A program made the position numbers and the translations under genes. Under the pieces are notes generated by a model that was not told the origin of the DNA, searched no databases, and saw nothing but the letters and a program-made list of their open reading frames with translations. From Polychytrium aggregatum (Eukaryota; Chytridiomycota; Chytridiomycetes; Polychytriales), in the NCBI RefSeq assembly GCF_025602895.1, contig NW_026516220.1, positions 310,001 through 374,000 on the forward strand: a stretch of 64,000 bases of DNA, given 5' to 3'. Below, one piece after another: positions 1-64,000 of this stretch; within the stretch, counting starts at the first letter, position 1, and each line of letters starts with the position of its first letter.

Positions 1-1519
1 AGCAGCCTCACCATCACTCGGGGCCGGGGCGTTTGGTGTCGGTGCTGGGACAACGAAATGCAACGTCCGCCATCGGACGAGCAGAGGGGCGGATCATGCA
101 TGACCCTGTGCGTCCTGGGCCGCTCTGCAAGGGCGGCCGTGAGTCACCGAATGAGTCAACGGTCATACGAAGTGGCTCGTGGCTGTCGGTTTTAGCGGTC
201 GGGCCGTCCAGCAAGCGCGCCGAGGGACACCATGGACCCACGATGTTGCCGTTGTCCGCGCGATGCCTGCCCTGTGTCGAGGTGTGCAAATCCATGGGGG
301 GTACCGCGCTGGGCCTGAACGTGCATGGCCACGATGTCTGTTTTCAGCGGCGGCCGACTTCACAGCGCCGCCGCTGGAGCCAAACGAGAAACGACACAAA
401 ACGACAGAGCGCCGGAGCCGAATGAGGCACGGTGCGAGGCGAGCGGATGTCGGACAAGCGGCACCCGGCGCAAAACAACCAAGTCCGATGCGGGTGGGTG
501 AGACGAGGGATCAGAGGCCGTGCCACCAGGCGGTCACGGCGCCTTGCTGACGAGCACGGCCTTGTGAGGCCAGTCGGTGGTACACAGATCCCGTGAGAGA
601 GAGGCCATTGCCAACTTCTTGTTTGAGAGCGCGCCGGATGAACCAGAGCCAAGAACACAGGCCGCGGCGATGTCGCCTCGCGTCGATCCATGGGGCCGGT
701 GGCGGCACTTGGAAGCGGTTTCGGCAGAGGCAGCAAATTGCAGAGGGGCCCTGCTGGCAGGGAGCACTTGGCGGGAATCGCGGCGGAAGAGGCGGCGGCG
801 GCGGTGGTGGTGGTGGTGGTGGAGCAGGAGCCAGAGGCGATGTGGTGGGATCACCGACCCGGCAGAGACATGGGTTTCAACCAAGTCCGAATGCCGACGG
901 CGATTGTGCAGAGCCAGGCGAGCGAGCGGCAAGCAAGTCGCGATGTGGTGCATTCCCAGTAGTCAGGGTGATCTGTGCCGGGGCGTCGGCGAAGAGACAG
1001 CGGCCGAGAGATGGCGGGCGCTGGGTTGGACAACAGGGTGAACCGCCAGCGAGGGCCAGAGAAGCAGCGAGCCAAGATTCATCATTTGCGCATACGCGAT
1101 GGCGTGAGAAGCAGGATGTTGCCAGCGGGTGTCGCCGATACATCAGTCGGCGATGGGGCAAGAGCCGGGAACGCAATCCGAATTGACTGAGAGATACATT
1201 TGCAATCCGGGCGATTACACGCCCTGGGCGCAAACGATCCGTCCATCCCGAGGATCGCGCGGCAAAGGGGGACAAGCAAGGGCTTTGCCACGGCACTTTG
1301 GGAGCCATCCGGTGGCAGCGGGTTGCTGGGAACCAGTACAGAGAGGCCTCGCGCGTGGCGCCAGCGGACGAACAGCGACCGTTTGCAACGACAACCAGTG
1401 ACCTGCTGGGGGCAATCCCGATGGCACCGTGGCCTCGCTTTGGATTGCAGATCAAATCAACAGCCATGAAGGATGGAGCAACGAGGTAATGCGCTGACGC
1501 CGCCGCTTTTGCGACGGCT
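1..1519. other. no gene recognised (GC-rich upstream region)
   Basis: Both strands are open in several frames, but none of the translations shows a domain, and the frames are rich in Arg, Gly, Pro and Ser, as expected of GC-rich non-coding DNA. A run of about eight GGT/GTG units lies near 800-825. The region precedes a velvet gene and may hold its promoter or an unrecognised 5' exon. Confidence 0.4.
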
Positions 1520-3232
1520 GTGGATGTGCCAATTGGCAACAGAGCCGAGGAAGCCAGAGCGATGGCAAATCGATGTTGGGCTTGCTGGAAGCGAGAATCT
1601 GGGACAGGAGGACGGGACCAAACCATCAAAGAGCTGCCCCCCGCCCTGCATACGCCGGACGGGGCGACGAGTTCGACGACGAGCCGCGAGCTAACGCGAA
1701 GGGTATATAGAGAATACATACTCAAGGTCGTCCAGCAACCCAAGAGGGCAAGATGCTGCGGCTGGGGACGAAACTCGGATCTGCGGCCGATAGATCCGCC
1801 AACGATTCTTCAACTCTTCGTCAGAACCCCTGACGGATCAATCTTGAAAAGGTCAAGACCATTTTGGTGCCTTCGGTGACGCTGCTGGTTGCCGGTGCTG
1901 GGCGTTGGTGTCTGCTCCCGCATGTGCGTTGCGTTGATACTTGGTTGGGGATATTGCAGTTGCCTCGCCGTCCGTCCTCGTCGTCCGTCTTCGCTGTTCG
2001 TTCCTGTGTGCTGCTGTTGCCGATCCATCTCGATCCCTCCGAGTCTTGTTGAGGGCAGCGGCGTGTGTCGAGTCCATCGAGGATTGTGATGGTTCTCCTT
2101 CCTGCTTGCAACTGTTCCTGCTTGCGATTGTTCCTGCTGTGTCCTGCGACTCTGGTGCTCACCTCCATGGCCCTTGCGGCCCAGTCCGTCGCCTGGCTTG
2201 GCTGAGAAAGCGGCTGCCGGCTGCCTGCGACCCTGGTCGTCTGGACGATTTGCATCTGCATGATTTGCGTCGGCATCTTCTGCGTTTGCATGATTTGCAT
2301 CTTCTGCCTCGGACCGAGGCCATCCGACCACCCACCCTGGTCTCGACTGCGTGTGCCGCTCGACCACCTCGACCGAATGGCTTGGACTTGGCCTTCCTGC
2401 AGACGGACTGTCTGGCTCTCTTGCACCGTCGAACGCATCGTCGAGCGCGGCTTCATCAGCTGCGCGAACAACGATTCTTCGACCGCCTGGGTTCTCTTGG
2501 CTGTCGTGGTCGACGATCGACACGGCAGAATCGACACGGCAGAATCGACACCTTGCTGATGGCAAGGACAGATATCATCACAGTCAGCACGGAAATCATC
2601 GTCAACGGCACAGTCATGGCCAGGATCACCGACGCTGCAAGTGCATCCAAGTCACTTCCCTGTCTCATCGGCAAGGCTCGTTGCGAACCATAACCCCCGC
2701 CGACATTGCCTCGTCCCCGATTCGCTTGCATCTGCCGCACCGGCCACCGCACTTGCTGCTGGTCCTCGCCTCGTCTGCAACGACAGCTGCTCGCTGCTTG
2801 TTCGCTGCTTGCTCGCGATATGTGCCTTGCCGTTGGTCGTCGATGTGCCCTCCAGTCGCAGCATTCGAGCTGTGGCATCGAGCCGGGCCGCCAATGCAGC
2901 AAGCATCAATCCAAGCAAGCGCAACATCGGTGCATCGTCGGTGCATCGTCGGCATGGCATTGATGCGACCAGGAGCAGATGCCGGGGATCGGTGCACCAC
3001 GAACTCGACACGGCGGGAACTCGATATCCCACCAACAGCTCGATATCCCACCAACAGTCGAATATGCCACCAACAGTCAAATATGCCCAACAGCAGCCAG
3101 AAGCGAGTGAGCAATCGGCTGGTCGCCACAGGATGCCCACAATATCCGGCACCAGCCACAATCCAAAGACAACATAGACAGCAATCGACAGACGGCCACT
3201 GTGCCGGCGACACACTGCCGAACAACAACAAT

Positions 3233-3300
<68 letters not shown>

Positions 3301-6300
3301 CCCCGGCACGCTTGATCAAAACGGAATCGGCAGCAACCACGACGATCCAGATGCCTCGACGCAACTTTCCTCCGCTTGACGATGCGTCTGTCGATGGGCC
3401 GGATGCTCCAATTCGAATGGCTGTTTCGGAGAACCTGGTCGCTGGATATCGGCGAGCAACGATGCCGTGATGAAGCCGTGACGATGCCGTGACGATGCCG
3501 TGACGATGCTGCGACAGACTCGCTGACACCTGTGACTGATCCGGCGATGCCCGAAACCGATCGGTTGACGATCAAGATCGAGCTACCGACATCCCAGCAG
3601 AGAACCAGGCCATCAAAGCAGCCGATCATTGTCCAAGAGAGTCGGGTGTCTGCCGTCCAAGGTGGTCGAGTCGAGGCAGGTCAAGCGGTCGAAGCTGGTT
3701 GGCACCAAGTGTCCATTCAATCGATCCCCTGCAAGCCAGGACGGCATCGGGAATCGAAGGGCCCAGGGCTGGCTGGCCGTGTGGGATCATCGAGCTCGGT
3801 CGCCTGTGGAAACAGCAGCACCGAGTTGATCGGCACGAGACAGGAGACATGCGACGAGGCCGCAAGGAACCGGGGGTGCGACGGACACCCAGGAGTCGGT
3901 GCTGATGCTGATACCGATGCCTGCCGATGCCTGCTGATGCCTGTTGATGCCTGTTGATGCCGTGGACGTTGGATCCGTTGTGCCGAGACCCGTTCGTCCC
4001 TCCATTCCTTCCACATTTCATTCATTCGTTTCTTCCTTCCACCCCCTCCATTTCTTCCATTTCTTCGATTCCATTCGTTCCTTCATTCCTTCCTTCCTTC
4101 CTTCCATTTCTTCTTCCTTCCGTGCTTCATTCTTTCGTCCTTGCCACATCGCCCGCACCAGTCGAGTCCCCACATCACCGCCGACACCATCGACACCCCA
4201 TCGGCACCACCCACCACACCCACTGCGATATCCTGCCTCCTGCCTCGCTCCCAACGACCCTCCTCCTCGATTGCATTCACATACCTCGTCAATGTGGATT
4301 GCACATCGGGCCGGCTGCTTGCTGCATGCATTCCTGCCTGGCTCGTTCGGCCAACCAGCCGTCGTTCTTCGCCAGCAATCTTGGTCGTGTCGACCGGCCT
4401 GGTGCTGCATCGGCGATCATGGCATTCTGTTTGTCATCTCTGATGTCCCCTTGGCAATCCCCGATGCTCGTTTGTCGATCCCTGGTTCTCTGTCGGCGAT
4501 CCTGGTGTCCCGTTGACCCACATCTGCTTCTCGGCCACGCTTGTTGATTTGCTCCCTCCATCGGCCCTCCCTTGATTTCGACGGGTCTCTGGTCTGCGCG
4601 CCAATGTCTTGATCCACCAGCTGGTCTCTGGTGGTCTCTGGTGGTCTCTGCGAGTCTGGCTGGATCAGCGGACCGACGGCTGGCGGACTCACAGCAGCAT
4701 CTGAGCCTTGTGGTGGTGTGGACTGAGGCAGCCACGACAGCGGCGGCAACAGCAGCAAACAGGAGCGGGATGGGGCGGGGTGGTGGGTGATACGATGCGA
4801 TACGATACGATGCGACGGATGCGACGGATGCGATGCGACGGATGCGATGCGAGATGAGGAGAGAGAGGATGCGGCTGAATGGGAGCAGACACCACGATGG
4901 GCGAGGCGACGGTGCCGTTTTGCTGACTGGCCGACTGACCCGATTCTGCTCTCTTGTTCCCGCGCACGGATGCTCTCACCACCGGCTGGTGCAATATGCA
5001 ACAACGGTCTGGATCGATCATCCGCATCGTTCGTCTGGATCGTTCGTCTGGATCGATTGTCCATATCAACCCATCGGCGGCAACCGGAATATCAACCACA
5101 ACAACCACAACCACAACAACCACAACAACCGCAACACTGCTCTGAACGGCACCATGCCTTTCTCGGACTGGCTCCTCATCTGCAACACTCGCACACCAAC
5201 ATCTGCACCGGATGAACTGCCTGGTCAATCCACCACGGACCCCGAATCGGCGTCTCCATCAACCACTTGTCGCATCGAACCACCCGGTTCTGATGATCCG
5301 ACAACCGTCTGATACCGACACTGAATCACTAACTGCCTGATACCGACGCCACTTGCGGTTGTGTGGATCATTCGCTGCCATCTGGCATTCACCACTGGCA
5401 TTCACCATCTGACATTCACCACTGACACTCACCATCTGACATTCACCACTGACACTCACCATCTGATGTTCACCATCTGATACTGGTCACATACCGTCGA
5501 CCCTGTATCGCCGCGAATCGGGTGTGCTGGTCCAACAAACGTTGGATGCACATCCACATCGCGCTGCCGCCGACATTGCACTGATACTGGATTCATCCGA
5601 CACTGGCTTGTTCTTGCGCTCATTCACTGATGTCGACAACTGGCAATGGCCAACACCTTCACGCGAATGCAACTGGGTGTCTGCTCATGCCGATGCCGAC
5701 GTGCTTGCCGATGTGCTTGCCGATGTGCTTGCCGATGTGCTTGCCGATGTGCTTGCCGATGTGCTTGCCGATGTGCCTGTCGATGTGCTTGTCGATGTGC
5801 CTGTCGATGCCAACGAACCCCTGTTGTCTCTGGGCAACGCTCGACAACACTAACCACACCGTCATCGATGCCGGTGCTGGCCATCGCTATCACTTCCCGG
5901 CCTCGATTCGCCTTTGCACTGTCGCCGTGCGTCTGTCTGTCTGTCTGTTGGTCGATCGGTCGGTCGGTCGTCTGCAACTCATTCCTTCCCGACTGCTTGC
6001 CGTGTCTGGCCTCGATCTGTTTGCATGCCAACCATCTGGACTGTATGCTTCGATCTGCTCCGTCCGGGCCTCGCCGACTGCTGCGACGGCTGCCTCAACT
6101 CGCTGTTTCGGTGGTCCTCAACTCGGCATGCCTGGGTCGATTCAACTCATCGCTCCGGGCACCCTCGACCAATGCCACCACGGCTGGCTCGACCGATCTG
6201 TCCTTCGCAAACACCGCCCTGCTTGCTCGTCCACAGCCCGCACGATCTCGGCGAGTCCGTCAAGTTCATTGCACACGTCAAGCTGTGGTCGCTGGACGGC

Positions 6301-7210
6301 GACGTCGATCACAGCCTCGTTCCGAGACCAAAGTCAACCAAGCGAGGATCAGCCTCCGACACATCCTCGGGAATCCATCCAACATCGAGCTCAGTTGCGG
6401 TGACGATCGGTCCGCCGGCTGCACCGCCGGAAGCCGAGGGACACAGCTCGTCGTCGAGTCTGGCTCCAAGCACAGCATCGGGACTTGGGCCGGAGCGTCC
6501 GGCGCAGCCATCGACCACAGAGCCGAGCCAAGAGCAGCGAAGCGTCCCGCTGCATCTGGCCATGTTCGGCACGCTGGTGTCGCAGGCCTACTTCCTGTCG
6601 GACATGTCGGATGAGCAGGGAGTGTTCTTCATCTTTGACCAGGTGTGTGTCCGGATCGAAGGGCGGTTCCGGCTCAAGTTTGTCCTCAACGACCTCGATC
6701 AAAGGTGAGAAGCACGGGCGAGGGCGTCGGGTGGTATGCACGGGACTCGAAGGATGCTGGGCAGTGTGTGCCCTGTGACTCCACTTGGTTCGATTCCGTG
6801 TCAGTTTGACGATACTTGGCTTGATGAGCCGACATGAATCCCACCCACCCACTGTGGGCGTGACTTGTACTGTTTCCTGAGTGCATTTGAGAGATATCAC
6901 AAGTCGTGCTCCATCCCATGGATGCAGGGTTGTAAGTTTGCAACCTGCTTTCACACCAACCGGCCCAATTTTGTCTTCATATCCGATATTCCGAGTAGCG
7001 AAATTGTTAATACAGGTGGCGCATACTCCTTGGCAAGCGTCAAAAGTGAGCCGTTCATTGCATACGGCTGGAAACAATTCCCAGGAATGCAGTGTAAGTC
7101 CTGGGTGGCAACAGGGGCATGGATTGATTTGGCAAGTTGCTGATATAGTCCGGTGCACCTGCCCGAATGGTGATCTATCAATCGTCGAGAAACTCATCCA
7201 TTTATCCTGA
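1520..7210 (+). CDS. velvet-domain regulator, copy 1 (giant first intron)
   Basis: Velvet proteins are fungal nuclear regulators of development and secondary metabolism that bind DNA through an NF-kB-like fold. Exon 1 (1520-1851) ends with the velvet N-terminal motifs QQPKRARCCGWG and RPIDPPTILQLFVRTPDG. Exon 2 (6237-6704) resumes with SPHDL, KLWSLDGDVDHSLVP, FGTLVSQAYFL and VRIEGRFRLKFVLNDLDQ. Exon 3 (6996-7093) carries SEPFIAYGWKQFPGMQ, the usual end of the fold. Phases agree at both junctions (2/1 and 2/1), and the same boundaries recur in the two paralogues. Intron 1 is 4385 nt. The start ATG is uncertain (1520, or 1562 downstream). The last exon after 7093 is a guess: one reading through an acceptor near 7137 stops at 7210. 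The domain call is firm; the ends are not. Confidence 0.8.
3233..3298 (+). repeat. (CAG)n microsatellite, 22 units
   Basis: Uninterrupted AGC/CAG triplet tract inside velvet intron 1. The second copy at 59846-59914 has 23 units. Depending on frame and strand it reads as poly-Ser, poly-Gln, poly-Ala, poly-Cys or poly-Leu, but its intronic position argues against translation. Confidence 0.95.
5701..5808 (+). repeat. 12-bp tandem array, 9 units
   Basis: Units of GTGCTTGCCGAT with C/T variation, nine in a row. The equivalent array in the second copy (62316-62459) has twelve units. It lies inside intron 1. Confidence 0.95.
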
Positions 7211-10200
7211 TGATCTTTCCCGTTACTTGACACCAAGTGACTACTCCCCTGACTCTTCGGTTCGCGAATCAAGGAACCGGGCTCCATGTTCGGCAAGTTA
7301 TCCGACAGAGTGTTGTGTCGGATGTTCATGATGATAGCCCATCAGTCCAAGGAAAGGACGACGATGTCGACTAAACTCTCATGATTCCAAGGAAGGTTGC
7401 GCACAGAGAGGTTGTCGACAAAACCTTTCCTGACCAGCGAAGCGGGTATAATGGGCGCAGAGGAGTTGATTATGGAGACCGATGTTGTGGGCTTTCCGTC
7501 GGATGATCCTCCAAAATATTGGTTTTTGTGAACGCCATATATGAAGGGTTTCGGAAAGCGGCGTGACACCACTGAGTCGAAGCTGATACTCAGACAGGCA
7601 CATCAATAGATTTTGATACCACTGCCTTGCCATCACGAGGCTGGCGAGTGAGTCGTGGAACTGGAAAGCTGCGATATCGGAATCGGTCTGGTGGCAGTCA
7701 TTGCAAGGATTGCAAGGATTGTCCGCACCGCTGTTTAGTGGTTGCATGTGGCCAAGCCGGATCGAGTTCTGTCCCGTCATGGGGTCGCTCCGATGTCTGC
7801 TTTGCTGCAGCAATCCGATCCTGTGCCTGCCAGGCTGTGAGATGGCATCGATTCAGCAGGATCCCGCTGCCTTCGTTTGGGCCTGGACCACGTTTCAGCA
7901 GCCGAAATGTCGTGGTGGACAGGACATGGCATCGCCATCGCAGACCAGCATCCACTCCTGTTCGCCACGACGACCATACCGCCATACCGCCATATCGCCA
8001 TGCCATGCCGACCCGCACGCTGCACCGATGGCACCGTCCATCTCGGCCACCGACCCTGCCACCGACCCTGCCACCGACCCTGGCACCTGCCGCCCGTGTG
8101 GCGGCGGGCTTGTTCCTTTGACATCCCCGACCAACCACACGGCTGTTGTCGCGTGTGGCGCATGGTGCCGTTGTCTCGTCGCCCCTTGCCATGTTTGCTC
8201 GGTCCTGTCCTGCTGCTGGCTGCGAGCCGAGACTGCCGCCAGAGCTCGCCCCGGGAGCAAGCAGGGCTTATTCTGAGGCGACAGGCACCAAGCACCGACG
8301 CTCATCGAAGGCTGTGGCTCTCGGAGCCTGTGGTTGCAGTTGCGACTGTGAACTCCAGTGCTGTCTGTCGGTGGTGGAAGCGAGCAGTGCCGATGCTCCA
8401 GCCGTGGAGTGGGTCTTGAGATGCGTCCAGCAGGACGGGCAGTCGAAAGGGCAGCCGAGAGGACAGTCGCCGTGAGGGAGACCGAGTGTCCAGAGCAGTC
8501 GTGAGGGAGCCAGGTGCTGAGAACGAGGCTTACCCTTGAATATGGCGGATCGTGCTCGGCCAAGAGACAAGTGAGTATCGACACTCCAAGGTCCACGCGG
8601 ATAGAGAACTGCTCGCAACCAGGACTGGGCGGGTGTTGACGGGATGTTTGTAGTTGCTGATCGACATTGGACAGCCAACAGGTTGCTCGCTGCATGGCCG
8701 ACAGGTTGTTGACTGTCCCAGCTGCCAGCCCGACCGGTGCCTGGTTGCATCGGCGTCTGCGCCGACGTTCGCTCCTCCAGCAGTCATCGGACGGATCTGC
8801 ATCCACATCGCCGACGATTCTGTATCTTTGGATGGTCGGTCTGTCGCTGCAGCGAGTCGATATGACCACTGCTCCGTCGGTCGTGCTTGCGCTGCTGGCT
8901 GCTGGCTGCTGGCTGCTGTTGGCCTGTTGATCAGCCAGACTCGTTGGTGCGGTCCATCTCTCCGATGCGTCCATCTCTTCGATGCGATTCGTCTCGCCCG
9001 TCTCGCCCGTTTCATCTGTCGTGTCTGTTCCGCTCTCCAGAGATGCCGTCCGCCTGGGAAGCTGTCTCCGTCGCCTGATGTCTGGCCCACATCCCTGCTT
9101 TGTCGACAGTGGCTTTCTCCAGGTCTCGTCGCCACCAGTGCCGCATCGACGTCACCATCAGCGTCGCCGCTGGATGGATTGCCTCCGAGTCCTGACTTCA
9201 TCGTCCCAGAACGCTCAGAGGGCGAGCAGGTCGACCCGACTGCCCTGGGTGCTTGGCGACACTGAAGATGCCTCCAGGCTGTGGCGACGGTGCTGTCCTG
9301 CGATGGTGTCGATGTCCTTCCACATCCAGAGCAGATGCTCCAAGCGGCAACTTGCCTCCGCTCTCGGTCGGTTCGTTGCCTGTGCCGACTTGTCACTGCC
9401 GATCCTCCATCGACATTGATCCATCGATTGTACCCATCGGTCGCTCTGGTTGTCGGTGGTCCGATCCATTCGCTCGGTCGATCCGTCTGCTCGTCCTGTT
9501 GATCCGTCTGCTCGTCCTGTTGATTGCCGTCTCCGTGAACAGGCTTGGCTGTTGTCGACGATCCACCGACCCAGCAGACACCCGGCCACCGCTCTTGCTC
9601 AGAACCCGTCCCGTCCCTGCACAACCGCCCTGTCGAATACAAACCCGCATCGACAGGCCGCTGATGGCCGTTCACGGACTCGCGGGTGTCGTCGATGATC
9701 GACCGCCGTTGAGGAACGAGGTGGGTGTTTATTGACCAGCACACTGGGCCTGTCCAAGCCGTGTCCGGGACTGCTTGGATCGTCCGAGGTCGTGGGTTGT
9801 CAGGGCCCGTGGATTGGCGAGCCTGTGGATTGGCAATCCGACTGCTCGCCCGGCGACGATCGGCTGGTTCCAAGCAGTGACCGTCGAGCCAGAGTGGCTT
9901 GTGCAGTCGACGAGCGACATCCGACAACAGACAATGTGCGATCCGCGATTGACGACGGCCGATCGATCAGGTGAGCGAGACAGAGGAGCAGGTCGGGATG
10001 GTTGGGTGCGAGTTGTGTCGTTGGGTTGGGACCGAGGCCGGGTGCAGGAGTTGCCGGTGATTGTCGGCCTGGCGATGATGCGAACAGAGACAGAGGTGGA
10101 TGCGACGTCGCGGCCAGGGTGATCGGATGGCCGAGCTGTTTGCACGGATGGGTTGCAGTGGAGGATGTGGTTGCGACGGCGGATGTGGTTGCGACGGCCG

Positions 10201-12156
10201 GACGATCGCAGTCCAGCGAATAGCTGGTCGGGGTCGGCTGGCTGATCATGGCAGCACGAGTGGGTGATCATAGATGCAGAAAAGGTGAGTCTGGCATGAT
10301 CAGTCGCTCCGAGCCAGCAGCCGCGGACTACTGGTCGTTCTCAGGATCGGCGGGATGCGACGATGTTGGAGGGTTGGCAAAGCGGGGGTTGAAGCGCCGC
10401 TGCACCTGGCGGATGAGCAGACCGGTTCCCTGGCTTGCAAACCGCAGGGTGATCGGCGAGGTCACTGCCAGGGTTGTGGTTGTGGTGATTGTGGTTGTGG
10501 TTGTGGTTGTGGTTGTGGTTGTGGTTGTGGTTGTGGTTGTGGTTGTGGTTGTGGTTGTGGTTGTGGTCAGTGCAAGGGGAAGCAGAGGAGACCGATTGTG
10601 TTAGTCAGCGGACCTGGCGCTTCTGCTGATGTGGCTGGCTGGTGCAGTGATGTGCAACTCGCTGGCCGAAACGAAAGTGCGGGAAAGGAGTGAGAGAGTG
10701 AAGAGGGGGAGGATGTGGCGCGTGGTGTGATATGTGGACTGTGGGTGCGCTGGGGCACTGATGTGCGGAATGTGGATGTGGTGTGGAATGTGTATCGTGG
10801 CGCCAGTGCAGAGGTGGCGTGTTGCAGGGGATGCAGAGATGCGGGGATGTGGGGATGGGGAATGGGGAATGCGAGGGTGGAGTGCTGTGGCGTCGATGGT
10901 GCTGAGCGGGTTTGATGTCGCCCAAGCCAATGTCCCGAGTCCCTGGGAGTCGAAGCATGGGCGGGGCCGAATCCAGGCAGCACGGGCGATGCTGCACAGG
11001 CGATGCTACAGCCACGGCCGAGAAGACCAGATGGCAGTGGAGCAGCCAGCCAGGCATTGTGTGCTTGTGGTTGCCTCTGATTGCTTGTTGTTGCCTCTGA
11101 TTGCCTCTGGTTGCCTCTGGTTGCCTCTGGTTGCCTCTGGTTGTCTGGTTGTTGTCTCAGACACTTCCTCGACTCGTTCCGCTGCGACTTCCTCGTTCGT
11201 TCCAGTGCCTCGTTGCCAATTCCGCGACAGTGTTGTCACCAAGAAGGCATTGACATCCAATGCCACACAGCGACACCATCCGCAGTGTCCGTGCCATCCC
11301 GGCCCTGTTGTCGATGTTGGGGAGATGCCTCGACAGCCATCCCAGATCTGGTGCCTGCTGGAGCATGCTGCTCCGTGCGTCACTGCCGTTGCTCTGCCAG
11401 TCCATGTTGCTCTGCCAGTCCATGTTGCTGTCGATCCAGTGCCACGGCCGATCGAGTGACATGGGCGATTGAGTGACATGGGCGATGCCACAGATCGTAT
11501 CCAAACTGATCCTCATCCCGAGATTGTCTCCGTGAGTGGATCGGTGTGGATCGGTGTGGATCGATGTGTCTCGATGTGTCTCGATGTGTCTCGATGTGTC
11601 TCGATGTGACAACAGCCGCAGCGACAGCCGCAACGATGGCGACAACAACGGCCACGGCTGCATCCACAATCACGGCGACGACGAGGATCGTGTTTTCGAT
11701 CCACTGCGACGACCATCAGGTCCGTGACGGCAACCATCCGATCTGTGGCAACAATCACCATGTTCTCGAGCCACAGCCACAGCCACAGCCAACGCCAACG
11801 TCGGCAGGCTGGAACACCATGCGATGCAGTGTGGTGCGGTGCCGTGCAGTGCACCCGGCACCAATGTCCATTTGAATGAGGAGGGACGACGGCAATCCGA
11901 CAGAGGGTAGTCGAGCGAGATGTGCGGTGGGATGTGGGATGTGGGATGTGGGATGTAAAGTGCCGAGGCAAGGACCAGACCAGACCAGACCAATGTCACC
12001 GACACCTTCGCAGTGCTCCTGCACCACAGCCAGTGCACAGTCTCAACCAAAACCATAGCCACAACCACAACCACAGCAACCAGCAGCCAGGCTGCAGACT
12101 CGCACCGAGAGACTCGTTTGGAGACACCAGACTGTTGAGCATCCATGGGTACTCAC
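7211..12156. other. 4.9-kb low-complexity region between convergent velvet genes
   Basis: No convincing gene is seen. The texture resembles the giant velvet introns: GC-rich with short tandem words, such as CACCGACCCTGC near 8045-8090, GGTTGCCTCT near 11095-11150 and GTGTCTCGAT near 11560-11605. A 465-codon open frame on the - strand (8530-9927) has no domain. A less GC-rich patch on the - strand near 7345-7600 gives an unbiased peptide (including FIYGVHKNQYFGGSSDG) that I cannot place. The missing last exon of the - strand velvet gene may lie here. Confidence 0.4.
10472..10567 (+). repeat. (GGTTGT)n hexanucleotide tract
   Basis: About fifteen GGTTGT units with one interruption (GATTGT near 10487). 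No gene was assigned around it. Confidence 0.9.
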
Positions 12157-13873
12157 GCTGCATTCCGGGGAACTGCTTCCAGCCGTACGATGTGAATGGC
12201 TGGCTGATTGCCGTCGCCAGACACTGCCCACCGACACCGCTTTCCTCGCTGTCGGCCGCAGGATGTTGATTGCCGACCGCCGTTGCCGACCGCCGTTGCC
12301 GACGAGCCGCCACCAAGTCGATCCAGTCACAGACATCAGCCAGGTTCGGGTTCGGACGCCACAGCGCACCGTCGAGTGCCAGCATGTTGTTCCAGATCCA
12401 GCCCCGTCGATCGCGACCAAGATGCGAGGATTGGGCGGATGGAGATTGGATCCAGTTCGTCAAACGTGGCATGGTGTGAGATGTGATGTGGTGTGATGTG
12501 ATTTGGTGTGTGGGAGATGTGTTGCGCGATGCGATGCGATGTGCCGCACGTTGCAGGGTTGAGTATGCATCAAGCACATGCGAGCGATATTGTGTTCGGT
12601 TGTGTCCATGTCGGCGGTGCGGTGGACAATCACAGCAGATAGAATTGGTTGCGCCGGCCATCGAGCCGAGCCGTCGCATTGAGAACATGGCCAGTGCGGC
12701 CAGAATCAGCACGGACGAGAAACAAGAACCGCAGTGGTTAGATTGGGTGCAAGATGCGACTGGGATGGATATGGGATGGACAAGCAGCCAAGCGACCAGC
12801 CAGGCGGCTCCTCGAAGCAGCAATTGACATTGAGCAGGATGACGGGATGTTATGGTGGCATGGTGACATGGTGGCAGGATGGCATGGATTCGATCAGAAG
12901 GGATGGACGGAGGATTAGCGGCACGGAGGAGTCCCGTCGGCAGCGTACCTTTGCTGCAGATCCGTCAGGAAGAACTTGAGTCGGAATCTTCCCTCCATCC
13001 TTATGCAAACCTCTCCAAAGGTGAAGAATATCCCCGGGTCCCCGTCCGTGTTTGTCAAGGAAAAGGACTGCGATACCAGGCCTCCAAATATCGCCATCGG
13101 ATATTTATGCTCAGGCCGCGATGGTGCATTTGATGTCTGAGGCACTGGGCCATCGTGCTCGTCTATTGATACATCCGCACTGCTCCTGCGGATAAGTGCG
13201 CCGGTCGTCCTGGGCTGCGAGCTCGGCTGGGAGTCTGGTGATCGGGCTGTTCGGTTCGCATGAGACCTTCGCTTTGGTGCGAAACTCTGGTCAGTGTCGT
13301 CAATCGCCGACCATAGCTTTACATGTACTATGAATTTAACGGACTCTTGCAGATCAAGCGGGCTGTGCGTTGCATTTCGAAGGGAGACACGATTACGATT
13401 GAGCGAGCATGTCAGTATGTTGTCATGTCCACGATGTTGGGCATGCTAGTGCACGGAAGATATATGCTGCTTTCTCCTGCGAGTTGAGATTGTTTCTATC
13501 GCAAGGGCGCACAGCGGACATTCCTCTGCATATTGATTGCACCCGATACGTAAATGCAGTCCATCAAGCAGTCACAGCTTTGCCTGCCCAGCCCTCTGCT
13601 CGACCTTTGCAGTATATGCCCATCTGGGCTCTTGGCCTTAAGCTGCACAATTATCGGGGGATCAACCGGGCGAAAGTCCGAGTTTTGGCTCCAGCCGCAG
13701 CAGCGAGTCTGCGCCGGCTGCTGGATTATATCCAGGACATAGGTCCTGCAGAGAACGAGAGCGGTCAGTCCGTCAGAATCTGGTTGGGTGCAGCTGCACC
13801 GCCTGGGAACATCGGGCTCTCGGTCATGCATGCATGCAGGTTCCAGCACGACCGAGCTCCCCCGGCCCTCCAA
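12157..13873 (-). CDS. velvet-domain regulator, copy 2 (compact)
   Basis: Read on the - strand. Exon 1 (13873-13605) has QQPAQTRCCGWSQNSD and RPVDPPIIVQLKAKSPDGHILQ. Exon 2 (13362-12949) has SPLDLQESVKFIVHVKLWS, FGGLVSQSFSL and VCIRMEGRFRLKFFLTDLQQ. Exon 3 (12248-12157) has ISQPFTSYGWKQFPGMQ. Intron 1 is 242 nt (13604-13363) and intron 2 is 700 nt (12948-12249). Intron positions and phases equal those of the two + strand paralogues. The exon after 12157 was not identified; the donor reads GTGAGT. The start ATG at 13873 is a choice, not a certainty. Nuclear role in development is inferred from the family. Confidence 0.8.
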
Positions 13874-15499
13874 GCAACGAGCCAGGGCTCCTTGACGCTC
13901 CCCCGTTGCCTCTGCTGTGCCGCAGATTTCGGTGGCTGCCCGACATATCGAGCTTACCTGCCACTTGTAACTCCTTCCATCGCGACAGAATGGGGCGACG
14001 CACTAGCAGGCAAGACGGGGGCGGACGTTGGGTAGATTTAACGACCGATCTTCGGGGGGTGAGTTTAGGTTTAGGGCACCCCCGGCCTCGGCGAGTGTGC
14101 TGCTGCCGGCGCTGGCCGCTGGCCGTCAAGGCGGGCAGATGGCGGTGTTTTGGTGACTCCCAAAAGGGCAGGTGGCCCGCTATTTGGCCGGCACGGCTGT
14201 CCGCCGAACACGCGGGGCTGCCTGCGTCGCGCTTTCGGTTGGGCTTGCCGGCTCCAGCGCGGCCCCCTTGCCGATTGCCTTCGATATTGTCCTCGCCCAC
14301 CATCGATCCATCTCGTGCTGAGCCGGCTGATCGATGCCGCGGATCGGTCGGCAGGTTGTCTGCACCCAGCCGGTTTGTTTGTCGGTGCCACTTGGCGTGG
14401 AAATAGCTTGGCCGAGTACTGCAACCCAAACTGTGCGGAATGGCCTGGCGTCTCTCGTCATGGATGAGGACGTGCGAGTCCTGGTCGAGGATCAACGTCG
14501 GAAACTTAGCATAGTGTGCCTCAGCCCGGCTTGATGCTCAGAAGCAGTGTCGTCACTTGCCATACCCCAGCCCTCGGCCCGATTTGTCGCCATGTCATGC
14601 ACCTCCCCACCACAATGCGACAGACTGATCAGGGCTTGCGTCGTTATCAGGACGAGCAACGGAGCCAGATAGGTCATCAGCGACGCTTTCGTCATCGTCG
14701 CACTGGCAAAAGGCGAGCGAATAGGCAACAGACGACGCACGAATAGGCAACAGGGATGGGGAGAATCGGCAACACCACGCACGCAGAAACCATCGCCAAG
14801 AAGGAACCTCGACAGGACCCCTGCCCGGTCTGTTTCCCCGGGCGGTCCGACTGGCTGTTGATCCACTGCGGGCCAATTGGATGTTGGTCATCCGCCCGCC
14901 AACTGAGTCATTTTGCTTCCGTCGAGGGTGCTCGATCCGAGAGGGAGGCGGCCGTGGCCCGATCGGAGCCGAGTCGCCCGACATCATTGGGCCCCACAAG
15001 ATCATGTCGGCGGCATCGCAGCCCGTGTTGCAGCCATCGCAGAGCCAGCTGCATGCTTCTCGCTCTCGCGACCAAAGCATCCATCGCGGCGGTGCATTTC
15101 ACAGCATTTGCATCGCCTTTTCGCAGTGCCAGGCGAGGGACGAAGGGGAAGGAAGCGAGTTGGGCAAATCTCCCACGGTACATCTGGAGAGCGTGAGCCC
15201 AACGCATCCCCACACTGCTCCTCTATCCGCGGCCTGTATCCATGCACGGCGACCTGGGTTGCAGTATCAGCTACCGTGGGCATTGTCGTGCTGGTGCCCG
15301 CTGGCTGGCTTGTCGCCGAGGCTGTCGTGGGCCGCAGGAAGCCTGCGGGTCTGTCTCGTTGCTCTCGCAGTCCGCGCAAGCACCGCCCCGATTTGCCTGC
15401 GATCGCCTATTGGCAAGCGCCGCGAAACAAATACAACCCGTCGCCCACAAGCCGTCAAGCAGACCCTACCCTGGATCTTCAGAGAACTGAAGGCCGCCT
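13874..15499. other. no gene firmly recognised
   Basis: GC-rich with overlapping open frames. One + frame near 15240-15340 encodes a plausible single membrane segment (TWVAVSATVGIVVLVPAGW) followed by basic residues, which could be an exon of a small membrane protein, but no start, partner exon or family was found. Two TTTAGG units occur at 14063-14076, too few to be telomeric. Confidence 0.35.
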
Positions 15500-18205
15500 A
15501 TGATCGACATGCTCGAGTCGCTCTCCACACCCACGCCGTCGTTTCTGTGGTCCTGCGCTGGCGTTGCTACTGCCCTCGGCGTCCTCTGGTACGTCGAGAG
15601 CAGACGCTCCGCTGTGCGCTCCGTCTCCCAGTTTCCATGCCCATCCAAGGTATGTCGTCTGCAAGTGCTGCCTCGGGCAGATGGACCAGAGGATCGACAC
15701 GCATTATCGCTGCTGCCGTCCCCGTGCATGATGGCAATCTCGCTCGGTTGTAGAGCGCAAACCTCGCTCGGCCGCTGACCATGCAACCCGCATCCAGATG
15801 CATCCGCTTTACGGAAACCTCCTGGATCTTGTGCCCTGGGAGGACCTCGTCAACGCCGACGTTTCCCAGTTCAACTTTTGTCTCAATCGCCTCTCGCAAA
15901 AATGCGACGACAAGGATAGTTTCTTCCGTGTGCATGTCTACGCTCCCTGGTTCCCGCTGCATCGAGTGATGGTCATCCCCCGAAACGCCGATGTTGTGCA
16001 AGAGCTGCTCTCGGCAAAGCATGCTCCGTTCCTCAACAAGAGCAAATCATACGTTCCTATCAAGATGTACTTTGGGGACGGTCTGCTCACCAACATGGGC
16101 GATGTTTGGAAGCACAGTCGAAAGGAGGTCGAGAAGGGCTTCCGTCTGGAGAGCCTGCGCTACAGCGCCGTCGCAATCGGAACCCTGGCCGACCGCCTCA
16201 TCGAAAGATGGCTGAGCAACCCGCTCGTCTATCAAGACAACTGGTTTGACGCCAAGACCGACATGCTCTCGTAAGTGCTGTTGAATGTCCGGCCGGATAG
16301 CATTCGATGGGCATGTCGCCCCGGATGGCATGGATAACGCTTCGCGCACCCCCGAGGCTCTGGAATTCTCACCCGCCTCCCTTTGGCATGCCTAGCTTCA
16401 CGTTCGATGTCATTTGCGAGGTTGGATTCGGATATGACGAGAGTGTTCGCAAGGAACTCACGCTCGAAAGTCCGCATGAGCTTTTCAAAACCCTCAATAC
16501 GGGCATCGGGCGAATCGGCCGGTATGAACCGTTGTCTCGATCTCTCATGTGCTGGGTATCAATGCGAGCTTGGGCACTGAATCTCGCTAGCAGCCAAAGT
16601 ACTGACTCCAAAATGGATTTGCTCCTGGGATGATGCGAACTACCCGATACAAAATGCAACAGCCAAGGGACCGATCAGCTCCTCATGCATATCCCCTTCA
16701 CCCCCTTGAATATGTCGCTGCGGCGAGCCCAACGCGTTCTCGACGGCTTCATCCAAAAGCTCATCGAACGACGTCTCGAGGCCCTCAAAGTGGATCGCAC
16801 GGCCCACCACGGGACTCTTATCGACGCCATCGTCGATATCGATGCCGACGGCAACCCGGTTCTGCCAATGAAGCAAATGATTTCTGAGATCAAAGTAAGT
16901 CGACGCCACGCGGCAGCGAAGGACTTGAATGCTCCTCCCCATCTCAATGCCGTGGCTGCTGATCCTGTTGCTGCTGTTGCTGCTGTTGCTGCTGTTGCTG
17001 TGGTTATTTCATTCGTGCCCGTGGTCTGGTTGTCATTGGTGCTTCGCACACTGCCGACGCACAAGCAGCGCTCAGTACTGCTCCGTGTTCGCCTCGCCGT
17101 CGATAGCACGAACCCAATCTGACCATTTTCCCTGGGCTCGCGTGCCATACTGTAGATCCTAATGTTTGCTGGGCATGATACCACGTAAGTGGCACCGTCA
17201 CGGGAGATGCATAGGCGACATTATTGCCCCGCTGACAGCAAGCCACGCAGCTGACAGTTTGATCCTTCATGCATCACACAGCGCCAACTCCCTCGGCTGG
17301 GCCATCTATCTGCTCACGCAGCATCCCGACTCTCATCGACGCCTGCTGGAGGAGATTGACCAATATTTGCCCAACAACAAGTATCCCACATTTGACGATG
17401 TCGAGAGTATGCCTTTCCTCAATGGCGTGATCCGCGAGGTATGGAACTGAGGTGCAATCTTATCAATCGGTCTGTGCTAACCAAGACAGCGTGTGCGTGC
17501 TCGCCCTTCAATGGCCTCGCTGAGTAACTGACAAGCACCTCTCCTCCCCTGATGCCGACAGACACTGCGCCTGTTCCCGCCCGCGAATGCTGGACGTATG
17601 CCCACACGAGATTTGAACATTGGCGGATATCAGGTCAAGAAAGGAACCGAATTGTTTGTGTTTACGGCTGTCCTCCAGCGAGACCCGCGTTATTTTGAGA
17701 ATCCCGATAGCTTCCTCCCGGAGCGGTGGCTTCCTGACTCCACCTTGCACATGGAACGCAAAGCCTACCTGCCCTTCTCGCTTGGTAAGAGTGATACTAT
17801 CGGCTGCAATGGGCTGGTTTCGCGGCCGGCCGAGCGACTCGGCAGCCATATGCGCATTTGCGTGCCATTTGCCAACCTGGATTGTTGTTGCTCGCGATGC
17901 CAACCGGTCACGCCTTGCATTTCCGACCCCTCATTTGCCTACAGGGCCTCGCAACTGTGTTGGCATGAAGCTTGCCCTTCTTGAAGAGCGGATCCTGCTC
18001 GTCCGGCTGATGCAGCGCCTCAACTTCACCTACAACTCCGAGCTCGGACAGCCCAAGTGGAGCTTTGGTGAGCACCAGAGATGCATTTGCTGGTGTGCTT
18101 GTGCTGACATGGCGCTCCTGTTCACTGACACGACTTTTGGCGAATCCAACCCCAGATCTCACCACCGGCCCCGAAGCCGTGATGGTCAAGGTGTCAGCCA
18201 AGTAG
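15500..18205 (+). CDS. cytochrome P450 monooxygenase
   Basis: Haem-thiolate monooxygenase, probably membrane-anchored in the ER and supplied with electrons by a P450 reductase. Nine exons: 15500-15649, 15798-16270, 16396-16521, 16663-16894, 17156-17184, 17282-17438, 17562-17784, 17945-18067, 18156-18205, giving 520 aa. Residues 14-32 form an N-terminal hydrophobic anchor. HPLYGNLLDL follows the proline-rich hinge. The I-helix oxygen-activation motif AGHDTT is at 332-337, split by an intron. The ExxR motif is ETLR at 389-392, formed across a splice junction. The haem-binding loop FSLGPRNCVG ends with ligand Cys468. All phases close. Exon 3/4 borders are the least certain. Substrate and CYP family cannot be told from the sequence. 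Confidence 0.9.
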
Positions 18206-18920
18206 TGTGCTGTCTGCACAGATCAGCATCCGCTGTATCTGGATGATCTCCCCACAGGGACCACACACTCTCCGATTGCGACTCTTTTGCCTCATCCTCG
18301 ATCTGGCTGGCTAGCGGTTGCTTGGCCCACCGGTGGTCTCTGCGATCTAGCCTCCCTTCTACTCCAACAAAAGTGCCTCCTTATCGTTTCTGTTCCCAGT
18401 TCCTCTATTTCACTCGATTGCAATGAACATATATTCTTCACATGTGGTGTTGGCTCCATTCACGCGCCATCGAATATATGCCGAGTATTCCGAGCCTTGT
18501 GTGTATATCTCGCGCAGGTCAGACACACGCTGTTATGGTTTGTGTGCTGGTGCTGGAGTCTCCATCGATCCGGCGGCGAGGGCCCTCAGAAGCACCGCTG
18601 GCCCCGGCTCGAATGTGATTTGGCGCTCCACGGGATGCACGGCGCTGAAATGCACATTCATTCATTGTTTCATTCACTCCGGAGTCTAGAAGCGAATGCC
18701 ACGCTGGGAAAGTGTATGTGCTCGAGTGAGGACCATGGATACGAAGGCAGAGCTTTGTATATCGCGGAGGGGGGGGGAGGCCCACGATGGTCGACTGCAA
18801 TACGAGTGTCGCTGGTCTTACCGAGGAGAGAATCCCGCAAATCGTCTTGGCACCAAAGTCAGCTATGTTCTTGATCTGCGGCAGCGAGGAAGAAACAGTG
18901 CTATGGTAAGTATATCAAGC
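18206..18920. other. intergenic, no gene seen
   Basis: Lies between the 3' ends of the convergent P450 and COQ9 genes. It holds open frames without domains and a short G run near 18769-18777. No RNA gene was recognised. Confidence 0.4.
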
Positions 18921-20002
18921 TCAGGATGGTCGTCTTTGAAAGCTCACCGATAGGGGAGCAACGAACTGCGACAAGTAACAAGATGCTACCTCTGAAGCGC
19001 TTCGTCCTACAAATGCCGTGTCCTGCAGTCGTCGGTCGAGGAACTTCCACGTCTCCGCAAATTCGGGCGAGCGGTCCTGGGTCATGAAGAGCTCTGTGAA
19101 CGATTGTGTTTGCTTTGGGGTCAGCACGCAGGCAGGCCTGTCCTTCTCAAGTCGAACCAAATGCATCCGGGGCTGCGGCTCCTGCTTCGAATATCCCGTT
19201 GTTGCGGTGCAGAGCACTCACCAGTGGAGGTATAGACAGCGGCAAGCAACGCGCGCTTAGTATACCAGTTCATCTGGAGCACATCGAGGGTATCGAACAA
19301 AGCCCGGGTGAGGATCAATGGGAGGCAACGTGAAAGCAAATCCGGAGCATTGCGGACGCAATGAACAATTAGCGACTCCAAAAAATCGATGGACAGGGAG
19401 ACAGGGCATCTTTGCAGCAAAAACAGGAATACAAGTATTACATCGACAGAACGGTCCCCGGCAATGTACCACATCTCATCGACGAGCTCTCCAAGGTTGG
19501 CGACATTGTTGGCGGCGTTCTGGGGCAGGGCCAGGAGAGCAACGGCCTCGGGCCACTTGCGGATGTACGGGGCAGTCAGCTTCATACGGGTGATGCAGGC
19601 GGTTCTGATCTTGGCAGTGGTCTTCATGGCATTGAGATCCAGCTGGTTCATCTCGTCGCGCATGCGGACAGTCGAGTCCTTGATGAAGAACTCGACCAGC
19701 TCGATGGGGCCGCGGGGGAACAGGCCGTGGGCAACGTTGGAATAGCCCAGAGCCTTGGATCCCTCCATGATGGCGTCGGCCGTCCAGCCGTGGGTGGGCA
19801 CAAAGTTGAGGGCGCTAACGAGGATCTTTTGGGTGGGATTATAGTGCCGCTGTTGCTGCGACTGTTGCGACTCGGCGTGCAGATGGATGTTGAAGTCAGG
19901 GGCCGAGGCTTCATGGCGGAGGGCCGACAGGGTCGAGAAATGCGTGCGCTTGAAATGCGACCAAGGATGCGACAGCGAGATGGCTGTCCTGAAGGCCTGC
20001 AT
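18921..20002 (-). CDS. COQ9: ubiquinone biosynthesis protein COQ9
   Basis: COQ9 is a mitochondrial lipid-binding protein of the CoQ synthome that supports the COQ7 hydroxylase. Three exons on the - strand (20002-19442, 19273-19222, 19093-18921) give 261 aa. Family landmarks in order are VPTHGWTADAI, LGYSNVAHGLFPRGPIELVEFF, PYIRKWPEAVALLALPQN, LVDEMWYIAGDRSVD, then NWYTKRALLAAVYTST and LFMTQDRSPEFAETWKFLDRRLQD, which complete the COQ9 domain across both introns. The first ~35 residues are Arg/Ser/His-rich and fit a mitochondrial presequence. The Asp-Asn-Trp region is rebuilt as VD/MNWYTKR by splicing. The phase sum is exact. Confidence 0.93.
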
Positions 20003-20641
20003 GGTGGACGGTGGCTAAGGGGAGCTTCAAAGTCGAGGCGATGCCGGGCCAAGGCGTGTTCACGAGGACTGGATGGAGCAAGCAAGACCAAACGGAGTGT
20101 CAGAGTCGAAAACACACCAAGCTGCAGCGAGGCCGTGGCGGGCGAGGCGAGGCGAGGCGAGGCGACAACGCACCGACAAGCGGGTGGATCGGCTTCGAGA
20201 GGACCCCGAGATCGGCTTGGAGACGATGGACGAGCACGCAGCAAACTCTTGGCCAGATCGTACTATCAATTTTTTCCGGCCCCCTCGCGGCTGCTCATCT
20301 CGGTCACCTGAAAGTCACGTTGTATGTGGCGCAGCAAAAGTTGGAATCCGGCCGTGGTCGGTTGACGGCATTTGGTATCACCTTGAGCCGATTGACAGTG
20401 GTGGTGGGCGATTGGTGTGGAGGAATGACCAATTGTATCATTGTTGGAAGCTCCACTCCGATTGCGGACAAGAACCACCACCATCTGAATCTCTCTGGTT
20501 GGAAACCTAGTCAAGCGTGGCTGTGTGTCAGCGAGATGACATGATCGTTTGGCTATCGGGCAAGACTCACCTTGACAAGATGTCTTCCCACGACTGATTG
20601 AGCGAGCGATGCGTTTCTGGATCTGAATCAAGGACGCCACT
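20003..20641. other. upstream of COQ9 and of the truncated Fanzor; no gene
   Basis: GC-rich, with a GGCGA pentamer run at 20142-20165. It is probably the COQ9 promoter region plus the eroded left side of the upstream Fanzor element. No terminal inverted repeat matching the right end was found here. Confidence 0.4.
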
Positions 20642-21508
20642 GTGAGCATCACTCCCTGCCCAAAATGCGCTGGTTTTGAGGAGATTCTTTCTTCCCCAAG
20701 GGCAGAACCAGCCATCGTCGCTATTTTCTCGCCAGATGGCTCCCCTCAAGCGAAAGACACCAGCCAGGCGACCAAGTGGATCCAGAGCACCCACAAGATC
20801 CTTGGTCTGCAGCAATGGATGAGCACCACACCGAGCCCCAAGATCCCTGGGTTGGATCCCTTCCTGCAATACATTCGCCATGGGTTCGATGGAGACATGC
20901 TGGACAAACAGCTGTACTTCAGCCTGACCCGGCGTCGGCGATTCAAGCGACTCGATCTCCACAGCAAGCGACAGCGCACTGTTCACGAGATGTGCAAGCA
21001 GGTCATCGACCAGGCACCAAGGGAGACCGAAGTGGTGATTGCCTTTGGGAATGCCTCGTGGAAACAGGGGAAGGGATATGCATCCAGTCCCAGGAGACTC
21101 AGGTTCGCCAAGTACTTTGAGCAGTTCCACCATCACCAGAGACGACCACCAGACCGATCCGTCTCCAAGATCCATGTGTGCTCGGTGAACGAGTTCAACA
21201 CATCCCAGGTGTGCTCACATTGTCGGGAAGCCAAGCGACTCGAGCCACCCGAGTATCTTGATATCGAGAAACCCCACTTTGTCCGGAGCTGTGCAAGCTG
21301 CCATACGCTGTGGGATCGAGACATCAATGCAGCCAGGAATATGATCTCGGTATGCCAGTCGATCATCGCCACAGGAGATCGACCGGGTGTATTCAAGACT
21401 GTGCTTCCCAAACCAACAAAACCACTCGATTGCCAACGAAGACAGGAGTGCAATGCCATGGCTTGCTCACTGGGCCTACAAGTCAGTCAGCGGGCTTCAG
21501 ATATCTGA
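20642..21508 (+). pseudogene. 5'-truncated Fanzor (TnpB-like) nuclease, copy A
   Basis: The C-terminal half aligns with the full-length Fanzor at 22997-25369. Shared blocks include WMSTTPSPK, EVVIAFGNASWKQGKGYASS, SVNEFNTSQVCSHC and LWDRDINAARNM. The zinc-finger cysteines and the RuvC-III aspartate remain, but the RuvC-I block with its GIDPG aspartate and the whole N-terminal RNA-binding part are absent. Homology fades near 20740, so the frame before that is probably foreign sequence. The frame is open for 288 codons with no internal stop. Its right terminus (21523-21548) is intact. Without RuvC-I it should not cut DNA. It could be a recent truncation or a retained RNA-binding fragment. Confidence 0.8.
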
Positions 21509-21512
21509 AGCC
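21493..21512 (+). other. 20-base perfect palindrome near right end of copy A
   Basis: GGCTTCAGATATCTGAAGCC is a perfect inverted repeat 10 bases before the right terminal repeat of element A, overlapping the end of the truncated Fanzor frame. It sits where copies B and C carry the hairpin GCTTGACGCAAGC or its variant, so it is a candidate stem of a guide RNA. Confidence 0.6.
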
Positions 21513-21522
21513 AGAAAGTGAC

Positions 21523-21548
21523 TGTCCCGTTTCTTTCTGGATAGACTG
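21523..21548 (-). repeat. right terminal inverted repeat of element A
   Basis: 26 bases, flanked outside by TA (21549-21550). Read inward on the opposite strand it starts with CA and ends in AAACGGGACA, the same terminal pattern as both ends of element B. The left terminus of A was not found. Confidence 0.75.
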
Positions 21549-21550
21549 TA

Positions 21551-21832
21551 AGTATCTTGCACTGTTCCTTGAGTATGTCGACAGTGGGTGCCGGGTCGCC
21601 CATATTCTGGGCAGTCCACTTCGGGGTTGCCATCCCTCTTGGGATGGTCGATGGGAGGTGGTTAACTCCCTTGTGCAATGTGTGTGTGTGCTGATGTGTG
21701 TGTGTGCAAAGTGTGTGTGTGTGCCGGCGAGAGGCTTCTCGCCTTCCCTCGGGGGTCTCTCGCCAGAGACTGCTCTTCTCGCCGACCGAGGTGGCTCCGA
21801 GAGCGCGTTTTTTTCGTTCTCGCTCATGTTTT
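21551..21832. other. spacer between Fanzor elements A and B
   Basis: No gene. It contains a GT microsatellite (about 21676-21722) followed by two adjacent GC-rich dyads, GGCGAG..CTCGCC at 21726-21743 and GTCTCT..AGAGAC near 21755-21770. It ends with a T-rich run and TA at 21833-21834, immediately before the left end of element B. Confidence 0.6.
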
Positions 21833-21834
21833 TA

Positions 21835-21860
21835 CAGGCAATCCAATATAAAACGGGACA
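21835..21860 (+). repeat. left terminal inverted repeat of element B, with TATA box
   Basis: 26 bases after the TA at 21833. It contains CCAATATAAAACGGGACA; TATAAAA at 21847-21853 lies 66 bases before the transposase ATG. About 17 of 26 positions match the right repeat, with an identical 7-base core CGGGACA preceded by an A run. Confidence 0.8.
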
Positions 21861-21918
21861 CCCAGGTTTTTGACCATTCATCGAATATTTTGTTACCCAA
21901 TGTTATCGCGCGCTGGCC

Positions 21919-22725
21919 ATGACCATTCGCCACACATCCGACTTTCGCACCGCCGCATTGCGATGCTACGCCCTCATCCATAGCCTGCGTAAGGTCGCCT
22001 CCATATTCAGTGTATCCAAGAGCACCATCCATCGATGGCACCGAGGATGCAAGCTGGATGACCCATCCCGGGTCCCAGCTCGCAGATCCACTTTCTTCGA
22101 GCAGGCATGTCCAGTCATTCGCACCCTGATTGAACAGGACCCGTTCCAGACTGGTCCTGTGCTGCGGTGCAAGCTCGAGTCCATCCTCCAGAGGAAAGTA
22201 TCACTCTCACTCTGCCACACTGCCATCCACCGAGCAGGTCTCTCTCACAAGAGGGCAACACACCTCTACAAGTCCAAGCGACTGGATGAGCGAGTGGCAC
22301 AGTTCAGGGACCAGGCCCGCTCCATTGACCCACGACGATTCGTTTTTGTCGATGAGACAGGGATCAGGAGATCCATTTTCCCTCTTTACGGATACTCGCC
22401 GAAGGGTGCTCCTCTTCGCCAGCGCAATCACATGAAACACAAGTCTGTCTCGGCTGCATTTGCAATCAACCACTCTGGTGTGCTGCATCGCATGTACATC
22501 CCCACATCATTCAAGACACACTCTATGGTCGAGTTCTTTGAGCGAGCGAGCTTCCCAGACGACTCTGTGATTGTGATGGACAATGTCAGCATGCACAAGA
22601 CAATGGCTGTCCTGGACTGCATCGAGCGCCGAGGATGGTCAGTGATCTTCACCCCACCTGCCTCGCCCGACTTCAATCCCATCGAGAACTTCTTTGGGGT
22701 TGAGTCCCCACCGATTTGGGGTTGA
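21919..22725 (+). CDS. Tc1/mariner-type DD34E transposase, C-terminally truncated
   Basis: Cut-and-paste transposase of the IS630/Tc1/mariner group. Residues 1-100 form the helix-turn-helix DNA-binding region (RKVASIFSVSKSTIHRWHRG is the first HTH). The catalytic triad is Asp145 (FVDETGIRR), Asp221 (VIVMDNVSMH) and Glu256 (SPDFNPIENFF), with 34 residues between the last two. The family normally continues some 40-60 residues past the glutamate. Here the frame runs into VESPPIWG and stops within a set of 21-bp repeats, so the C-terminus is lost or replaced. Activity is doubtful despite the intact triad. The ATG lies 59 bases inside the left terminal repeat. Confidence 0.88.
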   Translation: MTIRHTSDFRTAALRCYALIHSLRKVASIFSVSKSTIHRWHRGCKLDDPSRVPARRSTFFEQACPVIRTLIEQDPFQTGPVLRCKLESILQRKVSLSLCHTAIHRAGLSHKRATHLYKSKRLDERVAQFRDQARSIDPRRFVFVDETGIRRSIFPLYGYSPKGAPLRQRNHMKHKSVSAAFAINHSGVLHRMYIPTSFKTHSMVEFFERASFPDDSVIVMDNVSMHKTMAVLDCIERRGWSVIFTPPASPDFNPIENFFGVESPPIWG

Positions 22726-22756
22726 GTTCCTCCAATTTGGAGTTGAGCTCCCCAAT
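22696..22756 (+). repeat. three imperfect ~21-bp repeats at the transposase/Fanzor junction
   Basis: Units start GGGGTTGAGTCCCC, GGGGTTGAGTTCC and GGAGTTGAGCTCCCC. Each has an internal dyad (GGGG..CCCC or GGAG..CTCC). They overlap the premature end of the transposase frame and precede the Fanzor TATA box by about 105 bases. They may be regulatory sites or a recombination scar. Confidence 0.75.
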
Positions 22757-22860
22757 CACGCCGCCATTCTCACGCTCAAATCCCTGGCTTGAACCTCTCG
22801 GCGATTTTTGAACAGGTCGCTTCCCCAACCAGCCCGCGCAGTCGGGTTCCTGCTCTCGGG

Positions 22861-22866
22861 TATAAA
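22861..22866 (+). promoter_or_regulatory. TATA box of the Fanzor gene
   Basis: TATAAA preceded by CGGG, 131 bases upstream of the likely Fanzor ATG at 22997. Its position argues that the in-frame ATG at 22808 is upstream of transcription and not the start. Confidence 0.5.
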
Positions 22867-22996
22867 TGCCACACCTTCGTCCTGCTGCTTTCTTCCCTCA
22901 TCTCGCCTTGATCGGATCATCGCGCTATTGTACGATAAAAAAAAAGTCTCTGCTCTGACCAGTACCACTGGCAGGCATCCAGCATCCTCTGCCCCC

Positions 22997-25369
22997 ATGC
23001 CTCCGAAGCGTAAGGGTACCGGTGATGGCCAGCCTCGGCCACCCAGGCCCAAGAAAGCCAAGTCACAGTCGGAGCCTGTCTCTGGTTCGTATTCTGACCC
23101 CACGCATGCTTGGTCGTCTGTTGCTCCGTCGCTCACCACCACTGCTTCTGCAGATCCAATGGATGTCGATCCCACCGAGCCTGGTCCGTCTACTTCCTCG
23201 AGTACCGGCAAGCGATGTCGCCAGTGCGACGGTACCGATCACGAGCGAAGCAACACTAGCAAGTGTCCCAAATACCGGCCCCTCAAGAGTTCTGTCGTCC
23301 CACTCGTGGATGGAAGGTCATCCGCCCCTCAGTTCAGCTGCTTCAAGCAGACGATGGATGGCTGTTGTCTCAATCCCGCTCTCCGCGACAAGACCCAGGC
23401 CACCGTCGAGGCCATGACCCAGATCCAGTTCGAGGCATCCAGGCTGCTCAACCTGCACATCCTCCGGTGCATCGAGCAGGATATTCCCGTCCCCGTCATC
23501 TCCAAGTCCACACCTGTTTTCATCCGCCAATGCTTCAAGATCGTCCAGGCCGATGCCCTCTCGCCGACCGGGGACAATGAGAAATACAACGAGCATCTGG
23601 TCGCTTCCTTTCGCGACTACCAGACCACTCGGCACGCAGACCTGCCTCCGGCCCCTCGTCTGCCTGATGGTGCTCACAGTCAGCTTCTCACCCTGGCTGT
23701 CAATGCCTATGCCACCAACTGCACCACCCACCTCGACCTGGCCTACTGGCGACTCCTTCGCCGCTTCTGCGCTGCCGTCTTCCCAGCCAACAAGCATAAG
23801 CACGAAGCCATCGAGGCCTGTCTCGAGCTCTTCGAGAAACCAGGGCAGACTCCACCCAAGGCCGATCTCGAGTTCCTCTATCCCGAGTTTGGCCACGTCC
23901 TGGACGAGTTTCGGTACAGCAACGACCAGGACCGCTTCCGGGCCCTCCATCGCCTCTCACACCATGTGGGAATCCTCGCCCGAGACAAGATGGTCGACGA
24001 TGTCCACAAGTGGATCGACTGTGACATGCCCGCCCTCCGAGTCACCGAGCTGCAGCGCCAGGCCAAGCTGGACGAGCTCACTACCCAAGGCATTCCCTCC
24101 GACGACAAGAGGTTCACCACGGCCAAGTCTGAGCTCGGCACCACCAAGGCCAAGATCAACAAGCTGGCCGCCAGGATCAACTGGGCCCTCAAGCAGCTCG
24201 CTCTCGACACTCCTCCGTCCGTGTGCACGATGGTCCCTCTGTGCACAGCCAAGGCCAAGTATGTCAAGATCGACACCGTCACTCTCTGGGAACTCCTGGG
24301 TCCAAAGAAGCGCCTTGGACTCACCTGGGACATGCTCAAGGAAGAAGGCGAGGACGGTGTCAACAACCAGGATCGTCTCTGGCGCAGTTGCTTCAAGCTG
24401 CGTAGTTCCCTCTTCCGTGACCGGGATATCAATCACAAGCTGTTCAACTACGATATCAGCACCGATGGCATTGGATGCACCATCGGTCTCGTCAAGTTTC
24501 TGCCTCGAACCGATCACACCGAGACCATCGAGCCTCCTCCGACCGCCGAGCAGCGTATCCAGGCCCACATCGGCGACCCAGACCCCGATCGCACCACTTG
24601 GATTGGCATCGATCCTGGAGTCAGCTCCATCTTCACGGCGGTCATCCAAGCACCGGGCCACCAAGACGAGATGGTCTCGTTCTCCAATGGCCACTACCAG
24701 CACATGTGTGGCCATACGTCCGATACTGAGTGGCACAACACCATGAAGTATCGACTCGATATCGAGACCTGGATGTCGTCCACCCCCTCGCCCAAGGTGT
24801 CATCCTCGGAGGCTTTCAAGGTCCATCTCACCCATGTCCTGCGACCGGAGCTGCGAGTGCAGCTCGACTTCCACCTTGGCAAGAAGGCCCGTCACCATCG
24901 ATTCACGGGCCACAGGAGACGCCAAGTGGCCGTCGACAGGATGTGCAAGGCCGTCCTGAAGCACGCCCCGATACGGACCGATGTGGTGATCGCCTTTGGC
25001 AATGCGTCATGGCGACAAGGCAAGGGCTATGCATCCAGCCCTCGGAGGCAGCGGTTTGCTCAGTACTTTGAGCAATTCGAGCACCACCGCCGCCGTCCCA
25101 ATCACCATTATGGAAGCGTCAAGGTGGCCTCGACGAACGAGTTCAACACCTCGCAAGTGTGCTCCAAGTGCCTGGAGCCAGTTCGGTTGGAAGGACTCGA
25201 TGCGCCCAGTGTTGCGAATTCCCACTTTGTCAGGAGCTGCAAGAATCCCAGCTGCCGGACAGTGTGGAATCGCGACGTCAATGCGGCGCGCAACATGATC
25301 ATAGTGTGCAGGTCGATTGTGGAGATCGGAGAGCGACCGGCGGTCTTCACTCGGAGGCTGCCAAAGTGA
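22997..25369 (+). CDS. Fanzor RNA-guided endonuclease (eukaryotic TnpB homologue), apparently intact
   Basis: Fanzor proteins are eukaryotic OMEGA nucleases that cut DNA using a guide RNA made from the transposon 3' end. 790 aa, no intron, starting at MPPKRKG. This start is preferred over 22808 because it lies downstream of the TATA box. Residues 3-35 carry basic nuclear-localisation-like patches (PPKRK, RPKKAK). A CCHC-like knuckle (CRQCDGTDHERSNTSKC) is near 85-101. The middle is helical and basic. RuvC-I is GIDPG with Asp539. The block VVIAFGNASW at 663-672 stands where TnpB has its RuvC-II glutamate but lacks one; Glu715 (STNEFNTS), 46 residues on, fits the displaced glutamate described for Fanzors. 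The zinc ribbon is Cys722, 725, 748 and 753, and RuvC-III is NRDVNAARN with Asp760. All catalytic and zinc residues are present, so activity is plausible. Confidence 0.92.
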   Translation: MPPKRKGTGDGQPRPPRPKKAKSQSEPVSGSYSDPTHAWSSVAPSLTTTASADPMDVDPTEPGPSTSSSTGKRCRQCDGTDHERSNTSKCPKYRPLKSSVVPLVDGRSSAPQFSCFKQTMDGCCLNPALRDKTQATVEAMTQIQFEASRLLNLHILRCIEQDIPVPVISKSTPVFIRQCFKIVQADALSPTGDNEKYNEHLVASFRDYQTTRHADLPPAPRLPDGAHSQLLTLAVNAYATNCTTHLDLAYWRLLRRFCAAVFPANKHKHEAIEACLELFEKPGQTPPKADLEFLYPEFGHVLDEFRYSNDQDRFRALHRLSHHVGILARDKMVDDVHKWIDCDMPALRVTELQRQAKLDELTTQGIPSDDKRFTTAKSELGTTKAKINKLAARINWALKQLALDTPPSVCTMVPLCTAKAKYVKIDTVTLWELLGPKKRLGLTWDMLKEEGEDGVNNQDRLWRSCFKLRSSLFRDRDINHKLFNYDISTDGIGCTIGLVKFLPRTDHTETIEPPPTAEQRIQAHIGDPDPDRTTWIGIDPGVSSIFTAVIQAPGHQDEMVSFSNGHYQHMCGHTSDTEWHNTMKYRLDIETWMSSTPSPKVSSSEAFKVHLTHVLRPELRVQLDFHLGKKARHHRFTGHRRRQVAVDRMCKAVLKHAPIRTDVVIAFGNASWRQGKGYASSPRRQRFAQYFEQFEHHRRRPNHHYGSVKVASTNEFNTSQVCSKCLEPVRLEGLDAPSVANSHFVRSCKNPSCRTVWNRDVNAARNMIIVCRSIVEIGERPAVFTRRLPK

Positions 25370-25467
25370 TCGGTTTTATTTCTTGTGGCTTTGCTTGACG
25401 CAAGCACAGCACATACTACCTGTTCATGGAAACGGCTATATTGTCCCGTTTTTTTCTGAATAAAGTG
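25370..25467 (+). ncRNA. candidate omega RNA (guide scaffold) at the Fanzor 3' end
   Basis: In TnpB/Fanzor systems the guide RNA scaffold is the transposon 3' end and the guide is the flanking DNA past the right terminus. The 98 bases from the Fanzor stop to the right terminus hold the perfect hairpin GCTTGACGCAAGC (25393-25405) and then the terminal repeat. The fossil copy at 41516-41718 preserves this stretch strongly, and its hairpin variant GCTTGACGCGAGC replaces a T-A pair with T-G, keeping the stem. Copy A has a different but perfect stem at the same place. The guide would begin at 25468. RNA ends and processing are inferred. Confidence 0.45.
25442..25467 (-). repeat. right terminal inverted repeat of element B, with AATAAA
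   Basis: 26 bases followed by TA at 25468. It begins TGTCCCGTTTTTTTCTG and contains AATAAA at 25460-25465, which can serve as the polyadenylation signal of the Fanzor transcript. Confidence 0.8.
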
Positions 25468-25921
25468 TAACAAGAAATTATTCATAGTGTCCAGGACACG
25501 AAAATCGAGCTTTGGAGAAACAGCGACGCGCAGTCAGCGGCCCCTTGCCTCTTCGCCTTCCCTCTTGCCTCTTTCGCCTTTCCTTCTGTGCTGTCTTTTC
25601 TCTTGGCCGGCTGGCACGTGTCGTCACACAGACCCACCTATCCGCGCACAAAGACCACTTCCGACAAGCGCCTGCACTGGATCCGCAACAAAGGTGCCCT
25701 TCAGCATCAAGCCATATTTTTTGCCTGAGCGTGGGGAGCCGCAAAGGGCCGGCCTCAATCCAGGTCTGGGACCGCCAACGCCCCGCTGTTCTCGCTCCTC
25801 TCTCCATCCGCTGCATTCACCCCCCGTCCGTCTGCTGTACTTGCCGGCCGACGACACCGAACGAACACCGAACGGACACCGAACGAACATCCGGCCGCAC
25901 AGCGACAGCATCCCCTTCGCC

Positions 25922-28239
25922 ATGCATCCCGGACGCCACCCCCGATCTGCCTCCGAGATTTCCTTCGAAGTGCCCAAGAGGGACAGCTGTGTCCCAGCCG
26001 ACGATCGCTCCGAGGTCTTTTCACCCATCCATACCTTTGGCATCGATTACGCCGCCATAGAGAAATGCATCCTCGATTACTGCCCGACGCCGCCTTGGAC
26101 CCAGATGGACCACAAAGCGTCCGAGAGCACTTACTGCGTCCCCGTCGACGGCGATTTGGCTCTCAAGAAAAGCCCATCTTGGGCTGGCCTCAAGGTACGA
26201 GGGGACAGAGCCACGTCTCTGTTTGGCTGCTGCCAATGCCAGATCGAGAGCCTGTGATGCGCCTACGCTGGGCTCTGAGTCGATGGCTCGGTCGGGAGAT
26301 GCACTGGCATTGGCGCTCATCCTCCCTCTGTACCGACAGAACCGAGCGAGCCGGACCTCAAATGCGCCAAAAAACAGATTCACCTTCTATTCCGAGACAA
26401 CAAATATCCTCAAGGCCGGCTCGTTCGGCGCCCTGCCTCTCGGGCAGTTCGGCGGCTCCATCAAGGAGTTTCTGAGCACCAAGCCCTTCTGGTTGGATAT
26501 CTGCGACGTCAGCGATGTTGAAATGGATCAGTTGAGCCAGGTAAGAGCACCGAGCAATAGCATCGATCATGGGCGTATGGTACTATCCTTACCAGCTGAT
26601 ACTGCGCCCCGGGATGCCAATCTGCCTCTGACTCGCTCCGCCCCACCACAGCTCTTTGGCATCCACCCCCTGACCGCTGAGGATATTCTTGCGCAAGAGA
26701 CCCTCGAAAAATGCGACACCTTCCCGAACTACTACTTTGTGTGCATTCGGACATTTAGTGAGGACTACAGCAGCCCAAAGTTCTTCAAGGCATTGAATGT
26801 CTACATGGTCGTCTTCAAAAACTGTGTTCTTTCGGTACGAGTCGCATCGAGCCGTCCTCAGCATCCGTGTCGAGTGTCGAGAGGCCGACCCGGCGCAGGA
26901 GTTTGCCTGTGGGCCACTGGGTAGATACACGACTGTCTCTGACTGGCTGTTACCCCACCTTCGTTGCTGCAGTTTCATTCTCTGGAGACATCCCATCACA
27001 ACAACGTGCTCCAGCGCATTGCTCATCTCAAAGCTCACCAAGTCACCGTCTCGCCGGGTGTGTTGTATAGCTGCTCTGGCAGATAGGGATCATGTCCTTG
27101 GATGGCATCGAACGCTCATGATTGATACGAGGCGCCAATCGGAGCCCAATGGTGCTCAATGGCTCTCGAGAGTGCTCAAGGGTGATGCTGATGCATAGCC
27201 ATCGCCTTCTTCCAGATTGGATCAACTACGGCATCATCGACGACATCATCGACTCGTTCTCCCCCTTGATCGAAGGCATCGAGGACGAAACCGAAGCCAT
27301 CGACGATCTCGTGCTGATATTGAAGGCGAGCGAGCAAAGCGACATGTTGCGGAGGTGAGTAGCTTGGGCCAAGGAGACGCTCGCATGTTGCTACGTGACG
27401 CCCATGTTTGCTTTCGGCGTACTTGGTGCCGTGCCATTCTGCCTTTGAGGCTTCAATCACCCACTGGTACATCGTTTCCTGATGAATCATACGACCCAGC
27501 CGAGCAACTCACGGTTTCATTTCTTGCCGCCTTGCTCGCCTTCCCATCCAGAATCGGGGAGGCCCGACGCAAAACCCTGCAGGTTGTGAAGTTGTTGCAG
27601 TCCAAGGCCGATTTGCTGAAAGCTCTCATCAAGCGGGCCTCAACAGTGATATCCGCGGACAGCAGCATTGTGCTCTATCTTGGTGATATTCACGGTAAGG
27701 GAGACAAGCGCTATCCAGAAGCGGCGTCTTTGCAATGTTGTTCACAGAGCCCCCTGGAGAACCGCCCTAATCAACCTTGCTCTATCCCGTTCGTCCCGGA
27801 TACGCTGTAGATCACATTGCCGCTATGCAGCACAATCTGTCGTATCACGAAACCACCCTGTCAACCTGCCACTCGAACTATCTTGCTCAGATCAGTATCG
27901 AAATCACACAGTCGGCCAACCGAACAAATGACTCCACAATGAACCTCACCCTCCTGGCCAGTATTCTCGTTCCTCTGAACATTATCACAGGTAACTCGGC
28001 TGCAGTCGTGGTGTCACGCGCATGACACCCAGCAATCTGCTGCCGCCTTTCGTTCGCTGTTCCTTTGCGCAACGCAGTTGCTGACGACAAGATAAACGCT
28101 TTCTGTCGCAGGTCTTTGGGGCATGAATGTCAGGGTCCCGGGTGGCGAAGAAGAGGGCCTCACATGGTTCTACGGAATCGTCGGGAGCATGGTCGCGATT
28201 GTCCTTATCTGTTTCTTTGTCTTCCGGAAGCTAATATAG
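25922..28239 (+). CDS. CorA/ALR-type magnesium transporter
   Basis: Divalent-cation (Mg2+) channel of the CorA superfamily, similar in layout to fungal Alr/Mnr2 proteins of plasma or vacuolar membrane. Eight exons: 25922-26194, 26340-26540, 26652-26834, 26973-27057, 27216-27354, 27552-27694, 27811-27990, 28112-28239, giving 443 aa. Landmarks: FGIHPLTAEDILAQET in the cytosolic funnel, DWINYGIIDDIIDSF, LRRIGEARRKTLQVVKLLQSK, then TM1 (LASILVPLNIITG), the selectivity motif GMN at 405-407, an acidic loop (GGEEEG) and TM2 before the stop. All phases agree. The start could lie upstream, as the frame is open to 25487, and exon 2's acceptor is the least certain. The gene starts about 450 bases beyond the right end of the Fanzor element. 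Confidence 0.9.
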
Positions 28240-28492
28240 TCGGCTGTGCCCCAAGCAGTCCGTCCACTTCAGATGGCAACCGTGGCCGCTGGGACTGCCT
28301 GCGATGAACATCGGCTGGTCTGGCTGGCAGCAATCAGTGCAAAGTGAATGTTTATTCAGGAGCCTCGCGAGGCAGGCTGGCGTCCTCAAAACCCAGTGCT
28401 CCACTTCATTTGTATATGCTCTCTTTCTGGACAGGTTTGAACACCTGGCATGCGGTGCAGGGGAGTGATCTCGATGTGGGGCAGAACTGGAT

Positions 28493-30971
28493 TTACAGCG
28501 CAGGCTTGCTAACGCGAGCGTGTGCTGCTTCCAAGATCATGCCCAAGACGTCCGTATAGCTCTTTCCTTCCAGTTTGCCCATGTAGGCAAACTTTCCATC
28601 CCAACACCATCCAGGGTTGGGATTAACCTCAAGAAGCTTGATCGTGCCCCTCCGTTTCTCGGCGCCATCGCTGCTCTCTGTATCTTCGGCGTCGTCAGCG
28701 TCGTCGTCGCCGCGACCGACATCGCATCTGAAATCGAAGCGAGCATAGTCGCGACAGCCGAACCGCTTCCACAAACGGATGCAATAATCCCTTAGCTTCT
28801 GCTTGGTTGCCTCTGAGAGGGTGGACTCTCGATATGAGATGTCTGTCCAATACGGGCTTGATGGGTCCCATTTCGATTCAAATCCTAGAATCGGCGGGAG
28901 GTTTTGACCAACGATCTTGGAGTAATCGACCTCCAGAATAGGGAAGAAGTGGAAGCCAGTGTCGAGATTTCCGACCATACCGACGCCATATTCGACACCA
29001 GCAAGGTACTCTTGTACAACGACGCTGTCGATGCCGAGGGACTCGAGTTCCTCGAGGTACGAGTCCACCTCGCCGGGCGACCGGACGATGGAGCGACTGG
29101 TGATTCCGAGAGAGTTGTCGCCTTTGGATGGCTTTATAAACGCCGGGTAGAGGATCTCTTTCTCGATGGCCTTGTGAAGCCGCTCAAGGCTGGTAGGGGT
29201 GTGGATGTCAAAGAAGAAGACCTCCTTGGGTGTGGGGACGCCGATTGCGTCTGCCGATCGGTTGACAAGCCCCTTGTCATAGCAGTACGAGAGGCAGTTG
29301 GGATCCGCCCCAGAGTACGTCAGACCCTGTATCTCTAGATAGGCTGGAACGTGGAGTTCCTTGGTGGCGTCGTTGTTGAATCCCTCGTCACAGAGGTTGA
29401 AAACGAAATGGTCTCGTCGGGAGGCCAGGAATTGCTCCATGGTGCCGTGAGACTCGAGCACACACATGGAGTCGTCTTCATAGCCAAGGGCTTTGAGCGC
29501 GTCCGTGAGCTTCTTCCGAGTTTCGATATCCTCGGGGTTCCAACTGTTGTTGAGCTTGCCAAAGCAGGGCTGAGAAGGGTCGCCCATCAGGACCACCATC
29601 TTTGAGAAGAGAGGCTTGCGGGGAAGTGCAGAGATATCCTGGATCGGCACAGCCGCCGTTGCTGAGGCACTGGCTGCCGGATCCTCCTCAGCATCGCTGA
29701 GAGTAGTGGTTGTATCTTCGCTGTCGGAGAAGCTGGTGGCGGAGACGGTGGAAGATCCAATCTTGACCCGCTTCACTCCATGAATCAAAAGTCGCTGTCC
29801 CATCATGCCCGAGTCTTCGTGGCGTTGGCTTAGGTTGTTTGCGATGCTGTGCAGTGCCGGAGCTGCGTTATCTCCGTCGATGGTAAAGCCCTCGGTCTTC
29901 AGGAGGGTCTCGATCTCTGCTTGGCTGTAGAGGCGTTCTTGATAGAACTGGTCGCGGATGACGCCTTTATGGACGTCGGTCACGACTTCGCGGCAGCAGA
30001 GACGGGTGCGGTCCTTGCTCAATTGCCGCTCGCGACAAACGAGCATCGAGTCGTCGATCCACTCCCAGCTGCGCTCGTCAAAGTTGGAGCGCCAGTACTC
30101 GCCATCGGTTACGTCGATGAGGAGCCGTCCTCCAGGTTTCAGAACGCGAAAGACCTCGGCCAGCACCATGCGGTCGGCGCTGTCGTGACTAAAGTAGCCG
30201 AACGAGTTGCCCATCAGCAGAACCAAATCAAAGTGCTGGTCGTCGTACGGGATTTGCCGCGAGTCGCCGACGGTGAAAGCCGTGCGGTGCTCCACGCCCT
30301 GTGCGGTAGATCGCTCATTGGCCAGGGAGATCAAGTATGCCGACTGATCGTGGCCACAGATTTCGAGGTGCGGATAGCTTGCCGCCAGCTGCAGCGAGTG
30401 ACGGCCTTGGCCACAGCACAGGTCAAGGATGCGCGTGCAGGATCCTGAAAGATGCGATTCGACAAGGGCAACGAGGGGGCGAGGAGCGAGAATATGCGTG
30501 AGTTACATATCGGAACAGCTGTTTAGCAGTAATATAGGGCCAGTGGTGGATGCTGCATATATGCCACACGAACGCCATACCTGCTTTGGCGGCGCTGTGG
30601 GAGCCTTGCTCAAGGATAGCACGGATTCCGGCAATATCCTTGATCATCTCAAGCTCCTCGGCAGTGATGGCAGGATCCTCGACGACGTCGCCGTCGGTCT
30701 TGAGGTACATTGAATCGCTGAACAGGGTCCTCCACCACTGGGCGGGGACCATGGCCTCCATATCTGCGACCCTGCCATGGCAGATACTGTGGGGCTTCAA
30801 GTCCTTCTTGGCTTCATCCCGAGCCGCGGGCAAAGCCGCTTCAGCGAGCAGCTGGGCGGTAGGGACCTTGGGGCTCTTGGGTCCAGCCGTGCAAGTGAGA
30901 TGCTGCCCGGGCTTTGGTGTGGCGGCTAAAGAGAGGTCTTGGGCGACATCAGGAGGGGTACTGCGAACCAT
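28493..30971 (-). CDS. methyltransferase fused to a D-Ala-D-Ala-ligase-like ATP-grasp domain
   Basis: Two exons on the - strand (30971-30581, 30444-28493) encode 780 aa. The N-terminal part is a class I SAM-dependent methyltransferase: motif I ILDLCCGQGRHS (136-147) is completed by splicing, followed by the acidic post-I strand, DLVLLMGNSFGYFS and VLKPGGRLLIDV. An acidic linker (SDSEDTTTTLSDAEED) follows. The C-terminal ~390 residues are ATP-grasp of the D-Ala-D-Ala ligase type: MVVLMGD, FNLCDEGF, YSGADPNCLSYCYDKGLVNR, PAFIKPSKGDNSLGI, VVVQEYLAGVEYGVG and the Mg-binding LLEVNPNPGW. Such a fusion suggests methylation and ATP-dependent ligation of one substrate, perhaps a small peptide or amino-acid product. 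The product is unknown. It runs convergently towards the CorA gene, 253 bases away. Confidence 0.85.
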
Positions 30972-32997
30972 AATTTTCAGACAAAACTACTCAAGGAGGG
31001 GAGCAGTGTACAGGCGCAAGGACCAAGACTCGGGGAGATACGAGTGTGTGTGCGTTTTCGATAGCAAAGTGACGAAAGAGCAGCAGGGCGGATACTTTTG
31101 TGGCCGAGATTTGGCAAGGACGGTCAACGGGGAGGGGATACACGTGCGAGAAAGCAGCAATGAAAGCAACCAGGGGTACGTGATCACGCAGTCGGGGTAG
31201 TGCCAGGAAAACAGCAGGCACTTTTCGCTGGTTGAATTGGTTGGGAGGTGCTTGGCGAGAGACCGGAAAGGATCGCTTATATGGGGACGGAGGAGCCAGC
31301 CGGCCAGGATTGCCAAGCGTGCCGGCGGGGGAATGTGACGGGCTCCGGCCTTGTCCAAAGGATAGCGTTATCCCGAGCGAATCTCAAGAAGAGGCAAGGC
31401 GAAACAAGGAACGACTGCTGAGAAAATCGACCTCGGAAAGCAGGGAAAGTCCATTGCGTGAGCGGCGAAGAATGGCCTCCCCCCGGATGGTGGCAGGCAG
31501 CGCGCGATGAGCCATTGGCACCATCGAGGAAATTCGGCAACGGACTTCCGGCTGATCGAGACGGCGGACCAAGCGAGGGAGCTGGCAGATCCACGCGAGG
31601 CAGCCACGCAGATTCCACCAGATAGTCAACAGAGGAGTAAGGCTGGCGAGCTGGCGGGACCAGATTTGCCCCAGTTGCGCAACCCGCGAGTGCATTGCCC
31701 CACAAGGACGCCGTTCCACAACAATCATATGGGAATGGGAATGGGACCAGCCTCCACCGACGAAGGACGGCCGTACGGGCGATCCTGTAACAGCCCCCGA
31801 GCTGCCAAAGCAGGGCGTGCGAGGCCACATGCACACTCTGGCTGAAGGCGGCCGCTGGCCGAGATTGTCGTCCGCGCACAAGCGATGGTGGGACGGTGCC
31901 TTGCCGGTGGAAGCCCATGTGTTTCTTACTGGCTCGTTCATTTGTCAGTGCCGGGGACATGTGGATCGGTGAAGGCGGGTGCTCTTGTGGCTCACAAGGG
32001 GGACTGGCTGGGCACAAGGAGCCGCCAAACCAGCACAGAGATCAAAGGCGCGATGCCATTGGGACAAATGAATGGTCAGGCGGGGGCCATGCGCAGGTCG
32101 GCGTGGGAATAGCGTTGGGCGTGTGGCGCTGGCTGGTGGCTTGCGCGGCTGGTGTGCCAGACAGGTTTGCCGAGCGGCAGCGCACGCAGAGGGCCAGCGG
32201 ACGGCAGCGCAGGCCGAGGATTGTCGGGTGGTGGCGGCGACCTGGCACGAAGGGGGATCTCCCAACAGCCATCGCAGGCCAGGAGGCAGCGCACGAGCCA
32301 GAGGCATCTGCCGCTTCAAGCGACGCCCTTGGCGGTGGGCGTGCTGCTCTGTTGGCGGCTGAACGACCAGAGCGGGTCGGTAGCCTGCTGAGCAAACTGT
32401 ATTCAAGGGCCGGTCCTGGCTCAAGGAGCGGCCACTTCAGAGGCTCCCAACAAGCATCGTGAGCAGAATGACGCGGTTTGCGGCAACACCTGCCCAGCCG
32501 GCGAGCGAAAAAAAGGCAAGACGGAAAAGCAAGCCCGCACGGCTTGACTACCAGGTCTGGATGGCGTCCCTCAGGGCGCGGGTGGGAGGAAGCGGGGTGT
32601 TGTGGCCCGATATTGACGGCAGCTGCCCCAGCATCTGGACGGTTTCTGTCGGCGGAGGCTCTGGTCCTGGAGAGACGATCCAGGGTTAGAAAGCGAGCAG
32701 CAATCTCCCGCATTCAATCGGATGCAGCAGCAGCAGAGCAGCCCCAGTAGCAGTAGAGTAGTCACAGCAAGGACGATAAACAACAACGCCACCGCATGCA
32801 ATGCAGCAAAGGAAGGATTCAGTCGCAAGGCATCTCGTACGTGAGGAGCTGCTCTCCTGAGCGGGAGGACCGACATGGCTTCGCTTCTTCAGAGGTCGGG
32901 CCTTGACCTCTCTTCGTAGTTGGTTGATTTCCCTGTCGTTTCGCCAAGCCGCCATTGCCCAACCAGAAGAAACGTCAGGTACCGAGCAACTATAATA
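30972..32997. other. no firm gene; possible small membrane protein near 32571-32955 (- strand)
   Basis: Most of the interval is GC-rich with domainless open frames. At its right end, just downstream of CFAP57 on the - strand, a frame starting at 32955 begins MAAWRNDREINQLRREVKARPLKKR, and an overlapping frame starting at 32876 encodes one strong hydrophobic segment (VALLFIVLAVTTLLLLGLLC). An intron could join them into a tail-anchored protein, but this is speculative. Confidence 0.3.
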
Positions 32998-35900
32998 TCA
33001 ACCCCCAAACTGCAATGGCTGTAATAGCCAGCGCTCTACCAGCGAGCCCAACCTGATCAGCAATTGATTATCGGCCAGGGTATGGATTGTGTCGACACGG
33101 AAAACAACACTGTTGCGCTCTGCCTCTGCACGGAGCGACCGGATCCGATCCTTCAAAGCCTCGTGGTGTCGGAGGTACTCTTGCTTGACCCCGGGTTCTA
33201 CGCCCAGGTCGCTTCCAGAATCCATGTTGGTGCAGTACTTTTTGCGGAGGTTCTCGACAAATTTCTGGAGGCGGGGTTTGGCCAGGACGCAATGAGGGCC
33301 ATGACGGAAGCGATCCCATGCACATTGCACATTGCACATTGCACATTGCACATTGCACATTGCACATTGCACATTGCACGGGGCCGGATACGTACCTTGA
33401 GCACAGCCGGCTCCTGAATATACTGCACCACGTCGTGGAGCTGGTTCCGGAAGCCCTTGATGTAGTGTGCGATGTCCTGAGCTTTCTGGTGCTCCGTCGC
33501 ATATATCTGCTTGCTGGTGTTGAGCTTGGTCCTCAGCGCCTCTATGTTCTCCTCGTAGGTCTGCTTCTGCTTGCTCAGTATCTCTAGCTCTTTGTTGATA
33601 TCCTGCGTGGAGTGCACACAGGCTCGCAGGCTCAGCGCGGGGTCGTCGGCTGTCACGAAGCATCTCCCAGCGGCATCCAAGCTCACCAGAATGTGGCGCG
33701 ACATCTCGGCAATGTCGTTTTCCCTTGGCTCGACTTGCTCCTTCAGCTCTTTGATGCGGAAGTCGAGGACAAATTTGAACTTCTCAAGCTCCTGGTTCTT
33801 TTTCTTGAGTTCGTACACTCGCCTTTCCTTGTTCTGAATGAGCTCGTCTCTCTCCGACATCTGGGTTGCCAAATTGCATCCAGCGTTGGAGTTTCGCGTC
33901 AGCAGCAATGCGAGAAACACCCAGCGTGGCACATGCGTTTGCAGCAGCCTTGGTATGATCTTCGTCGTGGCCACGGATGTGCGAAAGCAGTCTGTTTCCG
34001 TAGTACGGCCTCCTCACCTCCTTTTTCATCATGGCAATCTCCTTCTCGAGCACAGCAATGGCCCCGTTCAAACGCTTCTCCGTATCGGCGGCGGCCCTCA
34101 ACTGCAGGCCCTGGTCCTCGAGATCCTTGTTGAAAGTATTGAACTTTTTGCGATAGAGCCCGTTTTCGCCCTTCAGTCGCGACCCCTCCTCTCGCTCGGC
34201 CTTTAGCCGCCGGTCAAACTTGTCGACGTACGACTGGATTTCAGAATCGGCGTCCTCGTCGTTTTGCCTAGCCATTTCTTCGCATTCTCGGATCTGAACC
34301 CGCAGCTCTTGCCTCAGCTGCATTGTGGAGTCAAAAGTTCACAGACAAGCTTTCAGCGCAACAACTCCTGCGATACGTCTTGGGTGGCGTGCGATGACCC
34401 AAGGCCTGTGTGGGGTACTATGGCGGCGCACGTGCGTTGCGAGACTGGTGCATACCTTGCCAATCTCATTGGTCTTCTGTCGCAGGCTCTCCTCGGCGTC
34501 GTATTCCATCTTTACGAAGGTCTTTTGCTTCTCGCGGTCAAACTCCTCCAGCCGCTTGGTCCAGTCCTCTTCCACCATAATCTTGTGATTCTGAAGCTCC
34601 TGAAGTCGCTCATACTCCCTCATCATCTCCTGGTTGTATCGACCCTCAACCTCCTGTGTACGATAAGAGTGCTGGATCTTCAGAGTGATTCGGATATGGC
34701 TATCTACGGACACTCAAGCGCAGATATGGCACCGCCACCTTATAGCCCGGTCGACCCCTTCACTCGTTGCGGTAAAGCAGTGCCTGGCTTTGATCTTACG
34801 TGCAGCTCGTTCATGTAGCGCGACTTTGTTCGCTGGATCTCCTCTTCATGCTTGACCTCCTCCTTATCCTTTTCGTTCCGCAAGACTGATGTAAGGATTT
34901 TGAGAGCCTCGATTTCCTGCGAGAACTTTTCGTTGGTTTCCTTGAGCTTCTCGTTGAAGTTCATGTCCTTCAGACGCAGCTGGTACTCGTGCTCCAGTTT
35001 GAGTTCATCCAAGTTCCGCTGAAGCTCGGCCATGGTCAGGGTCTTTTCCTCCAGGTCGGACTTGGTTATCAACATCTACATAGCGATGGAAACAGCCATG
35101 AACTTGAGTCGGTCATGTCTGACGGCTGCTTGGCTTTGTCTCCCTCTTCCAGACCAGAGTATCTGTGCATGGGAGGTGGAGGCAGAGCGTGCGCTCATGT
35201 TGTCAAGCACGGTTATAGTACCTCGTCTGCAAATTGAATCGACTTTTCTCGCTTCATCTGTCGGTCGTCCTTGTCGGAGATCTTGAACATGTATATGCAG
35301 CCGTCTTCTGAGGCTGAGAACAGAAACTGGTCGTCGAATGAGATCCGGAAGCGGGTGATCGCTGCGGAGTGGGCGTGATGCTCTTGAAAGTCAGATGGAT
35401 CTCCGGTGAGAGGATACTTGAGCGATCGGATGGTGCCCGAGCCAGTTCCTTGTGTCGAAGAGTACGAGCGGTGTTAGAAAAGCTCAGGGCTGCAGTCATG
35501 CTCCGCCAATACATCGGTTGTGCTGAATCTGGCCAGGCTCCTTCGAGTCCAGAAATCCTGGAGATACACCGAGAGATCGCGACGATGGATCCATCACACT
35601 GGCACACCTGCAAACATCATACGCCCCGAGTGTGAGACGATGATTTGTGTCAGCACAACATTTGCCTCGACTTCCATGGTCACGATCGAGTCAGTGATGG
35701 CCTTGAGGAGTACAGAGGAAGAGTCACGATCAAACATGCATGAGTCTCAGGCTGACGTGCGACATTGCCGAGGCAATGATATACCGATGCAGAACGGGCC
35801 TGGTGGTCATTTGGGCAGACGCACATGGACCAAGATACACCATGCGGCCCAAGTAGCCCGCTGTTGCATTTTCATGGCTCAGACCGCGCATCATGGCCCC

Positions 35901-38798
35901 AGCAACTTGACAGTGTTTTCATATACACAAACCTTGAGGATCTTGTCCGAGCCCACAGTAAACAGAGTTTTTCCGTTGGATGTGCACAGAGCTGAAGTGT
36001 ATGCGCAACTCTTCAGGATGTGCTCGTTTTCCCGCTTCATCTCAAGGATGTTCCAGGTATATACGGCGCCATCCGTGCCCGCCGATACCAATAGTGCGTC
36101 GTCTGGGGTCCAATAGAGCGATTTGATCTTGCCATTGTGCCCTTTGAGGTTGTAGAGATTGTCGAAGGTCCACGTGTTGTAGATTTGGATGACGTTTCCG
36201 TGAACGGCGGCAAAGATGTGGCCGCCGTTGGAAAAGCGGCACTATATCAAACCACCCATGATGGTGATGGTGATGGTGATCATGCCCAACAACCGACCGA
36301 CGTAATATTGGTGCCGTGCGAAATCACACATATTGGGGCGACCATATGAATATCCAAACTCCAAATCAAACAAATCAACGATCTTGGCTCGGTGCGACAA
36401 AACCAAAGCGAAAGATTGGTCCACATGATGTGCCGCAGCTCATCATGGCAAGTCTGCTCTATCGGCGGATACAATACCTCTCGACAGCTCCGGATCGGGA
36501 ACTCGCGAAAGAGCCGGAGATCATCCATGAGCACATTCATGAGCCGTAGCTTGTCACCAAATCCAACCAGCAGATAGAGGCCCGATGGGTGAAGGGCCAC
36601 GGTGTAGGATTCTTCTGGAAAATACTTGACCAGTTCGCACGTTCGTTTGACATAGTTCCACACTCGGACGGACTTGTCGGTGCCGCAGGTGACAAGCAGG
36701 GGCTTTCGACAGCAAACGTCCAGGCCAAGGACAGCCCCGTGGTGGAAAGGCTGGGACAGACTTTCGAACTTGGACTCCTCGCTCTGACAGAGGCAGAATT
36801 AAAGAATAAAATCAGGACTGGCCATGTCGGAGACATATGTAGAACTAAATGACTCGTGCCGCTCAGACCTCGGCGCTGGCATCGGCAGAGTATGAGGCCT
36901 CGCTGCCAGCCCGGTGGAACGGTGTTTACCTGCAACTCGTCAGCAGCAAGCGATGTCTTCCAGATTTGGTTGTTACTTGTTCCAACAATGAGGTTGCCTT
37001 CGCTGCCGCTGACGGCCATGGTCTGCACCGACAGGGCTGTGTCTGTCGGAAAGGTGACCTTTCGGGCGATTCTGAATCCGTGCGGATCATCGAGCGAGGG
37101 CTCAAAGGCGACGACGAGGCCTGACGATCCACCTGCCACGAAACCACGCGGGCTGGAAGAGATGCTCTTGAGGATGGTGCCCTTGATGGGGAAGTAGACG
37201 GTTGTCAAGAGTGCGGACTGATCGGTGATGAAGATCGCGTCTTTGGTGGCCAGTGCCAGACGATTTCCACTGATCCAGGCTTGTGCTTGGTAGTCCTGCA
37301 CAGAATGGACGGCCATGGCACAAGAGACGGTGTCGTTGAACCAAGGTATAGGTGAGCAGATGCAACGGTATCGCCGCCGGACTGTGGGGGGCTGTGGGGG
37401 CTTTGGAGGCTATGATGGCTCTATGGAGACAAGGACATGGGCGATGCACTCCCAGATGCTATCGCGAGTCAAGCATCTGAAAACCGAACAAAGGAAGCTG
37501 AATAGGTGCCTGGACGGCCGACTCACGTTGGGTGGTATGGTACTCGCCAATGGACTCAGTTCTCCTTCTGCATAGAGCAGTACCCGACAGAACCCGTCGC
37601 CGATGACGGAGCAGCGTGTACCGTCGTTGGGATTGATGCACACATGGCGAATGACCTTTTTGTCGCCCGGAATCAGTCCCTTGATCACGGTGCCGTTGGA
37701 GCCGGAAGTGGTCGAGTCGAAGATGGGCAGCGACGCCATCAGCTTGCCCTTTTCCCACCCAAAGTAGTTCAGGGTCCATTCCGGAGCGCCGAGTTGGGCG
37801 ACAAGATATCGCGAGTCGCCCGAGAACGAAAGATCGGTAAACTCCTGAGGAAGGAAGGAGGGCAACATCAACATCAACATCAACATCAACATCAACATCA
37901 ACATCAACATCAACATCAACATCAACATCAACAGCAGCAGTTGGTCAGACCGTGTGAGAAAGCCATCGAAATCGCACCAGAGCGTGCATTGGGACCGCAA
38001 TGGCCGAAACGTGACAGCGCAGATGGCACTCGACGAAGGTAAAATGGCTTCGATTGCGACGAGCCACTGAGATGGTCGACTAAGCAGTCGGCTCATGCGA
38101 TTGGGAAGCGTCACCACCATCGGATGCATTACCCTGGCCAGGATCTCGGTGTTGATCGTGACGCTGCGGCGCTTTCGAAAGCTGTGGGCATCGTAAATTT
38201 GAATGGTGGGCCTGCCGCCGAAGCGATCCAAGGCCATTTTCTCGGCCACAGCCAGGATATTCCGATCCGCCGAGACTGTCAGGGACGTGATGGCCTCGCC
38301 ATACTCGGATATGGGGATGAAGCGTTGGGTGTTTTGGTCAGCGTTGTGGACTAGGCGTCGAGGAGCAGTCGGGAATGGAAGAGGAGTTCTCAGAATGACG
38401 TCCTAAGGCGAGTGCTAGGCAGAGCGATGGTTTGGAGTGGCCAACACCAACACCATTGTCAGAGCCAGTACGCCACGCGGCACGACGGTCCGTCTTACCG
38501 ACGACATTGCATCCAGCCGGGAAGAGGATGGTGTTCTCATCGACAAAGAAGAGATTATCTTTGATGTCGCTCTTGAACCCAAAGACGAAGCTGCGGAGCG
38601 ACAGTGGCAGTAGCGATGGTGCGGTTCAGTAATGTGGCAAGCGCGTGGCAGGGAGTAGCTCTGGGAGGAGCCGTCGTGACCGGCAACTTGGATTGTTGCT
38701 TGAGAGCAGCCACGGAAGCATCCGAGAGTGCGGCTGGGTGCAATGGGCGTGGGCGGCGTGCTATAGATCAACCTGTGGGCGGCCGAGGCGATTGACAT
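32998..38798 (-). CDS. CFAP57: cilia- and flagella-associated protein 57 (WD repeats plus coiled coil)
   Basis: CFAP57 (WDR65/FAP57) is an axonemal protein linked to inner dynein arm and regulatory-complex assembly. Fifteen exons on the - strand: 38798-38773, 38590-38499, 38350-38133, 37844-37527, 37295-36930, 36783-36478, 36241-35933, 35701-35608, 35448-35222, 35075-34800, 34653-34456, 34317-34018, 33860-33687, 33602-33396, 33264-32998. They total 1125 aa, near the family's length, with every phase matching. Residues 1-652 are WD repeats (SFVFGFKSDIKDN, ALHPSGLYLLVGFGDKLRLMN, SAGTDGAVYTWNILEM, SASEDGCIYMFKI). Residues 653-1125 are coiled coil (SRLKGENGLYRKKF, LKKKNQELEKFKFVLDFRI, VVQYIQEPAVLK). 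The tiny first exon is inferred from phase and from fit to the family N-terminus. The gene implies a flagellated life stage. Confidence 0.93.
33320..33379 (+). repeat. (GCACATT)n 7-bp tandem repeat in a CFAP57 intron
   Basis: About eight units of GCACATT, wholly within the intron between exons 14 and 15 (33395-33265). Confidence 0.9.
37864..37932 (+). repeat. (CAACAT)n hexanucleotide repeat in a CFAP57 intron
   Basis: About eleven to twelve CAACAT units, wholly in the intron between exons 3 and 4 (38132-37845). Confidence 0.9.
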
Positions 38799-39444
38799 TG
38801 TATCGACGCTATGGGAGTCCGGGAGATGGATGAGCTTTGCGGCCTTGCCACAATCGCACGAACGTCAGAGAATGCTCTTCCCGCTCGCCAAGGCGACGTC
38901 CGCCCAAAGCTGGGTCTCGCGGACAACCACGGCCCTCCATGAGCTGCGCGCCATTTTGCTGGGAGTGAATCAGAGGGTGTCTGTCGGAGGAATGTGGTGA
39001 TTGCCGGTCGTGGGAAGGTACTGGGACTGAACAGAGCCTGGAATAATAGAGCAAGTCCAGGCTTCTCAAGGCAGCACACCAACTCGACACCCACTGAAGA
39101 TCAACGAGTGCCAGACTCTGCCTGGTGCAGGATCCACTCGACGGCAGCAGGGCCAGCGGAGGTTCTGAAGCCAGCTGTATTCAGACACATGATAGGCAAT
39201 GCAATATCAACATATGCTCGGCCGGTTGCCACCAGAGAGGCTGTATGGGTGCGCAGGAGGACAAAGCCACGGGACCAGGAAAATGAACGGATGATGGAGG
39301 GCTTCGCAAAGCAGGGGATGAAGAGCGATTTCTAGTCAAAGCCAACAAATAGAGCAGAGGGACAGAGGAGTCCTCTGGCGAGCAGGTACGGATGGCGCTT
39401 GACGGTCTCGAAAGGCTGGGCCGCGCCCAGTCACGCATTTGGAA
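38799..39444. other. intergenic between CFAP57 and VTC1
   Basis: No coding evidence. It separates the 5' end of CFAP57 from the 3' end of VTC1, both on the - strand, and so should hold the CFAP57 promoter. Confidence 0.4.
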
Positions 39445-40391
39445 TCAGTAGAACAGCAGATCCTTGGGATTCGAGAACTTGAGCCAAAAGTTGAGCAGCA
39501 CGGCGGTAAACAGAACCAGGACCAAGACGAGAGGGCCCCATCGATCCTCGTAGGGTCCAGGGTCTGCGGTTGGGCGGCCAGCGCGCGTTCAGATAACAGA
39601 GGGAGAGGGTGGTGGGCCGGAGTAACCAAAGAGGATCGTGGACAACGGGTTAGATACATGGAACCATGGACCGAAGCCGAGGCAGTCCCGGCGGCAGCAG
39701 GCGATCGTGGCACGCCATCGGCATTTGAGAGCCTCGGTACAATCACTTCAAGCGGTGAATCGGACTTCCCGGGGTGAAACATGAGAGTGGGTAGTCTGTC
39801 AGCCGTACCTCGAGTGCGGATCTTCTGGGATCTCAGCTGGTACATGTACAGACAGTAGGCCATGAAGAACATGGCAATGCCGGTGAAGGCCAGGCCAGTC
39901 AGCTGCCCGACACGATCGCCAAAGTTGAGGAGAGACAGGGCCAGGCCACCCAAGACCATGGTGACTAGCGATGCACGACCGGATTGAGTCATCGAGATGA
40001 TCCGCAGCGGTGGGATATTGCAGGGCCAAAACCAGCGGATATCAGCAGAGATCGTGTCGGTCGAGATAGCAATCGCAAAAGCAAGAGTCAGTCAGGGCCG
40101 TATGTGCCGGATCAATCAGCAAGCCGACTTGCGGCACGTTCAGGTATAGCTCGGGCGGTATCGAGCAGCAGACAGACTGCAGCGGCCTGGACGACGACCC
40201 TGAGACTCGGGTCGAGTCCCGGGGAGGGGATACGCACAGTTGAGCCACGACAGGAAAGTGCGTTCGTTCGCAAAGAAGACCTTGGGCTCGACACGGACAG
40301 GGGTGACGACCCGCTTGGACAGGGTCTCCCGCAGACGATCGGGGATCGAGATGGGCACGTCGTTATTGAGGAGCGGCTGGGTTTCAGACAT
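39445..40391 (-). CDS. VTC1: vacuolar transporter chaperone subunit 1 (VTC1-like)
   Basis: Small membrane subunit of the VTC complex, which makes polyphosphate from ATP and moves it into the vacuole. Three exons on the - strand (40391-40238, 39964-39809, 39563-39445) give 142 aa. After a short N-terminus comes the diagnostic block [18 protein letters not shown], then TM1 ([17 protein letters not shown]), TM2 ([19 protein letters not shown]), the basic loop and [19 protein letters not shown] as TM3. Exon 2 (156 nt) and exon 3 (119 nt) have the same length and phase as the last two exons of the neighbouring VTC4-like gene. The role is assigned by strong family similarity. Confidence 0.93.
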
Positions 40392-42142
40392 GGCTCAGAG
40401 ATAGGATGTGCTGATGGATACGGCGGTGAGAGGAAATGTCCCGGGGACGTGAGTTTGGTTGCGCAGGGATGAGGGCCGACTGTAGCAGTCGGAGCAAAAC
40501 ACGGATGACAGGACGACGGACACCCGAATCTCGCACGCATTGATTGTGCTGTGATGGCGAATGGGGGAGGGGATGCCGACGACGGGGGGTATGATGGCGG
40601 AAGGATGCAAACAGCAGAGTCGATCGAGGAAGCGCCAGAATCGCGAGGTGTCCTCAATGGAATGAGGCAGGTTGGAGACGAGTGGATGGCGACCGAGGAA
40701 GGCACCAGACGGGAAGCACACGAGTGCATATGCTGCAGCTGAGCTGCTTCGAGACATCTCGAGTGCCAAAAGCACGATTGCATCGTCAAGTTGCGTCTTG
40801 GTTCACCCAGCGCTCCATCTGGCCAGCCATCCAAACGGGCCAAGGCAAGCCCAGAAGAACGCCAGATGCGGTGCAGGGTATGGGATGCGATAGTGCGATG
40901 AAATACCTGCAACGAGTAGAAGATGGACCTGGAGACCGAGGACGGGTGACCGAGGACGGGAGATCGAGGCCAAGCAGACAAACAGGCGAACAGGACGCTG
41001 GCAGACGAGACCGATGGGCGGAGACGGAAGGAACAGAAAAAAAAGGTTCAGGATTGCTCGCGGGCGACGAGAGGCGGGCTGGTTGGCTGGCTGGTTGGAT
41101 TGTTGGTGCAGGGGAACGAGAAGCAGCGAGGAGTAGCGAGGAGCAGCGAGAAGGCCACAAGGCACAGGCGACGAGGGAGCGAGAGGAAACAAGGACGGCC
41201 ATTGCTGACGAACCAGTTTCGAATTGGTTTTTGTGGCCGGGCACTCGCCAATCAGCGCGCGGAGCGCAAAGCTTCGAGCAGACAAGGCCGGCGGTCAACA
41301 GGGTGTGTGCTCGTGCATCGCTTGGCAGGGCAGTGCGGCAGATGCACGCGCCGCGCCAGGGAGCGCGTGCACTCGGGGCAAGCAAGGGACGCGGCTCGAT
41401 CCTGCGGGGCAAGGGCGATGGACGGCTCGATCCAGGCAACAAGGACGGGGAGTGGCTTGACAAACACGATTCGTCCCCTCGCTCGATCAACAACCGTGAT
41501 GGCGAATTGCATCCAGACAGTGTGGAATCGCGACGGCAATGCGGCGGGCAACAGGATCACAGTGTGCAGGTCGATTGTGGAGACCGGAGAATAACAGGTG
41601 GTGTTCACTCGGAGGCTGCCAAAGTGATCTGTTTTATTTCGTATAGCTTGGCTTGACGCGAGCTCATCACATACTACATGTTCATGGAGGCGGGTGTGGT
41701 GTCCCACAGAATAAAGTGTACGAAGATGGACGCACTCGTTCATGATGGGCGCTCTCTCGCGAGCAGCAAAGTGGGGGGGGGATTAGAAAGCAGACAATAC
41801 ACACAGCAAACAGCTGGAGAGAAGCAAAGGGAGCATGGGCGATCGAGCCAAGGCAAAACGAACACTAGTGGAGCACCAGAAGTGAACAGCGGGCCAAAGG
41901 GAGAAGAAGGCGGCTCGGACCGGACACGACACGGTCTCAGGCCATGTACATGATTCGGCCCTTCAAAAAATTAAATGGCTATCGCCTCCTCGCCTGCGAA
42001 ACATGAATCCGAATCTTGGGTCTGGGCGGCGAGCAACCAGGGTGGTTGAAACATAACAACGATATACAATCGACATTTGTGGATCGGAAATGGGGTCCGA
42101 TTATCTTTGTCGCGCGGATTTCGGCTCGCCATCACGGCCGCT
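40392..42142. other. intergenic between VTC1 and the VTC4-like gene, holding a Fanzor fossil
   Basis: No intact gene. Apart from the Fanzor 3' fragment at 41516-41720, the interval has only domainless GC-rich frames. It contains the upstream region of VTC1. Confidence 0.5.
41516..41720 (+). pseudogene. Fanzor 3'-end fossil with right terminus, copy C
   Basis: Matches 25257-25469 of the intact element. The translated part reads TVWNRDGNAAGNRITVCRSIVETGE then a stop where the intact copy reads GERPAVFTRRLPK. It has lost the RuvC-III context (AARN is AAGN). The 3' untranslated stretch, its hairpin (41651-41663) and the end TGTCCC..AATAAAGTG followed by TA (41719-41720) are still recognisable. 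Nothing of the transposase or of the earlier Fanzor domains remains. Confidence 0.85.
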
Positions 42143-45100
42143 TTAGGCAAACAGCAGGTCGCCCGGATTCGAGAACTTCATCCAAAAGTTGACAACAACG
42201 GCTGAAAACAGGACCAGGACCAGGACGGTTGGGCCCCAGCGATCGTCGAAGGGGCGAGGATCTGGTTGAGGGGGACCGGAGCAGTCGGACGGGTCAGTAC
42301 AGCCGCTGCACCGAGGGAGAGGGGAAGTTTGGCTGCGAGAGACATGATCGGCTTACCTCTCTCGCGAATGCGGTGGACACGCCATTGATACAGATAGAGG
42401 GAATAGCCCATAAACAGCATCGCAATCACGGTGAAGATCAGGCCCGTCAGCTGGCCAATCCGGTCGCCAAAGTTCAGCAGCGACAGCGCCATACCACCGA
42501 GGACCATGGTGACTGGCATGCAACAGCCAAAGTGGGAGCAAAGGAAGGAGATCGAGAGCGCAGTAAAAGACACAGAATTAGCACAGCAGTCGCCTTTTTG
42601 GACTGATGGCGTACTGCCCAAAGACACCGGCCTTGCAGGATTATACAGATACGTACAGTTGAGCCACGACAGGAACGTGCGTTCATTCGCAAAGAAGACC
42701 TTGGGCTCGACGCGAACGGGAACGGCGATGCGCTTCTGCAGGTTCTCCTTGAGGCGCTCGGGGATGACCACGGGCGGGCTTGGGGGCTGCTGGTGGTGGC
42801 TCTTGAAGGTCTCGGCGAGGGTAGCCCAGCTCGTGCGCTTCTTCAGCGAGCCCGAGCCCGAACCAGTGCTCGAGTTACCGAGGAGGGGGGTGCTCTCGTT
42901 AGGGTCATCGACAACAATCTCGATCGCATCCGGCGAGGCCGAGCGGCTCTTGGTGGGCGACGGCGGCTTGGTGGTGATCGAGGAGCGCGAGCCGATAAGG
43001 CTGCGGTGATGATCGAGCACCGTCGGCGATCGGTAGTTGGACGGCTCGGGCTTGAGAATGTTGTCCATCTGGGGCAGCCAGAAGGGCAGGAGCGGGACGC
43101 GGTTCTCAAAAACACTCGCGGCACCATGGACAAACTTGGAAAAGTTCGAGACTTCCTGGACCTGACCATCGATAGCAGCAATGGAGCAGACAGCGGCAGA
43201 TGAGTCGACGACTTATCGCACAGGGAATCGTGTCGGGGATCGTGCTTCCATCTTGCATTCTTTCCCTGGGAGGGGAGTGTAACCACCCACACGGAAACCT
43301 ACCAAGTGGCTCGAGACAAGCTCCTCAACCCAGCTGGGGGCCTGGGCACCGAGATGAGTCTGGGTCTTGACTTCCAGAATGGCATAGGGGAAGCTGTAGA
43401 CATCCTCGGGGAACTGGGTGAGGAACTCCGAAGCGGACGAGGCGTCGGTTCGGCGCCAGTGGTCGCCAGAGCGGGTCTTGCCCGTGTTGTCCTCACGGAC
43501 AACAACCAGATCGGTATCGAGAGAAATGCGCACGCCAGAGTCCCCGGGCAGCTGGAAGGCCACACGGTTGTAAATAGTGCGAATCACGGGGTGGACCTTC
43601 TTTTCGACAATCGAGGCCTGGATCTCAGAGGCCAGCGTTTCCAGGTCCTTGATCTCCTGCTCCGACTTGGACTTGCGCTCGCGCAGCTTCTGAATCTGTC
43701 TCTCCATGACATTTTCGCCACGGAGGTAAGCGTCCAGGTACTTTTCCTTGATCTGGAAGCGTCGCTTGACACTCGACTCGCCCGAGTAGTCGTCCTTGTG
43801 CACCTTTTGCTCGACGTAGATTTCCTGGTCAGAGTTACCGTACCAGCGGAATCGGATGGCCTATCGATGGGTTGATGTGTGTGTGGGGAGAGCCGGGATC
43901 AGAAACAGCTGTTAACCAGAGTGGTCGTTCACACGGTGACAATACCACAGGCAACCTGATACAGCGCCAGCACAGCTACAGCACATACCTCAGCGTTGTT
44001 GCGGCTCTCCATGCGGCCAAGATACAGATCAAAGGACTCATTGTCGAGGTACACGGACGAGACCGAGGGCTGTGCGGCCTGGCCCTTGTTCTGGATGACG
44101 AGGACGGGCAGATACTTGAGGATGATGCACTTGACCTCGGTGACGTTGGCAATGTGGACCCAGTACTTCTTGGTGGTGCGCACAAAGCTCTGGGCCGGGG
44201 TGGTGTCGATGCCCAGCGCCTGAGACTTGACGCCACGGTTGCGGACGACGTCAAAGATCTTGGAGAGGCGGATGATCAGATCGTCGTTGTTTTCCTTGAA
44301 GAAGGGGCGGGAAGTGAGCCGGACCATAAACATGGGCTTGAGCATATACGCAGTGTGCTTGTCATGCTTCTTGAGGATCTGCGGGGCGGAGGGGTCCGAG
44401 AGTGAGTCGGTTTGTCCAGTTCAAAGGTTCAAAGATCTTGCGGCGACTCGATGTCCCATATTGCTACGCAGAGACACCATTCGATGGTGATCACAGTCAC
44501 TGGCGATGGGCGGTGCACCCCCGGTAACGTCACGAGGCAACGCCACGAGGCATACTGGAGTGAGATACAGCTGCCGAGATACGCACCTTCAAGAAGCCAG
44601 TGTAGTTGAGGCGGATAAACTTTGAGAGCTCGCTGAGCTCGTTGGCGATGCGGGTGGTTTCTTCGTCGAGGCGGGTGAAGCGCTCTTCATCGGGATCTTC
44701 GGTGGCCAGGATCGACTTGACAACCGTCTCGCAGTGCTCGATGCGTCGCTTGAGCTCGTCGCCCTTGATGTCACGGAAGGCAGAGACCTGTGGACAGAGT
44801 GACGTCGGCAATTCGACAGCGATTGTTAGGAGACGGCCCCGCGACAGTATCGGAGAGAATTGAAACAGAATTGTAGGGTGCGATCACGATTCCCTCACAA
44901 CAACAGCGCTGGTCGGGCGGGTTATGAAGAGGGTGGCGGTTGCGACGGAAGAGTGTGTCGATCCGACGCGGCAGAATAACGACATAGCGGGGAGACGGAG
45001 ACGGAGAGCAGACCATGCGGTGACGGCATACGACAAATAGATCGATTGCCCAGGAAAGCAAGAGACAGACGGCAGACTGACGCAGAATCCACAGACCTTT

Positions 45101-45573
45101 TCAAGCTCACGCTCCATGAACTCGACAAAAGCAGCCTCATCTTGGTCGTTGAACGGCGTGGCAGGGCCGTCGACTCGGGTCTTGAGCTGACGCTTCAGCG
45201 AATCATAGTCGCTGAGATCGTAGAGCAGGATCGGAAGGGCAGTCAGGACAAGAGCGAGACGACGAGAAGGCGACCCAGGACGAGACGATTCGAAGACAAA
45301 CAGCCCGAGGATGCTATACGAATACTGGGGTTGGGCCAAGAAGCACACCGTTGGGGCGACAGAGGGCAGGACGCCAGAGGAGCGGCTCAGGAGCGACCGT
45401 CGAGACGTGTGGATGCTGCTGCCGGTGTCGGCGCGGCTCATCGTTATCGGCCCCGATCGGTGACTCCTCCTCCAACAGCCACCATGCTGGGACTTGCCCG
45501 GAAGGCAGACTTACAGGTAGTAGAAGCGCCACTCGGGGAAAATAGACTGGGAGAGCTGGGAGCCAAACTTCAT
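42143..45573 (-). CDS. VTC4: VTC4-like polyphosphate polymerase (SPX + VTC catalytic + membrane domain)
   Basis: Catalytic VTC subunit that polymerises ATP gamma-phosphate into polyphosphate at the vacuole membrane, gated by inositol pyrophosphate binding to SPX. Eight exons on the - strand (45573-45515, 45211-45097, 44787-44587, 44378-43989, 43860-43303, 43155-42657, 42512-42357, 42261-42143) give 698 aa, with all phases consistent. SPX domain 1-~150: MKFGSQLSQSIFPEWRFYYL and LKRQLKTR. Tunnel-fold domain ~170-480: KKYWVHIANVTEVK, the arginine pair AIRFRWYG (Arg258, Arg260), EQKVHKDDYSGE with Lys274, and the metal-binding YAILEVKTQ. A Ser/Pro linker leads to [18 protein letters not shown] and three membrane helices. 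The active-site residues favour VTC4 over non-catalytic VTC2/3, but assignment within the family is inference. Confidence 0.9.
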
Positions 45574-47353
45574 GTTTGCGGGTGCAAGGCGGGTGCAAAA
45601 AGCGGGAGCGGAACGGGGTTTGCGAGGCGAGGGTGCTTGGATGTGGGGGGGGGGCTGGAGAATGCCGAGGCTGGATCAGATCAGTGGCGGCAGAGACGAG
45701 GCTTGGGGCTCGCTGGGAGGTCTGGGCGCGGAGAGGATGTTTGCAGCGAGGGGATCAGGATGCGACGCAACCAGGACAGGCCGACGGAGACGAAGCGGTG
45801 CAAGAAGAGAATAGTCGTCTGGAGGAACACGGCAAGCTCCTGCGGAGGAGGAAAAAAGAAAAATAGGACAGGCCGCGGGACGAAGGAACGTGGGTCGGCG
45901 TGGGGGCTAAATAGCCAGGCAAACTCTCTTTCGCGCTGGGATGGGAGCGCTTGCAATCCCAAGCCGGAGCAAGAGCCCAGCAGCAGCAGCAGAGAAGCGG
46001 CGAGAAGGGCGAGGCGCACGCGGCGCTGCGATTGGCCCGCTCTGGCGCTCAAGGAGCCAAGACAAGCGGGGGAGAGAAGAGAGAAGAAAACAAGTTTCGG
46101 ATGTGCAATCGCTGCATCACAAAACTACTTTGGAATCAATTTCGGGGCGGACAGAGAGGGCGGCCGCACGCCACGCCGCTTTGTCGGCGGACGCGGAGTC
46201 GGCTCTGTGTGGTGCGTGTGGCGCGGGTGGGGCGTGTCCTGCTGGGCCGGACGCCGCTGGTTGGCTGGCGCTGGCACAAGCCGGGCAACAAGCTGGGCAA
46301 CAAGCTGGGCAACAAGCGGACAGCGGGTGCGTGCGCACACGCGCACGAGACACGCGGCGATTGGCTGGCGGCGGGACGCGTGCATGCGGGTGCTGCGCAT
46401 GTCTAGGGCTGGGGCTCGGCGAGGGGAGGGGCTCTGCGCGCAGCAGCTGCGCATCTCGCGCAACCCACACGACAATGGCGAGCGCGCCGCGTGCACGGAC
46501 TGCGCCGGGGTGCGGTGTCACATGTGTGCAGGCGCGTGCGTGGGCCGGGTGCCGTTGTCGAGTGCTGCTGTTGAGTGCTGCTGTCGAGTGTCATGGCGCC
46601 GTTGTCATTGGGCCAACACGCCAAACAGCGCGCGGCCACACAAGCAACAGCTGTGTCGCCAGCACGCCCCCCCCGTCGCACCGAGCGTGCCACCACCCCG
46701 CAAGCCTTTCGCCCACTGTCGCTGTGCCGCCCCTGTCCCGGCTGCTGCGGCCCCACTCAGATTGGATCTCCGGCCTTCCTCCGTTCGCAATCCACGCTCC
46801 TATCACTTCCGTCCCATCCCGCCCATCTCCTCGCCTTCCGACCACACCCGCTGCCCATCCGCAGACTTCCGAATCATTCCCGCAACACCGGTCTGGCCCT
46901 TCGCCGCATCTTGTTGTGGCAGCCGCCCGTCGACCCGCCGTCCTTTTCTCGCTGCAACCAACCCGCCCTTGGCTCTGTTAGCCCGCTCCACAAGCACCAA
47001 CAATCACTGTCGGCCATTTCTTTTCGTCCGAGCCCACTGCTCAACAAACAATCCCCGGCCATCGTCCATCTCTCGCCTATCACCCGCATTGTCTCTTGCT
47101 CCTGCTGTTCAGCCAGTGCCGCTCCCGGTAATGCTTTGAACCCACAGCCTTCTGGCTTGCTTCCCCACAGCTGCCCCAGATCCGACCATCGTGCTGTCCG
47201 CCTGCCTTCCGCATCACAGAGCCGGGCTCTCATTCAGCTCCCGCTGTTCTCCTTCTGTCTTGGACACGCCCGCTCATTCGTCATTCATACTTCATCGTCG
47301 TGGTTAGCCCAAACCCCCCACCTCTTCTCCAGCCCAGCAGCACATCGAGTCGA
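45574..47353. other. intergenic region between divergent VTC4-like and GATA genes
   Basis: Should contain both promoters. A 697-codon open frame on + (45046-47139) crosses it but overlaps VTC4 exons antisense and is compositionally biased (Arg, Ala, Gly, Ser), so it is not called. Short tandem GGCAACAAGCT units occur at 46283-46320. C+T-rich stretches lie from 46660 to 47350, upstream of the GATA gene. Confidence 0.4.
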
Positions 47354-49005
47354 ATGGCAAACCCACAGCTCCCAACCCCGTATCCGCACCCGTTGGCCTC
47401 GCCCTTTCCCTCAGAGTCCCCCCGGTTGGATGCTCGGTCCGACTCTCTCAAACCCGCCAGCATCAAGACCGAGCCGTTGGCCGATCTCGGACCATCCAAC
47501 CTTGCATCTTCGCTTCCGCCGAGCCGAACATTTGAGTACACATCCTCGTTTCTACCAGATGCAGCCAAAATGGACATTGACGACCTGATGCAGCTCGAGG
47601 TTGCCGCCACTCTCATTTTCAATCTCCATCATGGTGCTGCTCGGCCTTGGCCCCAGGATACGAGCCTGTCCTCGTCGCAGCCGCCGCCCCTCTCACCCTC
47701 GCTCTCAGTTTCCTCGCTCCAGCCGCCGCGGCCTGCCACGCGGTTCAGCGAGTCTATCGCCGCAGACTCCTTGCTGCTCTTTGCCATGGATGCCGATACT
47801 AATTCAATCGGGAAGCGCCTCCGGTACTGCAGTCCAACTGCTTCCGTCGCGATGCCCTCGGAGTACTGCATTGTCCACTAACCCACCACCTCTCGCCAGT
47901 CAAACCGATCCGCTGGAATATGGCTACTGTCCGGGCCAGTCGTCGCAGTCTCCAGGATCGTCTCCGTCCTCGGGCTCAACGACGCCATCGCCATCGCCAC
48001 GCCCTGCCCACACTGCCCCATTCGGTTTGAGCGCGCCTTCGCTGAGCTCGTCGTATGAGGATTACCGCTTCCGCTTCCCTGAAATCAAGCCCGAGGGCAA
48101 GTCTTTTGATCCCTCGACAAGCGACAGCGAAGGCGAAGAAGCCGCCTTTGAATTCCGCGCCCCCAATCCTGGCTCTGCGCACTCGCGCTCTGCTCGGCCA
48201 AAGCCATCCTTGGGCCACCCCCACAGTCGCTCGGCATCCCATACTGGCAAAAAGCATCACCCGCACCCGTATCAAACGCCGAAGGTGTCCTCAAGCTGCA
48301 CCGAGGAATCGGCCCCAAGCGACACCAATCTCTCGGTTTCTCCCCCAAAACACCCGAGCCTTTCCTCGTCCCCGAGGTTCCTGGGGGTTCCATCGTCCTC
48401 ACCGGCCTCCATGTCCCCGACGCTATCGCAGTCGTCGCTGTCGTCCGCAAGCTCGCAACGGCGGTCGCGAAAGATGAGAACCTCCAAGAGCTCATCGTCG
48501 TCTCTTGACGAAGGGTCCAGACGAAAGGGCGCTGACTCGAGCCCGCCCAAGCCAGGTAACACATCCATCGATGGCTCCAGCTAGCCTTACCTTGCCGTCC
48601 TTTCTGGTGCTCGGTCACGAGAGCTTTGGTGGACGAGACGGTATAGTCGATTGGTATCTTGGGTCGCCCAAGTTCGGTCCCAGCGCGATCCGATACTGGA
48701 TGGGACAGCACGACTCGTCCAGGAAATCGATTGTACCGAGTGATTGAAACCCCTCGGCTTTGTGGCGGGTGTCCACCTTGCGCTGACGTCATTCGTCCTT
48801 GACAACTTCCTCGCGCCATGCCCGGACCTGACTCTGTATCGGATGTGACTGCGTGTGAGCAGCACAAGCGCAACGGCACTGCCACTACTGCATGGCGACG
48901 CAGACGCCCATGTGGCGGCATGGCCCTCCCGAGTACCCTGATCTGTGCAATCGCTGTGGTGTCAAGTACATGCGCGGTCGGCTGATCTCCAAGAAAGAAT
49001 CATAA
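47354..49005 (+). CDS. GATA-type zinc-finger transcription factor
   Basis: Three exons (47354-47823, 47900-48555, 48863-49005) encode 422 aa with matching phases. Residues 1-375 are disordered, rich in Ser and Pro, with an acidic patch (STSDSEGEEAAFEF) and a basic Ser-rich patch before the finger. The finger at 382-407 is C-x2-C-x18-C-x2-C: CHYCMATQTPMWRHGPPEYP then DLCNRCGVKYMRGRLI. It keeps the TPMWR and LCNRCG signatures, has the 18-residue loop of one fungal GATA class, and sits only 15 residues from the stop. It likely binds GATA sites in the nucleus. Target genes cannot be told. The start ATG is the first consistent one; the frame is open upstream to about 47300. Confidence 0.82.
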
Positions 49006-49921
49006 CTGCCGCCCCCCCTCACCCGCGGGGGTTGTCAATGTCATATGCAATCAGTCCCTACTTCCTCTCTCTCGGTACGTATCCGTCGTCGGTGCGTTCC
49101 CACGAGCCGCCAATCGGCTGCGATCCGGCGTCGTGCTCGCAACAACGCCTCGCTGTTATTCAATGGAGCTTCTTGACCTTCCAGCCGGTCGAATCTCGTT
49201 GATGTGTAGAATCAGGTAGGCCAGCACCCTTTTCCATCTTTCCCCCCCGTCTCCATCTGCCCTCCCCCTCATCTCAGGCGGACGCATTGGTTAACCTGTG
49301 CATCCCTCGGTTCTGCGGGGGGAAGATTGCAAGGACCAAGACGATTGATCCGATGCCATCGCCAAGTCGGCGGCATCGCTTCCTCGTGAACGGTTGCATT
49401 GTGGAACGGCGCTCTATAGCAAACATCGCTGGGCGACCAGCCCGTTGCTGCGGGGTGTCTTGCCCGCTTCGCCGTCGCATCTGGTTGGCCGACTGCCTTG
49501 TCCCTTCGCTTCTCGCTTCTCTTGCCCCTCCCCTGCACTCTGTCGTCTTACAGCGCACCCATTCAGTTTTGTCGGCCTCTGGCTCAGTTTTGGACCTGCT
49601 TCGTTTCTTCAATCGTGATGCTTCTTTGGGGGGAGGCCGGCTGCCGTCGTGGTTGGGTGCCCTGGGCCGACGCCACCCCAGATCGGCCATCGTGCCCGCA
49701 AATACACCGCACTCGCAGTTCTTTTCATGTGACGGCAGACCCTCGTCCCCACAACCTGTTCGAAGCAATGTGCTGCTGACGAATTGGCTGGCTGGTTCGC
49801 TGCGCATGCTGTCATGTGGCGTGGCCACCCCAGCATCTTGGCGCATATCCGCGAGGTGTTAAAACCGATCCGCCCAGACACGGCGGCTCTGCTCCTCTCC
49901 AGATCGAACCCAGCGCACCCC
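49006..49921. other. intergenic, no gene seen
   Basis: Several C- and T-rich stretches (49222-49275) and domainless open frames. It contains the upstream region of the arylamine N-acetyltransferase gene. Confidence 0.4.
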
Positions 49922-51121
49922 ATGAGCACCACAGAAACCACCGATCCGTTCGACCGGGCGGCATATCTCGGCCGCATCAACCTGACCGAGGAGCAAATCC
50001 AGGCGTGCCCGCCCCAGTCCTTCGAGCTGCTCAATCTGCTCCTGTCGAGCCATCAATATGCGATCGCCTACGAGAATCTGGCGGCATGCGGGCATATCGA
50101 GCCGCAGACCTCGCATGTCCCCTTTCCCGGGATCCGAGTCTCGCTGAACCCGAACCACATCTTCAAAAAGCTTGTCCTGGACCATCGTGGCGGCTACTGT
50201 TTCGAACAAAACATCCTCTTTGCTCGAGCCTTGGCCGAGTTTGGCTTCACCAGCATCCAGACCGCCGCCGCCAGGGTCTCGATCACCACCCGCAACTATG
50301 TCGATTCATCCCAGGGCCTCGAGCCCGAGCCTGTGCCGCTCTTGAGCAAGACTCATATGATCCTGCTCGTCAAAGTCGCCGATGGCCGCACCTATCTCAG
50401 CGATGTCGGATTCTCGGGGGCTGGCCAGCCTCGTGGTCCGATCGAACTGGTCCCGGATGTCGAGACGTTCTACCCCGACAGCGGCGACCGGTACAAGTTG
50501 CGGAAGGCCAACCTGAAGAGCGCTAGCCAACAATCCCCTGACGACTGGATTGCTCCTAAATGGTAATGGATGGGCGAACCGACAGAGTGACGGCATTCGT
50601 GTGCAGGGAAGGAACAGGGTGGATTGCTTGGCTGGAGAAGACAACAGGAAGCTCGAATCAAATCAAATCAAATCGAATCAAAATCAAATCGGATATTGGC
50701 AACCTGTGCCAGATACCCCAGCTCGCCGCTCACATGTCTCTCTCTCCCGTCGCTCCCTCTTCACAGGCTGTCAGACCACCACTCTGTCCTTCCCGAGGAC
50801 GATGCCAAGGAGTCGGTGTTCTGGTTCCTTCAATACAGCCCCTCGGTTGGCCGACCCTTCTACGAGATGTACCTGTTCTCGTCCGACTCTGTGATGACCC
50901 GAATGGACTATGAAACCTCCAACTGGTTCACGTCGACCTCACCCTACTCGCCCATCACCAATGGGGTCAAGTGCTCCATCAATACCCCTACAGGGCGTAA
51001 CAGCATGGTGGACTCAGTCTGCAAGATCCGCGCAAAGGGCAAGGACGTCGTCGAGATCCAAATCGTCGATAATGCCCACAGAGCCCGAGTTCTGCGTGAA
51101 TACTTCAACATCCATGTCTGA
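49922..51121 (+). CDS. arylamine N-acetyltransferase
   Basis: Transfers acetyl (or another acyl group) from CoA to arylamines, hydrazines or related xenobiotics, in the cytosol. Two exons (49922-50562, 50767-51121) encode 331 aa. The Cys-His-Asp triad is Cys93 in HRGGYCFEQN, His145 in LLSKTHMILLV and Asp161 in TYLSDVGFSG. Upstream ISO-like context YAIAYENLAACG matches the family's N-terminal helical domain, and the second exon supplies the C-terminal lid (FYEMYLFSSDSVMTRMDYET). The donor TGGTAATGG splits a Trp codon and rejoins to DDWIAPKWLSDHHSVLPED. The poly-AATCAAATC stretch at 50655-50690 is in the intron. In fungi such enzymes detoxify plant or fungal arylamines. The substrate here is unknown. 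Confidence 0.92.
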
Positions 51122-51211
51122 GCTGCAGATGGACGGAGCGACACAGCCGTCGGTGGAGAAATTGTACCGCGCCGACTTGCACCGTATTCTCTGCTTGAGC
51201 TGGATGAGTTA

Positions 51212-51887
51212 TCAGAGTATCAATGAAGCACCCATTGAATGCACACACAACAGCATAACTTGACTCAAAGTACTGATCTCCAATCTCTGGCCCGAAGAGG
51301 CATGAATGCCTGTGCCCATCAATGACGGAGGGGTGGTAGCAAGAGTGGCGATGGTGGGTGTAGGGGTATATTTGGGTGCGCTTGGTCGCGGCTCATCGAG
51401 ATGAAGATATCTTCGATCCTGGCACGCTGCTTGCAGAGTCTGAACATTCTCTGTGTGTGGCCGGGGAAGGTGCCCAGCCCCCATCCTGTGGTAATACCTG
51501 TCCAACTTCGATCTGCGCTTGGCCCTCAATACCATCGCCTGCTCCTTGCTGGGGTTCTCGAGGGTCGGCCCATCCTCCATCATCGGCTGAATGGACGTCT
51601 TGAAACCCTCGCCACCGTTTTGAGTATTCACCCACCCTCGTTCAATGCCTCACCAACCTTTCACAGCGCCTTTCGCACATGTCCAGAATGTTGCCGCCAA
51701 ACTCCTCACACAATCTCTGGCGTGGGAACCATGACAACCAGACAACATGGCGACGGAGCTGTCGAGCGGAATGTCTGAACTGTTGCGCAGCAAGCGAAGC
51801 AGGGTATCCAGAGCGAAGCAGCATCTCGGACCAAGCACAAAACCGCCGTCCTCGTTCCCATCCCACGCACACCATCCGCCAAGCCAA
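51212..51887 (-). CDS. hypothetical protein, tentative two-exon gene
   Basis: On the - strand, a frame containing RLCEEFGGNILDMCERRCERL ends at a possible donor near 51648. A second frame starting at an acceptor near 51603 continues TSIQPMMEDGPTLENPSKEQ and then a basic stretch (RAKRRSKLDRYYHRMG). The composition is less biased than neighbouring non-coding frames, and the joint keeps phase. No family is recognised. The start and stop are guesses, and the 5' end would face the LRR gene head to head. Confidence 0.3.
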
Positions 51888-51898
51888 TCCAATCCAGC

Positions 51899-54860
51899 AT
51901 GTCTCAAAAACGCACCCTCAGCTGTGATCTCACATACAGCAGTCCCGCCAAGATCGCCCGCCTCGATACGAGTCTACATGCTGTCGCCGAGACCGGTCCA
52001 TCCAGCAACACCCATTCCGGCCATCCCAGCCACGTTTGTGCCTTACTCGCCTCCCACGACATCCTCACGATCTTGATCTGCAACGATGCCTTTGTCGCAA
52101 CCATCGGCATCGCGACTCTGGCTCTCCTTCCCGGCCTGGCGCCACAGTACAAGGACATCCTCTTGCTCGTTTCCGAAGATGGGAGGCTCCGTGTTGTTCA
52201 GTCTCACATCGATGGCAGGGCATCTATTCCCAACTCCAAGAGAGCCAACTTCCGCGATGTTCTTAACAGGACCAAGGAATTCATCGATGCCAACGACTTC
52301 CTCCAGGGAGTTTTCTTCTTCCTCACACGCAGGAACGGATATCCAGCGAAGTTTGAGACATATCAGAAGGAACTGCCTCTCTGGTGGGCTTTCGCCAATT
52401 CAAGGTCGCTTCGGTGCATCATCAGCCACGAGTGGTGTGGTTTAGGTCTTCGGTATCCATTCACATTCAGTAATGACCCGAGCATATTTAGTGATGTTCA
52501 TTCTATGTTCATTCTATATCATCCGTTCACTAAATCCACGAGATCAATTCAAAATACTGGACAGTTCACTTTTGTTGAACACAGAATATGCCCGCCGCTG
52601 CAGCCCAGAATATTGGTATTGTCGAACCGAAAGAACTGTGAACATTGTCCGATTCGATCATCACCCATATCACACCGACGAACAAGTGTCCAAGCTTCTC
52701 CCACACGAAGTGTATATTCTGCAAGATGCGAATCATCACCTACGCATCAGGTTGGTCAACTGTGGGGTCTCTGTGTTTTCTGACTGGCCAGAGATCCCTC
52801 GCCGCATCAGAACTCTCATCATTGATGACTCGCCGAACAGAGTCACGGACTTTGCTAGCTTCTCCGAGATGCAGCAACTCGATTACCTGAGGATTCGGTG
52901 CAACATTGTCACTCTCGAAGGAATGCCGAATACCTTGCCGAACTTGACTCGTCTCGATTTATCCGAGTGTGCGAACATCCAGAGCCTCAACGGACTCTCC
53001 CAGATACCAAGTATACTTGAAGTGAGCCTCCCTCCACTCATCGAGAACATCGAACCTCTCTATCAATACTTTGGCCAGCTTGAGATGTTGGATCTGAGCC
53101 GCTGCAGTCGAATCACATCTCTTGTTGGGTTTCCTCCGTTGCGAAAATTGAATGAGCTCAGACTTCCAAGATCCATCCAGGCTCTGGATGGATTTCCGAG
53201 CCAACTGGACTCGCTCATGGAACTGGATATATGGACATGCGATCGACTCGAGTCGCTCAAGCGATTGACGCCGATGCCGGGATTGAAGAACATCTGGCTT
53301 CCTCAATCGATCTGTCTGAAGAATGCTGTTGATATCATTCATTGGTTCCAACGATCGCCCCAATGGAGGAGTTGTTCTGTGAAGGATCGATCGCACAATG
53401 TCCGTCTAGCATTCAATCAATTCTGGACATTGCTGAGCCTGGTATTCATCGATGCATTATCGGAGGCGAACCTATCAAACCAGTGCCTCAATGTACTCAT
53501 GGAGGAACCAAGCGAGCTACTAAATCGCTTCATGAGGACATCAGGGGTCGAGAACTTTAATGAACTAATATGTGACACTCGCATGGCAAGAGACATGTCA
53601 GCAGAATCGAATATTCAGTTGCTTAGCGTCGATCGAGGCAGAACATACATCGGATGCTACGCTCTGGATTATGACTCCATGCTGTCTGTGCTGGAGATTC
53701 CCACAGGGCTGGTGAACTGGAAATCTCCCTTGACAAAAGTCACAGTCCACCCTCAATCTTCTGAAAGTAGTCATCGTGATATCGACTATGTACTGCGCAT
53801 CGACCAAACGGCAGAAACGATGGTCTGGAGGGATAGTAAAGTTGAGTGTCTTGTGGGAATGCCACCAAGATTCGATTATCTAAAGCACTTGGAGATCGGC
53901 TGGAATAGTCTCAAGTCTCTCAGAGGCATGCCCGAGATGCATTTACTCGAAAAGCTCACTCTCTGGGCAGATGTTGAGGATCTTCAAGGACTACCGCCAG
54001 TGCTTCCGTCCCTCATGCATTTGGATATAAGTGATTGCGCTCGACTAAGGTCGCTCAAGGGAATGCCCGAGATGCCCAAATTGACAACATTGATACTGCC
54101 TCCACTGATACGGAGCCTGCAAGGACTGCCCAGGATCCTCTACTCGCTTCAAAGCATTGATCTCTCAAGCTGTTCTGAGCTTGCGTCGCTCAAGGAGATT
54201 CCTTATCTCCCAAACTTGAGAAAACTAACAACTCCCGAGGGACTGAAGACCTTGGACATACCCCTGAATCACATCAGCTCGCTTGAAGAGCTCGATATGT
54301 CGCGCTCGTCAAGTCTCGAGTCACTTGATCGCTTTCCATACACACCCAAATTGAAGATTCTGTATCTGAATGGTTCATTTTGCAACCTCCGTGGACTGCC
54401 AAGATGCATGCCGTCGCTTCAGATCCTCTCTGCCTGGTGCACCTCGCTCACATCGCTGGAGGGGTTTCCTGAAACACCCAAACTTGAAGAGCTGGCTCTG
54501 ACGTCCTCAATAACCAGCATGCGCGGTCTGCCGTCCGTATTTCCCACCTTAACGGTGTTTGCCGTTTGTGATCAAGGGAGTCCACCAAACAAAACAAGCC
54601 TCCAGGAATGCCACATCATGCCCAATCTTCAGCGTCTCAAGCTCTCTGGATCGATCCGATCATTCCGGGGGCTCCCTGAGTCCTTGATGAGGCTCCTGGA
54701 ACCGGATCTATCTTCATGCTCCAATCTGCAATCGATCGAAGGACTCCCACGTATGCCTCTGCTCCAGAGGTTGAGACGCGGTGGCATGCGGAAGTCAATA
54801 TTCGATGAGTTAGTGGCCCGACTGAGGACTGATTCACCGCAACTGAGCGTATCTGGATGA
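51899..54860 (+). CDS. large leucine-rich-repeat protein
   Basis: About 955 aa if an intron of about 94 nt (52491-52584) is removed; without it the frame shifts between 52480 and 52590. Residues 1-~200 are a domain I do not recognise (ILTILICNDAFVATIGIATLALL; VLNRTKEFIDANDFLQGVFFFL). From ~290 there are irregular leucine-rich repeats of about 23 residues (LPNLTRLDLSECANIQSLNG, LEMLDLSRCSRITSLVGFP). A non-repeat insert follows (~530-670), then a second array with SLRGMPEMHLLEKLTLWADV and LKGMPEMPKLTTLILPPLIR. There is no signal peptide or kinase. The region is less GC-rich than its neighbours, which could point to a distinct origin. Likely a protein-interaction scaffold. An alternative donor lies near 52437. 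Confidence 0.75.
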
Positions 54861-55308
54861 AATCCTCGCTTCATCACACTATCATCGATCAGCCTCAGTC
54901 CAGATGGTGACGAAAGTAAGGTCAGGTGAAGAAGAGAACAACCTGGGTGGTGATGAGTGATCATGGATTCATCGATAACCCTCTGTTGATGCATCGTGCT
55001 GCGGCTGCTTTCCCGGAGCAAATCTTGGGTTCGTTCATGTGGCAGCATGAAATGACCGACTAGTACAATGCCTCGGTGTATCGGATTGCTCTGGAACATC
55101 AATACATCAGTACATACAACCCGCCTCAGGGGATTGTCGGCGACTCAGTGATGAGGTCATGGTCTGGGGTGCAGCCAAAGAAAGCCACACCGACATCATA
55201 CCGACAACTGGACCTGATCCTTTCGACCAAAATGTTGACGATGCTCCGGACACGGCTCCAGATGCCGCTCAAGATCTTGTGCCCGGTCGCTGCTTGCAGT
55301 TCGGTATC
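54861..55308. other. intergenic, no gene seen
   Basis: Between the LRR gene and a LINE fragment. No open frame with a recognisable domain. Confidence 0.4.
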
Positions 55309-56529
55309 TCATGAATAGTTGAAAATAGAGCGAATGAAAAGAGAGCCGACAGCCATTTCTTTCTGTTTCTCGGTCGGAATCTCAACGTCCTGATTGAGCA
55401 AGGTGATGAGGCCGCATGCTAGATGCATCGCTCTGTAAGATATGTTCCGCACCACTCTGAAGAGTCGGGTCAGACAGTGCATCTGTGCTCGTCTGAGTGT
55501 CACGGCTTGCTGCTTCGTGAGCACTTCGAGGGTCAGTCCATACTCGAGCATGGGCCGAACGAAGGTCTTGAACACCCTCGTCACCGTCTTGGCCGAGTAT
55601 CGTCCCAGGCTCATTCCGTGCTTCACCAGCTTGTCGGCGGCACCTCTAGCCTTGTGAGTGATGTTCTGGATCTGGTGATCCATCCTGAAGCCGTTGATGT
55701 CGACGATGGCTCCGAGGTGCCAGAACTCCTTGGCGACTGGCAGCTCCTTGCCGTACAGGTGCACCTTGGCATCCTTCTCTGGGTGCTGTTCGGTGAACAT
55801 CACCTCGCACTTCGGGGGCGAGAACTGGTATCGATTCTCGATGCTGTGGGCCTCGCAGATGTCGAGGAGACGCTGGGTCTGGTTGGGGCGGCAGATGAGC
55901 CACCCCATCGTCGGCAAACCACAGTGAGCTGGTTTTGGACTTTTTCGGTCCTCACCCAGTCCGATGCGTGTCGCTTGAGCTGGCCGTTGAGGTTGCTCCG
56001 GCTCTCTGACAATTTGCGAATCTCTTGGCCTGCTCGTGAATCCTCCATATCATCTTGATGCGTGCTTGGCCAATGACTGTCTCGGCGACTGTGTTGATTG
56101 CGTTGGTGGCGATATTCCAGGCATGGCCGATCGCCTGCCGGGCCTCGACTTGGCTGGCGGGGACTTCGGTGCATCGGCCGATTACTTCCAGGACGACAGG
56201 ATGTCGAGTGCCTTGTTGTATCGGTCCTCGATTTCTGGTCCTCCAGCTTTTTGAAGTTTCCCTGCCACGCGTCGACCTTGAGAATCGGGTCGTCTCTGGC
56301 TCCTATCTCGGAGGCAGTGATGTAGTCTATGGTGGACTTTCACTTCCATTGGATCCTGGACATTGTGACATTGTGTCTTGGCACTACACCTTGGGACATC
56401 CGGATGCCGGGAACCGAAAGGAGCAGGTGCCATGACCATTTTCTCTTCCAAATGAACTCCTTGCCCAACGGCTCGAGACCAAAACATCCACGCAGCCTTG
56501 AGCTTGGTTGCTGAGGGTCGCTCAGCCAT
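55309..56529 (-). mobile_element. decayed non-LTR retrotransposon (LINE) reverse-transcriptase fragment
   Basis: The - strand frame 55917-55309 encodes the thumb-side C-terminal part of a LINE reverse transcriptase: FWHLGAIVDINGFRMDHQIQN, then a helical stretch (ARGAADKLVKHGMSLGRYSA) and VFKTFVRPMLEYGLTLEVL, the usual connection-region motifs. Upstream on the same strand, shifted frames keep endonuclease-to-RT linker-like sequence (EIRKLSESRSNLNGQLKRHA; NKALDILSSWK). Frameshifts separate the pieces. The polymerase YADD motif and the endonuclease are not present. It is inactive. Confidence 0.75.
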
Positions 56530-58165
56530 CGGTGTAATTCTCGACTAGCTTTTGGCCATCGATGAGCAGGTTGTCAGTGGCACTTGGGGCACCGGTTCAC
56601 CCACCACATCCATCGGCGCTCACTCAGCAAGATCGGGGCGATCGGCAGGATCGGCAAAATCAGCAAGCCGGTGCACTGAGGATGCAGCTTGAGCGTTTGG
56701 TTGATTGGCGTATTTGCGCGAACAATGCGACTGGGCCGCGGTATGAGATCCGTCGACATCCTCCAATCATACAGAGCGTGACCTGTTTCAGTCGGGGCGG
56801 GCTGCAAGCATGCGGACCGGGTTGCTTCCGCCTGTCCCCAGAGAAACTGTTGATGATCCAGCGTACCGGCTGCTGATTGGGAGCGCATGCATCGGCACTG
56901 CAATCATAGGACCTCGAACAGGACCTCCCTGGCCACAGGGCCAAAGCGGCAGCCCAATCCATTGGCGACGGCGGCGACCAAGAACGAGCACGTTGCTGGA
57001 CACACCCAATAGGACAAGAGCAGATTAGCGTCAGCGGAATGCCAGGTCACCACGAGTCTCCCAGGTTCCAGAAATGTCTCAGAGCACACGCCGCTGGCCA
57101 GAACCCAAGTGCCATCTGTGCTGGACAAAGACAGCATCGCCGAGTCTCCCCAGCAGAGCGGGTGACCAGCCGCCGTGGGTCTTGGATAGTCAAGAGGCTG
57201 AGTCGGCCGCACAGCGAAATTCATCCGAGCGGCTTGTGCCAAAGCGAGATCCGGACCAAGCCAGGCGGCAACTGCCTCTTTTTGCGGGCCTGGGCTTGCA
57301 GCAGGAAGCGCTGGCGAGCTCCCTGCTTCCAATATTTGGCCGTTGTCGGCGAAAGCGACCCTTGCGAAGTGCCCGACACGAAAGGACACTACCAACTCAC
57401 GGTGGACACCGAGATCCTGATCCAAAGCAGGACAGATGGGCTCATAGCCTGAGAGTGATTTAGACAACTGTATTCAAAGAGCACGCAAGGTAACAGAGAG
57501 CAGATCGGCACATTGGAGCACAGTTTGCCATCGATGAGAATGGGTCGTCACTAGAGTACAAACCTTCTCCCACCCCTTGACAGTCAGTTGGGATCGGCGC
57601 TAGGAGTTGCATGACATCTCAGAGTCAGTGGGCATGAGCAATGCAGCTGGAGGATAAGCGCAGACGGAATAGAGAAAGAACGACGATGGCACGCGAGGGG
57701 CAACCCCAAAGTAGACGACAGAACAAAGTGTGAGGCGAGCCCCAACGAGACAGCCAAAGATACTGCAGAGACAGAGTAGATGCGAGGATACCCTTGAGGG
57801 TGTCTGAAAACTGCTTCGACGACGGATCATCAGGGACAACAGCGTTTGGCATGCAGATGGGTGGCAGCAGGAGTGCCGCACCTTACGCATGCATCCTCTT
57901 TTCAGCCACGGGCAGGTGGCAGTTTCTGGGCCTGGGTCGGGTGAGTGCCAGGCACATCCCAACAAACTCTCTTGCGTCCATCTTTCTCGTCGAAGGCCAA
58001 TCCGGCCGTCTGCCACACATAGAGGCGAGGATACCTATACCAAAACGTGAAACACGCCGAGTGAGCCGAAGCATGGGCAGGTAAGTCCCGCTGGGATGTC
58101 GTGGCGCGAGAACGAAAGCAAGGATCCCGAGGCAAATCGATGAATGGGCAGATGGACGATTCGCA
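56530..58165. other. no gene firmly recognised; open frame 56904-57467 on - strand
   Basis: A 187-codon - strand frame contains Val/Ala-rich stretches (LLLSYWVCPATCSFLVAAVANG), but an overlapping + frame is nearly as long and neither shows a family motif. The rest has nothing beyond biased frames. The right part is upstream of velvet copy 3. Confidence 0.3.
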
Positions 58166-59845
58166 TTGGGCCGGCGCTTACCCCCCTCCAAGGAAGAAAG
58201 AAACGCTTCCGATTTGGGAGAGCGACGAGACTTGTTGAGAGAGTTCAGGAGATGTTGCAATCGGCCCAGCAATCGTTTGGGACGACATAAATCATCTGAG
58301 CAAGACTTTGCGATCTGCAGCAGGGAATATTTCCTGAATATCATCCAGCAGCCAAACAGTGTGCGATGCTGCGGCTGGGGCCGCACGACCGATATACGCC
58401 CTGTCGATCCTCCGCCAATTCTTCAACTCTTCGTCAGAACCCCTGACGGATCAATCTTGAAAAGGTCAAGACCATTTTGGTGCCTTCGGTGACGCTGCTG
58501 GTTGCCGGTGCTGGGCGTTGGTGTCTGCTCCCGCATGTGCGTTGCGTTGATACTTGGTTGGGGATATTGCAGTTGCCTCGCCGTCCGTCCTCGTCGTCCG
58601 TCTTCGCTGTTCGTTCCTGTGTGCTGCTGTTGCCGATCCATCTCGATCCCTCCGAGTCTTGTTGAGGGCAGCGGCGTGTGTCGAGTCCATCGAGGATTGT
58701 GATGGTTCTCCTTCCTGCTTGCAACTGTTCCTGCTTGCGATTGTTCCTGCTGTGTCCTGCGACTCTGGTGCTCACCTCCATGGCCCTTGCGGCCCAGTCC
58801 GTCGCCTGGCTTGGCTGAGAAAGCGGCTGCCGGCTGCCTGCGACCCTGGTCGTCTGGACGATTTGCATCTGCATGATTTGCGTCGGCATCTTCTGCGTTT
58901 GCATGATTTGCATCTTCTGCCTCGGACCGAGGCCATCCGACCACCCACCCTGGTCTCGACTGCGTGTGCCGCTCGACCACCTCGACCGAATGGCTTGGAC
59001 TTGGCCTTCCTGCAGACGGACTGTCTGGCTCTCTTGCACCGTCGAACGCATCGTCGAGCGCGGCTTCATCAGCTGCGCGAACAACGATTCTTCGACCGCC
59101 TGGGTTCTCTTGGCTGTCGTGGTCGACGATCGACACGGCAGAATCGACACGGCAGAATCGACACCTTGCTGATGGCAAGGACAGATATCATCACAGTCAG
59201 CACGGAAATCATCGTCAACGGCACAGTCATGGCCAGGATCACCGACGCTGCAAGTGCATCCAAGTCACTTCCCTGTCTCATCGGCAAGGCTCGTTGCGAA
59301 CCATAACCCCCGCCGACATTGCCTCGTCCCCGATTCGCTTGCATCTGCCGCACCGGCCACCGCACTTGCTGCTGGTCCTCGCCTCGTCTGCAACGACAGC
59401 TGCTCGCTGCTTGTTCGCTGCTTGCTCGCGATATGTGCCTTGCCGTTGGTCGTCGATGTGCCCTCCAGTCGCAGCATTCGAGCTGTGGCATCGAGCCGGG
59501 CCGCCAATGCAGCAAGCATCAATCCAAGCAAGCGCAACATCGGTGCATCGTCGGTGCATCGTCGGCATGGCATTGATGCGACCAGGAGCAGATGCCGGGG
59601 ATCGGTGCACCACGAACTCGACACGGCGGGAACTCGATATCCCACCAACAGCTCGATATCCCACCAACAGTCGAATATGCCACCAACAGTCAAATATGCC
59701 CAACAGCAGCCAGAAGCGAGTGAGCAATCGGCTGGTCGCCACAGGATGCCCACAATATCCGGCACCAGCCACAATCCAAAGACAACATAGACAGCAATCG
59801 ACAGACGGCCACTGTGCCGGCGACACACTGCCGAACAACAACAAT

Positions 59846-59916
<71 letters not shown>

Positions 59917-62900
59917 CCCCGGCACGCTTGATCAAAACGGAATCGGCAGCAACCACGACGATCCAGATGCCTCGACGCAACTTTCCTCCGCTTGACGATG
60001 CGTCTGTCGATGGGCCGGATGCTCCAATTCGAATGGCTGTTTCGGAGAACCTGGTCGCTGGATATCGGCGAGCAACGATGCCGTGATGAAGCCGTGACGA
60101 TGCCGTGACGATGCCGTGACGATGCTGCGACAGACTCGCTGACACCTGTGACTGATCCGGCGATGCCCGAAACCGATCGGTTGACGATCAAGATCGAGCT
60201 ACCGACATCCCAGCAGAGAACCAGGCCATCAAAGCAGCCGATCATTGTCCAAGAGAGTCGGGTGTCTGCCGTCCAAGGTGGTCGAGTCGAGGCAGGTCAA
60301 GCGGTCGAAGCTGGTTGGCACCAAGTGTCCATTCAATCGATCCCCTGCAAGCCAGGACGGCATCGGGAATCGAAGGGCCCAGGGCTGGCTGGCCGTGTGG
60401 GATCATCGAGCTCGGTCGCCTGTGGAAACAGCAGCACCGAGTTGATCGGCACGAGACAGGAGACATGCGACGAGGCCGCAAGGAACCGGGGGTGCGACGG
60501 ACACCCAGGAGTCGGTGCTGATGCTGATACCGATGCCTGCCGATGCCTGCTGATGCCTGTTGATGCCTGTTGATGCCGTGGACGTTGGATCCGTTGTGCC
60601 GAGACCCGTTCGTCCCTCCATTCCTTCCACATTTCATTCATTCGTTTCTTCCTTCCACCCCCTCCATTTCTTCCATTTCTTCGATTCCATTCGTTCCTTC
60701 ATTCCTTCCTTCCTTCCTTCCATTTCTTCTTCCTTCCGTGCTTCATTCTTTCGTCCTTGCCACATCGCCCGCACCAGTCGAGTCCCCACATCACCGCCGA
60801 CACCATCGACACCCCATCGGCACCACCCACCACACCCACTGCGATATCCTGCCTCCTGCCTCGCTCCCAACGACCCTCCTCCTCCTTGCATTCACATACC
60901 TCGTCAATGTGGATTGCACATCGGGCCGGCTGCTTGCTGCATGCATTCCTGCCTGGCTCGTTCGACCAACCAGCCGTCGTTCTTCGCCAGCAATCTTGGT
61001 CGTGTCGACCGGCCTGGTGCTGCATCGGCGATCATGGCATTCTGTTTGTCATCTCTGATATCCCCTTGGCAATCCCCGATGCTCGTTTGTCGATCCCTGG
61101 TTCTCTGTCGGCGATCCTGGTGTCCCGTTGACCCACATCTGCTTCTCGGCCACGCTTGTTGATTTGCTCCCTCCATCGGCCCTCCCTTGATTTCGACGGG
61201 TCTCTGGTCTGCGCGCCAATGTCTTGATCCACCAGCTGGTCTCTGGTGGTCTCTGGTGGTCTCTGCGAGTCTGGCTGGATCAGCGGACCGACGGCTGGCG
61301 GACTCACAGCAGCATCGGAGCCTTGTGGTGGTGTGGACTGAGGCAGCCACGACAGCGGCGGCAACAGCAGCAAACAGGAGCGGGATGGGGCGGGGTGGTG
61401 GGTGATACGATGCGATACGATACGATGCGACGGATGCGACGGATGCGATGCGACGGATGCGATGCGAGATGAGGAGAGAGAGGATGCGGCTGAATGGGAG
61501 CAGACACCACGATGGGCGAGGCGACGGTGCCGTTTTGCTGACTGGCCGACTGACCCGATTCTGCTCTCTTGTTCCCGCGCACGGATGCTCTCACCACCGG
61601 CTGGTGCAATATGCAACAACGGTCTGGATCGATCATCCGCATCGTTCGTCTGGATCGTTCGTCTGGATCGATTGTCCATATCAACCCATCGGCGGCAACG
61701 GGAATATCAACCACAACAACCACAACCACAACAACCACAACAACCGCAACACTGCTCTGAACGGCACCATGCCTTTCTCGGACTGGCTCCTCATCTGCAA
61801 CACTCGCACACCAACATCTGCACCGGATGAACTGCCTGGTCAATCCACCACGGACCCCGAATCGGCGTCTCCATCAACCACTTGTCGCATCGAACCACCC
61901 GGTTCTGATGATCCGACAACCGTCTGATACCGACACTGAATCACTAACTGCCTGATACCGACGCCACTTGCGGTTGTGTGGATCATTCGCTGCCATCTGG
62001 CATTCACCACTGGCATTCACCATCTGACATTCACCACTGACACTCACCATCTGACATTCACCACTGACACTCACCATCTGATGTTCACCATCTGATACTG
62101 GTCACATACCGTCGACCCTGTATCGCCGCGAATCGGGTGTGCTGGTCCAACAAACGTTGGATGCACATCCACATCGCGCTGCCGCCGACATTGCACTGAT
62201 ACTGGATTCATCCGACACTGGCTTGTTCTTGCGCTCATTCACTGATGTCGACAACTGGCAATGGCCAACACCTTCACGCGAATGCAACTGGGTGTCTGCT
62301 CATGCCGATGCCGACGTGCTTGCCGATGTGCTTGCCGATGTGCTTGCCGATGTGCTTGCCGATGTGCTTGCCGATGTGCTTGCCGATGTGCTTGCCGATG
62401 TGCTTGTCGATGTGCTTGTCGATGTGCCTGTCGATGTGCCTGTCGATGTGCTTGTCGATGCCAACGAACCCCTGTTGTCTCTGGGCAACGCTCGACAACA
62501 CTAACCACACCGTCATCGATGCCGGTGCTGGCCATCGCTATCACTTCCCGGCCATCGCTATCACTTCCCGGCCTCGATTCGCCTTTGCACTGTCGCCGTG
62601 CGTCTGTCTGTCTGTCTGTTGGTCGATCGGTCGGTCGGTCGTCTGCAACTCATTCCTTCCCGACTGCTTGCCGTGTCTGGCCTCGATCTGTTTGCATGCC
62701 AACCATCTGGACTGTATGCTTCGATCTGCTCCGTCCGGGCCTCGCCGACTGCTGCGACGGCTGCCTCAACTCGCTGTTTCGGTGGTCCTCAACTCGGCAT
62801 GCCTGGGTCGATTCAACTCATCGCTCCGGGCACCCTCGACCAATGCCACCACGGCTGGCTCGACCGATCTGTCCTTCGCAAACACCGCCCTGCTCGTCCA

Positions 62901-64000
62901 CAGCCCGCACGATCTCGGCGAGTCCGTCAAGTTCATTGCACACGTCAAGCTGTGGTCGCTGGACGGCGACGTCGATCACAGCCTCGTTCCGAGACCAAAG
63001 TCAACCAAGCGAGGATCAGCCTCCGACACATCCTCGGGAATCCATCCAACATCGAGCTCAGTTGCGGTGACGATCGGTCCGCCGGCTGCACCGCCGGAAG
63101 CCGAGGGACACAGCTCGTCGTCGAGCCTGGCTCCAAGCACAGCATCGGGACTTGGGCCGGAGCGTCCGGCGCAGCCATCGACCACAGAGCCGAGCCAAGA
63201 GCAGCGAAGCGTCCCGCTGCATCTGGCCATGTTCGGCACGCTGGTGTCGCAGGCCTACTTCCTGTCGGACATGTCGGATGAGCAGGGAGTGTTCTTCATC
63301 TTTGACCAGGTGTGTGTCCGGATCGAAGGGCGGTTCCGGCTCAAGTTTGTCCTCAACGACCTCGATCAAAGGTGAGAAGCACGGGCGAGGGCGTCGGGTG
63401 GTATGCACGGGACTCGAAGGACGATCAAGATAAAAGAAATGCGAGCGCTGATGGCAAATGCGAATGAGATCTGTAGCGGTACCGCAGGAGGCTGCGGATG
63501 CCCCGGACAACGGGTCAAAATACGAGGGTTGGAAACACATGAACCCATGCAGCAAATCGAGAGCATGCATCCAGTGATTCTGGATGAGGGCGGTTCGCCA
63601 GCGTAGCGAGATAAGGAACCGCTGGGGCCGATGCTTCCGGAGGCGAAAGTACCAAGACCGACATATCTACAAATGAAGGCTCACGGATATCGAGCGAAGA
63701 AGCCGAGGTGTGGCGCAATGGAGTCTGGTTCACTTCGAATAGCCACATAATGGCTACCCGTGGGAGGAAGATTCAAGCACAACTGCACAGCGGAACTTGT
63801 GGCGAATTGCAGAGCACGAAGTGATATCAGGGTATTCGAGATATCCACACGACCCGTGGATAGTATTCGGAACCGACCCGACTTAACTAACCATTTTGTG
63901 TAATCATACCAAAGTATAACCTCAGGAGGAAGGGTATCCCCAGCCCTCGCCACAACGATCAGCCAGCCATTCACATCGTACGGCTGGAAGCAGTTCCCCG
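58166..64000 (+). CDS. velvet-domain regulator, copy 3 (giant first intron; runs off the window)
   Basis: Exon 1 (58166-58464) carries REYFLNIIQQPNSVRCCGWG and RPVDPPPILQLFVRTPDG. Exon 2 (62904-63371) is the same as in copy 1 apart from one synonymous base (T6459 versus C63126). Exon 3 starts at 63915 (ITSGGRVSPALATTISQPF, then TSYGWKQFP) and is cut by the window end. Introns are 58465-62903 (4439 nt) and 63372-63914. Exon 1's 5' part and exon 3 differ clearly from copy 1 (YFLNIIQQPNSV versus YILKVVQQPKRA), although the middle is virtually identical. The start at 58166 is tentative. The function is inferred from the velvet family, as for copies 1 and 2. Confidence 0.8.
59846..59914 (+). repeat. 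(CAG)n microsatellite, 23 units
   Basis: Counterpart of 3233-3298, one unit longer, in intron 1 of velvet copy 3. Confidence 0.95.
62316..62459 (+). repeat. 12-bp tandem array, 12 units
   Basis: Counterpart of 5701-5808 with three additional GTGCTTGCCGAT-type units. It is intronic. Confidence 0.95.

Follow-up and report, generated by a model that had tools for sequence, protein, structure and literature searches.

A high-copy Tc1/mariner family with a Fanzor1-type gene in Polychytrium aggregatum and a possible role of RNA-guided cutting in the retention of its insertions

Results

The unit at 21835-25467 of the window (the whole 64,000-nucleotide stretch of P. aggregatum DNA that was analysed) belongs to a high-copy Tc1/mariner (DD34E) family carrying a Fanzor1 gene, of which it is one insertion. 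Our best explanation for the family, to which we give an even chance, is that RNA-guided cutting by its Fanzor1 retains and refills insertion sites. The element is 3,633 bp long, is bracketed by TA duplications at 21833-34 and 25468-69, and shows the Tc1/mariner features of TA target duplication, terminal inverted repeats and a DD34E transposase (Table 1). The bounded Fanzor-carrying mariner unit described in an earlier note, including its flanking TAs and its open 790-aa reading frame, is real and partly confirmed. The 26-bp terminal repeats, given there as matched, are imperfect, being identical at 18/26 positions; over 32 nt the inverted ends (pair I1) are 72% complementary.

Table 1. Positions of the features in the window.
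Feature	Position	Strand	Basis or detail
Left part of a deleted family D copy (CACTA-like, Fanzor-bearing), the element's insertion target	20262..21834	+	Last 20 bases of copy at 25470..25489
TTA at left junction (left TA duplicate with T before it)	21832..21834	+	Predicted TAM NTTA
Left terminal inverted repeat	21835..21860	+	18/26 vs right end; genome matches
DD34E transposase ORF, 268 aa, C-terminally truncated	21919..22725	+	DDE_3, IS630 profiles; full form 310 aa
Short direct repeats (TTTGGGGTTGAG...), pair D1	22693..22751	+	Comparison with long-type copies
Fanzor1-type ORF, 790 aa	22997..25369	+	D539 (DPG), E715 (NEFNTSQVCSKC), D760 (WNRD)
Putative omega-RNA scaffold (3'UTR, right inverted repeat and TA)	25370..25469	+	Low divergence, fold
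Right terminal inverted repeat	25442..25467	+	Inverted pair, copies sharing right end
Right TA duplicate	25468..25469	+	Empty-site comparison
Predicted guide segment in host flank	25470..25489	+	Analogy with SpuFz1; last 20 bases of family D copy (...CATAGTG)

Searching the 64.7-Mb genome with the commoner variant of the left 26-bp end gave 418 matches at up to 3 mismatches, while a reversed-pattern control gave 0. Among 40 fetched copies, picked by similarity to the window copy, the right end was present in 40/40 and the left end in 39/40, the exception (L035) lacking its first 58 bp. A TA follows the right end in 84 of the 85 distinct right flanks among the matches listed, and TG in one. The single-TA empty sites proposed as a check were seen in all 8 fetched copies of the host repeat, none of which carries the element; L050 and L051 look like a single site present on two contigs. 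At site L028, contig C10 has a counterpart free of the element, yet this is not an exact empty site, so that unfilled alleles may exist.

The transposase of the window copy matches the DDE_3 (2.5e-21) and IS630 (1.1e-33) profiles, and the DD34E assignment of the earlier note is borne out by the 310-aa form of copy L046, in which 34 residues separate the second Asp from the Glu. However, the window protein ends 12 residues past the catalytic Glu, compared with 54 in the 310-aa form, and at the D1 direct repeats the window copy lacks ~140 bp that encode the transposase C-terminus in long-type copies. The copy's own transposase, being truncated, is probably inactive, and the truncation rules out the window copy as a complete transposon; its ends and its Fanzor ORF are complete. 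A reading in which nearly the whole family is transposase-defective was rejected, because the sample is similarity-biased and the C-terminal piece occurs at 137 genomic places, which may not all belong to this mariner family. No match to the window transposase was found in the PDB, and a PHROGs search returned weak matches of transposase type.

The Fanzor ORF has at least 57 genomic matches, with 94-100% identity among those listed. Its C-terminus falls in TnpB/Fanzor by profile search, matching PF07282 above the profile cut-off (5.7e-9) and guided_TnpB below it (1.5e-5). The Fanzor motif D-X(125,275)-[TS][TS]XX-zinc finger-X(5,50)-RD (PMC3627910) is present as D539, 178 residues, TS, QVCSKC...CKNPSC, 5 residues and RD; the second half of the zinc finger reads CxxxxC. 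The catalytic layout is likewise present: a Fanzor1 RuvC domain combines DPG with an alternative Glu that lies six residues ahead of the zinc finger (PMC10711439), found here as D539 and as E715 in ExxxxxxCxxC. The DPG-to-Glu gap is 173 residues, against 120-160 in the pattern given for related TnpBs (PMC10711439). Alignment to SpuFz1 covers the stretches with the Glu and the RD, at E values of 0.16-0.26 that are not significant. Of 96 pattern matches among candidate viral relatives 0 were confirmed. The 790-aa ORF is of Fanzor1 type and a predicted RNA-guided nuclease. The earlier note's interpretation as a whole is partly supported, and neither of the outcomes named there as refuting, no other copy with these ends or a protein outside Fanzor/TnpB, occurred.

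The bases next to the left TA are strongly biased. T precedes the left TA in 80/82 distinct left flanks, but A, the mirror base, follows the right TA in only 13/85 distinct right flanks, among the matches listed (Fisher 1e-30); in the window as background, T precedes 12% of TA steps (278/2282 NTA). A symmetric DDE transposase dimer should not give a one-sided base preference. By analogy with the CATA of SpuFz1, the one-sided T resembles a Fanzor TAM (NTTA). At the window insertion the T seems not to be supplied by the element, since it is already present in 8/8 uninserted host-repeat copies, although 7 of these have a T run there. It is possible, although in our view rather unlikely, that the Fanzor is an ordinary passenger of the mariner, with the left T reflecting the target preference of the transposase and mosaicism arising from gap repair after excision. 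Some transposase preference is indeed suggested by the base two positions outside the TA, which is A/T-rich on both sides (63/82 left and 55/85 right flanks among the matches listed). Internal deletion derivatives of 308, 380, 381 and 1110 bp with both ends kept would be expected from abortive gap repair, and approximate omega values among shared variants (0.34 for the Fanzor, 0.28 for the transposase region) point to purifying selection in both genes, so that the Fanzor is not singled out. Against a passenger stand the one-sidedness of the T bias and the related family B, with T in 7/15 usable distinct flanks, this family being old and one that may or may not carry a Fanzor. An unusual asymmetric transposase could also cause a T bias, which counts against reading it as a TAM. 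The CAGTCTATCC repeat marks ends at 477 places, which did not serve as a clean test of the left flank because left and right ends appear alike and most of the 100 listed lie inside family D.

The right-end region (25370..25469) is the least divergent of five regions compared. A fold z of -3.61 was obtained for 25340-25487, and the inner hairpins are kept across a 10-sequence alignment, in which the copies are too alike and no covariation was found. By analogy, we infer that the right end is the presumed guide RNA of the Fanzor and the flank beyond the right TA its guide. The first ten bases of the guide predicted for the window copy match family D ends, yet 0 of 8 fetched family D copies were filled at the guide-matching site, which counts against the refilling explanation.

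CACTA (EnSpm) elements are defined by CACTA...TAGTG ends and a 3-bp target duplication. Family D ends in CACTATC...CATAGTG, matching 3 bp flank 7/11 distinct insertions, and no transposase was found in the family. Within limited literature coverage, no paper was found that places a Fanzor and CACTA together; Fanzor and EnSpm co-occur in one work, in the part of it available. The ends of a further family, found at 5 places, led nowhere.

Mosaicism was checked in the Fanzor-bearing repeats, namely the mariner family and family D. In four full same-site pairs the flanks differ by 0 to 2 mismatches per ~1 kb and the elements by 16 to 107 differences, while in seven further, partial pairs the flanks show 1 mismatch out of 1050 in total and the elements 5 to 35 mismatches each. 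Same-site elements on contig pairs differ by 0.4-6% or in structural class, which is unlike between pair members at 4/7 sites with a second occupied contig and also in L010/L057. Divergence between sites is 1.9-7.3%, and two of the seven partial pairs (0.8%) fall below this range; L021/L023 is likewise weakly divergent (0.4%), and such pairs count against refilling. Linkage disequilibrium among copies has an r2 of 0.32 at <20 bp and drops to 0.034 at 100-200 bp, where the shuffled level is 0.029, so that background is reached within about 200 bp; for two pairs of structural variants all four combinations occur. In family D, the differences cluster within the element in 1 of 2 same-site pairs. 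Together with the one-sided T, these same-site and linkage patterns, read from the copies' sequences, suggest RNA-guided retention and refilling of sites. Other possible sources of mosaic copies are excision with gap repair, general ectopic conversion and assembly error. An assembly or polishing artefact, in which one locus appears twice on contigs and repeats are patched with reads from other copies to give false differences and mosaicism, would fit the nearly identical flanks of same-site pairs and a linkage scale shorter than one short read, but is improbable, as the differences include structural classes, ranging in size from about 100 bp up to several kb, and structural variants that combine in all four ways, 302/785 variable sites are singletons, which should have been lost had polishing drawn the copies to a common sequence, and the one-sided T is left unexplained.

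Discussion

In the retention and refilling explanation, the window copy would need the 310-aa transposase of another copy in order to move. The Fanzor would bind an RNA made up of the conserved right end as scaffold and the flank past the right TA as guide, and would cut chromosomes with an uninterrupted site where TTA precedes the target. Repair would then copy the element back into the cut site, switching among family members. In this account the RNA, the TAM and the cutting are what we infer, as is the causal role of cutting in retention and refilling. More broadly, and as a doubtful proposal, the Fanzor could be the retention and refilling nuclease of a eukaryotic cut-and-paste transposon: insertions would persist only beside NTTA, emptied alleles would be cut and recopied, repair would shuffle hundreds of copies, and the family would evolve as a recombining population rather than as separate lineages. 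Because one genome here brings together the transposase and the nuclease, the presumed guide RNA, empty sites and insertion ends numbering in the hundreds, the retention model is testable, and the predicted TAM (NTTA), the scaffold (about 100 nt) and the guides can be specified copy by copy.

The combination of mariner and Fanzor1 is already known (PMC3627910), and the unit described here is another such element. PGv-1 and PUl-1 (Bao and Jurka 2013, PMC3627910) also combine a Mariner transposase with Fanzor1 in a single element bounded by TA duplications; PGv-1 is among four related single-copy elements (PMC3627910), whereas here hundreds of ends permit population tests. The natural role of Fanzor is given as unknown in the available part of PMC10432273. 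Spu-1 of Spizellomyces punctatus, which carries SpuFz1, is described in the parts available of PMC10432273 and PMC3627910 with a Fanzor1 ORF between inverted repeats and (putative) TA duplications. As here, it has a conserved RNA-like right end past the stop codon, many shorter derivatives without the ORF and fixed bases before the left TA (T here; in Spu-1 a conserved CA before its repeat, the SpuFz1 TAM being CATA rather than the NTTA predicted here). In contrast, Spu-1 is about 2.1 kb long and its authors found no transposase between its ends (PMC10432273, available part), whereas the family here has a DD34E transposase of its own, which some copies encode at full length. SpuFz1 has its catalytic Glu and RD at alignable positions; it has 633 aa compared with 790 aa, and similarity is seen only at its C-terminus, short of significance (phmmer E 0.16). 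GtFz1 is likewise a Fanzor1 with a TTA-containing TAM (TTAAN, PMC10432273; NTTA predicted here), but inverted repeats or a transposase are not reported at its locus in the available part of that paper. Finally, for TnpB of IS200/IS605 the same source describes RNA-guided cutting of the unoccupied site, after which the element is copied back in, and this is the model proposed here; unlike in that system, the carrier would be a eukaryotic cut-and-paste DDE transposon, and the process is here modelled from sequence.

Results

The window corresponds to G000:C90:310001-374000, and its Tc1/mariner element lies between two TA dinucleotides and carries a Fanzor1-type ORF.

Features of the window (window positions, nucleotides)
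Feature	Position	Strand	Remarks
Tc1/mariner element	21835-25467		starts with CAGGC, ends with GTG; TA on each side
Fanzor ORF	22997-25369		790 aa
Long ORF	52473-54860	+	
Long ORF	45046-47139	+	
Long ORF	28493-30334	-	
Long ORF	8530-9927	-	

The inverted ends are imperfect, with 18 of 26 positions in agreement and the core AAAACGGGACA common to both. As the earlier note had expected, other copies end at these repeats: in the 64.7-Mb genome (418 contigs), the left end was found at 418 places and the right end at 342 with at most three mismatches, counts that take in many sites found on two contigs, while the reversed-pattern controls gave none. Among the best 40 places of a DNA search, 28 rows covered at least 3,575 of the 3,633 bases at 94-100% identity. 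All 40 were fetched, a sample thus picked by similarity to the window copy; the right end was present in 40 of them and the left end in 39. Deletion derivatives of 308, 308, 380, 381, and 1110 bp (L057, L059-L062) retained both ends. In the right flanks of the copies L029, L034, and L038, the TA resembles the left terminus of a further related element, pointing to head-to-tail tandems.

The joined flanks of the window copy gave many genomic matches running through the junction. Empty sites with a single TA (...TTA-ACAAG...), which the earlier note had proposed to look for, were found in all eight fetched copies of the host repeat, two of which have common flanks. This host is family D, distinct from the mariner element and with a Fanzor gene of its own. 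Window positions 20262-25489 thus represent a deleted D copy whose tail contains the nested mariner element. The joined-flank query also took in 19 other sites, which were sparsely covered because the best 40 matches were mostly family D. It revealed a 308-bp derivative on contig C246 for the L010 site and, for the L028 site, a counterpart on C10 without the element; the two differ in a local repeat, and the counterpart does not qualify as an exact empty site.

The C-terminus of the Fanzor ORF matches PF07282 (5.7e-9), and matches to TnpB models are weak. Similarity to SpuFz1 is confined to the C-terminus and non-significant (E 0.16; profile E 0.26). The ORF contains DPG at 539, Glu 715 six residues ahead of a CxxC, and WNRD with Asp 760. 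The stretches around Glu 715 and around Asp 760 correspond in alignments to SpuFz1 stretches containing E541 and D606 (numbering offset between chain and protein derived by hand), whose roles are given in excerpts of PMC10432273. Judged by sequence, the layout is the Fanzor layout in excerpts of PMC10711439 and fits the Fanzor motif in those of PMC3627910. The frame is open in 29 of 36 copies (second members of four same-site pairs left out), and 46 of the 57 genome-wide Fanzor matches listed are stop-free.

The transposase of the window copy has 268 aa, ending NPIENFFG-VESPPIWG. At one site present on two contigs (L046 and L048), the ORF has 310 aa, with 34 residues separating the second Asp from the Glu and 54 residues past the Glu. 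In this sample picked by similarity to the window copy, the C-terminal piece is whole in 5 of 40 copies (L044-L048) and partial in L030; genome-wide it occurs at 137 places. The first 259 codons are in frame in 21 of 36 copies, in-frame deletions being scored as kept. Approximate omega in 31 window-type copies was 0.28 for shared variants and 0.72 for singletons in the transposase region, and 0.34 and 0.55, respectively, in the Fanzor gene; both genes have therefore been under past constraint. The L046/L048 site, the only sampled one with an open 310-aa transposase, has ATA instead of TTA in the left flank, as few others do, and its right end is TG.

A T precedes the left TA in 80 of 82 distinct 12-base flanks (best 100 of 444 left-end matches, each without mismatch), compared with a background of 278 of 2282 TA steps in the window. 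The mirror base, A after the right TA, occurs in 13 of 85 distinct flanks (100 listed of 342 right ends). One base further out, A/T is favoured on both sides (63/82 left, 55/85 right), as expected for a symmetric transposase. Five deletion derivatives likewise have TTA at the left junction. In family B, an old related repeat family, T was present in 7 of the 15 distinct flanks that could be used among the matches listed (40 places sorted by hand, those lacking TA dropped, one TTG and one flank from L038 scored as T).

Among five regions, the 3'UTR with the right end has diverged least (mean pairwise p 0.022 vs 0.033-0.051). Positions 25340-25487, including the ORF end and some flank, fold better than 200 of 200 shuffles (z -3.61). 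Two inner hairpins, the second spanning the element's last bases, are kept across 10 aligned sequences (two being the window copy), an alignment with zero covarying pairs. In SpuFz1, the equivalent region is the omega-RNA scaffold and 14-15 nt of flank are the guide (PMC10432273). The first ten bases of the window copy's predicted guide match the family D ends, but all eight fetched D copies are unfilled at that site.

Many mariner sites are present on two contigs. In four full pairs, flanks of about 500 bp per side were 99.8-100% identical.

Differences between the elements of full same-site pairs
Pair	Element differences	Differences with each base shared by two or more further copies
L027/L043	107/3501	78/107
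L022/L026	107/3638	78/107
L021/L023	16/3635	14/16
L046/L048	40/3743	28/40

Seven further pairs (150-bp flank and 650-bp element stretches) had 1 flank mismatch in 1050 and element mismatches of 5/650, 35/568, 32/631, 9/650, 12/650, 10/403, and 5/650, with indels in three. Since different sites diverge by 1.9-7.3% over the same stretch (21 comparisons), three of these pairs fall clearly inside the between-site range and the rest at or under its lower edge. Judged by flank spacing, 7 of 13 queried sites have a second occupied contig, with a length gap of at least 100 bp at four (L018, L024, L045, and L047); no uninterrupted joined-flank match for the 13 was seen among the best 40 of 332 candidates. 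The counterpart of L045 on the other contig (G000:C14:63211-95200) has about 32 kb between the flanks vs 3.7 kb in L045, explained either by a large insertion or by a join within the element. The L041 right flank is common with a 1.1-kb derivative on C135 (right flanks alone compared). From the shared flanks, we infer that the paired contigs are allelic.

Family D, the sole other repeat comparable at the same site, showed one flank difference in each of two pairs, with 3 element differences in the first (the third on the stretch's terminal base) and 10 in the second (7 inside 37 bp). Because it carries a Fanzor too, it is not a clean control.

Linkage disequilibrium (282 sites with a minor count of 4 or more in 36 copies) decayed from a mean r2 of 0.319 below 20 bp to 0.066 (20-50), 0.055 (50-100), 0.034 (100-200), and 0.028-0.031 further out (permuted 0.029). 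All four combinations were present for deletion 108-349 with deletion 654-787, and for deletion 108-349 with the long C-terminus, where a simple test placed L030 in the short class. The decay and these combinations indicate that copies of the mariner element recombine among themselves.

The family D Fanzor1-type gene (855-862 aa) is 42% identical to the window Fanzor. Family D (window 20262-21834, 25470-25489; L064, L065, L066) looks CACTA (EnSpm)-like: its ends are CACTATC...CATAGTG, and 7 of 11 distinct insertions show a 3-bp duplication that matches. On the same strand of three copies, no further ORF of at least 200 aa was found besides the Fanzor gene. The family has at least 135 matches genome-wide and contains a mariner right end and a remnant of a transposase C-terminus, both read by eye. 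Three whole copies differ by 6-8%, whereas the last ~100 bp are nearly invariant in 12 copies (L064, L066, odd-numbered L067-L085), bar a ~20-bp deletion in two, and fold moderately (z -2.42, as DNA). This end is a candidate guide-RNA scaffold.

Discussion

Such shuffled copies would result if a double-strand break at the site were repaired with template switching; the break might stem from excision by the transposase, from cutting by the Fanzor, or from general conversion. For the same-site differences, assembly error is a credible alternative, although it is less plausible for those of structural class and offers no explanation for the one-sided T. In the open-licence literature searched, partly as excerpts, we found neither a recombining population of Fanzor-mariner copies nor a one-sided T on comparable scale beside an encoded DDE transposase. 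The Fanzor carriers listed in excerpts of PMC3627910 do not include CACTA.

Fanzor1 together with a transposase within mariner elements is already known from the same excerpts (PMC3627910), and the mariner element is a further example of this type. Fanzor1 TAMs that take in bases before the left end are likewise described in excerpts of PMC10432273, and TAMs also in those of PMC11423790. In SpuFz1, the TAM is CATA and CA is conserved ahead of the left repeat, derivatives included (PMC10432273). The mariner element shows an analogous pattern in the one-sided T before its left TA, and its Fanzor is therefore predicted to use the TAM NTTA.
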